From assembly GCA_963971285.1 (NCBI GenBank), contig OZ020247.1, positions 15,024,614-15,088,613 of the forward strand: a stretch of DNA of 64,000 nt. The letters are read 5' to 3'. Below, piece after piece: positions 1-64,000 of this stretch. Numbering within the stretch: the first letter of the stretch is position 1; each line of letters opens with the position of its first letter. A program made the translations under genes and the position numbers. The notes beneath the pieces were generated by a model. The model searched no databases. It saw only the letters and a program-made list of their open reading frames with translations, and had not been told where the DNA came from. Origin of the DNA: Astropecten irregularis. Its lineage: Eukaryota; Echinodermata; Asteroidea; Paxillosida; Astropectinidae.

Positions 1-338
1 TTTCTGACTAGACCTACCAAATTTTCATTTATATCCAAACCATGCAGAATTGCACGTCACAAAAACAGCCATATCACAATTTCACACATGGAAGAGGTTT
101 ATTTATTTTAAGTAGCCTGTGCTAGCACCACACCACAGGAGCAAGGCAGCCCCAGCAAAGTATTCTTGACTAACGTTTGCTTGTTCTTAGCAGAGAAGTT
201 TGAAAAAAAAAAACGTTACCTCCATCAGATGAAGATCTTACTCAGCATTTGTGTAATTTGTAGAATCAGCACCAAGTACAAAGGAGATAATTATTCTTTT
301 TTCATGGGTAGTATGATGATAATAACCAAAATCATCCT
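1..338. other. MDH2 intron sequence, no gene seen
   Basis: Left edge of the window, upstream of the first recognisable MDH2 exon. It is AT-rich and no exon with splice sites and a familiar protein could be found. The upstream MDH2 exons must lie outside the window. Confidence 0.5.
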
Positions 339-489
339 GGGGTCGATTTCACAAAGCACTGCGATCGATCGCAACTCGAGATACGAAGGATAACCTATCG
401 TATCCTTCGACTACTACTCGTGGGTTGCCATGCATCATAGGTCCTACGATTGATAGTAGGTTACAAAGAGTTTGGTGAAATCCACCACA
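339..489. repeat. Foldback MITE family H
   Basis: Short hairpin element with inverted ends GGGGTCGATTTCAC and GTGAAATCSACCCC. Its interior is made of GATCG/CGATC and 'ggataaccYatcgta' arms that fold back on themselves. Related copies are at 4505-4983 (interrupted), 53216-53375 and 56136-56279. It is non-coding and lies in the MDH2 intron. Confidence 0.8.
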
Positions 490-556
490 GGTCATTTAAA
501 CACAATCTGACACAAAATGAAACATTTACATTTGATAATTTTTTACTTTTGTCCAG

Positions 557-1915
557 GGATCTGCTACTTTGTCCATGGCGATGGCTGCTAGCAGGTTTGC
601 CACCTCGGTGAGTCAGTTTTTCTTCTCAGAAAAAAATTGTCGGTTGCGGGAGAATGCAGGGCAAGTTTTAATTTGCCCATTATGTATATTTCTGGCATGC
701 TTTACGTTGTATGTTTTAGCCAGTTAAACCCGCTAGCTGGAGTGTATTGGAAGGAATGACCCTCCTACTCTCAGTGAAGGTTACTGGCAGACTGTGGCGA
801 ACTCCCAAACCCTCCAGTTGGAGTGCATTGCAGGGAATGACCCTCCTACTCTCAGTGAAGGTTACTGGCAAACTTTATCAAACTCCCAAACCCTCCAGCT
901 GGAGTGCATTGGAGGGAATGACCCTCCTACTCTCAGTGAAGGTTACTTGCAGACTCTTGCAAACTTCCAAACCCTCCAGCTGGAGTGTATTGGAGGGAAT
1001 GACCCTCTTACTCTCAGTGAAGGTTACTGGCAGACTATGTCAAACTCCCAAACCCTCCAGCTGAAGTGCATTGGAGGGAATGACCTTCTTACCGTCACCG
1101 AAGGGTTACTGGTAGAGACAGTTTGACACCCAAAAACTTCTAGTGTAGAACTGAATTTCAGCTCAACCTGATCTTGTCTCCATTTTCTTCCCAGATGCTG
1201 GAAGCTCTGAATGGCAAAAAGGGTGTCGTTGAGTGCGCCTTTGTGAAGTCTGATGTCACAGAGGCTGGTTACTTTGCCAATCCTATTCTGCTTGGGGTAA
1301 GAAACAATTATCAATGTATCTTGGGGCCTTTCTCAAAGCTGAGGTTCTGGCTCTGTAATCCATATGTTGAAAATATAGGCTGTGCTTTTCATTGAAGCTG
1401 AAGCTCTGTTTTCTTTTTCAAATCAGAGAATGTACTTCCAAACCGCAGCCAAAAGTCTCTATTTTGATACCCGTAATTTTAGGATGGATTCACCAAATGG
1501 AGCCGGAGTCTGAGTCAAGCCGAGCTTTGAGAAATGCCCCTAGTTTGACCAAAAGCAAATAGTAACAGGAGGCATACATTTCTTACTTAAAATAAAATAT
1601 GCAACGTATACATACGTACGTAAATACTTTCCTACGTAAAATAAACTGTGTTTGCATGATTACAGTGGAAAAAATTGGAAGTTTCATGGTAAAGCCAGTG
1701 TGGTGTTTGTTCGGTGACCATAAGCTATTTACACAAGTTTAGTTTGGGTTTAATTAAACAAAAATTTGTTTTGATATCTTTCGCAGCCAAACGGTATGGA
1801 AAAGAATCTTGGCATCGGCACGCTGACAGAGTTTGAGACAAAACTGTTAGCCGAAGCCATGGGCGAACTCAAGGGCAACATCTCCAAGGGAGAGGGCTTT
1901 GTGACAAGCAACTAG
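557..1915 (+). CDS. MDH2: Malate dehydrogenase, mitochondrial, 3' end (partial)
   Basis: C-terminal part of mitochondrial malate dehydrogenase, the TCA-cycle enzyme that interconverts malate and oxaloacetate with NAD. Three exons, all phase 0: 557-607, 1195-1296 and 1787-1915 (TAG at 1913-1915), 93 residues. The first encodes GSATLSMAMAAS..., matching the GSATLSMAYA helix of animal MDH2. The second encodes GKKGVVECAFVKS. The third encodes the C-terminal KNLGIGTLTEFE segment and ends FVTSN. All boundaries have canonical GT/AG dinucleotides. The catalytic and NAD-binding N-terminal part lies upstream of the window. An AATAAA at 2788-2793 suits the end of its 3' UTR. The intron between the first two exons carries an 81-bp minisatellite and the next intron carries a MITE. 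The gene converges on the minus-strand protease. Confidence 0.95.
739..1115. repeat. 81-bp minisatellite in MDH2 intron
   Basis: Tandem array of four full units and one partial unit of exactly 81 bp, starting at 739, 820, 901, 982 and 1063. Each contains 'ggaatgaccctcctactctc' and 'ctcccaaaccctccag'. Because 81 is divisible by 3, two plus-strand frames stay open across it and give repetitive pseudo-proteins. No splice sites, homology or start context support coding. Confidence 0.9.
1323..1540. repeat. MITE family R
   Basis: About 215-bp element with inverted termini GGGCMTTTCTCAAAGCT / AGCTTTGAGAAAKGCCC and a typical interior ('tattttgatacccgt'). Other copies are at 6179-6367, 38938-39140, 46943-47200 and 51986-52208. 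No coding capacity. Confidence 0.85.
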
Positions 1916-3731
1916 AAGATGCACCGGTAACGCCCCATTAAAATAACAGATGAATCCCATTGCAGTATAATCCCCAATTGAGCCAACTGGTGCCGAGATA
2001 CAGGTGGTGTTGGTTACCTTATAGAGAGTGTGAAGCTATGTAGGATATCAAACTAACAAAGCCAGTTTTTCTGGTCTTGTGAGATTCCCCAAATGAAAAA
2101 AACAACATGCTTACAGTCAAAGAATGCAGCTGGTAAATAGTGATCCTTTTTAGAATCACTTGAAATCATTTCATCAAGAATCTAAAAAAAATGTCTTGAA
2201 AATCAGTTAGGCTTGAAATTGAAAAGACCCAATAAGATATGTTAGAAATGATATAACTGCAATGAACAAGATGCACCTTCATTAGTATGAATCTAAAAGA
2301 GACATAGTGTCTGCGTATAAACTAGCTCATTTAAGGCAATACTGTTGGTTTTCTGGACAATGCCAAACTTCTCATGATAGTTTAAAGATGGACTCCGCTA
2401 GACTTAGGTATTTCAGAATAGACGTTTGTTGTATATTTATGCTGGGATATGAACAGCACCGAATCTACAAATTGATTGGGTGTTCATATTTCAATAGAAT
2501 GTTTTGATTCAATCCTAAGCCCGCCAGATGAATTTTATGGTTAGAAAATTTTTCTAAAAGTAACATGCATGATTTCATTCATCTTGATTCAGTGCAGTGA
2601 TTTCTTTGACTTGAACTTGAAAATTGTACCATTGTACATTAAATTTTGATTAAAAAGCTGTTTGTGGTTCTTTTCCCCAAAACTTTCTTTTGTACCTGTG
2701 AGCATGGTAGACGATGAATAAGAAAAAAATTGAATAATTTATTGAGTGCACAGGTGTACTAGTTGTTTGGTTTTACAAAGTCGTGGTAATAAAATTATGA
2801 ATTTACCAAAATCTTTTTTGGTTTCTCATTCAGTCTGTTTAAGCTAGTGTCGCGACGTATGCTGAATGTAGTTGGTATTCGGCCAAGGGAATGTGAAATT
2901 AAGGACAAATTTTACTACACTTTATGGAAGTTATGTGTCTGAATCAATGCGTTTTAGCAAGTTTTAATTTTAGCAATCGTCAAAAATTGAAAGGATGTTA
3001 AGTTTCTAATTGTGTGAGCCCCCAGTGCTACATGTGCTGACTGGACAAGCACTATGGGGACTTCAAGACTAACAATGTCCACACAACCAGCTATGAAAGT
3101 GAGATGATAATGGAGGTGTCCACAGAGGTTTTTCATTAAACACAAAAATCAGATCTTTTCCAGAAAGAAGCCACTTTTTTTACGGGAGAATAATATTGTT
3201 GAAGGCATATTAGGTCAAATTTCAAATTTTCAACAAAAAAAAATATGTAGTTGAGACACTTACAAGAAAATTCACTTTGTGTATAAATATGCAACACAAA
3301 CAGATTTTCACATTTGACATCTTCGTTAGTGCATCCTGTTTAAGCAAACATACTTTGGTAAGAATTATCTTAATAGCAACTGCAACAAATACAAAAAATG
3401 CAATAAAAATGCCAGGCCCTACTAACTAAAAGCAAAATAACAAAAAAATAGCAATTGCAGGTTTAGGTGTCCACATTCCTTTACCATTATTATTTTTTTA
3501 ATGTTTTTTTTCAAATTTGTTCTTGAACATAGAATTGGGATTTTACTCGCCAAGTATAACAAAATATATCCAGCAATGATTATGTACCGGGTAATTCAAT
3601 CAAACATTAGGTAAAACTTGTAGTCATCTTAATTCTTCTGTCAAACATCTTAAAGAAGCATTCATATCAATAGATGTAACACCAAACAGATAATATGTGG
3701 GGATTTGAAATAGTAACCTTCAGTTATTCTT
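1916..3731. other. MDH2 3' UTR then gene-free spacer
   Basis: The MDH2 3' UTR probably runs to the AATAAA at 2788-2793. From there to 3731 the sequence is AT-rich, with no recognised exon, RNA gene or inverted repeat. Confidence 0.5.
2788..2793 (+). terminator. Polyadenylation signal, MDH2
   Basis: AATAAA hexamer about 870 bp after the MDH2 stop codon; the best candidate end of that transcript. Inferred from the motif only. Confidence 0.5.
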
Positions 3732-4084
3732 AAAGGTACAGTACAGGATTGGTAACATACCTAAACAAACATTCACAGATTTACGTATAACTTTCAGGGT
3801 ATGAAGATGGTGCTGGTAGAAACACACTGTTGAAATATTTATGCCTGAAATGGTGCATTCATCCAGAAATTAGTAAAACAACTACCGAAAACAGTTTTGA
3901 TCTCGGGCTAAGATCAAAACCATTCATTATGTTTTATAAGAAAAATTGAGTCGGGTTTTCGCTATTTTCTCGTGACTCGGATGTCTGATTGAGCTCTAAT
4001 TTTCACTGGTTTATTATTTCTTTTTTTGTGTCGAACTGTGAGTGCTGTTCTGTGACCTTTAACAATCATGTATTGTACCTTTAG
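3732..4084. repeat. MITE family P
   Basis: About 350-380 bp element with imperfect inverted ends: TTAAAGGTACAGTACAGG and ATGTATTATACCTTTAA. Its interior contains 'gaaaacagttttgatctcgg' and 'cgctattttctcgtgactc'. Other copies are at 13556-14040, 17758-18139, 19884-20228, 39603-39978 and 56402-56779. No ORF of note. Confidence 0.85.
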
Positions 4085-4190
4085 AATGCCTCACAACAAC
4101 ATTTTCGTAGGTTTGACACTGACTTTTTTTGAGATATGAGTTTCAACATTTTCCTCTCTGGAGGCAAACTGACCTCTAATGTCTCTGCGA

Positions 4191-7100
4191 TTAGACTGTT
4201 GATCCTCTGCCACCATACTCCAGGATAAGTTCATTGATCCAGTTTTGGAAGTGGGCGACTTTGGTGTAAACTCCCGGCTTGTTCCTCAGGGCGCAGCCTC
4301 GTCCCCAGCTTGTGATTCCCACAAGGTGCCAGCGACCGTCTTCCAGCTCACACGTCAGAGGTCCACCAGAATCACCCTAAAGATCCAAACAAAATGCCGA
4401 TCAAAACTCAACATTCAGGAGGAACACACGATTCCTGTTTTTCCCTTTCTTAAAAACTTACAGGATTTTAAATGAATCTTTACTTGCATATGTTGTTGGG
4501 ACTTGGGTCGATTTCACCAAACTCATCCTTCCTTACTATAAATAGGGCTCCGCGCTCATGACATCACATTCAGATGCACGGACAAACAAGTCGCACATTG
4601 CCCAATTAACTTACACGTAAATGTGTGAAGTTTGTCCGAACATCCGGGTAACTATAGCTGTCGATATAAAGAGCGTATTCTATAAATAGTTCGAGCACGG
4701 AGCCCTATAGAGGTTATTCACTGATGTCATAAAATCACGTGATTGAACGTCAAGCTTTTCCCTGTTGTCCATGGTTTATACCCGTAGGACAATGTACATT
4801 GCATGTGCACTGAAGCTTATTGTTTCGCGTGTGCAATCATTGTGCTTGACGGCCAATGACGTATGAATGAATGAATACCCTCTATTGCAGGACTTATGCA
4901 TTGCAAACCTACTTAAGATGCGATGGGTTATCCTTCGTAAGTTGAGTTATGATCGATCGTAGGGTTTTGTGAAATAGACCCCAGGACCGCTTGTCTTTAG
5001 CCTTAGAGAAAGACCCTACTAGGATTGAAATGTCATCCGACTTTCAACATTTGCAAAATAGCGCCCTCTATAAAGTACGCATAGAGCCCATAGACCCACC
5101 TGACAGGCATCGATTCCTCCGGCCAAGTGACCAGCGCACAGCATGCCCTCCTTGACCATGCCCCTGTAGACACTTCTATGATTACACCGACTCGGACTCA
5201 GAATTGGCACCTTGGCTTGCTGGAGGTTTTGAGCCTGTTGACCTCCCACTAAAATGAAAAGAAAGAGAGTTGTCTGGATTTGGCAATTTATTTTTCACAG
5301 TAAAATGCACTTGATTAAAACTGTATGGTATTTGAACTAGAAATGGATGACAATTTTCACCAAAAAATGAGATATCGGTACCACTTATGAATGAGCTGAA
5401 ATATGACACTTTCAAAATCAGACATTCCAGGAGATTTTTACAAGTCTCAAATGATTCTGGGATATAGCGGTGTGTGCATGTTTTCCGCACGGCTTCTGGC
5501 TGCCAAACGAACAAAGATAATTGGCTATTAGGGACACTGCCAACATTGGGCTGGATAGCTCAGTTGGTAAGAGCGCTGGTACGGTATTCCAGAGGTCGCT
5601 GGTTCAAATCCCGCTCCAGTCAATTTTTCTCTGTTCACCTGTCAATGAAATGTAACAAATTATGATGCATATAGTCACACAAAAGACTACACAGTTTCAT
5701 ATTTCTGGAAGACCTCCACCGGTAATGAACATTTGTCCAAATTCGTCACATTATTCGCACATTGAACAACTACGGTCAACTACCATCGAGCAGTTACAAA
5801 AGCAAAATAGTTTGGGTTTTCATAACATTTTGAAGGGATCTAACTTACTTGAAGTCAATCCCCATCCAGTCACAAAGCAATGGGTCTTGTGGGCCATCTC
5901 CAGGTCCTTGTCCAGGCAAGCCACGTTGACCTGTCTACCGTCCAGTGTAAGTGACCTATCCAGGACCAGCATGGCCATGTCGTGATGCATGGTCTTCGTA
6001 CTGAAGTCCTTGTGCTTGATGATGTGCTTGATCTTGGCCTCTTGCTCTCCCTCGGAAAGGCCCAGGTGGGTGGTGTGCTTGCCCAGGTGGACCTTCCAGG
6101 TGGACACATCGTCCCTGGAGGGAGAACGATAACAGAAAATTGTTAGGACTTAGGAGCGAAATGAGTGAGGTTTTCTATGGGCATTTTCGAAACAGCTGCT
6201 TAGGGTCAGACTCAGGCTCTAGTTCCGTCATCCATATGCTGAAAATATAGATTGTGGTTTTTCATTGAAGCTGAAAAATTACGCAGCTAAGAGCCTCTAT
6301 TTTGATACCCGTTATTTTAGAATGGGTTCACGAAATGGAGCCAGAGCCTGAGCTTCGAAAAGGCCCTATGTCCACCCAACTCTTCGCTTCGGCTACAACT
6401 TGGTCTCTGGTTCTAGTAGCTAGAGAAGCTTCATGGACAGGATTCTACACAGCCTGAACAGCTGACAGTCTTGCCTCAAGATATACAGGGTAATTGTTAA
6501 AAAGAACTTGACCATGATTGGTGATGTTTTTCAAAAAGAAACAAATGACACTCAAAAGTTCAGTAAAGCATGTATTTAACAAGCACTCTCTCTTGCTTAT
6601 TAGGGGAAATAATGAGACAAATTGATCATTCCTAAGAGGAGTTATGTCTATTTTAATAAAGGTACTCATTTTGCAAGCTGTCCATTGAATGTTAATAATG
6701 CTTGATTCAATCTAAAGATCTAAGTAAGGCTATCAAAGAGTCATTCAAATACATTTTATCTACATGTACGCAGCTACAATTCTCACTGTCATTCGTTTTG
6801 TCAAGTATCTATGGATAGCTTGCAAAACAAACAGGCCCTAATTATATTCACTTCCAGTCAATTTTTCTTTGTTCACTTTTCAATTACTTTAAATCCAGTC
6901 AGTTTCCCTTGGTGCTATTTGGTGCTTATATTACTTAAAAAGCCGTATCCTCTTTGAGTGATCCCCAATGCACCCTTCTCAGGTTGCAGCATTGTTGCGC
7001 ATATCGATGAAATGATCCCTGGGGTATGGCAGTGTGTGCGTCGTTTCATGGCTTCTGAATGCCAAACAAACAAAGATAATTGACTATTGGGGTCACCACC

Positions 7101-10100
7101 AACGTAGGGCTGGACGGCTCAGTAGGAAGAGTGCGCCTGTACGGTATTCAGGAGGTCGCCAGTTCGAATCCCGCTCCAGTCAATTTTTCTTTGTTCACTT
7201 TTCAATGATTGTTTAATTGATTAGTTGCTTGATTGATCCTCGATTGACTGGCAATTAGTTCCATCATTGTCACATAATTACAGGGCCTGTTTGTTTCTGC
7301 ACACAATCAGTGATCTTGCAGATCCACATCCCATGCAGGATACGCTAAAATGGGATCCGGATCATCAGCAGGATCCCTGATCTCGTGCCTGAAACAAAAA
7401 GACCATCAGAAATAAATCTAGTATGTATCCCATAAATAAATCTTACATGGATCCCAAGAAGCAGTGTGCTGCGGTTAAGACCAGATTCTCTCGCACCAGA
7501 GTGCCTCCACAGATAGCTACGTGCTTGCCACTCCTGAATCTGTGGATGAGCTGGGCCTGCCATGGCCAGGTACCGGCCTCTGCCTCTGTGCCTCCCACTA
7601 TGCGCTTCTCATCTACACCTGAGGGAGCTTTGCGGGTTCCGCAGCCAATTTCTATGATACAGGAGAACATTTTGAGTCACATAAATGACAAAGATGAATA
7701 CCGTATTGGCGCAGGTTTTAAGGAAATACAAATCAGACTTTTTGCTGTCAATTATTTGATCTACAAGACGCTTCACATAAACAGACTTAATCTAGGGTTC
7801 TGGGCTGGATATCACTTTTGTCTTTACCCTCTTAAGATGAAAGATTTGAGGCTTTTTATAAAGGGTCTTGTAGTTATACCGAGTACATTACTGTAAGCTT
7901 AATCTGGTTCCACGATACAAATGAGTTTAATGTCGAGCAGGTGTTATTAAGGGCCTGTTTGTTTAACGCACAGGATCCGATATTTTGGGATCCACCTCCT
8001 ATGCAGGCCGGGTACGCTAAAATGGGATCCGCATCCGCAGGATTCGTCATAAAGAAACAGGCCCTAAGCTATCCAGCTATTCAAACTTTTTTCAAAGCTA
8101 ACATTCTCTTGATTAACCTCATTAAAATCAATGTCTAATTTTTTTATCAAAAAGGGATAGCAATACCCATACACAATGTTGGGAAGTGCTTCAATCCACC
8201 TTAATTCTGTAGTTATATAATGTCTCAAGTTCAGGAGACTAGCTGCCTATTTTGAAGAGCAAAGTAAGCAATATTCACCTTTTTCTTGGACGCACTCTGG
8301 CATCTGACAAGATTCAAGCTCCACTTCTTTCCCGGGGCATGCGATGCTGAGCCCATGACAGAGTCGGTAGCGTTGGCGTTCACCGAGACCGCAGTCAACG
8401 TTGCAGTCAGACCAGAGACTCCAGAGACTCCAGCCCAACATGGCTGGATTCCATACAGAGACCACATCTGTAATGTTACAAGATTCGAGGATCTATCAGT
8501 CATATAGAGTGCTCACTACATTGATTATAATTTATTTGGAGTTGGGAGGGCTTGACGTTTTGGTCCTTGCGGGATCTTAATTCTCAAAGGCATTTAGCCT
8601 TTGAGAAAGATCCTGAATTGAGCATCAAAACATCAGGCCCTCCTAACTAGGTAGCATTTAGCCTTTGAGAAAGATAGATCCTAGGATTGAAACTTCAGGC
8701 CCTCCTAACTATGAGTCCGTGACCATTTAGACTTTGAGAAAGATAGATCCTAGGATTGAAACTTCAGGCCCTCCTAACTATGAGTCTGTGACCATTTAGC
8801 CTTTCAGAAAGATGCTCCTAGGATTGAAAATTCAGGCCCTCCTAACTCTGACCAATTTAGCCTTTGGAAAGATCCTGTGATGAACATTGAAACATCAGGC
8901 CCTCCTAACTAGGTAGCATTTAGCCTTTGAGAAAGATCCTCCTAGGATTGAAACGTCAGGCCCTCCTAACTCTGACCATTTAGCCTTTGAGAAAGGTCCT
9001 GCTAGGATTGAAACGTCAGGCTCTCCTAACTCTGACCATTAGCCTTTGAGAAAGATCCTCCAAGGTTTGAAATGTCAGGCCCTCCTAACTGTGAGTCTGT
9101 GACCATTTAGCCTTTGAGAAAGATAGATCATAGGTTTGAAACGTTAGGCCCTCCTAATTGTGTGAGTCTGTCAGACCATTTATAGCCTTTGAGAAAGATA
9201 GATCCTAAGATTGATACATCAGGCCCTCCTAATTCCAAGCAGTTCAGTTTGGGGTGATGGGGTCATTATTTTAATTGATGAGCAGTCGGCAGCAGTTTTT
9301 TTACTTGTACTTAGTAATTAAAATTCACACAACGATTACAGTTGATCTATAACTTACAGGGTATAAAGATGTTGATGGTAGAAACAAACTGTTAACATTT
9401 TTCTGCCTGAAATGCTGCATTTTAAACAATTTTGCTTTTCGAAAGATAAAAAATCCTGTGGAAAGATTAATGCCGTGGGCGTTTTGACTGTTTTCTCAAA
9501 AAGTGGGCACCATATGGGACTGGGAATTTCACAGATGACTGTATCTTTCTTGATATATTTGCTCATGAATCTGTATTAAAGGCAGTACAAATACTGATCC
9601 TGATACTTTACCGCAGTCCCTCTGATCCGATCCATCGCCACAATCCTCATCTGCGTCACATCGCCAGCTCTGTGGTATGCAGAAAAGCCCATGATGGCAT
9701 AGAAATGCTCCCTTCCAACATCGCTTCTCAACTACAGATAAATCAAATACATGTATGCATATTTTTGTAAAATACATCTGGCAAAAGAAAAATTAATTTG
9801 GGTCCTTGGTTCAGATGAACAGATTTTAATCTTTAACAGCTTAAAGGTGTTTCAGGCTAAGCATCAGGGAAGTACTATGATGGTACGGGTAGCACCAGTA
9901 AATGGTTCTCTTTTTTGAGTTGTGTGGTTTTGAAAAGAACCAGTGTTTAAATTGATCTTGTGGCCAGCATCCAATGTGGCCAGTAACATAAAGCTGCTTA
10001 AGCACAAAATTTGCTTAAGCATGAAAAGTATACTTCCTTGATCAGACAGGATTGCCAACAAAATTTTCATGTGGTGTTTTAATACTGCTTTTGACTTGTA

Positions 10101-13100
10101 TTTGGCCATTGTTTGCTGCGCATAACATTCACAAGGAGTTTTGTGGCTGGCATACTGATTTATTTACGAAGGTTTTTGGTGCTTAAGCAAATTTTGGTGC
10201 TTAAGCAGCTCTATGGAATTGGCCCCTGGTCGCCTTCAGGGGCCTATCAATTATCTCCCACAGGTTGTTTCCCTCTGCTAGATCCTCTTTTCTCTTCTCA
10301 GATGGCTTACTGGATGCTGGCTTGTTTCCATCACCAATTACAAGCAATTTACTTTACATTCTCCATAGGTATAATCCCCATGGCCTACTTCCAATGACTT
10401 GGGTCTTGCACACATTTATGTGTGGGGATGTTTCAGCTTAGAAAGTTGTACTGGCTAATTCTTCTTTCTTTGTTTTTTTTAAAAGTACATGATTTGGTCC
10501 AGACTCTGGGTCTGGTAATTGTGGACAAGTGGTTCCTAAAACTATAGCAACAAGCAGGTAAGAAAATTTGACTTTTTTCACTGAAATATTGGAGAAATTT
10601 CATCAATCTAGTAAGGACTCAGGAACATTTGCTGAAAGTTTAAAATATCATTTGGGAGCAGTAGAGGTTAAAGTTGCTTCCCTTCCCTATAACTTTATAG
10701 TTTTAGAAACCACTTGTCCTTTCCTCATGGTTTTGGGAACCACTTTTCCACAATTACCATAAAGTTGGCCACCGCCCCAGGATTTTGTCTTGGGGGGGCT
10801 CAAGCCCCCCGAGCCCCCCCCCCCGGGTGCGCCACTGAAGTTGGCCCCTGGTAATAGTTTCTCTTTTCATCTGCCATACCTGGGCCACACAAAGCCGATG
10901 TCTCATCAGACCATCCACTGCAATCAGCCATGTTGTCACATACCCAGGACCACTTGATGCAGTTACTTCCTGAAGCACAGCGGAAACAAGCTATAATGGA
11001 AAAGGGTGATTCAGAATTGAAAATAGAAGTGAAATGTCAAACCAAGAGAGGTGGAGCATGCTAGTAAGAGTGTTTTAAGACTGGAAACGTAATGATTCCA
11101 AAAGATGGGACACAGTTTGTGACAGTCTCACTGTTGCATCAGTGAACCACCATTCTATTACCCTTGAATATAACTTCTAAATTAGCACTGCATGTGTGTA
11201 TCTCCCTGTTCAAGGAGCAGATTGACTTCATTCTCATTTGAAAGATCTTTTAAAAGATCAAAAATAAAAGAGAAAGACTTAAGAAATACTGAGGCTGTTT
11301 TTCACTGTTTTCTCAAAGAGTGGGCACCGTATGGGACTGAAATTTTCACAGATGACTGTTACTGTATCTGTCTTACATTTTTGCCCATGAATCTGTATTT
11401 CTTTGATAAAAACCAAAGTATGATATCACCTTTAACATGATCTGTATTTATATACTTTTTCCAAAAATGTTTATGGAATATTTAATTGTTCATAAAATAT
11501 TTTTTATATAAACTATATTTGTTCTATTATTCATCAAATAACCACAAGGGAAACTGACTGTTTACATATTTTGATTATGGTATTTTTTGAATAATGACTT
11601 TTATAGGCCTAAATTAAGGCCTTTAAAGAAAATCATATTAATTAAATTATAAAAAGATTTTTTTAATTAAATTATTCTTATGGAGTAAGATTGAATCAAC
11701 TTACATCTCATACTATTGCAGTTATCTTGATCTTCATCAGCGCCATCACTACAATGTTGTATTCCATCACACATGTGGGACTCTGGTACACACTTGGTAC
11801 CTCCATCGCATGTCAGTGTTTTACACGTGTTGAGAGACACTTATTGCCAAGAAAAGAATGATTGTAGAATGGAGTCAGTTCACAGGTCAGATATGAAACA
11901 TTACATAAAAGGTAAAATACATCATTGGTAAAGGTCACAGAACAACACTCACATCACTTTGTCTGATCCATTATGAAGGCCTACATGAAATGATAAACCT
12001 GTGAACATTTGAGCTCAAACGGATATCTGAGTCCCGAGAACATATAGAATGTTTTTGATCTTTACATTTTTCTAAAGAATAGCATTTCAGGCAGGAATAT
12101 TTTAGCAGGGGGTTTATATCATGTCCATCTTTATACCGGGTATGTTCTGAGACCAAGTTCTGTTTTGGTTTGTTACCAATACTGTACTGTACCTTTAATT
12201 GATGATTGATTGAGCACATAGTGGGATAAATCGAGGGAACGAAATCATTTCGAGGGAAAGAAATATTTTTTTGTTTTGTCACCTCGAATTAATATTTTAT
12301 TATCTTGTTAAACTCTCTCCAACTTGTTTTGCCCGTCCCCTGGCCTTAGGCCTATGGGCTCCGTATACATGTAAATGAAAGTGAGAAGGAAATTGATTTG
12401 TTTAGACTCACGGCAATTTTCATCTTTCTCGTCAGACTCATCTGGACAGTCGCTCTCGCCGTCACAGAGCCACGAATGGGCGACCATCTTAGTTCCATCT
12501 TCACATGTAAAACCTAGAAACAGGATTTGTTATAAACATCATCGACAACAGAGGAATTTGTTCCACATGTGAAAGTCAAGCTGAAATGACCTGACGTAGT
12601 AGACGAGTTTGCCGGTATGGAAAACTGGCAGGCCGTCTTTGTGCCGGCGTAAAGCCGGCGTAGTGCCAGTCACGCGAACCCAGCTTATTCCAATATACAT
12701 AACACTAAATTGGCATTGGTTCACGAAAGCATCCCGTTCCCATAAGAAGAGAGAATTACACTTGACCAAACTCATGTACATGTACAGTATAATGTTTGTG
12801 TTTACAGTCCATCCGCAAGGTATATTCTTTGAGACACGGTTGGCACGGTTTTGAGGGTCAGCGGCACGGAGAACGACACTCGACACGCACGCAATTATGG
12901 AACACTCGCTTCGAAACAAAGTGGTTCCCAATGGCACCTTTTCGCCGTGAAACAGTCCTATTACCAATGAATATTCCTTCATCTATAAGGAGGGTTTCTT
13001 AAATGTAGTAAAGTAGTATCATACTTTGGTAAGAAACCAAAACAGAAATTTTCAGAGATTTACGTATAACTTTCAGGGTATGAAGATGGTGCTGGTAGAA

Positions 13101-15126
13101 ACCTACCGTTAAAATATTTCCGCCTGGAATTGTGTTTTTATCCAGAAATTAGTAAAACAACGACCGAAAATCTTTTTGATGTTTTTGCCCATGATTCTGT
13201 ACTTCTTTGACAAAAGCCTTTAACCTAATAAAATGTAATTTTTTTGAATACCGGCATAGAAAACAAACAAAAACAATTTAAAAACTCTTAATAATTATGT
13301 TTCACACATTGTTAAAATAATCAATCAACAAAATTACATTTTTCTTTCTTTAAAATGTGGTTCTTTTGGAATTACCGGTATATTGGCAGTCTCCATATTC
13401 ATCACTTCCGTCTTCGCAGTCGTAATGCCAGTCGCAATGTAGGGTGTCATCGATGCACTTGCCGTTATCACAGGGTAACTTGCCCAGTCCACAGCGTTTG
13501 TCGGCTTTCAAGTTATCTAAGACTAGGGACATCGAGACACAGGTTCGTCTTAATTTAAATGTACAGTATATACAGGATTGGTAACATATTCCCAAACATA
13601 AATGTTCACAGATTTACGTATAACTTTCAGGATATGAAGATAGTGCTGGTATGAATATACTGTTAAAATAGTTACGGCTGAATTGATGAATTTATTCAGA
13701 AATTAGTGAAACAAAGACTGAAGACAGTTTTGATCTCGGAGTAAGATCAAAACCATTCTTTTTGTTTTCAGAAATATTGAGTCGATTTTTGCTGTTTTCT
13801 CGTGACTCAAACGTCCGATTGAGCTCATATTTTCAAAGGTTTATTATTTCATGTACATGTTTGAACAAAACCATTCTAAAAGAGAAACTGAGTCGGTTTA
13901 CAGTAGCTATTTTCTCTTACCAATTAGATGTCCGATTGAGCTCAAATGTTCCACAGGCTTATGGATAAGACAAAGTGTCAGTGCTGCTCTGTTATTTTTA
14001 CCAATCATGTGTTTATAACTTCCGGAATGTCCAACCTAAACATTTCTAGCATACTTATTCAAAACAATGGCGATTCATTTCCAATAACAATATGCCTACG
14101 TTCTTATTTATAGAAAGTCTTCAAGTTGGTTCGGACAACTTTCAAAGTGACTCAGAAAAAAAAAAATTTGGCGAGAACCAACAAAAATGCAGGCGGAATT
14201 ATCAATTAAACTAATGCTTCTGAACTCGATTCTCATCTTGTTCTTGGTTCAAAATAAGTGGGAAAAATATTACTTTTAATACGAGTATAAGGAAAATGTA
14301 AATTCCTTTTTAACTCATCAGATCACAATCAATAAGTAGACCCGAAGTGGAAGAAGAGCCGGGGTTAGTGTCTTTTACGCCACCCGTTATTATTTTCAGT
14401 ATTTATTTAGCTTCTACTGTTCCAAAATAAGATTTGTTACTTAAAAGCAAATATTCACGGGTCCTGTAAACCCTAAAATGACAATTATTTTCTAAAACTA
14501 TAATGAAGTTATACAGGAAAGCAACATTTTATATCTTCTACTTGCTGTTCCCAAAAGATATTTTTGACTTTCAGTTTCAGCAAATGTTCCTGAGTCCTTA
14601 AAACCCTAGATTGAAGAAATTATGCCAACAAGTAGAAAGCTAATCACATAGGTGCAATCAGTGGCGTCACCAGACTTTTGAGTCTGGGGGGGCACAAGGG
14701 GGGCACTAGCAATTGTTGGGGGGGCAAACGTTTTATATACTATATTTTTTTTTCACCAACCCAAATTTCAAATGGGGGGGCACGAGGGGGGGGGGCACAA
14801 GGTTTTCCAGGGGGGGCACGTGCCCCCCCTGGCCCCCCCTTGGCGACGCCACTGGGTGCAATGCACATAACCCCCATCGCTCTGTCCCATCAGGCACCAA
14901 CCTATACACCTACATTAATATGCTCAACGTAAGGCGAACACACCCTTCCAGGGCGACAATTTTATCAGTTGCATTAAAACAGAATCAGTCTTCATACCCA
15001 CCTACCTGTTACATTAAACACTGGAGAAGACTGTACCAGAGTTCTCAACTGAGCAAATAACACCAAAAAGACAAATTTCCTCTGCAGAATCTGTGCGTGA
15101 GAGCTGCAACAGTAAGCGGCCATCAT
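4191..15126 (-). CDS. Secreted mosaic serine protease: five LDLa, TSP1, trypsin
   Basis: Extracellular trypsin-like protease, 574 residues, from 11 exons: 15006-15126, 13376-13516, 12412-12513, 11705-11839, 10880-10990, 9612-9731, 8279-8467, 7447-7651, 5849-6114, 5100-5248, 4191-4376. Every junction is GT-AG and in phase. Exon 1 gives a signal peptide ([10 protein letters not shown] core). Exons 2-6 each encode one LDLa module with phase 1-1 ends; the second lacks Cys1 and Cys3. Exon 7 is a TSP type 1 repeat ([12 protein letters not shown]). Exons 8-11 form the S1 domain: activation site KR-IVGG (cut after about residue 323), TAAHC (His369), HHDMAML (Asp420), GDSGGPL (Ser516), and specificity-pocket Asp510, which predicts cleavage after Arg/Lys. 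A pre-domain Cys could tether the light chain. The architecture resembles corin/enteropeptidase-type proteases, but I see no transmembrane segment. Substrate unknown. Two in-frame ATGs (15126, 15123) are possible starts. The introns hold many MITEs. Confidence 0.93.
4505..4983. repeat. Nested cluster: H foldback interrupted by two elements
   Basis: The family H termini (4505 side and GTGAAATAGACCCC at about 4970-4983) are split. Inside lies a family T MITE at 4543-4707 (TAGGGCTCCGCGCTC ... GAGCACGGAGCCCTA). It is followed by another inverted-repeat stretch at about 4706-4892, whose ends read TAGAGGTTATTCA and TGAATACCCTCTA. Lies in the protease intron between exons 10 and 11. Confidence 0.75.
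5457..5655 (+). repeat. tRNA-derived SINE, copy 1
   Basis: A tRNA-like core at 5549-5621 has an A box (TAGCTCAGTTGGTAAGAGC), a B box (GGTTCAAATCC) and complementary 7-bp acceptor arms (GGCTGGA / TCCAGTC). The flanks are shared with copies at 7018-7205 and 61495-61672: upstream 'caaacgaacaaagataattg', downstream 'caatttttcT ttgttcac'. The anticodon loop lacks the universal U33, so it is a SINE head rather than a working tRNA. In the protease intron. Confidence 0.8.
6179..6367. repeat. MITE family R (shortened copy)
   Basis: Interior 'tattttgatacccgttattt' and termini GGGCATTTTCGAAA / TTCGAAAAGGCCC match the family at 1323 and 38938. In the protease intron between exons 8 and 9. Confidence 0.75.
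7018..7205 (+). repeat. tRNA-derived SINE, copy 2
   Basis: The tRNA-like core at 7108-7181 has the same acceptor pairing, a decayed A box (CGGCTCAGTAGGAAGAG) and a B box AGTTCGAATCC, with the same flanks as copies 1 and 3. A fragment of the 3' flank recurs near 6855-6885. Confidence 0.75.
7282..7402. repeat. Small MITE with GGGCCTGTTTGTTT ends
   Basis: About 120-bp element rich in GGATCC words. Its left end is AGGGCCTGTTTGTTT and its right end is a degraded complement. It is homologous to the better preserved copy at 7951-8065; a solo end (AACAAACAGGCCCT) is at about 6826-6840. Confidence 0.65.
7951..8065. repeat. Small MITE with GGGCCTGTTTGTTT ends
   Basis: 115-bp element starting GGGCCTGTTTGTTT and ending AAAGAAACAGGCCCT, with 'gctaaaatgggatccgcatc' inside as at 7350. 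Lies in the protease intron between exons 7 and 8. Confidence 0.75.
8538..9240. repeat. Foldback element with amplified right arm
   Basis: The left part (8538-8590) is the reverse complement of a unit containing 'cctttgagaaagat' and 'caggccctcctaac'. To its right that unit is repeated about ten times (spacing about 60-85 bp) up to about 9230. A single-unit version of the same element is at 49050-49168 with the same right flank ('gcagcagtttt'). In the protease intron between exons 6 and 7. Confidence 0.8.
9350..9590. repeat. MITE family Q fragment
   Basis: Matches family Q interiors ('acagggtataaagatg', 'gtgggcaccatatgggactg', 'ttcacagatgactgtatct'). The defining CTTTGG termini are missing, so this is a truncated copy. 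It abuts protease exon 6. Confidence 0.65.
9992..10210. repeat. Inverted-repeat element with TTAAGCA ends
   Basis: Left end AGCTGCTTAAGCACAAAATT and right end AATTTTGGTGCTTAAGCAGCT are near-perfect inverted repeats about 30 bp long that enclose about 160 bp without coding. A MITE in the intron between protease exons 5 and 6. Confidence 0.8.
10768..10837. repeat. G/C-run element remnant
   Basis: Runs of 7 G and 6-11 C and a terminal GCGCCACTG link it to the longer element at 14659-14854. About 43 bp downstream of protease exon 5 in transcript terms, inside the intron. Confidence 0.5.
11255..11435. repeat. MITE family Q fragment
   Basis: Carries 'gtgggcaccgtatgggactg', 'cacagatgactgttactgta' and the terminal 'aaccaaagtatgat', matching the right half of family Q. 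The left half is missing. Confidence 0.6.
13006..13230. repeat. MITE family Q/P hybrid fragment
   Basis: The left end 'gtagtatcatactttggtaagaaacc' is family Q. The interior 'acgtataactttcagggtatgaagatgg' is shared with family P. The copy is truncated near 13230. Confidence 0.6.
13556..14040. repeat. MITE family P (degenerate)
   Basis: Begins with a TACAGGATTGGTAACAT-like end and runs through the family P interior to ACCAATCATGTGT near 14010. It has internal duplication of the 'cgattgagctcaaa' segment. Between protease exons 1 and 2. Confidence 0.65.
14659..14854. repeat. Inverted-repeat element, CAGTGGCGTC ends, G-rich
   Basis: Ends CAGTGGCGTC and GACGCCACTG are perfect 10-bp inverted repeats. 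Inside are five or more runs of 6-10 G on the left and C runs on the right, so either strand could form quadruplexes. A related remnant is at 10768. No coding sequence. Confidence 0.75.
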
Positions 15127-16169
15127 TACTGTTGGATCAGTGATGTAGGCGGACCAGAAAAAGAAGAATTGGCCTTAAATTTATGCAAATTGACGCCGCG
15201 GTCCTGCGGTAAATGTTTTCTTTTTTGTGGATTGCCGGCGTGTAAACAGAAGGAATGTAGGATATGCACAGTAACATAATGGGCTGCATCGCAGTAATGG
15301 TTTTTAACTGGCACGTTCTTGAGTAAAATTCAGTGCCGGTGGATCTAAGTTGGGAACTTGATTGAAAAAGTGCACGCAAGCGATGAAAAAACTCGCCGAT
15401 TTCTATACCCGATGAGATTCTTCTTTTCTTTCTACAATTGACATGATCAAATTTGCCTAGAATCGCAATAAAGGATTCAAGAACTTTCTGTTGAGGTGTT
15501 CCATCTAAAGATAGACCCCCAGTGCTTCGCAATTACCGAGCCTACTTCTTCTGACTCGAGTTGTCAGGCAACTAAATGCAGACTCCCAGCTTCACAAAAT
15601 TTCCTTTTTAGTCGAAAAAGAACAGGTGAAAAACACTAAAACATATCTTATTCATGTTTATCTGTTTGTCTTTGTTTGTCTTTTCTCCTAAATGTTGTCA
15701 TCTGTTGATGAGAAATGAATATGTATAGTCGGTCACATTTTAATCGCCGACGTTGTTGCTTGAATTTTAAATTAGCCTGCCCCTCCCCCATTACAAAAGT
15801 CCCCTCCCACACTCAACACCGAAACTAACGCGACTAACTTCTACCGTCTTAAAGAATTAAACAAAACTGGAACTGTTTTGAGTAAAGAGCGACACAGCAT
15901 TTTGTAGCTATGATATCTCAATTGTAGCATACATCATAAGTCTATATCCATAAGTTAACTGGAATGAGCTCTGCAAACTGATGGATGACCAAAATTATTG
16001 ACAATAAGTCGATCTACATTTTATCTTTGTGTGTCCGATGTCAGTTATCTGTCTAAGTCTTTGTCAAACAAGCCAGGGCGATGACCTCACAAAAATGACG
16101 AAGTTCGATTTATTGCATAAACCGCATTGCATTGTATAATAATGTAATCTTTAAATCTTCTGTTACTGC
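15127..16169. promoter_or_regulatory. Divergent spacer, protease and cyclase-like gene
   Basis: About 1 kb between the protease start (-) and the tocopherol-cyclase-like start (+), so it must hold promoter or 5' UTR sequence for one or both. No clear TATA box, CpG island or repeat was recognised. Open frames on the minus strand at 15137-15532 have no supporting features. Confidence 0.4.
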
Positions 16170-17654
16170 ATGCATAGTCATCCATTTCATCGCATGATGT
16201 TGGCCAACATGGCGCGTGCCTCACCAAAACTCGCCGTCATCTTGCTGGCAACGACGGCGGCTGTCCAGCTTGCACTGGCCAATCAATACGATCCCCACGC
16301 GTACCCGACTCGAGGGCCGTTCGTGGAGGGATGGTACGCCCGTATAAGCGACGCATCCTCCCCGCACTCATTCGGCGTCCTCTTCGGTCGTGTCCTGCCT
16401 GCACCGTCGGAGGTACCAGGTTCGGATGCCCCTCTGGCGTACATAGCCGTCATCCGCAGCGACGGTGCCTCGACTCCTTTCGTCGTAGCCGAGGCATACC
16501 CAGATCCGGACGACATCTCTGTGACAGTGGGCGGCGGCCGGCCGGTGACGGAGAACCCGGACGACAGGAGTCCGGCGAGCTTCACTTGGGCGGCTGCCCC
16601 TTACGGATCTTTCGCCGTGACGCCGGATTCCACGGTCTTCAACTTCACGATAGGAGACAAAAGCCTGTCAGGAAACTTTGGTCCGCCTGTGCCATGGGGT
16701 CCGGAAGGAAAAGGTAATTGTATTAGGACCATGGTCATTTAAGGATCGGGTTAGTGTCAAAATATTAATGAGCCTTGTCTAGTAAACTAAACAGACCTGA
16801 CTTGTATACATTATTAACTTTATGTTTAAATGTTCTCTAAATAAATTTAATTAATGTTAGTTGCAGCTCGATCATGGCATGTGTATTCGAGGAGAAATGG
16901 TCATGTGTAGGTGATGTTTATTTCTGAAACTACCTCCGTTCAACCATGTATTGTATGATTTATTATTGTACACGAATTTCATTTTTTGTCTGCAGGACCA
17001 GAAGGCTGGCTGAGCAATCTGCCCTTTGTTCCACTCCACTGGTTCGTGTACAGCCTCGCTACTGTCGGCAACTACACATGGACCAATCGTGAGACCGGCC
17101 TCCGTATCAGTGGCAACGGCAGCATGCACCAAGAGAAGAACTGGGGAGACGGCTTCCCTCCTTCTTGGATATGGATGCAGGGCGTCACCAACTTCTCCTA
17201 CCCGGACCCCTCCTCCTCCAGCGGCTCGGCTGCCTTCGCCGGCACATTCGGCAAGCTCTCATTCGGCGGTTTGCTGATACCGGCCCATCTGTTCGGCTAC
17301 AGGAACTTCGACACCGGCCTCGAGTTGGACTTCAGACCGGACAATTCGTTCGTTCGCATCACTGCAGCTGACGGGTGCGCGGGCGAAGCGAGCATCGAGG
17401 TGGTGTCGCCACTGCACAAGTTGACTCTGAAAGCCAGGGCGCCGCCCGCGACCCTGCAGCACTGTCTCCGTGGACCGACCCAGCATGGTTTCCAGGAGGT
17501 GCTTGTCGAGAGTTACGTTGCAAAGGTCGACATCTCCGTCTACCGGAGAAGCTTCTTTGGTTATCAGTTGATAGAAACTAAATCCTTTCAAGGTGCAGCC
17601 CTGGAGTTTGGAGGAGGGGACCTGTGCCCACAGAATCCTTGCACAACGGACTAG
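16170..17654 (+). CDS. Secreted tocopherol-cyclase-like protein
   Basis: Two exons, 16170-16713 and 16996-17654, joined in phase 1 (G|GA), up to 400 residues. Candidate starts are at residues 1, 9, 10 and 14; the later ones sit directly before a strong signal peptide (LAVILLATTAAVQLALA), so secretion is predicted. Family evidence is the block HQEKNWGDGFPPSWIWMQG, which parallels the EKNWG..FP..W.W.Q signature of plant tocopherol cyclase (VTE1) and its bacterial relatives. An N-terminal GPFVEGWYARI segment, typical of that lipocalin-like fold, also fits. Plant VTE1 closes the chromanol ring of vitamin E. Animals do not make vitamin E, so the substrate here is unknown. Four C-terminal cysteines suit an extracellular protein. 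The exons are clearly more GC- and CpG-rich than neighbouring DNA. A polyA signal is at 17699. Confidence 0.75.
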
Positions 17655-17698
17655 TCTTGTTGTTTGGCATTCAATTATTGCAATCATGTAAAAATCCA

Positions 17699-17704
17699 AA
17701 TAAA
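17699..17704 (+). terminator. Polyadenylation signal, cyclase-like gene
   Basis: AATAAA 45 bp after the stop codon, giving a very short 3' UTR that ends before the family P MITE at 17758. Confidence 0.65.
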
Positions 17705-17757
17705 AATAATCAGCACTGGTCAAGGAAACATTGTGTTTCATTAATCATCTACATTCT

Positions 17758-18139
17758 TAAAGGTAAAGTACAGGATTGGTAACATAATAAACATACCCAG
17801 ACATAAATTTTCACAAATTTACGTATAACTATGAAGGGTATTAAAAACATTTCGCCCGAAATGGTGTATTTATCCAGAAATTAGTCAAACAAAGACCGAA
17901 AACATCAGTTTTGATCTCGGGGTTAAATAAAACTACCTTTCTTCATCTTTTGTAAGAAAAATTAAAGCAGGTTTTCGCTATTTTCTCGTGACTCAGATGT
18001 CCGATATTTTAATGTAGCTCTATGGATTGAACTCAAATTTTCACAGGCTGATAATTTCATGTAGGACTATGATACTGGAATAGATAAAGTTATGTGAGTG
18101 CTGCTCTGTGACCATTACCAATCATGTATTATACCTTTG
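17758..18139. repeat. MITE family P
   Basis: Full-length copy with TTAAAGGTAAAGTACAGG and CATGTATTATACCTTTGA ends, immediately after the cyclase-like gene. Confidence 0.85.
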
Positions 18140-19883
18140 ACATCACTTGCTGTTGACATGCAATGATTGCAATCAAGTAAAACATTCCGAATAAAATATA
18201 CCAGTAATGGTAAAGGAAACATTATTGCATTTCATAGTCATCTACATTTTGAATTTAAATTAAAATCTTCAAAAAGAATAAAAGACAATGTATTTTGGGT
18301 CATCAGACATGGAACACAGCAAGTACTGATTGCATATTGCCTCGTGACATGGGCCTATATAAGAACTGTTTGTTTTTTACAATCATGCATATTGGGGGGT
18401 CCCGATCTGTGTCGGTCATTCCCGGCTGCGTTGGTTTGTATCATGGACCCGAGTAGATATCATTTAACTTGTAGGAATAATAACCCGGTAGAGAAAATTC
18501 CACCGAACGGTGAACTTGATTAGACTCGTGTACGCCCACGTAGCCTTTTCCAAACACTGAAACAATAATCATTTCCTTGCAGGTGCAATGCAAGCAAAGA
18601 GTATTGTTTTTAAAGGCCACATGATCAGTCACATTGCATGTCACAACCAGGAGCGTCAGTGGCCACAACGGAAGTTGGTCAAACCGTTTCAACTCACAGA
18701 CTACTGCCTACTGGCATAATTCTATTATTTATGATTAATGAACCTAAGATATCAAACATCATTGGTGTGCTGACTGAACCGACTGAGTTAAGATAGTAAA
18801 CCTAATACAGAGGGGGAAACGGAGACCTGAGAGTTTTGGAAATGTACAAAAAGGAACATCCTAGTACTCGTTTGCGAGAAGCTTGTTTTGGCACAGTTCT
18901 GAAAGTTGCATCATATCATTCAAGAACGATTAATTTCAGCTCACCTTTTCTTGGTCTCATCACCGTTTCCCAAAAGTCACGTGCAGCTGTGTCCCTTAAA
19001 TCCAGAGATTTTGATACCACATTAATTCTTTCCTCCATCCATGGTGGTACGTCGAACAAACAAAATTGCCGCTCAAAAAAATGTTACTTTTAGGAAGTAT
19101 TTGAATAGCGCCCTCTACCAACCATTTATGCGGTGTCTTGTTTCCAGACGTGTCGTATGTATTCTGAGTCCATTTTGCAGTGGTACCTAGCTAATGGGAT
19201 CTTGCAGCAGTTTTGCACAGAGATTTCGGAGGATTGACCGGAAAATGTCGCCTAGACATTCGCTTTGCTGCATCTGCAAGCTGAGTTTTTGTCGGATTTG
19301 TTGGTGAGTTAAGACTTAGTTTTGTTGATAGGAATACGAGAGTGGAAACTTCAACTGAAAATTCTTTGAAAAACGTATTTGAGCCTAGTATTTTAAATCC
19401 AAGGTTGTTCTTTCCTTCCTCCATGGGCCTACTCACTCACGGCGAGAGTCGGTGTTACTTTGGCGTTTGCTATTCATCATGTGTATGAAACTATGACTAG
19501 AGTATGACTATGATGTAATGTCTAATGTCTATAAGTATAATGGGGATTGTGATAAGACGGGTCCCAAAACTGTAAGGAAAGAAAAACTACTTTTTAAAAA
19601 GTAACTTACCAAAATATACCTTCCTGGTGTCCTCTTCTACATTAGCAAGGTTAAATTTGTGGAATGAGGGCAGGGCTTTGATTTTCGAGGGAAATTATGG
19701 GGTAAAAACGGTAACGAAGATGTAACCATGATTTCACGGCCGCACAGACGGCCACAGCCGAGAAAAGTCTGGTTTCCACACTGATCATATTTTGAGGACT
19801 CTTTTCCTCTTTGGGTCTGGGCACTAAATTTAAATAATATTATAGTATTTAGTAAACCTACGGCTAAGTAAGTTCACTTAAAC
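18140..19883. other. Gene-free spacer
   Basis: AT-rich spacer between the cyclase-like gene and MUL1. No exon, RNA gene or repeat family was recognised. Short open frames on both strands look random. Confidence 0.5.
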
Positions 19884-20228
19884 TTAAAGGCACAGTACAG
19901 GATTGGTAACATACCCTAACAGAAATGTTCACAGCTTTAAGTATAACTTTCAGGATATGTGCTGGTGGTAGAAACATTCTGTATTTATCCAGTATAAGTT
20001 GAACAAAGACCGAAAAACAGTTTTGATCTCGGGGTAAGATAAAAACCATTCTTTGTTTTATATTAAGAAAAATTGGGTCGGGGTTTTGCTATATTTTCGT
20101 AACTCAGCTGTCCGATTGAGCTTGCATTTTCACAGGTTTATTGTTCCATGTACATGTTTGATGAAACAAAGTGTGAGTGCTGTTCTGTGACCTTTTTTTT
20201 TTAACCAATCATGTATTATACCTTTAAA
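19884..20228. repeat. MITE family P
   Basis: Ends CTTAAAGGCACAGTACAGG and CATGTATTATACCTTTAAAG with the standard interior. About 180 bp upstream of the MUL1 start codon, so it may lie in the promoter. Confidence 0.85.
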
Positions 20229-20410
20229 GTAAAGCCAAGACACACTTACTTTCAAGTTCTGGATCCAGAACTTAGTTGACAAATCTTCCTGTATCATATT
20301 AATTATTGTTCTTCCTTGACCCATCCTATAGAAGGACGCAACTCGCAACCAGCTCGGTCAGAGCGACTTCTGCGTAGGCCAACACTGAGTTTGTTTTCTG
20401 AGCAGTTGCC

Positions 20411-22560
20411 ATGGAGAATGTCCAGCTGGCTGTGATCGCTGGAAGTGCAGCAATAACCGGCCTCGTTGCATACGTCTGGAGAAAAGAAGAGAGATGCTTG
20501 AAATGCATCAAGGTACAGGATGGCAGTCAGTAGAGGATATTAAGCCAGTTTAGAATTTCTCATCATGCTCATAGCACAACTTTGCTTAGCAAGGACATTT
20601 TTTTGCTTAGCAAATTCTGATTCACCAACCAAAATCCACTTATAATATACATGTAGCTGTATATAGTGTTTGCAACTGGTTCCCGTGCAAGGTTTTGCTT
20701 TAGTGTTATAAAAGTTCTTCCTGGAATTGCGCCAAGAGCTTTGATGAGTTCTGAGATTCTATTTTGAGGTTTAAAAGTTTAAACGTTAACCGACAACTTC
20801 GTTTTTCTAAATATTAACGTGTTAATTAGCATGGAAGAAACTCTGATAGGCTATACCATTGGGAAATGGCCATGTGCACCACAGAGACCCCAATGGGCAT
20901 TGACAATTTGAAGGGGCACATAGGCAATGTTTAGGGGCACTGAGGCAATATTTGTTGCCTCCTTGATGCCCCTGCTTTGGTTTAGCAGATGTCCACAACA
21001 GCACAAGATGTCCCGAGTCCTAGAGTTTACCAAGGGGCTTGCTTAGAAGTTAGAAGGGCTTGAGTATTAACCTGATGATTTCCTTAATAATGTTTCATTT
21101 GTCTTGTAGGATGCGCCGCACTTGACCATCAACTCCGACCTGGAAACCATTGTGAGAGAGGCACCTGAGAGCACCATCCCATATGCAGTCATTGAGGGCA
21201 GTGTGAAAGCCATCGGAAAACCACTGACGAGCGAGAACGCACAGAGCATTGTGGGAGTCCTACAGAAACTGATATGCAAAGAACACAAGACATACTGGAG
21301 TGGTAGCACACGTCTATGGTAAGGTTGCATGTAATTGTAATATGTAATAAGTAATTCAACATGCAAAATGAATTCTAAGTTCAGTGAGAAGCATGCGATC
21401 AATCTATGTGTAAAACCCATCATCATCAATCTTATTTACACTGCAAATGTTGATTGATTTTGATGGATGCAGGACAACACAGCCAAATAAAAGTCAACTA
21501 ACTTTTTGTAGGTGGTTATTACTGGCCCATCTTGGGGCAAGCCTTGTGCCAATGTGCTATGGAGGTGTGGCACAGTGTTGGAATTTAGCAGACTCAGGAA
21601 CATTTGTAGGCAAATTGCTGATTGGGGTCGAGAAAATATTTGGCTGCTATTTTCAATATCCTAGAACTAAGCACTGGTAATTCAATATGAATGGTCTGTT
21701 GCACAGGTTGATTTTTTTGCATGCCTGGAGGTTCTGTAGCAAGTAGGATGGTAATCTGATGTATGCTCTGTTTTGGCCTGTGTAGATGTTGGAATGTAAT
21801 ACAGTATTTCAATTCTCAAATGATGCTTTGTTTAATTTTCAGGCATGATACTACTCGGCTGATAAGAAATGTCACCCATTCCGTTCCCTTCGTCTTAAAC
21901 GACAACCGTGCCAGCGTTAAGGTCGATGACCCCCTGTCCTCTAGCTTTGAAATCCCCATCGTTCACGACTCCTTTGAGCCGTCATCAACATCACTAGGGG
22001 AGCACATCGTCAGCTGGGCCAGCGGGGAGAAGACCAAGGGCTTCGAGACTGTGGAGAGAATGCTGTCGGAGGGCACGGTCCTGACGGGCATCGGTATGAT
22101 CTCCACGTCCACCGGTACCCTGATGCTCGGTCCTCCAACGGGATCTGATAGGAGGTACATCCTGAGCGATGCTGGATTCACCGGGATCGTGCGGGATTTC
22201 CAGTCCAAGCTCAATCATCTCAGGCATTTTGCGTACATCAGCGGGTCCGTCACGGTCATCCTCTTGGCCGTCTGGGCCTACAGGCGGTACCGGAGGTACG
22301 CCGCCCGAATGGCCAGGGAGATGCAGGTGGAGAGAGTCCTGCAGACTCGAGCCGAGGACGGAGAGGAAGGAACCGACGTGGATCCGGGAATCAACGAGGA
22401 GAATGCATGCACGATATGTCTGACGAGTCGCAGGGACGTGGTGCTCTTAGAGTGTGGACACATCTGCACGTGTGCGCGGTGCGCAAGATTGCTCCAGCCG
22501 CCTCATTGCCCTATATGCAGACAACGTATTAAGCGGGTGGTACCCCTCTATCACTCCTAG
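20411..22560 (+). CDS. MUL1: Mitochondrial E3 ubiquitin/SUMO ligase MUL1 (MAPL)
   Basis: Outer-mitochondrial-membrane RING E3 ligase, known to act in mitochondrial dynamics, mitophagy and innate signalling. Exons 20411-20512 (phase 0 end), 21110-21318 and 21843-22560, all GT-AG, 342 residues against about 350 in human. Order: an N-terminal membrane segment (LAVIAGSAAITGLVAYVW), then a conserved BAM/GIDE domain in the intermembrane space (APESTIPYAVIEGSVKAIG, GTLMLGPPTG), then a second membrane segment (FAYISGSVTVILLAVWAY) followed by basic residues. A C-terminal C3HC4 RING finishes it: CTICLTSRRDVVLLECGH, then C-x-C-x2-C and CPICRQRI. The stop is at 22558-22560. Nothing is missing. The last 85 bases of coding sequence are duplicated at 27138. 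Confidence 0.96.
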
Positions 22561-22708
22561 TCCTAGATACACTTGATCTGGCACCAAAAATTGAGTGGAT
22601 AATTTGAAATAACAAATTCAAAGATATTATTAGGGGCCACTCAAAATGTTCAGTGTTTTTTAATTTCTACTTGTTTCCGAAATAGTGAGTGGGCGGGTCA
22701 AGGACTCA

Positions 22709-22714
22709 AATAAA
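22709..22714 (+). terminator. Polyadenylation signal, MUL1
   Basis: AATAAA about 150 bp after the MUL1 stop; a plausible 3' end. It is copied in the duplicate near 27371. Confidence 0.5.
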
Positions 22715-22965
22715 TTGTTCAAAGTAAATTGAAAATCAAAATTCACTTTTTATATTAAAATCCAGAATTTGTTCTGTGCAAAATCAATTCTTTAAAATTG
22801 AAATTGGGGATGGGTGGTTGGGTCAAACAAATTTGGAAAAAAAGTCGAAATTTAAAGACACATTTTGAGCGGCCCCTTGCCAAGAAAATATGCTTGAAAA
22901 GAGCTCTCCAACAATATTACAACACTTCGGGTGCTGTCGTCCTGTGTTTTGACCTATTAAGGCAA

Positions 22966-23131
22966 TAGGGCTCCGAGCTCGAGCTATTGATAGAATACGC
23001 CCTTTATATCGACAGCTATAGTTACCTGGATGTTCGGACAAATTTCACAACGTTTACTTGTAAGTTAATTGGGCAACATGCGACTTGTTTGTCCGAACAT
23101 CTGAATGTGATGTCACAAGTGCGGAACCCTA
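22966..23131. repeat. MITE family T (unit 1)
   Basis: About 165-bp element bounded by TAGGGCTCCGAGCTCGAG and GTGCGGAACCCTA inverted ends. Its interior ('gatgttcggacaaa' / 'tttgtccgaacatc') folds back on itself. Same family as 4543, 27601 and 52774. Confidence 0.85.
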
Positions 23132-25540
23132 TTCTGGAGTTTCAAATGTGATAAAGTTAACAGAATATTGTCTTTGAATAGCTGGACTGTGAGGCTGATT
23201 ATACTCCACTCATTCTATGATGCCAGATCAATTAACAAAATATCTATTGTAGATTTTATTAGAGATCCCAGGAATGGGCCAAGATCCATTTTGTTTTTTA
23301 GCCTGATCATCTTTAATATTGAAACTGATTTTTGTGCAGTTACATTTTGTAGTGCACTGCACTCAACATGATCATGGCAAAGTATTACTCAGAGAACTGT
23401 GTGATTTGGTGGGTTTTAAACGTCCCTGTTTGGAAAATTTTATCTGCAAATGTATTGCAGACATGTTGGATTTATCTTATGCAAAACGTGTGGTAGGAGT
23501 GTCATTCCACCAGGCTGGGGCAGGATTTGTATGGTATCCCTTGTAAGCTGTAACATCTAACATCATTTATTATGGACTAGTCTCTCAAATCTTAATTAGT
23601 GGAAAAATAAATAATAAATAATACATGTATTTTAACGTTCCGTCCTAATAAAGGATTGTAGATGGTACAGTTTCTGGATGGTGCCACACATCAGAAAGGA
23701 TACTTTGCGTTTTGGGCAAAACGTAAGGAAATTGTGTTTAAGCAGCATCCTGATGATGTTGAACTGAAGTTAAATGCATATTTCCTGTCATTTGGAAGAG
23801 AATAGGGAAAACAAATAAAAAATCTTGTTTAAATCTTGCAAGTTATCATGTCAGTCATAATGAGAAAACAGAGAAATCCTGTCCCTGAATGATGTAAGAG
23901 CTATAAAGGAAAGTTTTGATGTTCGTTAAAATTTAAACTTTAATTTCCTGTTTTCATTGTGATCAAGTAAAGTACATTTGGAAGGTTTCATACTGTCAAT
24001 TACCAGGAATGAATATAATTTTATGTTACACTGAAGGTAACATCTGCAATGAATAATTTAACAGTATTGTGAAATCAATCCAGCAAAATTATATTTTCCA
24101 GTTAACGAAAACAACATGGGATGTAATAGATTGAGACAAACTTGGCTAGATATTAATTGTTTTCATTTATAAGCTTGAATATTCAAAATATTTCCTGTCA
24201 TCAACTCTTTATCCTATATTTCCTATTTATAGAAATCAATAATATGCTAACATTGAAACATTCAGTTGTTAAACAACTCTGTGTTTATTTTTCTCATAAG
24301 TTGTGTTCAGTTAAGTTTAAGCTGGTACATTCAGTTCAGTTTTAAATAAACCCATACATTTGAGAATGACATACTTTTGTGAAGAGAAAGCATTTCATTT
24401 GAAGTCTCCCTGTCACCAATAACATGAAGGAAGGAAAGCAACCAGAACAACTGCTTTTATTGGCCGTTTTTTTTTTGGGGGGAGGGGGGGGGGATATGAT
24501 CATTGACATTTGATCATATTGTGGGAAGGATTATTAAGATTAGAATAGATGTTCATTGCCTATATTGAAATATTATTGTAAATTTCAGATGCAAGACTGC
24601 CTAAAATACTACTGTCACAAAGATTGAAATGCACACATTTTCAGTGACAGTATGAAAAGATGAATTGCAAATTTCCTCGGTCAAGGTAAAGTAAGCCAGT
24701 GACATTGCCATCCTGGCTTTTGCAAGAACATGCAGTTGCACTGCACATGTATCCTAGCAACCTGAAAGTTGTGGTAATTCTGTGTGCAAACATTAATAAC
24801 TGGCTTAGTTTACAACAAAAGTTGTCAGAAATCCACTGTCACTGTGCTTATGGATGGTGAGTTGGTGACAATAGGTTGGTTTGAACTTTTTGCATAGAAT
24901 ATACATGTGTATTCCATTATATTAACAGGGAGGGTTAGTTCTCATTAGTGCATGGGGTAGTGTCCCAGGTTTACAGGAGTACATTGGAATTTATGGGTTG
25001 GTTCTCTGTCCTCCACATGCACCACACTGTATAATCAGTCTCTTCTCTTCACAAACCCCACCACATTCAAGACAGTATCATGGTGATTCAGATTCAATTA
25101 GGGTTAAACAATAGGTTACATTATGTCAACCTCCTCGGAGTCCTCGCCAAACAAGATTTCTGGTATCAACATCGAGGATTACAATAAAGGCCTGACTTTT
25201 TACTTTTACAGGCTAACTTTAGCACATTTTGATTAAACCAGAAAGCTGACAAATTGTACACAAAAATGCATTAATTACTGTTTTCATACAATTTACTTCC
25301 ATATTCTAGGCAAGCTTCAGAGTATATCTTCCACTACACTTTTTGTTCAGCACAGTCGTTTAGATAGAAACCATGAATTAAACATTTTGGCAAAATGAAC
25401 TTGAGGTATAATGTACAATCTGCTGGAATCTGTGTATATCCTGTATCTACACCACTTGGAAGTATATACAGTGCCAAACACTCTTGTTCATGACCAGTAA
25501 AACTTTGTCTCTGCCAGCTGAGGGCAAGTTATTGCATCAA
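23132..25540. other. Gene-free duplicated spacer
   Basis: Spacer of duplication unit 1 (repeated at 27767-30237). It is AT-rich, with a T/G homopolymer run near 24468-24493. No exon or RNA gene was recognised. Open frames here are preserved between copies only because the copies are young. Confidence 0.55.
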
Positions 25541-25692
25541 GTTCAAGCCTTGAATTTAACAGATGCCCTGGTTCTTGGCCTTAGTGCCCCCTTCAAATAT
25601 TTCCATAGACATGTTTTTTCAATGGAAGTGCCCCTTGCAATGGAAAAGTGCCCTTTGCTCCTTTCAGAATCAAATTCAAGGCCTGCAAGTTT
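25540..25692. repeat. MITE family G (unit 1, first copy)
   Basis: Ends TCAAGCCTTGAATTTAA and AAATTCAAGGCCTG are inverted repeats. The interior has 'cttggccttagtgcccc' and 'ttcaatggaagtgcccctt'. Related copies are at 26120-26438, 30240-30392, 30820-31135, 42395-42557 and 50728-50897. Confidence 0.75.
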
Positions 25693-26119
25693 CTGTTTGG
25701 GCTTGGTTTGTACAGTGTCCATATAGTATCAGGCTCAGCAAACTTGTGCCATAGCACACCCTTCTGCAATTACATGTATTAAGATTATTTCAAATGACCC
25801 ATAATACTGGTGGAAATACTTTAGCACCAATGTCACACAAATATTATCATGCGAAATAGACAACAGCTGCACATGTTAAAAATCAAAAGAAATTAAAAAA
25901 ACCAGAGTTATTAAAAATGCTGGAATATATTTTTTAAATTAACAACAATGATCAAATACACATTCGGACAATAAAAACACACTATCAAGCATTTCAGCTG
26001 TAGTACTCTTTTACTATAATTTTTACCTATTCTTTGAACACTTTACAGTAATTTCTTTGGCATTTGCTTTGGTTTTATAATAATGAGGTGGAAAACTGTG
26101 GGAATATTTTCGTAGCATT

Positions 26120-26438
26120 TCAAGCCTGGAATTTAACGGAGGCCACATAGGCCATGGCCTTTATTGCCCTGATAATTGGCCTTGGTGCTCCTTCAAATAT
26201 TTCCTTAGACATAATGATTTTCCAATGGAAGTGCCCCTTGCAATTGCACTCCGCACTTGCGCTAAAAATAGCACACCGGATCTCAGACAAATTACATTGC
26301 AACCATGCAAACATGTGGTACACTATATGCGTGAGTCAATGTTTGTCTGACATCCGGGGACTTGTGTGACGTCATTGGTGCAGAGCGCTATTGAAAAGTG
26401 ACCTTGCCTCTTTCAGAACCAAATTCCAGGCCTGGCAT
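26120..26438. repeat. MITE family G interrupted by a second element
   Basis: The family G copy is split by about 150 bp at 26245-26395, which carries 'cgcacttgcgctaaaaatagc' and ends near 'agagcgctattgaaaa'. Parts of the same insert also occur at about 43010-43070. Repeated in unit 2 at 30820-31135. Confidence 0.7.
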
Positions 26439-26599
26439 TTGGAATGAACCTGCCTAGATTTGTGCAAAAAATTAATGAGGTAATTATCTATGGTTCTTTC
26501 AATGACAATACATAACAGACATAGTATAATGGTTGTGTACTATACAGCATTATTTAAAGCAGGTTAATTGAGATGTTTATCATGTTAATCAGTAGTTCC

Positions 26600-26698
26600 G
26601 ATGATCATAACCCTAGGTCTGACATGGGGACCCAGTCCCCATGTCAGACCTAGGGTTACGATTCCAGTTCCTATGTCAGACCTAGGGTTACGATCATC
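26600..26698. repeat. Hairpin repeat upstream of DYNLL copy 1 stop
   Basis: Three copies of AACCCTAGGTCTGACAT in alternating orientation. 26609-26631 pairs perfectly with 26635-26657 over 23 bp, and 26600-26625 can pair with 26673-26698. The copy in unit 2 is at 31299-31387. It lies just beyond the DYNLL stop codon, so it may be in its 3' UTR. Confidence 0.75.
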
Positions 26699-26769
26699 GC
26701 AACTAGTTAATCAGCAGGTACAGTATAGGCCTACATGTATTAAAGAATAGTATTGGCTAGGTTTATCCA

Positions 26770-27039
26770 TTAACCAGACTTGAACAGCAGAACAGCCACT
26801 TGGCCCAGGTAGAAGTAGATGAAGTGCTTGGTCTCGTGGGTGACATAGCTGCCGAAGTTCCTGCCCACAATGCAGTGCCAGGTGGGGTTGTACTTCCGGT
26901 CGAATTCCTTCTTGATGTAGGCAGCGATGTCTTTCTCCACGTTGAACTTTTCCATGGCCTGGGTGGCACACTCGATAGCGTCCTGCTGCACCTCTTCAGC
27001 CATGTCGGCGTTCTTGACGACGGCTTTGCGCTCAGTCAT
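26770..27039 (-). CDS. DYNLL: Dynein light chain LC8, copy 1
   Basis: Cytoplasmic LC8 dynein light chain, an 89-residue dimeric hub that binds short linear motifs in dynein intermediate chain and many other partners. Single uninterrupted coding exon, full length, with hallmarks [20 protein letters not shown] and C-terminal LLFKSG; nearly every residue fits animal LC8. A candidate splice acceptor (AACATCCACAG) about 26 bases upstream of the ATG suggests a non-coding first exon. In this copy the DNA beyond about 27137 is MUL1-derived, so the normal first exon and promoter appear lost. It is protein-identical to copy 2, with one silent difference seen (GCC/GCT). Confidence 0.95.
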
Positions 27040-27137
27040 GTTGGTGTTAGTAATTTTAGAAATTCTGTGGATGTTTAATAATACATAAAAGTTATCAATT
27101 AATATCAAACATTGGGAAAATATTGAAATGCACATTT

Positions 27138-27222
27138 GCGGTGCGCAAGATTGCTCCAGCCGCCTCATTGCCCTATATGCAGACAACGTATTAAGCGGGT
27201 GGTACCCCTCTATCACTCCTAG
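27138..27222 (+). pseudogene. MUL1: Truncated MUL1 C-terminus
   Basis: Duplicate of the last MUL1 codons, encoding [18 protein letters not shown] and the terminal VVPLYHS with TAG at 27220-27222. It lacks the membrane segments and the first half of the RING, so it is a breakpoint fragment with no expected function. Lies upstream of DYNLL copy 1 on the opposite strand. Confidence 0.95.
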
Positions 27223-27600
27223 TCCTAGATACACTTGATCTGGCACCAAAAAATGAGTGGATAATTTGAAATAACAAATTCAAAGATATTATTAGGGGCC
27301 ACTCAAAATGTTAAGTGTTTTTTAATTTCTACTTTTTTCCGAAATAGTGAGTGGGCGGGTCAAGGACTCAAATAAATTGTTCAAAGTAAATTGAAAATCA
27401 AAATTCACTTTTAATATTAAAATCCAGAATTTGTTCTGTGCAAAATGGGTGGTTGGGTCAAACAAATTTGGAAAAAAAGTCGAAATTTAAAGACACATTT
27501 TGAGCGGCCCCTTGCCAAGAAAATATGCTTGAAAAGAGCTCTCCAACAATATTACAACACTTCGGGTGCTGTCGTCCTGTGTTTTGACCTATTAAGGCAA

Positions 27601-27766
27601 TAGGGCTCCGAGCTCGAGCTATTGATAGAATACGCCCTTTATATCGACAGCTATAGTTACCTGGATGTTCGGACAAATTTCACAACGTTTACTTGTAAGT
27701 TAATTGGGCAACATGCGACTTGTTTGTCCGAACATCTGAATGTGATGTCACAAGTGCGGAACCCTA
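27601..27766. repeat. MITE family T (unit 2)
   Basis: Copy of the element at 22966 carried along by the segmental duplication; the two are virtually identical. Confidence 0.85.
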
Positions 27767-30239
27767 TTCTGGAGTTTCAAATGTGATAAAGTTAACAGAA
27801 TATTGTCTTTGAATAGCTGGACTGTGAGGCTGATTATACTCCACTCATTTTATGATGCCAGATCGATTAACAAAATATCTATTGTAGATTTTATTAGAGA
27901 TCCCAGGAATGGGCCAAGATCCATTTTGTTTTTTAGCCTGATCATCTTTAATATTGAAACTGATTTTTGTGCAGTTACATTTTGTAGTGCACTGCACTCA
28001 ACATGATCATGGCAAAGTATTACTCAGAGAACTGTGTGATTTGGTGGGTTTTAAACGTCCCTGTTTGGAAAATTTTATCTGCAAATGTATTGCAGACATG
28101 TTGGATTTATCTTATGCAAAACGTGTGGTAGGAGTGTCATTCCACCAGGCTGGGGCAGGATTTGTATGGTATCCCTTGTAAGCTGTAACATCTAACATCA
28201 TTTATTATGGACTAGTCTCTCAAATCTTAATTAGTGGAAAAATAAATAATAAATAATACATGTATTTTAACGTTCCGTCCTAATAAAGGATTGTAGATGG
28301 TACAGTTTCTGGATGGTGCCACACATCAGAAAGGATACTTTGCGTTTTGGGCAAAACGTAAGGAAATTGTGTTTAAGCAGCATCCTGATGATGTTGAACT
28401 GAAGTTAAATGCATATTTCCTGTCATTTGGAACCGAAGAGAATAGGGAAAACAAATAAAAAATCCTGTTTAAATCTTGCAAGTTATCATGCCAGTCATAA
28501 TGAGAAAACAGAGAAATCCTGTCCCAGAGTGATGGAAGGGCCATAAAGGAAAACATTGATGTTCGTTAAAATTTGAAATATGGTTTTCTGTTTTCATTGT
28601 GATCAAGTAAGTACATTTGGAGGGTTTCATACTGTCAATTTATACCAGGAATGAATATAATTTTATGTTACACTGAAGGTAACATCTGCAATGAATAATT
28701 TAACAGTATTGTGAAATCAATCCAGCAAAATTATATTTTCCAGTTAACGAAAACAACATGGGATGTTATAGATTGAGACAAACTTGGCTAGATATTAATT
28801 GTTTTCATTTATAAGCTTGAATATTCAAAATATTTCCTGTCATCAACTCTTTATCCTATATTTCCTATTTATAGAAATCAATAATATGCTAACATTGAAA
28901 CATTCAGTTGTTAAACAACTCTGTGTTTATTTTTCTCATAAGTTGTGTTCAGTTAAGTTTAAGCTGGTACATTCAGTTCAGTTTTAAATAAACCCATACA
29001 TTTGAGAATTACATACTTTTGTGAAGAGAAAGCATTTCATTTGAAGTCTCCCTGTCACCAATAACATGAAGGAAGGAAAGCAACCAGAACAACTGCTTTT
29101 ATTGGCCGTTTTTTTTTTTTGGGGGGGGGAGGGGGGGGGATATGATCATTGACATTTGATCATATTGTGGGAAGGATTATTAAGATTAGAATAGATGTTC
29201 ATTGCCTATATTGAAATATTATTGTAAATTTCAGATGCAAGACTGCCTAAAATACTACTGTCACAAAGATTGAAATGCACACATTTTCAGTGACAGTATG
29301 AAAAGATGAATTGCAAATTTCCTCGGTCAAGGTAAAGTAAGCCAGTGACATTGCCATCCCGGCTTTTGTAAAACTTTACAAGAACATGCACTGCACATGT
29401 ATCCTAGCAACCTGAAAGTTGTGGTAATTCTGTGTGCAAACATTAATAACTGGCTTAGTTTACATCAAAAGTTGTCAGAAATCCACTGTCACTGTGCTTA
29501 TGGATGGTGGTGAGTTGGTGACAATAGGTTGGTTTGAACTTTTTGCATAGAATATACATGTGTATTCCATTATATTAACAGGGAGGGTTAGTTTGTCCAC
29601 TGTAAACACTCCACAAAGTTACACAACCCACAGGGGTAGGTATCTCATTAGTGCATGGGGTAGTGTCCCAGGTTTACAGGAGTACATTGGAATTTATGGG
29701 TTGGTTCTCTGTCCTCCACATGCACCACACTGTATAATCAGTATCTTCTCTTCACAAACCCCACCACATTCAAGACAGTATCATGGTGATTCAGATTCAA
29801 TTAGGGTTAAACAATAGGTTACATTATGTCAACCTCCTCGGAGTCCTCGCCAAACAAGATTTCTGGTATCAACATCGAGGATTACAATAAAGGCCTGACT
29901 TTTTACTTTTACAGGCTAACTTTAGCACATTTTGATTAAACAAAACTGACAAATTGTACACAAAAATGCATTAATTACTGTTTTCATACAATTTACTTCC
30001 ATATTCTAGGCAAGCTTCAGAGTATATCTTCCACTACACTTTTTGTTCAGCACAGTCGTTTAGACAGAAACCATGAATTAACAATTTTGGCAAAAAGAAC
30101 TTGAGGTATAATGTACAATCTGCTGGAATCTGTGTATATCCTGTATCTACACCACTTGGAAGTATATACAGTGCCAAACACTCCTGTTCATGACCAGTAA
30201 AATTTTGTCTCGGCCAGCTGAGGGCAAGTAATTGCATCA
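27767..30239. other. Gene-free duplicated spacer, unit 2
   Basis: Counterpart of 23132-25540. The only larger difference noticed is extra sequence at about 29592-29645 ('gtccactgtaaacactccac'), which is absent from unit 1. Confidence 0.55.
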
Positions 30240-30392
30240 AGTTCAAGCCTTGAATTTAACAGATGCCCTGGTTCTTGGCCTTAGTGCCCCCTTCAAATAT
30301 TTCCATAGACATTGTGATTTTTCAATGGAAGTGCCCCTTGCAATGGAAAAGTGCCCTTTGCTCCTTTCAGAATCAAATTCAAGGCCTGCAAG
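30240..30392. repeat. MITE family G (unit 2, first copy)
   Basis: Duplicate of the element at 25540. It retains 'gacattgtgatttttcaatg', partly deleted in unit 1 at 25609. Confidence 0.75.
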
Positions 30393-30819
30393 TTTCTGTT
30401 TGGGCTTGGTTTGTACAGTGTCCATATAGTATCAGGCTCAGCAAACTTGTGCCATAGCACACCCTTCTGCAATTACATGTATTAAGATTATTTCAAATGA
30501 CCCATAATACTGGTGGAAATACTTTAGCACCAATGTCACACAAATATTATCATGCGAAATAGACAACAGCTGCACATGTTAAAAATCAAAAGAAATAAAA
30601 AAACCAGAGTTATTAAAAATGCTGGAATATATTTTTTTAATTAACAACAATGATCAAATACACATTCGGACAATAAAAACACACTATCAAGCATTTCAGC
30701 TGTAGTACTCTTTTACTATAATTTTTACCTATTCTTTGAACACTTTACAGTAATTTCTTTGGCATTTGCTTTGGTTTTATAATAATGAGGTGGGAAACTG
30801 TGGGAATATTTTCGTAGCA

Positions 30820-31135
30820 TTTCAAGCCTGGAATTTAACGGAGGCCACATAGGCCATGGCCTTTGTTGCCCTGATACTTGGCCTTGGTGCTCCTTCAAAT
30901 ATTTCCTTAGACATTATGATTTTCCAATGGAAGTGCCCCTTGCAATTGCACTCCGCACTTGCGCTAAAAATAGCACACCTGATCTCAGACAAATTACATT
31001 GCAACCATGCAAACATGTGGTACACTATATGCGTGAGTCAATGTTTGTCTGACATCCGGGGACTTGTGTGACGTCATTGGTGCAGAGCGCTATTGAAAAG
31101 TGACCTTGCCCCTTTCAGAGCCAAATTCCAGGCCT
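30820..31135. repeat. MITE family G with nested insert (unit 2)
   Basis: Duplicate of 26120-26438 with the same internal insertion. Confidence 0.7.
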
Positions 31136-31298
31136 GGCATTTGGAATGAACCTGCCTAGATTTGTGCAATAAAATGCGGTAATTATCTATGGTTCTTCCA
31201 ATGACAATACATAACAGACATAGTATAATGGTTGTGTACTATACAGAATTATTTAAAGCAGGTTAATTGAGATGTTTATCATTTTAATCAGTAGTTCC

Positions 31299-31387
31299 GA
31301 TGATCGTAACCCTAGGTCTGACATGGGGACCCACAGACCTAGGGTTACGATTCCAGTTCCTATGTCAGACCTAGGGTTACGATCATC
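31299..31387. repeat. 26-bp perfect hairpin (unit 2)
   Basis: 31299-31324 and 31362-31387 are perfect 26-bp inverted repeats (GATGATCGTAACCCTAGGTC...), separated by 37 bp that contains a third partial arm. Counterpart of 26600-26698. Confidence 0.8.
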
Positions 31388-31458
31388 GCAACTAGTTAAT
31401 CAGCAGGTACAGTATAGGCCTACATGTATTAAAGAATAGTATTGGCTAGGTTTATCCA

Positions 31459-31728
31459 TTAACCAGACTTGAACAGCAGAACAGCCACTTGGCCCAGGTA
31501 GAAGTAGATGAAGTGCTTGGTCTCGTGGGTGACATAGCTGCCGAAGTTCCTGCCCACAATGCAGTGCCAGGTGGGGTTGTACTTCCGGTCGAATTCCTTC
31601 TTGATGTAGGCAGCGATGTCTTTCTCCACGTTGAACTTTTCCATGGCCTGGGTGGCACACTCGATAGCGTCCTGCTGCACCTCTTCAGCCATGTCAGCGT
31701 TCTTGACGACGGCTTTGCGCTCAGTCAT
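31459..31728 (-). CDS. DYNLL: Dynein light chain LC8, copy 2
   Basis: Second LC8 gene, 89 residues with protein identical to copy 1 (starts [12 protein letters not shown], ends LLFKSG). Single coding exon with the same possible 5' UTR splice acceptor just upstream. Unlike copy 1 it keeps unique upstream DNA (31819-32800), shared head to head with the first SRSF gene, so it is the copy more likely to have the ancestral promoter. LC8 works as a homodimer in dynein motors and as a general dimerisation hub. Confidence 0.95.
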
Positions 31729-31818
31729 GTTGGTGTTAGTAATTTTAGAAATTCTGTGGATGTTTAATAATACATAAAAGTTATCAATTAATATCAAACA
31801 TTGGGAAAATATTGAAAT

Positions 31819-32626
31819 GCACCATGCCACGCCTCCCCCAAGGGGCAAGGCCAAGCCAAAAAAGTATAAACTAGGCCAAATTTGAAAAATTGTACTGAAT
31901 ATCTGTTTCCGCCAAAGAATAAAAAACTGAAGAGTGAAGTTTTATTCGTAAACATGGTAAATGAAATCCATCAGTGACAGTATCGATTAATGAAGCGCAT
32001 CATTAGGATGATTATGGTACAACTTACAAGATTAATAGCTCACAGATGAGCTAGAGATAGACCTACTTCACTTGCACCATGTGCACTGTTGCAGTTTTTA
32101 AATAGGCCTAAATGAAAAATATTCAAATTTCAATAATTAGGCCTACTAACGTTAATTAGGCCTAGTGAATATAACTCACCAGTGCCTCCTGAAATTAACA
32201 ATTTTGTGCCCCTCCAAAATTCTACACGTCTCACTTTTCGCGTAGATATGACTCTTCCAGAAAATCAGCTCCAATGAGTAAGAAAAACAGTAAAACACTA
32301 CCAGCATGGATTTTGAAAAAAAGGATGTGCCGCACAAGTACAGCCCGTATTTAGTAAACATTGATTGGTTTGCCCTTTGACCCCAGACTAGACTTGTACC
32401 TATGGGTACGGTGGTGCGGGTAAAAAATTCGAATAATTTCATTGGCCACTCCAGAAGCAGACAGCACAATATAATTGGCTACGATATCCTTTTCTCTCGT
32501 CCTATTCGTCACTACTTGCTAAGCTTTTACGGTAACCTGTAACAGGCAGTAATTGACATGCGCGTGTGATGTATGTAAATATTTAGTCTGGCTTTAGCGC
32601 GTGATTTGCAACACAGAGAGGACCAC
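31819..32626. promoter_or_regulatory. DYNLL / SRSF-A head-to-head intergenic region
   Basis: Unique DNA between DYNLL copy 2 (-) and SRSF-A (+). It should hold the DYNLL first exon and promoter and the upstream control region of SRSF-A. No coding sequence recognised. Confidence 0.5.
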
Positions 32627-32648
32627 AGCGTCGGAAATCAGACTTCAC
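32627..32648 (+). promoter_or_regulatory. Conserved promoter core, SRSF-A
   Basis: GCGTCGGAAATCAGACTT, about 210 bp before the ATG. It is present at a similar distance in SRSF-B (40871-40892) and, on the minus strand, in SRSF-C (62910-62928). An upstream motif 'aaatatttagtctggct' is also shared between A and B. Likely the start-site region. Confidence 0.7.
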
Positions 32649-32856
32649 GTACACAACAAATGAACACAATTTCCATTCATATAACGCACACGTGAAGTGG
32701 CGTTGTATACGTACACGTACGTACGTCGTGTGGAATCGCTTCCCTTCCTTTGCTTTGGTTGTAAACGTAAAATAAAAATTCCTCTTATTTTAGTACTTTA
32801 TATAGTAGAACCCGCACGAAGCTGAATTTCCCGAGTGTTTTTTTCCGGTGGCAACG

Positions 32857-35174
32857 ATGTCGGGATACTACGGATCTAGAGATGGTGGATCTAGGGACGG
32901 CTACTCGTCGGACGGTCGAATTTACGTGGGTAATTTACCGCAGAACATCCGCGAGAAAGATGTGGAAGATCTCTTCTTCAAGTACGGCAGAATATCCCAC
33001 ATTGACCTGAAGAACAAGTCCCTTGGACCGCCCTTTGCCTTCATTGAATTTGAAGATAAAAGGTGAAGTGTAGGCCTACGTAGTTACTGATGTGATTTTT
33101 TGGCTGTTTTGCTGCATCTTTCCCTCCGTAATTTTCGGAAGTGATTTACTTTAAAGTTTAGCCCAGGGAAGGCCTTCCTCCATGCTGGTTGGACCGCAGT
33201 TCAGTGACAGGGTACGGTGTCAAACTCAGTCAAAGTCAATGCAAAGTGATGTCCTCAGTCAGTGGAAACTGGAATTCTTTCCGTTAGTTTTAGTTAAATA
33301 GTTTGTAGGCAGTGACTTGAAATACACAGAATCACAGTTTCCCAATAATCAAATTACTGAATCAGTCCTCCATCGTCAGATTGTGTGTGAAATGTTTTGA
33401 TTCTGTTGTTGAACTTGAACTTGAAGTGGTGTAGGCCTACCCAATCATCATGCCTTTTCAATGCATCATTCTTTACAAGTTGGTTCTGTGTATGCTGCCT
33501 AAATAGACACATCCATTAAGTCCCGCCCCCATTTGTTTCTGACCAATCACAGCCCTGATTTGTTTGACACTTAAGTCCGACATGAAAAGGCGTATTAAAC
33601 ATGTGACTGGATCATGCAGCGTGGCTTTGTTTGGAGAGACCACATGTCACATGTTCTTTGCCTTTGGAGGGGCTAGCTGGATCGGTTTGTTCGGCCTTGA
33701 CTAGACAATTCTAATTGAGTTGAGATTTTTTCTTTGATTCACAGAGATGCGGAGGATGCCATCTACTACAGAAATGGGTACGACTTCGATAACTGCAAGC
33801 TGCGAGTGGAGAGGCCACGCAGTGGTGGGCCTCGTGGAGGTTACGGCGGTGGGGGTAGGGGCGGTGGAGGAGGGGGAGGTAGAAGAGGAGGCCCACCACC
33901 CAGAAGGTCGGACTACCGGTGTATCATATCGGGTAAATCATGGAGTCCTTCATATGTCATCAACATATTTGTGACCTTGTTTGCTTTCCAATCCCTGGTC
34001 ATCGCTGTGATGCTGAGGTCATTGCTTCAATGGCCCCTTGATCACTGATGCGGTTCCCTTGATCATCGCCCCAGTGCCCCCGGTGACCTGGTCATCAGTT
34101 CCACGCTCATTGCCTCAGTGTCCCTGGTCATTGCCTCAGTGTCCCTGGTCATTGACTCAGTGTCCCTGGTCATTGACTCAGTGTCCCTGGTCATTGACTC
34201 AGTGTCCCTGGTCATTGACTCAGTGTCCCTGGTCATTGCCTCAGTGTCCCTGGTCATTGACTCAGTGTCCCTGGTCATTGACTCAGTGTCCCTGCTCATG
34301 GACTGTGTCCCTGCTCATTGCCTCAGTGTCCCTGCTCATTGCCTCAGTGTCCTTGCTCAATGTCTCAGTGTCCCTGCTCATTGCCTCAGTGTCCCAGACC
34401 ATTGTTCCAGTACCACTGACCTCCGTGTCCGGTTAAATGTTTGATTAGGTAATTATTTTAGGATGTCCTAGTTTGATTTTGTAATTAAGAATTGATTGTT
34501 TTCCCACATCCAGGACTGCCTTCCACTGGCAGCTGGCAAGACCTGAAGGACCACATGCGAGAGGCTGGGGATGTGTGTTACGCTGACGTATACAGGGATT
34601 GCACGGGTGTCGTTGAATATGTGAGCGAGGACGACATGGCATACGCTATCCGAACCCTAGACGACTCAAAATTTAAATCCCATGAGGTAATTAATTTTGT
34701 CATAAGTAATAATTCATGTTTGATTTGCTCGTTTCAATTTCTGGATTGGTTACCTTCAGTTGTGGAACAAAATGCAATTCACAAATCTCCACTTGTGTGC
34801 CGTATTCATTCTAGCAAAATCATAAACAGGTTAACAAAATCTCTCCTTAATGCCCCACCCCCCTTGAATACAGGCTGTACTGCCTGTACATATCCATGGC
34901 AACTATCATTCTTAATAAAACAGCCTTCCTTTGTTTTCCCCCTTCTTTTCCATAATTGTTCTTACCTTTGATACAGGGTGATGTGGCCTATATCCGAGTG
35001 AAGGCTGACTACAGCGGCGGTCGTGGCAGTCGATCAAGGAGTCGCTCACCGATCAACCGGCGCTACAGCCCCAAGCGACGCTCCTACAGCCCCAGGCGCT
35101 CCAGACGTTCCGTCTCCAGATCCAGATCCCGAAGTCGATCGAGGAGACGCGAGAGTCGCTCACGTTCCCGCTAA
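32857..35174 (+). CDS. SR splicing factor, SRSF1/SRSF9 type, copy A
   Basis: Nuclear SR protein that binds purine-rich exonic enhancers and promotes spliceosome assembly. Exons 32857-33062, 33745-33932, 34514-34686 and 34977-35174, all GT-AG and in phase, 254 residues (human SRSF1 has 248). RRM1 with IYVGNLP and FAFIEFED; a glycine linker ([15 protein letters not shown]); the second, pseudo-RRM with the diagnostic [20 protein letters not shown]; and a C-terminal RS domain ([20 protein letters not shown]) with Ser-Arg dipeptides for SRPK/CLK phosphorylation. The ATG at 32857 is preceded by an in-frame GTG at 32848 that is not used as a start. Intron 2 holds a 21-bp minisatellite. A conserved GGA-rich downstream region suggests an extended, spliced 3' UTR. 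It pairs with GATC (-) further downstream. Confidence 0.96.
34095..34410. repeat. 21-bp minisatellite in SRSF-A intron 2
   Basis: About 14 copies of TGTCCCTGGTCATTGACTCAG with small variations. The period of 21 keeps frames open on both strands, giving spurious MTRDTES-type repeats. A degenerate relative occupies the same intron of SRSF-B (about 42100-42240). Confidence 0.9.
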
Positions 35175-36736
35175 AGGGGCTTCTGCCTGCTCGTCTTATT
35201 TGTCTTAAACGTTGCCTTGTTGAGTTCAGTTGTCGACAAGGAGACATCCTGGCTTCATTTCCAAGAGCAATGAGGAAGTCAAGGTTCGTTCATGTTTAAA
35301 AAAAGAAGACAGCAAAAGAAGAAATTCTTTTTTTTTTCTCATTGATTTGTTTGTACTTTTTAAATTTTTAATGAAATTCTGGAATATTAAATGTTTTTAT
35401 AAACACAGAGAGACAGGGAAGCTGGGATGCTACATTTTCATATGCTTTGCCGGACATCGACACACAGTGGCCTTTTCTTCCATGAAAATTTCATCATACC
35501 AGGGCTCAATTTCATTGGGCCACTTTATACCAGGAAACGTAACTTTTACTCGCTAAGCAGATTTAAAAAAAAATTTATTAGCAAAAAATTATTGTGAACC
35601 AGTTGCAAGTAGTATTAGGAACACGTAAATTGGGTTGGTAACCCATTTTTGCTTAGACAAACTTTGGTTGTATTTACAACTGACATGAGATAGGCCCATA
35701 AAGATAGGGTGCTGCAAGGGTGATGTATGTGGACTCCACATTACCTTTACCATTTAATTTGCCAAGTATGATTTTGTAGGTTTTTAGTTACACAAAATGG
35801 TAATGAAAAGCCAGTTTTGCTGCTTATTGTTAAAACAAAATCCCATGTAATCTGATAATACTAGGGAAACAACTTGTATTTGTGTTGGTTTCAATGTGTC
35901 TAAACTATAATCATTTTTTTCTGACTGTAGAATAGGTGGAGAGATTTCTGTTAATTTGTTTAGTTTGCAGTAGAAAAAAAAACAAGTACGGTATTATCTT
36001 CTGACCAGCCAGGTTGGTCCACTCCCTATATCAAAGAAAGTTATTTTAATACTTCAAACAGGAAAATATTACTTAATTTGTGAATCTCTTATTTCATTCA
36101 CTTGAGTGTAAGCAAAAAATATTACAACAGTAATAGAGCAGAGCTTATACAGTAGTGTATCCTATGGATTGCCTGCGAATACAAATGGACAGGGGAAGAT
36201 TGTACAATTCAAGGAATTTAATCAGGGTCTCTCATTAGGCTGACTAGCGGTCACTAGCCATGATATCATGACATGTATAAGGTTGTTAAAATGGGGCAAA
36301 TTCTTTTTTTTTTAAAGGGGACTTGTATGAAATGTAAATTGCAATTTTGTTTGTTAGTGCTGTGTGTATGCATGTTTGTGTTTTGAGTGTCGTTTTAAAA
36401 GTTAGTAATTGGTAGTTTTATAAACAAAACGTGAGCAAGCTAAGTTTCATGCTGAGCAAAAATCACAGGCAGTTTACACTGAGACCGAACTTGAGTCTCA
36501 CAGTACATGTACTGGTTTACACTCGCATTGAGTTATAACTGCTTTCCTTTGTATGCTGTAAAACAATGCGTCTTTTTGCTCAGCATAATTATTATCCATG
36601 TTCGTTAGAGAGTGCCACTGTGTGGTCATTGAACGTCACAGTGGCAGTCTTTCCATTGTGTTTCAGTTTCTTTTTAAGATACTGTTATGACATTTATTAA
36701 ACCTTATACCTTCTTGTATTTTTTCGATGTTCTCAG
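35175..36736 (+). other. Downstream region of SRSF-A, probable 3' UTR or 3' intron
   Basis: Similar to the region after SRSF-B (43381-44782), in particular the first 120 bp ('gttgagttcagttgtcgaca', 'gagcaatgaggaagtcaagg') and later patches. No coding sequence. AAG|GTTCGT at about 35281 could act as a donor. Confidence 0.5.
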
Positions 36737-38604
36737 TGTCGTAAGGATGGACATTCAGAATCTCGGATTCCTTAGGAAAAGCACTGGAATCGAGGAGTCC
36801 AGGAAAAAGGAATAAGGAAAAATGGTCTCAGGATCATGGAAAAGATCGCTCAGATTTTGGAGCAGCTAATTTTTGAGGGATTTGGATCAATGGGAAACAG
36901 GATTAAGGAAGTTTTGGATGGAGGAAATCGAGGATCGATTTGATGGTAGGATTTGATGTGTGTTGTTTAGGCATGTTTGGATCACGTGTAATTTGGATCC
37001 CCCAATTTAGTAAGCTGTATCTTTTTTTTCAGTAACATGCCAGAAAAAGATGCTAAAACTAAATTTTAGACTTGGTCCTTCGTTTCCCCCACAAAAAGAG
37101 AGATACCTACAGATGTAGAGTGTAAAGTAGCCACCATGCAGCACAATTGCATTCTTAGGGCATGAGGTCATGAGACCCCCAAATTCAAATGAAGATGATC
37201 CATGCTGCAATCTGTACATTGCATAACAGAAATTGCCTGTGAAACTTGTTCCCATTGGATCTTCAGGAAACTTTTACTTTATTCTGATGCAAACATTTTA
37301 TTGTTTTTCGTAAAACGTTTTTGTTTTTTGTTCAATACGTCCTCTAGGTTTTTAATAGCATTGCATGTTTGATTTTTTTGTACGCCTATCTAATCACACT
37401 ATACATCAAGTTTCATATTTGGATAAAGTTGTGGAGTTTTTATTTTTTTAACTCAATAAATCAGTAGTGGTGTTCTTATTTTCTTGTCATATTCATCATC
37501 GTTTCTTTCTTTGAAAATGTTCACGTTTGTGGCAAATAGTAAAAAATTACAAACCAAATGGTCAAAAGTTTATTTGATTTTGAGCTACATGTAAGGAGTT
37601 TGTAATCTGTTTAACTCAATTTTCTAATAACTTCTCTTTGAAGGTTCTGTCAGGGAGATGCAAGCGATAAACGAACTTTAACAATCATTTGGAGGGAAGG
37701 ACACATTACCTGCAATTCCTTTGGATTTGGAACCAGGCAAAAACAAAATTTAATCTGGAGTCCATCCCAGGAAGGAGGGGCAATCCAGGAGTCGAGTTGG
37801 AATAATTTTCCGCGTTCCCTTTCCTTGCTTCTTGTGGAACTGGATATGGAATCAGAGCAGGAATCTGATCTCAGTTTGGAAAATTTCCAAAAGGAATCTC
37901 ATACGGAAGGAATCATTTCAATTTGTTTTTTGTTTTCCCAAAGAGCACCACAATCGGATCCATTTCTCATGATTTTTGTTTGGGCATCAGGGATTGTTTT
38001 TCATTTTCTGGAAGGAGGGAGGGGGTGGGATTAAAGGAATCCAGGAAAACGCTAAAATGATTCCAGTACGGATATTCAATCGTTAAAATTCTCATGGAAA
38101 CAGAAACTGGATCGTGAATCTGACAAAGGAGAAAGGATTTGGACCGGAGCAATGGGAACCAAAATGTTATCGAAGGAGTCCCAGTGGAATGCAAGGAATA
38201 TTTTTGGAGTCGGTCGAGGAGTTCCAGTGATTTCTGAAGTTTTTCTTTTTCGGAATCTCGGAATGGAAATCATGGGAACAGCATTTGGCAAATCCAAAGG
38301 AAGAAAAAAAAACCTCCCAAATCTTTGGAATTTGGCATCCATCAAGGATGACCTGTACAGATTCTTCAGTATCATGGGACGACGTTGGAATCATTGATGT
38401 ATCGAGGGAACAAAATTCACTCCAGAATTGGATCCTTCCTGGAAGGCGCAAAAAAACAAGGATCCAATGTGGGAAAACTATTTCCTTCCAATGGAATTCA
38501 AACCAAAAGATCATGGCATGCTTGACATTCTATTAATTGGAAGGTTTCATTTCTAGTGTTTTTATCATTTTAACAGAACTTGCTTCTTTTTTAACCATAA
38601 TAAA
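36737..38604 (+). other. Conserved GGA-rich 3' element, SRSF-A
   Basis: Begins right after a splice-acceptor-like tract (TTTTTTCGATGTTCTCAG) with TGTCGTAAGGATGGACATTC. It continues with many GGAATC/GGATT/GGAGTCC words. A second conserved block follows an acceptor-like CTTCTCTTTGAAG at 37643. AATAAA signals are at 37455-37460 and 38599-38604. The same order, with high similarity, follows SRSF-B (44783-46705), and the first block follows SRSF-C (55785 downwards). Confidence 0.7.
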
Positions 38605-38937
38605 ACTCTCGAAAGAAAATGTTTTTAAAAAATGAAGAAGAAAATTGTCGTGGCTGTATTTTGACTCATTTCTGCTATTTACCCTGTACCCCTTCCACCC
38701 TTAAAATTGAAACTTTGTTGCCAGGTGGGTTACCAACACTAAACAATATGCATCATGTGAAATGTTCCCTGGACAGTATTTATGCCCCACCTTAAAAATG
38801 TCTCATATTGTCTGAATTTCAAGATTAAACATCAGAGAAGTTGAACTGGTCACTTTATAAGATTTTTGGCCAAGACCCAGCAGAATTTGAATGCGCTTGG
38901 CACTTACCTTACCTCATGGGCATTTCTCAAAGCTCGA

Positions 38938-39140
38938 CTCCGGCTCCAGGTTCGGCTTCGTCTCTGTAATCCATGAGCTGAAAATATAGCTTGTGGTTTT
39001 TCATTGAAGATGAAACTCTGTTTTCTTATTCAAACCAGAGAATCTACTTCCGACCCACAGCCAAAAGTCTCTATTTTGATACCCATAATTTTAAAATGGA
39101 TCCACGAAATAGAGCCTGAGCCTAGCTTTGAGAAAGGCCC
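38938..39140. repeat. MITE family R
   Basis: Clean copy with GGGCATTTCTCAAAGCTCG and AGCTTTGAGAAAGGCCC ends. The same insertion lies at the equivalent place in the second SRSF/GATC unit (46943-47200), so it predates that duplication. Confidence 0.85.
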
Positions 39141-39602
39141 ATGTTTATCAGAGCATGGAGGTAGTACCTCCATGATCAGAGACCCACCAGACAAGCAATT
39201 AAAGCGATCCTCCTCCATTGTCTGTCTGTCTGTCCATCATTGAATTATTTGGAAAATCCAGCAATTTCGACATGTTTTGTGGTGAATAAAAGCAACAAAA
39301 ACATGTCTATGATCCTTGAATAGCAATTATCTTTCTGTGCAACTTCTGGTCTACTGTGGTCAGCTTTTTGTCAGGGTATAAAATAATTACCAAGTAATAA
39401 TTTGAGCACAACAGGGCATCCATCATTCCTCGCATCTATAGCCTTTGTTGTCCTGGTAGTGGTCTTAGCCTTGAACCCCCCCCCCCCTGCACATGTTCTA
39501 GCAGCACTGAAAGTTAAAAACATCACTAAATGCCCTTAATGTACCCTTTCAAGAACCAACACTGTAGGACTATGGTATGACTTCAAAAGATTGCATTATT
39601 CT

Positions 39603-39978
39603 TAAAGGGAGCATATAGGATTTGCAAAGCCTCCAAAAAAAATTATTGAGTTTGAGACAGAAAATGGACTCAACAGTTCGTAAACAGTGCAAACAGTGGG
39701 AAATCTTGGTTAATCAGATGCTGGGTTTTTCAAGCAAATCAAGATTTAGTGTCTTTTCCAAAGATCGTTCATCCGGATGATTTTTGGAACAAACATAAAG
39801 TAAACTATTCTTCGTGTTATATAAGAAAAATCGAGTCGGTTTTTCGCTATTTTCTCGTGACTCGGATGTCTGAGCTCAAATTTTCAAAGGTTTATATTTC
39901 ATGTACATGTACATGTTTGATCAGACAAAGTATGAGTGCAGTCCTGTGACCTTTACCAATCATGTATTATACCTTTAA
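39603..39978. repeat. MITE family P
   Basis: The right part (CGCTATTTTCTCGTGACTCG to CATGTATTATACCTTTAAA) is typical; the left end is degraded. Directly downstream of the GATC pseudo-exon. Confidence 0.7.
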
Positions 39979-39990
39979 ACAGAAACTTAC

Positions 39991-40112
39991 CTGGGCCACA
40001 AAATAACCCTCACAGGTCTTGGCAGCAATTCTGTATGAAATGATGTCTTCAGAAGAATTGCATCGATCAGCCCACTTCCCCTCTTATATATTCATCTCTC
40101 AGATACAGAGCC
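39991..40112 (-). pseudogene. GATC: GATC pseudo-exon in first SRSF/GATC unit
   Basis: Matches GATC exon 4 (47966-48069), including both splice sites (CACTAG|GG and CAG|GTAAGT), and still reads RALYLRD at one end and [11 protein letters not shown] at the other. In between there is extra sequence and an in-frame TGA, and no other GATC exon was found nearby. It is the relic of a second GATC copy produced by the SRSF/GATC tandem duplication. Confidence 0.85.
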
Positions 40113-40255
40113 CTAGTGAAATAAAAGAAGGAAAATATTTTCAGTTGACATACCAATGTGATGTGATGTACAGTGCGGTTTTGACGAGTAAATGAGGTAC
40201 AAATCAGTTTCCGGAGCTCATTAGTTGTTTAAATATACCCTCATAATTATATTTT

Positions 40256-40480
40256 AAAGGTAATATCATACAGTTTTTGTCAATTAAGAAAGGCGGATTC
40301 ATGAGAAATATCAAGAAAGATACAGCAATTCATTTTCAGTCCCATATACTGTGTACACTTTTTGAGAAAGCAGTGAAAAACACCCAATTTCTTAAACTAA
40401 CCTGCATGGGAGTCCTTTTTGGACAAAAATTGATTGAATCCGGTCTCCCAATTGTAATACTTTCACCTTTTAGCTCATTT
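40256..40480. repeat. MITE family Q fragment
   Basis: AAAGGTAATATCATACAGTTTT start and 'aagaaagatacagcaattca' interior resemble the reverse-oriented copy at 60456. The right part is missing. Confidence 0.6.
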
Positions 40481-40513
40481 GGGTGAAATCAGGCCCATGT
40501 CACTCCATCTCCA

Positions 40514-40549
40514 TGGAGGTAGAAATAGACATTCTACCTCCATGGTCAC
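40514..40549. repeat. Perfect hairpin CCATGGAGGTAGAA
   Basis: CCATGGAGGTAGAA and TTCTACCTCCATGG flank an 8-base spacer. Similar hairpins are at 39154-39172 and 63329-63368. Confidence 0.8.
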
Positions 40550-40870
40550 TCTACTTTTGCCATATTTTTTGAAGGGTTATAGTCAGACACTAGACAATTT
40601 GGCAGCTTCATTGGTTATTTTGTTTAATTTTATGTATGCTCAGGCGCGGTTCTGAAGCTAAAATATTTTTTGTAGGCTAGTAGAAGAGCCAATATTTTTT
40701 ATTATAACATTCCAATCTTCTTATTACGTAATGGCGCGGCGTCACGATGGCCAAATAATGAAATGGCCATGGGCCTTGCATGGTTCCGGTTGGCCGGCGC
40801 GCCATAATAAAGCATTATGCAAATATTTAGTCTGGCTTCCGGGCGTGTTTTGGAACACGAGCAGGACCCC

Positions 40871-40892
40871 AGCGTCGGAAATCAGACTTCAC
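40871..40892 (+). promoter_or_regulatory. Conserved promoter core, SRSF-B
   Basis: GCGTCGGAAATCAGACTT about 155 bp before the ATG, identical to SRSF-A; the preceding 'caaatatttagtctggcttc' is shared too. Confidence 0.7.
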
Positions 40893-41043
40893 AAATAACG
40901 CATTTCCATTCAATACTCACGCACGTGAAGCGTCGTGTGATAACCGAATCAAGTTCCCTCTTTTGCTTTGGTTGTAAACTGAACATTCCTCCCATTTTTG
41001 TAACGCTAGTAGGCCTAATTTCTCAAATATCTGGTCTGTAACG

Positions 41044-43380
41044 ATGTCGAGATATTACGGATCTAGAGATGGTGGATCTAGAGATGGTGGGTCCAGAGAT
41101 GGTGGATACAGAGATGGTGGATCTAGAGACGGATCATCGGATTGTCGAATTTACGTGGGTAATTTACCCCAGGACATCCGCGAGAAAGATGTGGAAGATC
41201 TTTTCTTCAAGTACGGCAGAATATCCCACATTGACCTGAAGTTCAAATCTCCTGGACCGCCCTTTGCCTTTATTGAATTTGAGGACAAAAGGTGAGGTAG
41301 TTTGCTGATGTGGAATTTTAACTGTTTTGCATCTTTTTGTCCGTGTCCGTAATTTTCAGACGTGATTCGGTTATTTCCTTATGATAGCTCCATGGCGCCT
41401 AAGGCAGCCTAGGTTAAAGTGATGACTGTTCACTACAGTACTATAGGCCAACTCGCCCACTCACACCCTTATTAACCCCTTCTCTCGCCCCTTACAAACT
41501 CGCCCCTTTCCAACAACTTAAACGTTATGACGAACTAAAATCTCAGCTGTGTAACACTGGGAACTGGGGTAGGCCCTAGCATATACATGTACAGGTTTTT
41601 TTTACCAGTACAATGAGGAATGATTCACATCAAATGCAGCAGCAGCCATTTTTTTTCAAAACGCCCTCTGTTGTTGTTGTGACATAGCCTAGAGTTTGTG
41701 CACAAGTGATGGCCGTCAGTGGAATTCTTCCCGTGAATTGTTTTATTTGATGAAACTGTACCCCATCATGCCTATCACATCATGATATTATTCAAGCAAT
41801 TTTACATTTGAGGTTTTTGTGTTTTTAATTTCACAGAGATGCGGAGGATGCCATCAGGTACAGGAATGGGTACGACTTCGAGAACTGTGAGCTGCGAGTG
41901 GAGAGGCCACGAGGTGGTGGACCTCGTGGAGGTTACGGCGGTGGGGGTAGGGGCGGTGGAGGAAGTAGAAGAGGAGGCCCACCACCCAGAAGGTCCAACT
42001 ACCGGTGTCGTATTTCGGGTAAAATAATGGAGTTTTCATTATAACTTGATAATCTTCGTCACAAGTGACCTTGTCACCTTGGCTGTCTTTGTCATGAATC
42101 CCCTTACCCCTGTCATTGCTGTAATGCCGAGGTCATTGTTTCAATGCCCCTGGTCAGGCTGGTCATTGATGCAGTTATGTTGGTCATTGCCCAGTGGTCC
42201 TGGTCATCAGTGCCCCTGGTCACTGCCTCAGTATTCCTGATTCAGGAATCCAGATAATTGCCTGTTTCCTTGGGTCATTGCCTTTGTGCCCCTGGTCCTC
42301 CTCCCAGTGCCTTTGCGGATTGCCTCAGTTACCCCATAGGTCGTAGTTCCATTACCACTGATAGTTGCCTCTGTGTTGTTAAATGTCTTAGCAGGCCTTG
42401 AATTTGGTTCTGAAAGGGGCAAGGCCACTTTTCCATTGCAAGGGGCACTTCCATTGGAAAATCATAATGTCTATGGAAACATTTGAAGGGGCACCAAGGC
42501 CAAGAACCAGGGCAACGAAGGCCATAGCCTCCGTGGCCTCTGTTAAATTAAAGGCTTGTCTTAGGACGTCTAATTGTCTATGTTTGATTTTGTAATTGAA
42601 AATGATTCATGTATTAATTTCCTCACATCCAGGACTCCCTTCCACTGGCAGCTGGCAGGATCTGAAGGACCACATGCGTGAGGCTGGGGATGTGTGTTAC
42701 GCTGAAGTATACAAGGATTGCACGGGTGTTGTGGAATATACAGGGTACGACGACATGAAGTACGCCGTCCGATCTCTAGACGACTCCAAATTTAAATCCC
42801 ATGAGGTAATGGTGTCATAGTTCCTGTTTGAATTGCTCATTTAAATTTTTAGCATTCACGATTGACTAGCTGTGGATGGGGAACAAATGCAATCTGCAAA
42901 TATCCATTTGTGTAACTTAATATAACCAATAGCGTTCCACACTACTGACGTCTCACCATGCATGCACGCGCACACATACCCCCACTCACCACACGCTTGC
43001 ATGGCCGGTTGCAATGTTTGTCTGAGGTTCGGTGCTATTTTTAGCGCAAGTGCGCAGCGCTATTCAGCTTAATGCAAATTATCATGAACAGGTAAACAAA
43101 ATCTCTCCCTATGGGAACTTTTTAATCTTGATAAAAATGGCCTTTTGTTTGGTTTTGCTTCTTTTCATAATCTTTATTATCTTACCATTGTACGCAGGGT
43201 GACGAGACTTATATCCGTGTGAAGGCTGACAACAGCGGCAGTCGATCAAGGAGTCGCTCCCCGATCAGCCGGCGCTACAGCCCCAAGCGACGCTCCTACA
43301 GCCCCAAACAACGTTCTGTCTCCAGATCCAGATCCCGCAGTCGCTCCAGGAGACGCGAGAGTCGCTCACGTTCCCGCTAA
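41044..43380 (+). CDS. SR splicing factor, SRSF1/SRSF9 type, copy B
   Basis: Second SR-protein gene in direct orientation to copy A. Exons 41044-41291, 41837-42018, 42633-42805 and 43198-43380, with the same phases as A, 261 residues. RRM1 ([22 protein letters not shown]), Gly/Arg linker ([13 protein letters not shown]), pseudo-RRM with [20 protein letters not shown], and RS tail ([19 protein letters not shown]). The N-terminus before RRM1 has five SRDGG-like repeats, from a local 15-bp expansion, where A has two. Substitutions in RRM1 (CRIYV) and RRM2 ([12 protein letters not shown]) show appreciable divergence from A. No disruption seen. Convergent with intact GATC downstream, as in the ancestral pair. 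Confidence 0.96.
42395..42557. repeat. MITE family G (intron 2 of SRSF-B)
   Basis: Reverse-oriented copy: AGGCCTTGAATTTGGTTCTG start, 'aaggggcacttccattgg' interior, decayed right end 'aaattaaaggctt'. It ends about 75 bp before exon 3. Confidence 0.75.
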
Positions 43381-44782
43381 AGAGGCTGCTGCCTGCCTGC
43401 TCTTCTTATTTGTCTTAAACGTTGCCTTGTTGAGTTCAGTTGTCGACAAGGAGACATCCTGGCTTCATTTCCATGAGCAATGAGGAAGTCAAGGTTTGTT
43501 GTTATACATTTAAACAAGAAAACAAGACATTCAGTTGAAAAGAAGAAGTTAAGGATTATTTGCTAACTAGTGAGAACAACTAGCCTTTTCTAATTTACCA
43601 AGTATTACTTTGTTGGTTTTTAGTTGAACAAAAATGATAATGAAAAGCTAGTTTTGCTTCTAATTGTAATAAATACCAAATCCCATTTAATCTGTTAATA
43701 CCAGGGAAATGACATGGTTTCATTGTGTTAAAACCAGATCATTTTTGTTTGATCCTTAACAAGCTGGAGAGATTTGTGTTTATTTTTTTTTAGTTCACAG
43801 TAGGAAGACAAGTAAAATAATTTTTATAACCAGACAAGTTGGTCCTTGTATCAAAGAAAGTTAGAAAACAATTTTGAATCTCTTATATCATTCAGTTGAG
43901 TTTAAAGCAAAAAACAAAAAAGGACGTACATATATGTTGAATAGTGTACTATATCATATGGGATTGCCAACAAACGCAGATGGACAAGAGATGATTGAAC
44001 AAGTATTCAAGTAGGAATTTAAAGGGGTTATTAATTTGGATTGGTAGTTGAATAAGTTTTAGATCTCAAAGATTGTACACATGTAAATTTATGCATCCAT
44101 TCTCTTATTTGATGCTTGCCATCACTATTTGAGAATTGACCTTTGTAAGAATCAGTGCGAGACCATCAGCTGGAACTTTCCATTCACTGTGAAACCATTT
44201 GAATCATTGAGCATATTAGAACGACTCAATGAAAATTTAGGGGCCTCTTATTAAAACTGACTAGCGGTCACTAGCCATGATATCATTATAAAGCTGTTAA
44301 ACTGTGGCAAATTTTTAAAAAGTTTAAAAAGTGGGGGGGGGGGGACTTGTATGAGATGTAAATTGCATTTTTTGTTTAGTTCTGTGTATGCATGTTTGTG
44401 TATTGAGTGTGGTTTGAAAAGTCGGTAATTGGGAGTTTATTTAAAAAGAAAAAAAATTAGCTAGCAAAGTTTCATGCTGAGCAAAAATCAGCTATGTAAA
44501 TGTCACAGGCAGTTATAAACGCAGTTTGCACCCAGATCGGACTCGAGTCTCACAGCACTGCTTTACACTCGCATTGAGTTTTGACTGCTTTCCTTTGTAT
44601 GCTGTACATGTAAAGCAAGGCTTCTTTTTACTCGGCATATTTTGTTTGTGTTTAGGGGATCCATGTTTGTTTGAGAGTGCCACTGTGTGTAGTCTTTCCG
44701 TTGTGTTTCAGTTTACTTTTAAGATTTTGTTATGACATTTATTATATCTAATACCTTCTTGTATTTTTTCGATGTTCCTCAG
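43381..44782 (+). other. Downstream region of SRSF-B, probable 3' UTR or 3' intron
   Basis: Alignable in patches to 35175-36736, including the first ~120 bp and 'tgctgagcaaaaatca'. AAG|GTTTGT at about 43494 could be a donor for splicing to 44783. Contains no coding sequence. Confidence 0.5.
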
Positions 44783-46705
44783 TGTCGTAAGGATGGACAT
44801 TCAGAATCTCGGATTCCTTAGGAAAAGCACTGGAATCGAGGAGTCCAGGAAAAAGGAATAAGGAAAAATGGTCTCGGGATCATGGAAAAGATCGCTCAGA
44901 TTTTGGAGCTGCTAAGTTTTCAGGGATTTGGATCAATAGGGAACAGGATTAAGGGAGTTTTGGATGGAGGAAATCGAGGATCGATTTGATGGTAGGATTT
45001 GATGTGTGTTGTTTAGGCATGTCTTAATCACATGTAATTTGGATCCGGCAATATAACAAGATCTTTTCTTTTTCAATAACATGTCAGAAAAAGAGACTTT
45101 GTTGCTTGTTAGATTGTACATGTACTTGTATTCCCCCTCCCACAAATCGAGAAGATATTTCAGATATAGAGTGTAAAGTAGCCACCATGCAGCACACGTG
45201 CATGGTGCTACTAGACTACTAGTACATTCTTAGGGCATGGGGTCATGAGCCCCCTTGAGCAAAATTTAAATGAAGATGATCCATGGTTCAATCTGTACAT
45301 TTCCTGGCATTATTCTGTACCTGAGATGGGTTTCTTGCAAGAAATCTGCAAGCTATGCATGCATAGAACAGAAATTGCCTGTGAAATTTTGTTTCCACTG
45401 GATCTTCAGGAAACTACTAGTTTATTCTGATGCTGATGCAAACATTTTATTGCTTTTCATAAAAAAAGTTTTGGGTTTTTTGTCAAGTAGGTTTTTGATA
45501 GCATTGCATGTTTTTTTTGTACGCTTATCTACTTAAATATTTCAGGTATCATACTTGGATAGAGTTGTGGAGTTTTTTTTTTTTACTAATTCAATAAATC
45601 AGTTGTAGTGTTCTTATTTTTGTGTCATATTCATCATCGTTTCTTTTCTTGAAAATGTCCATATTTGTGCCAAAACTCAAATTGCAAACTTGATACCAAA
45701 TGAACAAAAAGGTCAAAAGTTTATTTGATTTTGAGCTACATGTAGTGAGTCTGTAATCTGTTTAACTCAATTTTCTAATAACTTCTCTTTGAAGGTTCTG
45801 TCAGGGAGATGCAAGCGATAAACGAACTTTAACAATCATTTGGAGGGAAGGACACATTACCTGCAATTCCTTTGGATTTGGAACCAAGCAAAAAGATTAG
45901 TCAGGAGTCAGTCACAGAAAGGAGGGGGATTTCAGGAGTCGCTTTGGAATAATTTTCCGCCTTTCCTTGCTTCTTGTGGAACTGGATATGGAATCAGAGC
46001 AGGAATCTGATTTCAGTTTGGACAATTTCCAAAAGGAATCTCATACGGAAGGAATAATTTCAGTTCAGGTTTTCCCAAAGAGCATAGAAAAGTACCAATT
46101 TCTTTAGATTTTTTTTCGGGTATCACGGAGGGTTTTCTTTTTCTAAAAGGGATGAGATAAAGATATTCCAGTACGGACACATGTATTCGATAAATTCTCA
46201 TGGAACCAGAAATTGACAAAGGGAAATGATTGGGACTGGAGCAACTGGAACCAAAATGTGATCGGAAGAATTCCACTAAAATGCAAGGAATATTTTGGAG
46301 GCACTTGAGGAGTTCAAGTGAAGTTTTCTTTTTTCGGAATCTCAGAATGGAAATCACACATTCCATGGTGGGAACGGCATTTGGATTCCTCTTGGCAGAT
46401 CCTAAGGAAAAAAACATATCAAAATCCTGGAATTTGGCATCTTAAGGATGACTTGTACACATTCTTCAGTATCATCACGATGTTGGAATCACAGTGGTGT
46501 ACTGAGGGAACAAAATTCACTCCAGAATTGGACCCTTCCTGGAAGGCGCAAAAAACAAGGATCCAAAGTGGGGAAACTATATCCTTCTAGTGTAAAGCAA
46601 ATTAAAAAAACATGTACGTGTACACTTGAAATTGTCTTCATTACAATGTTTTATTTCACTAATGGTTTGATCATTTTAACTTTCTTCTTTTATAACTTGA
46701 ATAAA
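44783..46705 (+). other. Conserved GGA-rich 3' element, SRSF-B
   Basis: Starts after GATGTTCCTCAG with the same TGTCGTAAGGATGGACATTC block as SRSF-A and SRSF-C, followed by GGA-rich sequence. A second acceptor-like site is at 45794, and AATAAA is at 45593-45598 and 46700-46705, all in the same order as in A. Confidence 0.7.
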
Positions 46706-46942
46706 ACTCTCGAAAATAACCCCCAAAATGGAGAAAGTTGTTTGTGACTGTACATGTATTTGCTAACCCTGTACCCCTTCCACCCTTAGATTGAATTTTG
46801 ACACCAAGGTAATAAATTGGGTTACCAGGTGCAAACAATATGCATCATGTGAAATGTTCCCTGGACAATATTCATGTCCCATCTTGATTATGTCCAGTTT
46901 TCCTTGGCTGCCAAGATTAAATATCAGAGAACTGGTGGTCAC

Positions 46943-47200
46943 TATGGGCGTTGGCGTTTATGAAGTGGAGGCCCAGGCTCCGGCTCTGCCATCCATACAT
47001 TGAAAACATAGGTTGTGGTTTTTCAATGAAGCTGAAGCTCTATTTTCCTCTTCAAACCAGAGAATCTACTTCCGAACCGCAGTCAAATGCCTCTACATGT
47101 ATTTTGAAACCCATTATTTCAGAATGGATTCAGGAAATCGAGTCAGAGCCTGAGACGGAGCCTGAGACTGAGCCTGAGCCTCGTTTCATAAACACCCTGT
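46943..47200. repeat. MITE family R (degenerate)
   Basis: Positional counterpart of 38938-39140 in the second unit; the interior is conserved ('agagaatctacttccgaacc') while the ends have decayed. Confidence 0.7.
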
Positions 47201-47304
47201 ATAAGATTTTTCTCTGGGACCCAGCGAAATGTGTGTGCACTTGGCAGTTCCATGACACCTGACCCCATGTTTATCAGAGACCCACCAGACAAGCAAAGCT
47301 ATCC

Positions 47305-49640
47305 TCATCCATTGTCTGTTTGTTGTTCATCATTATACCTGGAGATGGGCTTTGCTGGTAGGGCTATGTTACCTGCAATAAGAAAAAAAAAAGAACCTTT
47401 TAGTTGAATTTATTTTGGGATTGTGTACAGTTTTGAACAAATCTGGAATTATGTTTGCAATCCGGCAAAATGGACATAGCAACAAAACATTCGTAGATGG
47501 CTATACCCTTGAGCAATTATCTTCCTCTGCTGTTCGTATTGGAGCCAGCTTATTGTCAGAGTTTCAAATAATGTGTAATTATGATCATTAGCAAGGCATC
47601 ATTCCTTGCGTCTGAAGATTTGCTATAGGCTATTTTGTCATGGGACCATTTCACTTATGCTTTATGATCATTGCTTAAGGCCAAATCCATTGCTTAATAA
47701 CGGAAAATTAATCGCTTCTTTGCGTAGCAACTTTCTGTTTTAGCAATGGATTTGGGCTTTAGCGATGACCGCAAAGTGTTAGTGTAAGTGGTGCCCCTTA
47801 AACAGGTTCTAGCAGAAATGTCCAAAGTAAAAACTTCTCCCCCCACCCCAAAAAAAAAAAAAATACAAATGCCTACACCCCTTCAATAACCAATACGACA
47901 GGCCTAGGGTCTGACTATGAATGATTACATTACATGTACAGTGCCTTGATGAAACAGAAACTTACCCGGGGGAGCTACAAAGTAACCCTCACAAGTCTTG
48001 GCAGCATTCTGCAGAATTTCATCTGCGCAATTCCCCTCTGTAACATCATCCTCTCTCAGATACAGAGCCCTGCCAATACGAAAAAACATAGGGTAACTGA
48101 CTAACTGTACATGTATGTTAAAGGTAGTATCATACTTTGGCAGCATACCAAAACAGAAATCTTCACAGATTTACCTATAACCTACAGGGTATAAAGATGG
48201 TGATGGTAGAGACATACTGTTAAGATTTTTTCTGCCTGAAATGCTGTTTTTATCCAGAAATGAGTAAAACCAGTGACCAAAATTATTTTTGATCTTTTTA
48301 AGATAAAAATAAAAGAGAAAATACTGTGGCTGTTTTTCACTGTTTTCTCAAAACCACTTTACGGGACTGAAATTTTCACAGATGACTGTTACTGTATCTT
48401 CCTGTGATGTGGGAGGGTATAGCCGTCGAGAGTTTAGGGCTATAGTAACTGTCTATCTGGGGAGACTTGCCTGTTCTCAAGGACAGAATCCATAGGCTCC
48501 ACTCCAGTGGTGTCGACTAGAAGGAGGTGGTCGGCCAATTGGATAGCATCTGTTAGTCTCTGTATACCGGCCACATTATTGAAGTCCACTAGTGCCAGTC
48601 GCTCTAAGCGTTGTATGGTCTGCTCATCAATAACTGGCTTCTGTATTTTATTGAGCATACAAATTTTACAAACAACAACAGTCCAGTCTAGTTAGAAAGT
48701 GGAACTTTCGTTTCCATATTTACGTTTGTTAATATATTAATATTATCATATTCTTGTGATTTGTCCAAGTTTGTGATCTGCCCTGCCCCCTATCCATGAA
48801 ATTGGCAATTACACTGTATTGTTCAGTGTGCATAATTACTTTAATGCAGGAATTCAAATACATGTACAAATATTTGGTAACATGGAATGATGGGAGACTG
48901 TGACGTGTACCTTTGGCAGTTTGCTTTTGTCAATTTCTTTCCATACAGGCTTAGGAGGGATCTGTAAATAAATAAAGAAATAAACCTTGATTACATTAAA
49001 ATTTCTAAGTAACCTTAGCGGTAGAAAATAAGAACTTTAAGATATGCTTGGAGTTATAATCAGGAGGGACTGACGCGTTTCAATCCTAGCAAGATCTTTA
49101 TCGAAGGCTGGAGGAGATCCTGATAATGATCCTGCTAGGATCAAAACGTGTTAGGCCCTCCTAACTCCAAGCATTTTATAAATTTCAGGTCATTATTTTG
49201 ACTGATGAGCAATTTGCAGCAGTTTTATATTAGTATATTATTTTTTTTATTTTTTATTTTAAGATATGTCAACCCATTTTGACTGTTTAACAAAATAACA
49301 GTGTAGTGTAGGCCTTTTAAGCTAGCTATCAACAGATTTCTTCTCCAGTATTTTCTAAAAAAATATTAAGAACTTTTGTTGAACATGATTTATACTAGGC
49401 ATACTAGTAAAAAAGTTTGTAGACATGAACTATTATTAAAAAAAGAATGGAAAACAAAAACTTATTCATATTATTTTTGCGCTAAATGTAAACAGCGCCC
49501 CCAACGACAATATGATTTGTATACTTAACGCATTGTACTCGTAGGCCTACCTTTGGATTAAGACGGTTATTTGTACAACACAGCCTTCGGCTTGGACCTT
49601 TCAAGATTGAAACGAAGGAAGGTAGAACTCGATTCCACAT
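47305..49640 (-). CDS. GATC: Glutamyl-tRNA(Gln) amidotransferase subunit C, mitochondrial
   Basis: Small subunit of the mitochondrial GatCAB complex that converts Glu-tRNA(Gln) to Gln-tRNA(Gln). Five exons on the minus strand: 49551-49640, 48911-48961, 48471-48640, 47966-48069 and 47305-47372, total 160 residues, all phases consistent. Exon 1 encodes a basic mitochondrial presequence ([19 protein letters not shown]). Family features: [34 protein letters not shown] and [11 protein letters not shown], as in animal GATC. Intron 3 starts with GC (AACAG|GCAAGT), a GC-AG intron; taking that site joins ENR to ALYLRE exactly as in other GATC proteins. Intron 3 also carries a family Q MITE fragment. 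Head to head with TRIAP1, tail to tail with SRSF-B. Confidence 0.95.
47645..47795. repeat. Foldback element upstream of GATC exon 5 acceptor
   Basis: 'cacttatgctttatgatcat' ... 'aaggccaaatccattgctta' on the left faces 'agcaatggatttgggcttta' ... 'aagtgttagtgtaagtgg' on the right, an imperfect long inverted repeat. Lies in GATC intron 4. Confidence 0.6.
48118..48405. repeat. MITE family Q (truncated, GATC intron 3)
   Basis: AAAGGTAGTATCATACTTTGG left end and standard interior up to 'cacagatgactgttactgta'; the right terminus is absent. Confidence 0.75.
49050..49168. repeat. Single-unit foldback element
   Basis: Inverted arms: GGAGTTATAATCAGGAGGG with CGTTTCAATCCTAGCAAGATC on the left, and GATCCTGCTAGGATCAAAACG with CCCTCCTAACTCC on the right. 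The simple form of the amplified element at 8538-9240. In the first GATC intron. Confidence 0.8.
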
Positions 49641-51200
<1,560 letters not shown>

Positions 51201-51985
51201 AAAATCCCTCACTGTGATCGGAGTAGCAGGATCAACAGGGATACATCAGGAGCAATACAGATCAAGACCTTCAAGTCCTGGCTGGCTGTGCAAAAATGAT
51301 CCACTGCTCTTACGAGGTGGATTGTGTACTGTATCCATTTGCTGTTGTGAAACCTAACTTGCATGACATTGTATGTGAGAAATCTTCAGCACTATCCGCC
51401 AGTAACCCAACGAGTATTTAATTTCCAAGGGCATTTCTATTTGCAGTTTCCCTGTGTACTGTGTTCTTTTGGCATGGACCAAACTGAGGCACCTAACCTT
51501 TCCATTCATCTCCTAATAAGTACATTGATAAAACCAGTCTGATTATCTTTTATTACAAATTTATATGTCCTTGTGATGGAACACACAGACAGAATTTGCT
51601 TTTATAGCAAACTTAGCTGTCTTCTTATTGATTTTTTTATCCAATCATATTGAAAATGAATATAAGCTAATATCATTTGTTATTTTGCTAGTGATAAATT
51701 GTCAAAGTTACAAATTTATGGATGTTACATTTATAAAATTTGGTAACGTTCCTATTATCAACAGCCAATGTTTGTTTTACTGAAGTGAAGGATTGGTTTT
51801 GGCTTTAATGGCTTCCCTTGTAACACCCCCCCCCCCCCAAAAAAAAGCAACATATATCAAAAAGCCAGCATCTCGTTCAGTACAAGGCAGATTGAAATAT
51901 TTATTCAAAGTAATATAAATGTAAATTAGCTGTTGATGATATGAACGTACCAAATTTGGAGTAGTTTAAATTAGAATGAAAGCTA
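51201..51985. other. TRIAP1 3' UTR and spacer
   Basis: AT-rich sequence after the TRIAP1 stop; no clear AATAAA close by and no other gene. A C(11)A(9) homopolymer stretch is at about 51827-51846. Confidence 0.45.
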
Positions 51986-52208
51986 GGGGCATTTACGAAA
52001 CGAGGCTCAGGCTCAGGCTCCAGCTCTGTCCTCCATATGCTGAAAATATAGGTTGTGGTTTTTAATTGAAGCTGAAGCTCTATTTTGTTTTTCAAACTAG
52101 AGAATCTACTTCCGAACCACTGCTAAAAGCCTCTATTTTGATACCCGTTATTTCGGAATGGATTCATGAAAATGGAGCCGGAGCTTGAGCCTATGTTTCA
52201 TAAACACT
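51986..52208. repeat. MITE family R
   Basis: GGGGCATTTACGAAACGAGG start, the standard interior, and a degraded GAGCCTATGTTTCATAAACA end. Confidence 0.75.
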
Positions 52209-52773
52209 GTATGTTTCTTTTCTTTAGGGGAGACATTTTTAGGATATTAGCAAATTGATTGAAAACCATGAAAGCAGGGTAACACAACATGTTTTACAAT
52301 CTTCAACAGACGGGTCTCTGGTGAAAAGTAATAATTTATAGTCGGGTATTTAGTTTTTGGTCCTCTATGCAGTTGATCAAATTAGAGCAAGATTTAATTA
52401 GGAAATAATGAGAAATTTCATTTCATGGTAAATAATGTTTCAATGGAAATGAACTGTAAAAAAAAATGATTATAGCAGGTTTTCCTGTAACATAAATTTG
52501 ATCAAAGACCTAATGTGCATATTTTTATATTTTGTATAGACTTATTTTTTTAAAATACCATGCATACCAGTTTGTGTGAGTCTTTTTATAATGTGTCTAT
52601 TTTAGATTGTTTAGGTCATGTGAACCAGTGAAAAATACGACTGTACTTGTTAAGTTGTAATGTTCAAAGTCAGTTTTGTAGATGTAGTATTCTAGGTTTG
52701 AGGATAAAATTTGAGGGAAAAATTTTCTAAAATTAATACATTTTGGGTGGTGAGCAAATTAAATTTGCCTGAA

Positions 52774-52936
52774 TAGGGCTCCGCGCTCGAGCTATTTATA
52801 GAATACGCCCTTTGTTATCGACAGCTAAAGTTACCCGGATGTTCAGACAAATATCACATCTTTTACGTGTAATGGGGCAAAGTGTGACTTGTTTGTCCAA
52901 ACTTCTGAATGTGACTTCACGAGCGCGAAGCCCTAT
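52774..52936. repeat. MITE family T
   Basis: TAGGGCTCCGCGCTCGAG and GAGCGCGAAGCCCTA inverted ends around the fold-back interior ('gatgttcagacaaa' / 'tttgtccaaacttc'). Confidence 0.85.
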
Positions 52937-53215
52937 TGGGAGTAGAACCCTAGACTTCTGGTTTTATGTGCCAGTGTTACATTTACACCATCTGAGTACA
53001 CCTGGCTCAATTCAGTCTTGCTCTTGCCGTGATTTATATCACTGTACTACAGTCATGTGCCCTCTTTTGATTGTTCTGTTAGTATTGGATGACATAACAA
53101 AGTTGACAGTGATGTGGAAGGGAGTCCCCCTGTTGCAAACTTTCTTAGTAATCTTTACTTGATGAAGTTGATGCACTGGCAAAGAGCTATGTCTTATGAG
53201 CTGGTACAACTACCA

Positions 53216-53375
53216 GGGGTCTTTCACCAAACTCTTCGTAACTTACTATCAATTGTAGGACTTCTGATGCATTGCAGCCCTACGTCAAACATGGGATAGG
53301 CCCCCTACGATGGGTTATCCTTCTTAAATCAAGTTACGAATCGATCAATTGCAGGGCTTCGTGAAATCGACCCCA
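53216..53375. repeat. Foldback MITE family H
   Basis: GGGGTCTTTCACCAAACTC start and CGTGAAATCGACCCC end with the 'cctacgatgggttatcctt' interior. Confidence 0.8.
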
Positions 53376-53859
53376 GGTAGCTCAACTACATGGTTTCATA
53401 TTAATCCCTCATTATCCGCTGCTGCATGTTATTTTGCAAAAAACTTCACTAATCCAAACATTCAGATTTTCCTCTTGTGAAACCTTTGGTTTTAACATGA
53501 TTTGGATTTGTTTCACCCAACTACTGTCAAGTGATTTCTGAAATTTTTTAATTGATTTTGTAAAAAAAAAAAAAAATTCATATGAATAAATTAAGATTTG
53601 ACTAATAAAAATATTCATTTGTGTACAATTTTGTTTGCTGTACGGCTATCACTCAATAGTGAGTCATTTCATTGCATAATGAATAGTTTCAACATTTTCA
53701 TTGGCCATTTTTTCAAGACATCCTACATTATGTAAAATTGCAATTTATAAAGGTAACATATCAGCCTGACCATATTGATCAGTTTGGGAAGAGACCATAG
53801 CTTGCTTTTAAAATTAGACTGAGCAGTGGTAGTAGTGTCTACCCCCACTCCTTCCTACC

Positions 53860-53925
53860 AAAATCGGTATGGCATCTGTACTAGTAAGCAGGAGGTCATG
53901 GGTTCAAATCCCACTTGAGCCAGCA
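53860..53925 (+). repeat. tRNA-like SINE remnant
   Basis: Contains a B-box-like GGGTTCAAATCCCACTT and CATGGGTTCAAATCCCA stem-loop after 'agcaggaggtcatg'; the A box is not convincing. A decayed tRNA-derived sequence, different from the SINE at 5457. Confidence 0.5.
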
Positions 53926-54246
53926 TGTGATTTGTTCATGTGCACTCACAAGCACTGAGTATACAGTGCTCATCCACGTTGGTGAAGGGCAAACTTAATT
54001 TGCATATTATCTATCTCCTGACCAAAATCATTTAATATTTAAAATATATTTAAATTCGAAATTCAGCTTCCTCTAGAGACAACTCCCTGTACGTACAACA
54101 GCGCCCTCTTGTGTTTCATTATTGTTCTAGATAAAACAAAAATAAAAGCGACTTTCATCAATGTATCCAATTTTGTATGCAGGGTTTGGGCTAATTAGGA
54201 CAAGGAGGGAAATAAGGTGAAGAGGGTGTACCAAGCAGATTTCTCT

Positions 54247-54577
54247 TAAGGTACTAGCATACTTTGGTAGCATACTGAAATAGAAATCTCCACAGATTGG
54301 TATAAAGATGGCAATGGTAGACATATACCATTAACATTTCTGCCCGAAAAGCTGTATTTATCCAGAAAAGAGTAAAACCATTGACCAATGAACAGGATAA
54401 AAAATATGGGTGAAAAGATTTTAAAAATACCGTGGGCATTTTTTTACCATTTTCTCAAAAAGTGGGCACCGTATGGGACTGACAATTTCACAGATGACAG
54501 TTACTGTATCTTCCTTGTTTTTTATGCCCATGAATCTGCATTTCTTTGACAAAAACCAAAGTATGATGCTACCTTTC
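54247..54577. repeat. MITE family Q
   Basis: Full-length: TTAAGGTACTAGCATACTTTGG on the left, CCAAAGTATGATGCTACCTTT on the right. Confidence 0.85.
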
Positions 54578-55429
54578 AGTTGATACAAATGTCTGTTTCA
54601 CAAGGTCAAAGGTCAGGGAGAGGTTGGGGGTAGGGTTAAATGGTAATCACTTATACATTCTTCCATGTTATGTACACTGTACATGTAAATGGAAAATTTG
54701 ACATTACAAGTCCATATATGTGACTTGGGCACTTGTCACAAATAGAAAGTGCCCAATCTTTGTCAAGTGTTCAAATGACACAAGTTCTCGTCTGACTCGC
54801 CATCCTCCAATTTGACGAGAACATACACACAGCAAACCAATCATCTCTAATTTACCCATAAACTTTGTAGCCACTCCCCTCATTTTCACCATCTTTTGCT
54901 AAAAGTCACCACAAGTTCACAACAACTAAAAATGAATCAAAATACTGGAAACCATCTTCAGGTGTTTCAGAATAAACATCCATGTTTATGTGACAAAACA
55001 AATTCACAACACTTGGGTTAATGAATATTTTAAACACAAATTCAATATATTCTAATTGGGACTATAATTTTTTGAAGGTTGTGATAAAACCAATTGGAGC
55101 ACATCAAACTACTCTAAAAAAAAAAAAAAGACAAAGAAAACCCAAAACAAAAATCATGCAATTCAACACATTCATCATTATGATATTGCAATATTATAAA
55201 AAGGAAAACCAGAACAAAAAGTACATCAATCAAAATATACAGATAATGCATGTTTGAATCAAAAACAAATTAACGATTGCTTTGAATATTCCAGCTGCTT
55301 ATAATAAGGATTATTGTTAAAAAGTGTTTCACACGTACTGAAATTTAAAATCCTGTGGCAGGGTCAAAGGTTAATTTAAAAAATATCCAATCTGAATTTG
55401 ATTCAAACACGACCATTACAACATGGATT
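54578..55429. other. Gene-free AT-rich spacer
   Basis: A-rich on the plus strand (about 55100-55260) with no recognised exon. May include the distal 3' end of SRSF-C transcripts (-). Confidence 0.4.
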
Positions 55430-55785
55430 ACATCAAACCATACCATCGTTTCCTTCCAGGATCCCTCCAAAATCTCTCAATCCGGAGTCAAATCCTGTTT
55501 CCTAATCCTTTGATCCAAATCCCCGTCAGAAATTCTTTTATCCAAATCCCCGTCAGTAATGCTCTTTTAATCCAAATCCCCGTCAGATATCCTTTAATCC
55601 AAATCCCCGTCTGAAATCCTCTCTGCCCAAAAACATGGCCGCTCCATAATCTGAGCACTTCCATTTCCGGATTGCCGTCAAGACAAGACATTTTTTTTTT
55701 TTTCCTTAATCGTTTATCCATGACTCCTCATTTTCCAGTGCTTTTCCTAAGGAATCCGAGATTCGGAATGTTCTTCCTTACGACA
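55430..55785 (-). other. Conserved GGA-rich 3' element, SRSF-C
   Basis: Read on the minus strand: an acceptor-like TTTCAATGTCCTCAG ends at 55786, followed by TGTCGTAAGGAAGAACATTC and CTCGGATTCCTTAGGAAAAG, the same block that follows SRSF-A and SRSF-B. It then enters four tandem copies of GACGGGGATTTGGATYAAAG (about 55505-55610). About 3.5 kb downstream of the SRSF-C stop. Confidence 0.7.
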
Positions 55786-56135
55786 CTGAGGACATTGAAA
55801 AAAGTACAAGAAGGTATTAGATATGCAAAGCATGGCATTACTTGTACATGTACAATCAAATGTTCAGCAAAGTGACACAAAAACTGAAGCATAAAAGCTG
55901 ATTATTCCAAATATGAATGAAATAATTATGGTGGAGCCAAAAATAAGCAGAAAGTAGTCCAGGAAATTTGAGACTGTGATACTTATACATGTATGAACAT
56001 GAACGATAACAGCATAAACGAACTGCAAAAACAGTTTTCTGGTGGGAAGATGACATGTTCTTTCTGAATTTTCTGGGTTTTTTTTTTGGATGGCAACAGA
56101 CTATGCTGCCTTTGGTTCATATGCTCATGCCACCT

Positions 56136-56279
56136 GGGGTCAATTTCACGAAGCCCTACGATGGATCGTAACTCGAGTTACGAAGGATAACCCATCGTAT
56201 CCTATACGTAGGGCTGCAATTCATCATAACTCCTACGATTGATAGTAAGTTACGATGAGTTTGGTGAAACCGACCCCTG
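56136..56279. repeat. Foldback MITE family H
   Basis: GGGGTCAATTTCACGAAGCC and TTTGGTGAAACCGACCCC inverted ends; cleanest copy of the family. Confidence 0.85.
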
Positions 56280-56401
56280 GTGACATTCCACTCATTTTCT
56301 AATGGTCAGGCAACAAATGATAACCATATTTCTGAGGCTACACCAACTACAGTACTGGCAGTTACTATTATCTGACACAATTGTACACAATGAATGAAAC
56401 A

Positions 56402-56779
56402 TTAAAGGTACAGTACAGGATTGGTAACATACCCAAACAGAAATGTTCACAGATTTAGTTATAACTTACAGGATATAAAGACGGTGCGGGTACTCCGGGT
56501 AGAAACATAATGTTTAAATATTTCCGCCTGTAATGGTGTTTTTAATTAAGTCAGCTATTAGTAAAACAAAGACCGAAAACAGTTTTGATCTTGGGGTAAG
56601 ATCAAAACCATTCTTTACAGTTTGATATGAAAAATTAAGTTGGGTTTTCATTTTTTTCTTGTGATGCAGATGTTCGATTGAGCTCAAATTTTCACAGGTT
56701 TATTATTATGTACATGCTGGATCTGACAAAGTGTGAGAGCTGTTTTGTAACCTTTACCAATCATGTATTATACCTTTAA
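56402..56779. repeat. MITE family P
   Basis: TTAAAGGTACAGTACAGG to ATGTATTATACCTTTAA; full-length. Confidence 0.85.
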
Positions 56780-57967
56780 ATTACACCTTTACCATCAGGT
56801 ACATGTGAAATCCTAACCAATAATTTCCAAGAATAATAATGTGTGTTTGGCATTTATTCCCTATCCGAGAAATTAAACAAAATCCTTAAAATGGCAATTT
56901 AAATGTGGCTAAAAAGGAAAATGAATCCAAATTTAATGAAGAAAACACTACTGCCTCAATATGAAGTAATTTATGAGGTCAAAGGTTATCCCACCTTCAA
57001 AAAAGGGGGAGGGGCAACAGTTAATGTCAATCACTTAACCCTACAAGAAAGTAAATGCAATTTGAACTGTGTGCAACAGATACAAACAATAGGCCATGAA
57101 ACATAAATAGAATTTCTGCAATGAAATCAGAGAACATAATTTGATTTGAAAAACACAACATAACCTCGCTGCCAAACAACCCTCGCTAAATATTATATAA
57201 AAGCTGTCAACACATTTTGTCAAACATTAAGAAAAAAAATGTATATGTGCATGAATGGTGTGCAAAAAAGTACTTTAATAAATGTGAATGAAAACAATTG
57301 CTATGGTGGGCTCGATGAAACTAAAAACCACATAACTGATATATTGAATGCTGTTTTAAAAAGGACGCTATGCTATGGGCAAGAATATATGCACAGATAT
57401 GAGAATAGCTCCTAGTTTAACATAACCCTTACCCACCCAACACTACCACATCAATCTAAATCACATAAAATTGAATTATTATTTCAAACTCCACTACAGG
57501 AACAAATACAAGTATATACAATATAGACATCCATCACTTTAATAACAGAAATTTCTAAAATATTTCATTTTTGTTTGTCGCGAATGTGATTCTGTCAGGA
57601 TGCCACATTACCAAGCCTTCCTCTATTTAATTTGCAATGTTTTGTTTGTTTTCGAATCTGGTATTTGAAAGGAAAAACACGACAACAAAATCTGAACTTC
57701 TGAACACCACACAGAAGACATGTTACAACACTTAAAAAAGGACTGTGAAAACATGTTTTTTGATTCTAACCTAGGAGAAGGGGCAAGATTGTTGAACAAA
57801 AGAAGCCTCTGTGCTATGGAGCGAGATCATGGTGGCCAATTTGCAATCACTCTCATGCTCACTTGGCCCCAAGCTATGTAAAGCCCATGACCCCTTTAAT
57901 AGCTGTTGTTTAAAACCAAGGAATGGAAGGCAAGTCCCCAGACAGAGTGTCATGGATTCCAAAATGG
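56780..57967. other. Gene-free spacer
   Basis: AT-rich; no exon, RNA gene or repeat family recognised. Confidence 0.45.
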
Positions 57968-58392
57968 TTTGGCTTAGTTTGGCTTAGTCAGGGCTTGGTT
58001 TGGCTTAGTCATGGCTTGGTTTGGCTTAGTCAGGGCTTGGTTTGGCTTAGTCAGGGCTTGGTTTGGCTTAGTCAGGGCTTGGTTTGGCTTAGTCAGGGCT
58101 TGGTTTGGCTTAGTCAGGGCTTGGTTTGGCTTAGTTAGGGCTTGGTTTGGCTTATTAAGGGCTTGGTTTGGCTTAGTCGGGGCTTGGTTTGGCTTAGTCG
58201 GGGCTTGGTTTGGCTTAGTCGGGGCTTGGTTTGGCTTAGTCAGGGCTTGGTTTGGCTTAGTCGGGGCTTGGTTTGGCTTAGTCAGGGCTTGGTTTGGCTT
58301 AGTCAGGGCTTTGTTTGGCTTAGTCAGGGCTTGGTTTAGCTTATTCAGGGCTTGGTTTGGCTTAGTCGGGGCTTGGTTTGGCTTAGTCAGGG
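57968..58392. repeat. 21-bp minisatellite GGCTTGGTTTGGCTTAGTCAG
   Basis: About 20 tandem copies of a 21-bp G/T-rich unit with C/T and A/G variants (TCAGGG or TCGGGG). Its period makes long false frames (GLVWLSQ and AWFGLVR repeats). No start context, splice site or homology supports coding. Confidence 0.93.
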
Positions 58393-58678
58393 ATTTAATT
58401 TACATAATGTGTCTTTCTATGGCAGCAATGGAGCCATCCCCACAGAAAATTGAAGAAACATGTTACCTCCTTCACGAACTTCCCTAACCAAGCATGAAAA
58501 AAGTACATGTACTAGCATCAGGCAGCAAAGACTAGTACAAAATACAAGCCCCTGGCTATTTAAAACTTTAAAATAATGGCTATTTGGCTATAAATGGCTA
58601 TTTCAATACATAGTATATTTCAAAATATTGCATCTGATTAGGATGTTTTCTGGTCCGTACAATTAGGCCAAGAAGAAA

Positions 58679-58978
58679 AAATTGTTGTGTTGCCCTCAAG
58701 TGGAAAAATTAAAATTTTGGGTCGGTCGGTCGATTTGTTTTTTGTTTTTGCCGACTTTCAAACATTTAAGAATAAATACAGGATGTTTGGTCATCAGGGC
58801 TTATAAATCAACGATCTTGGGTTGTTTTGAGGAGACACACTTTTTTACTGCTAAATCTTACATTTTCTGTCAAAAATGGTCAGTTTTTATACTTTAGGAC
58901 TTGGAGAAAAAAAAAAAAAAATTCGGACCCAAAGTTTTGGCATTTTACGGTCGGTCGCTGAGGGCAACACAACAATTT
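58679..58978. repeat. 300-bp MITE with perfect 20-bp ends
   Basis: AAATTGTTGTGTTGCCCTCA at 58679-58698 is the exact reverse complement of 58959-58978. Sub-terminal GGTCGGTCGGTCG / CGGTCGGTCG also mirror. The perfect ends suggest a young insertion. No coding sequence. Confidence 0.9.
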
Positions 58979-59240
58979 GTTTTTGTCAACGGTGACATTT
59001 GGTGGCATTTTCTTAACGTGCTTATGAAAATCAACCAACAAATAGGACAGAAATGGACAAACACAGCACTCTTATATTTCTTGTCTATTTTGGAGACTGT
59101 TTGGAATGAAATGAGACATTGATTCTGCTTTGAATTTTTATTTTGTTTGCACCAACCTTTGCTCGTCCTTTGTCTGAGGTTTCAGGCAAACAAATTTTAT
59201 TTGATCATGATTTAACGCCGTCTCCGGTGTCGTTGGAGCT

Positions 59241-62200
59241 TTAGCGGGAACGTGAGCGACTGTCGCGTCTCCTGGAGCGACTCCGGGATCTGGATCTGGA
59301 GACGGAACGTCTGGAGCGCCTGGGGCTGTAGGAGCGTCGCTTGGGGCTGTAGCGCCGGTTGATCGGTGAGCGACTCCTTGATCGACTGCTGCGACCGCCG
59401 CTGTAGTCAGCCTTCACGTGTATGTAGGTAACGTCACCCTGTATAAATGTTGTAGGGGAGAGGAGGGGAGAGGAAAGGAGAGGAATAGGAAAAGAGAGAT
59501 ATGAAAGCTTGTATAACGAAAGGAGAAGTACAAACATGTTTGCATTTCATCAATATTCTTGCCTTTTTGTTTAGGAAGGAAAACCATTCAGAGCACTGAA
59601 GCATGTAAGATAGCCAATTGGAATTGAATTTCTGTGGTAAAGAGTAATCAAAATGCTCAAAATTTTAATACTTTAACTGGTTTGAAATGGCCAAACAGGA
59701 GGGGAGATTTGGCTCTGATTAAGAGGATCGGATACAAATTTGCAAAATTAATTGCGATTCCAGCATGACCAGGAGTTGTGGGACCAATATAAAATGAAAA
59801 TGCTGTTTTGAAAAATGGATTTAGAAGCAAGATGTAATTTTTTAGTTTTGCTAAGTTTATAATTTGTAAGAAATTCGCTAGAGATTATCATGAGCATGCA
59901 ACATAGTGTGGCATTTCAGAACAGAGAGCATTTTATTTTTAAACTTAGGTGGTCAATTAGGTGGGACCAATATAAAAGGAAAATGCTGTTTTGAAAAATG
60001 GATTAAGAAGCAAGATGCTAGAAGAATTGAAAGCAAATCATTAGTACACGCCCTATAAGAAGATATTGTGCCATCTCAGCATTGAAACTAGAAGAACGCT
60101 AACAGCTCACCAGATGAAGTTTCCTGATGTCATTTATTGAAATGTAACTCAAATGAACTGAACAATTCAAAAACGAACCATGATAATATTCTTACCTCGT
60201 GGGATTTGAATTTGGAGTCGTCGAGAGTTCGGACGGCATACATCATGTCGTCCTCACTCACATATTCAACGACGCCTGAGCAATCTCTGTATACCTCTGC
60301 ATAGCAGACATCTCCAGCCTCACGCATGTGGTCCTTTAGATCCTGCCAACTGCCAGTGGAGGGAAGACCTGCAAAAAAGATCCAGTCCAATTTATAAGCA
60401 AACAAATTGGGGCAAGCTAGGCCTACACAGAATTACAAAAATTGCACCTTAACTTAAAGGTAATATCATAGTAATCATACTTTGGTTTTTGTCAAAGAAA
60501 TGCAGATTCATTGGCAAAAATATATCAAGGAAGATACAGAAACAGTCTGTGAAATTTTCAGTGCCATACAGTGCCCAGTACTGCCCATTTTTTGAGAAAA
60601 CAATGAAAAACAGCCATACTATTTTTTTCATAATCTTTTCACCGCTATTTTTTACGTTTAAAAGATCAACTGTTTTTGGTCATTGGTTTTACTCTTTTCC
60701 GGAGAAATACAGCATTTCAGGCAGAACAATTTTAAGGGTATGTTTCTACCATCACCATCTTTATACCCTGTAAGTTATAGGTAAATCTGTGAAGATTTCT
60801 GTTTCGGTATGCTACCAGAGTATGACAGTACCTTTAAAGCTCAAATGCAAAGTCAATAAGTTAAGGAGGCTACTGGAGGGTTCTTGTGGGAATTAATGAC
60901 AGGACTACAGAGGATTCTGGCAAATCAAGGATGATTTCAGAAATCTCTTGAGGATCCATGAGGATTTTGGAGGATTCCAGAGAATATGGGAGGGATTAAG
61001 GAAAATCCAGCAAGACTCTGGAGGATTTGGGAAGATTTGTGTGAAATCTGGAGGGCTGGAGAGGATCAAGGAGGATCATGGAGAATTAGGCTTTTGGAGG
61101 ATTTTACAGGAGGACCGAAGATATTAAGGAATTCAGGAGGATTAGGGAGGATCCTGGAGTATTTAGGACAGCTGAGCCTTCTAAGAGGATTCGGGTGAAA
61201 TCAGGATGATTCCAGAAGATTCAGGAAGATTCAAATTGAATAAGATCAAGGAGGAGTCTGGAAGATCAAGCTGAATTTGGGAGCCTGGGAGGATTTGGGG
61301 GAGGGGGTCTAGAAAGGATTCTGGAGAATTCTTGAGGGTGGGGGTAAAAGCCCAAATGGCATCAAACATCAAGATACATGTAAAACAACAAAAATATGAC
61401 TGAACTTAAATTTAAACTTCATGGATGGCCTAATTAAATATTCACCTCATTGAAATGTGAACAATGCGAGTATCGTTAAAATAATAATTGGGGGTATAGC
61501 AGTGTGTGAGTGGTTTCATGGAATCTAACTACCAAACGAACAAAGATAATTGACTATTTGGGACACCACCAACATAGGGCTGGATAGCTCAGTTGGTAGA
61601 GCACCTGTACAGTATTCAGGAGGTCGCCGGTTCGAATCCCGCTCCAGTCAATTTGTCTTTATTCACTTTGCAATTAATATTCACCTGTTACAATACACCT
61701 GTATTTAGATCTCCTTGGTGGGGGTCCCCCTCTCCTACCCCCACCACTTCCACCACCACTGAAGCCTCCACGAGCTCCACCACTCCTTGGACACTCCACA
61801 CGTAGCATGTATCGGTCATAATCATAACCATCCCTGTAGAATATTGCATCTTGTGCGTCTCTAAAATAAAAGAAAAAGTCATTCAAAAATTGTAAATGAG
61901 TAAATAACATTGAATATGAAAATATATGTTCCGTGTTGATGAAAGGAATTACTGTTATCAATTCATAGACTTGAAGATCGTTGATAAAAAAGTGCATGCT
62001 TACATATAATGAAATATCAATACAAAATTGATGTAATTTTTTTATGCTGAGTTTATAATTTGTATGAAATTTGCTAGAACAGAACAGAAAGCATTTTAAA
62101 TTTAGGTGGCCTCAGGGTTTCCTCCAACTCTACAATAATTTAAGGTATTGTTTGAAACATGTTCAAATCTGGATTCAATATTGAAAACAAAAATGGATTC

Positions 62201-62707
62201 CTGGATTGAAAAACTTTAGGCCCTAAATTTTGTTTAAAACACTTTTAAATCTGTGAATTGTACAGATCCTTAAAAAAGAAGAAATAAATTCATATTAATA
62301 ATGACCAATTAAAGATAACCAGATTATTAAGGCAAACCACGAAACAGTACAGTGACCAATGCAATGCACGCAGTAATTGTGCACTGCACTGGCAGTTATA
62401 AACAACAAAGAGCATTTACATTGAAACGACAAAGGGCAATTACTTCGAACACACAAACACTGCACCAGAAATCCTACCTTTTGTCTTCGAATTCCACGAA
62501 AGCAAACGGCGGGCCGACTTTAGGGATCTTCAGGTCAATGTGGGATATTCTGCCGTACTTGAAGAAGAGATCTTCGATGTCTTTCTCGCGGATATCTGGG
62601 GGTAAATTGCCCACGTAAATTCGGCCGTCCGTGGGGGTATCGCTGTAGCGAGAACCACCGCCGCCACCGCCACCGCCACCGCCGCCGCCACGACCGTAGT
62701 ACGACAT
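59241..62707 (-). CDS. SR splicing factor, SRSF1/SRSF9 type, copy C
   Basis: Third SR-protein gene, inverted relative to A and B. Exons 62478-62707, 61685-61860, 60196-60368 and 59241-59438, the same four-exon structure and phases, 258 residues. RRM1 begins after an N-terminal run of 12 glycines; it has [20 protein letters not shown] and FAFVEFED. The linker is [18 protein letters not shown]. The pseudo-RRM keeps [20 protein letters not shown], and the RS domain ends [10 protein letters not shown]. It is more divergent than A and B are from each other in RRM1 (KIPKVGPP) and the linker, but its RS domain is almost the same as A's. Close polyA-like hexamers lie at 59196-59201 and 59137-59142, and the distal conserved 3' element is at 55785. 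A tRNA-SINE ends about 12 bp downstream of exon 2's donor. Confidence 0.96.
60456..60838. repeat. MITE family Q (SRSF-C intron 2)
   Basis: AAAGGTAATATCATAGTAATCATACTTTGG start and CAGAGTATGACAGTACCTTTAAA end, with the interior in reverse orientation relative to 54247. Confidence 0.8.
60860..61340. repeat. Degenerate GGATT-rich tract
   Basis: Plus strand packed with GGATT, GAGGATT and AAGATTC words without a fixed period. Located in SRSF-C intron 2, where the transcript would carry the AATCC complement. Probably an old simple repeat. Confidence 0.65.
61495..61672 (+). repeat. tRNA-derived SINE, copy 3
   Basis: Best-preserved copy: a 72-nt tRNA-like core at 61578-61649 with A box TAGCTCAGTTGGTAGAGC, B box GGTTCGAATCC, and 7-bp acceptor pairing GGCTGGA / TCCAGTC. 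Flanks as in copies 1 and 2. Antisense to SRSF-C, in intron 2 just past the exon 2 donor. Confidence 0.85.
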
Positions 62708-62909
62708 GGATTTGCCGTGCACAAACAACCGCTTGAATCTAGGTGGTAGTTCGCGTCAGAAATTACTACTAGTTGGGCTGGGGCATTAAGTGTTGAAACA
62801 CGGAGCTTGGTGTTGAGAAAAAGTTGATAATATCAAAATTTCAAGTAAAATTTGCGACTTAATAAATGCAGAACGGAGTGAGTAGTGGGAATTGAAAACA
62901 ACAACATAC
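62708..62909 (-). other. SRSF-C 5' leader
   Basis: About 200 bp between the promoter core and the ATG; presumed 5' UTR. No upstream in-frame coding similarity. Confidence 0.5.
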
Positions 62910-62928
62910 AAGTCTGATTTCCGACGCG
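62910..62928 (-). promoter_or_regulatory. Conserved promoter core, SRSF-C
   Basis: Minus-strand GCGTCGGAAATCAGACTT, identical to the cores of SRSF-A and SRSF-B. It is preceded in the transcript direction by an alternating (GC)n run at about 62925-62938, which could adopt Z-form. Confidence 0.7.
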
Positions 62929-63328
62929 CGCGCGCGCTTCTATAGCCTATACGTGTAACGTACTAGTAGCTCCCTCGATGTCAAACTCGATCTCTGCAAT
63001 AAGTACGCTCTCAAGTCACTTGCAGCGCGCGCCTGACACCTGCCGCCATTAAAAATTCATAATTGATTGCTTTTTCGGCCAACTTCGAAATTGCTCATAA
63101 ATATCTAGGAATAGGCAGGGTCAATGAGATTGTTTTGTCCTCCAAATATTATTTCCCATGATCCGTCCATGAATATTAAATTTTCATGACATAAACTTTT
63201 GTAGCAACAACTTCTACATCATATCATTGTGATGATGTTGCCGGCATCTCATATGAAGTACTAGTACACGGTTGTGGAACTAGCTAACTTACTCATTTTA
63301 AAAAAGAAGCATTTTTCACCTGTACAAC

Positions 63329-63368
63329 CATGGGGGAAGGAAAACCGAGATTCCTTCCTCCATGGTAC
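63329..63368. repeat. Hairpin ACCATGGRGGAAGGAA
   Basis: ACCATGGGGGAAGGAA and TTCCTTCCTCCATGGT face each other across about 9 bases; one mismatch. Related to the CCATGGAGGTAG hairpins near 39154 and 40514. Confidence 0.7.
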
Positions 63369-63828
63369 AACCATCTTACAATGTGCTCACGTGTGTTCCA
63401 TTTTTGTTTACCTGTATCCATTTTCGTTCAATTTTTTGTAAAATGATGATTTAAAGGCATTGCATACGTTTGGTAATGACTCTGAAAATTTATGGCAATA
63501 AAAACTTACTTGGTGAGAAGTACAGCTGCTGTGGATAGTAATGCATATTGAGAAACGTTCAATTCGAAGTACCGCGGTTATGGAAAAATATGTCACTTTT
63601 TATCTCCAAAAATTATGAATCTGAGAAGCGTTATGGCCGTAACGCTTCTCAGCTATTGACTAACTGTTATCTAGCGTGAAATAACCGCTCTAGTTTGTCG
63701 CCAAAATCTCACAAACGCTACCACCTTTTGAATTGAAACTTTCACAGGTAAGTTTTATGGTATATATATACAATTATATTGGTTTGAAACAAACAATAGG
63801 CTAAAATTACCAAACGTATGCAATCCCT

Positions 63829-64000
63829 TTAAAGGTATAGTATCATACTTTGGCAGGAAACCAAAACAGAAATGTTCATAGTTTTACCTAAAACAACAGG
63901 GTATAAAGATGGTGCTGGTAGAAACATACCGTTAAAATCTGCCTGAAATGGTGTGTTTATCAAGAAATAAGGAAAAGAACGACCGAAAATATTTTTGATC
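63829..64000. repeat. MITE family Q (cut by window end)
   Basis: TTTAAAGGTATAGTATCATACTTTGG start and typical interior; continues past the window. Confidence 0.8.

Follow-up and report, generated by a model that had tools for sequence, protein, structure and literature searches.

The window analysed here, a stretch of 64,000 nucleotides of the Astropecten irregularis genome (contig OZ020247.1), contains three SRSF1 genes, each with four coding exons; A and B are located on the plus strand and C on the minus strand (Table 1). The top match of protein A among the sequences of solved structures (PDB) was human SRSF1 (E 8.7e-87), and Pfam detected RRM_1 twice in this protein; both searches were made with A only, and B and C were assigned to SRSF1 by their alignment with A. 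All three proteins show the SRSF1 layout of RRM1, glycine-rich linker, pseudo-RRM with SWQDLKD and RS tail. An 18-residue stretch of RRM2 is identical in A, B and C, the remainder of RRM2 varies, and the SWQDLKD helix is unchanged in the three proteins. In human SRSF1, the SWQDLKD motif has been reported to read GGA (PMC7813835). Searching the 475.7-Mb genome with protein A gave 19 exon-sized matches, 12 of them in A, B and C and the other seven at only 32–43% identity, thus A, B and C are the sole SRSF1-like copies found by this search.

Table 1. Coding regions, candidate 3′ UTR exons and shared poly(A) signals of the three SRSF1 genes (positions within the window; the slash marks the exon-intron or intron-exon junction).
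Feature	Positions	Strand	Details
SRSF1-A coding region	32857..35174	+	exons 32857-33062, 33745-33932, 34514-34686, 34977-35174; 254 aa
SRSF1-B coding region	41044..43380	+	4 exons; 261 aa
SRSF1-C coding region	59241..62707	-	4 exons; 258 aa
A 3′ UTR part of exon 4	35175..35283	+	ends at donor-like AAG/GTTCGT, first intron base 35284; 109 nt past stop
B 3′ UTR part of exon 4	43381..43493	+	ends at donor-like AAG/GTTTGT, first intron base 43494; 113 nt past stop
C 3′ UTR part of exon 4	59157..59240	-	AATAAA starts 59201; donor-like AAG/GTTGGT, first intron base 59156; 84 nt past stop
A exon 5 (candidate)	36737..36945	+	21 GGA in 209 nt; candidate donor ATG/GTAGGA at 36946; 202/209 identical to B
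B exon 5 (candidate)	44783..44991	+	21 GGA in 209 nt; candidate donor at 44992
C exon 5 (candidate)	55444..55785	-	GGA-packed, enlarged by tandem repeat; candidate donor ATG/GTATGG, first intron base 55443
A exon 6 (candidate)	37644..38604	+	GGA-rich; acceptor TTTGAAG/GTTCTG; ends with AATAAA 38599-38604
B exon 6 (candidate)	45795..46705	+	GGA-rich; ends with AATAAA 46700
Intron-5 AATAAA	A 37455..37460; B 45593	+	common to A and B

Several other features are present in the window. With Rfam at the gathering threshold two tRNA genes only were found, one at 5549–5622 (+) and one at 61578–61650 (+; RF00005, 52.5 bits), the latter within intron 2 of SRSF1-C and opposite in orientation to this gene. 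A tandem duplication of about 4.6–4.7 kb (22476–26944 and 27138–31633) is 97–100% identical in the listed pieces and thus recent; its second copy reaches a minus-strand reading frame at about 31450–31740 that by eye looks dynein light chain-like. Two unrelated-looking 21-nt tandem arrays are located at 34055–34460, in intron 2 of A, and at 57971–58392, in the presumed intron 4 of C.

Downstream of the stop codons, the genes contain what appear to be additional noncoding exons, and we use exon 5 and exon 6 as labels for these candidate 3′ UTR exons, which were predicted from the sequence. A previous sequence-only reading of this DNA had described an acceptor-like tract, a common block and dense GGA words after the stop codon of each SRSF1 gene, and we found this arrangement in all three, at 36737 (+), 44783 (+) and 55785 (-). 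The sequence TGTCGTAAGG occurs exactly three times in the window, at these very positions, compared to an expectation of 0.09, and none of 100 shuffles gave three copies; it is absent from 220 kb of other sequence of the same genome. Every copy is preceded by a pyrimidine-rich tract with a final CAG. Using a matrix of splice-site frequencies, the exon-5 acceptors scored 10.1, 9.5 and 9.1, with the coding acceptors spanning 7.3–12.8; they are not the top-scoring acceptors of their regions, ranking fifth in A, fifth in B and tenth in C. Four bases past the exon-5 acceptor, all three genes have a donor-like GTAAGG (TGTC/GTAAGG; 36741–36746 in A), which may be a decoy.

The donor that the same reading had expected near 35.2 kb is most likely AAG/GTTCGT, with 35284 as the first base of the intron. 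Comparing A and B without gaps, 79 of the 80 nucleotides 5′ of AAG/GTTNGT are identical but only 38 of the 80 nucleotides 3′ of it; the donor region of C gave no alignment to A or B in local matching. The window contains the donor pattern AAG/GTTNGT, AAGGTTNGT, at three positions only, one past each SRSF1 stop. This number is at chance level (mean 3.2) and only the positions of the sites are informative: 0.0034 sites are expected in 150 nt of one strand, a value to be read with the pattern picked post hoc and A and B not independent. With the same matrix, the three donors scored 5.3 (A), 5.6 and 5.9, compared to 5.8–10.7 for nine coding-exon donors, and such weak donors are as expected of a regulated site. 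The usual limit for nonsense-mediated decay (NMD) is 50–55 nt downstream of the stop codon. At the sequence level, a donor and an acceptor past the stop are present in A, B and C, and the donors, located 84–113 nt past the stops, lie beyond this limit, thus the spliced form should be an NMD target.

The candidate exons are densely packed with GGA. In comparison to 300 dinucleotide shuffles each, exon 5 contains 21 GGA in A (shuffle mean 11.1, maximum 16) and 21 in B (11.3, maximum 18), and exon 6 contains 56 in A (31.9, maximum 41) and 44 in B (26.5, maximum 35). Exon 5 of C has 28 GGA in the 346 nt counted (shuffle mean 19.2, maximum 28), which is at, and not beyond, the top one of the 300 shuffles. 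Six adjoining intron or flank stretches have GGA numbers near expectation, the extreme being intron 5 of A with 8 versus 4.4 (maximum 9). When these five stretches (exon 5 of the three genes, exon 6 of A and B) are pooled, no triplet is as enriched as GGA, with 170 occurrences versus 37.3 expected from the window. Exon 5 of C contains a 27-nt tandem repeat (55504–55620) that carries GGA words, so the GGA density was kept there although the sequence was not. GGAATC words had been proposed for all copies; they are present in A and B, whereas in C it is TT that most often follows GGA (11 of 28 words), thus GGAATC is mainly a word of A and B.

A 3′ region common to all SRSF1 copies, as suggested before, exists as far as exon 5 is concerned, but only A and B have the second block and the AATAAA sites in matching order. 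In these two genes both were confirmed, with the second acceptor block at 37644 and 45795, and AATAAA at 37455 and 38599 in A and at 45593 and 46700 in B. A second GGA exon was not found in C, nor was an AATAAA between exon 5 of C and position 54000. Proximal poly(A) signals are present in all three genes: ATTAAA at 35386 in A, AATAAA at 43668 in B and AATAAA at 59201 in C, here 5′ of the donor. These genes would likely have two options: a productive one, with an early 3′ end or with the intron retained, and an unproductive one, with splicing to exon 5.

The sequence-only reading had named an interspersed repeat found at unrelated loci as a finding that would contradict its interpretation. This was rejected: using a search that skips simple repeats and very common words, the exon-5 region had three matches in the 475.7-Mb genome, all in the SRSF1 genes A, B and C, and exon 6 had two, in A and B. 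Loci unrelated to SRSF1 thus gave no match to either block. A 200-kb sample from the same chromosome (20 pieces of 10 kb) reached at least 14 GGA per 209 nt from one simple repeat only. Scanning both strands of the window for at least 13 GGA per 209 nt returned exon 5 of all three genes, exon 6 of A and B, and two further stretches, of which one is antisense to the exon encoding the RS tail of C and the other lies opposite intron 2 of C. The controls from other SR genes are thin, consisting of 10-kb pieces around two loci of the seven non-SRSF1 matches, SRSF3/7-like by eye; on three strands their densest 209-nt windows contain 9, 10 and 9 GGA, and the minus strand of one locus reaches 16, this strand being opposite to that of its protein match. 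Relatives were not found in viral contigs, which were scanned with one pattern.

The GGA tract opposite intron 2 of C (60794–61374, +) is the densest of the window, with 26 GGA per 209 nt, and is unique in the genome. It is antisense to gene C, thus intron 2 of C is TCC-rich and complementary to GGA-type words. In duplex predictions, this tract and exon 5 of C gave an energy of -197.3 versus a mean of -175.8 for shuffled tracts, with one of 60 shuffles as good, and in combination with exon 5 of A none of 60 shuffles was as good. When intron 2 and exon 5 of the same gene were combined, A was worse than all 60 shuffles, and for B one of 60 was as good. Speculatively, the TCC-rich tract in intron 2 of C might pair with the GGA exons and in this way compete with SRSF1.

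Counting every column of the alignment, the identity between A and B is 0.967 in exon 5 and 0.938 in the 3′ UTR part of exon 4, compared to 0.766–0.883 in the coding exons, 0.525–0.615 in introns 1–4, 0.729 in intron 5 and 0.769 in exon 6. The identity of exon 5 (96.7%) thus exceeds that of all four coding exons. The first 90 nt of exon 6 are identical in A and B; over its full length, exon 6 (0.769) does not stand out from intron 5 (0.729). Fourfold sites agree in 85 of 108 cases between A and B, in 59 of 102 between A and C and in 59 of 99 between B and C. In the first 84 nt of exon 5, A and C agree at 74 of 82 aligned positions, versus 59 of 102 fourfold sites, in an alignment with cheap gaps, which flatter gapped segments (the identities of whole segments are from a separate alignment). 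Of the first 60 nt of exon 5, 51 are identical in all three genes without any gap. Conservation drops sharply past the donor and is highest around the acceptors, and the noncoding exon is conserved as judged by the paralogues A, B and C only. Gene conversion could account for part of the identity between A and B. It is a less natural account of the match between A and C, which spans the final 34 nt of the intron together with the first part of exon 5 and is the only one found in that intron. In intron 4, elsewhere diverged, A (36240–36269) and B (44257–44286) have a run of 30 identical nucleotides about 500 nt 5′ of the exon-5 acceptor, and this stretch is a possible intronic control element.

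The GGA words themselves were preferentially kept. Between A and B, 114 of 142 GGA were kept in exons 5 and 6 compared to 1356 of 2144 other triplets, and in exon 6 alone 76 of 100 compared to 1022 of 1772; in introns 1–5, no preference was observed (22 of 70 GGA versus 2488 of 7257 others). Overlapping GGA words are not independent, thus the significance of these counts is a guide only. Among the triplets occurring at least 20 times, GGA is the best kept. The SRSF1 motif is present in the candidate regulated exons by density as well as by retention. SELEX with the two RRMs of human SRSF1 has been reported to select cytosine at positions -4 and +6 of GGA (PMC7813835). This register was not seen at the GGA words here: cytosine has a frequency of 0.15 at -4 and is depleted to 0.06 at +6, compared to 0.15 overall.

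Folding did not support a conserved RNA hairpin in the first part of exon 5 (z -0.49 in A and -0.50 in B); the fold in C is a different one (z -2.39), and for the beginning of exon 6 of A z is -0.05. Protein-coding exons were likewise rejected. The longest stop-free sense stretches comprise 55 aa in exon 5 of A and of B, 79 aa in exon 5 of C, and 129 and 100 aa in exon 6 of A and B; the longest antisense ones comprise 36, 36 and 57 aa in exon 5 of A, B and C, and 120 and 142 aa in exon 6 of A and B. These lengths make no coding case for exons 5 and 6.

We consider it likely that the noncoding 3′ UTR exons of the three SRSF1 paralogues form a negative feedback loop, in which removal of a regulated intron would lead to decay of the mRNA and would be promoted by SRSF1. 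The donor, the acceptor, the conservation and the preferential retention of GGA are consistent with an autoregulatory exon in the 3′ UTR that was maintained during the triplication. From these features we infer the splicing, the binding of SRSF1, the NMD and the feedback. If SRSF1 is scarce, the 3′ UTR intron would be retained, or polyadenylation would take place before or inside the intron, and the mRNA would be translated. If SRSF1 is plentiful, its RRM2 would bind the GGA words of exon 5, and in A and B also those of exon 6. The bound SRSF1 would act as a splicing enhancer for the TGTCGTAAGG acceptor, aiding its junction to the weak donor AAG/GTTNGT, and the resulting exon junction downstream of the stop codon would then trigger NMD of the mRNA. 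Since the GGA-reading helix is the same in the three proteins, each paralogue should restrain the others and the loop would sense total SRSF1. Several findings speak against autoregulation, namely the missing cytosine register, the acceptors that are not top-ranked, the donor pattern that was picked post hoc and has no more sites in the window than expected by chance, an exon 5 of C that equals the best shuffle, the lack of exon 6 and its AATAAA in C, and the GGA-dense tract without an exon role opposite intron 2 of C. In addition, these words could also serve other proteins that bind GGA or purines.

It might also be possible that the arrangement serves to generate alternative 3′ ends. The proximal poly(A) signals would then produce the usual mRNA, and the GGA exons would be part of a long, stable 3′ UTR that is bound by SRSF1 or other proteins for export, localisation or translation, without NMD. 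Such a function would agree with the ordered AATAAA sites that A and B have in common, within intron 5 and at the end of exon 6, and with the observation that intron 5 is better kept than introns 1–4. However, the distance of the donors from the stops should make the spliced form an NMD target, and in C an AATAAA is missing between exon 5 and position 54000; altogether we regard this explanation as unlikely. A regulator other than SRSF1 is another option: the 3′ UTR exons might be poison exons used by a different purine-binding splicing factor, for example Tra2 or one of the SRSF4/5/6 type. Sam68 has been reported to set the SRSF1 level via 3′ UTR AS-NMD in human cells (PMC3794575), and the cytosine register expected of the two RRMs of SRSF1 is absent here. 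Nevertheless, such cross-regulation appears quite improbable to us, with GGA being both the most enriched triplet (170 versus 37) and the best kept one of those with at least 20 occurrences, and with the GGA-reading helix unchanged in proteins A, B and C.

That the exons have no function at all is hardly credible. The similarity would then stem from gene conversion or a recent duplication, and local low-complexity drift would have made the exons rich in GGA; the tandem repeat inside exon 5 of C, the GGA-dense plus-strand tract without an exon role opposite intron 2 of C and a gene conversion that might have raised the identity of A and B could be cited for this view. A lack of function does not agree with a conservation that falls off at the donor and is highest around the acceptors, with an exon 5 match between A and C that contrasts with their far more diverged fourfold sites, and with GGA being kept in the exons but not in the introns.

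An autoregulatory 3′ UTR loop has counterparts among known systems. Human SRSF1 (SF2/ASF) is a member of the same gene family and has the 3′ UTR intron layout that the sequence predicts for A, B and C. Its isoform 1 is reported to retain the 3′ UTR intron and to give protein, with SRSF1 promoting splicing to unproductive isoforms (PMC9262138). In contrast to human SRSF1, there are three tandem copies here, with exon 5, and in A and B also exon 6, packed with GGA. Splicing of a 3′ UTR intron has likewise been reported for hnRNP A2/B1, where it yields an NMD-sensitive mRNA with hnRNP A1 as the reported regulator (PMC3794575); this system is alike in the splicing of a 3′ UTR intron, whereas protein and motif are unrelated. 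SRSF5, SRSF4 and SRSF6 have conserved noncoding poison cassette exons leading to NMD, some of them reported from sea anemone and sea urchin to human (PMC4379411). Those exons are located between coding exons and bring an early stop, whereas exon 5 of A, B and C lies past the normal stop. Lareau and Brenner reported frequent replacement of unproductive splicing in SR genes following a duplication (PMC4379411). Compared to this reported turnover, A, B and C all have exon 5, and exon 6 occurs in A and B alone. SRSF1 3′ UTR splicing outside vertebrates (invertebrates, amphioxus, echinoderms) was not found as a topic among the matches listed in a literature search by title and opening of the abstract, with most subscription journals outside its scope.

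Autoregulation of SRSF1 via its 3′ UTR is established in human cells, and A, B and C would add a triplicated and possibly cross-wired form of it. Tentatively, the three genes might act as a cross-wired dosage sensor, a possibility to which we give less than even weight: the same GGA exon would be kept in three tandem genes, the pooled SRSF1 would set the output of each copy, and the GGA load would be renewed by local repeat growth, as in C, and not by keeping the exact sequence. If this is true, SRSF1 could triplicate without a raised SRSF1 level. The 3′ UTR loop would then also predate the triplication, and it may be as old as the vertebrate loop or convergent with it. A noncoding exon that outlasts neutral divergence, with its motif preferentially kept, makes the age of the loop testable. 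The same triplication makes it possible to test whether feedback lets splicing-factor genes duplicate safely.
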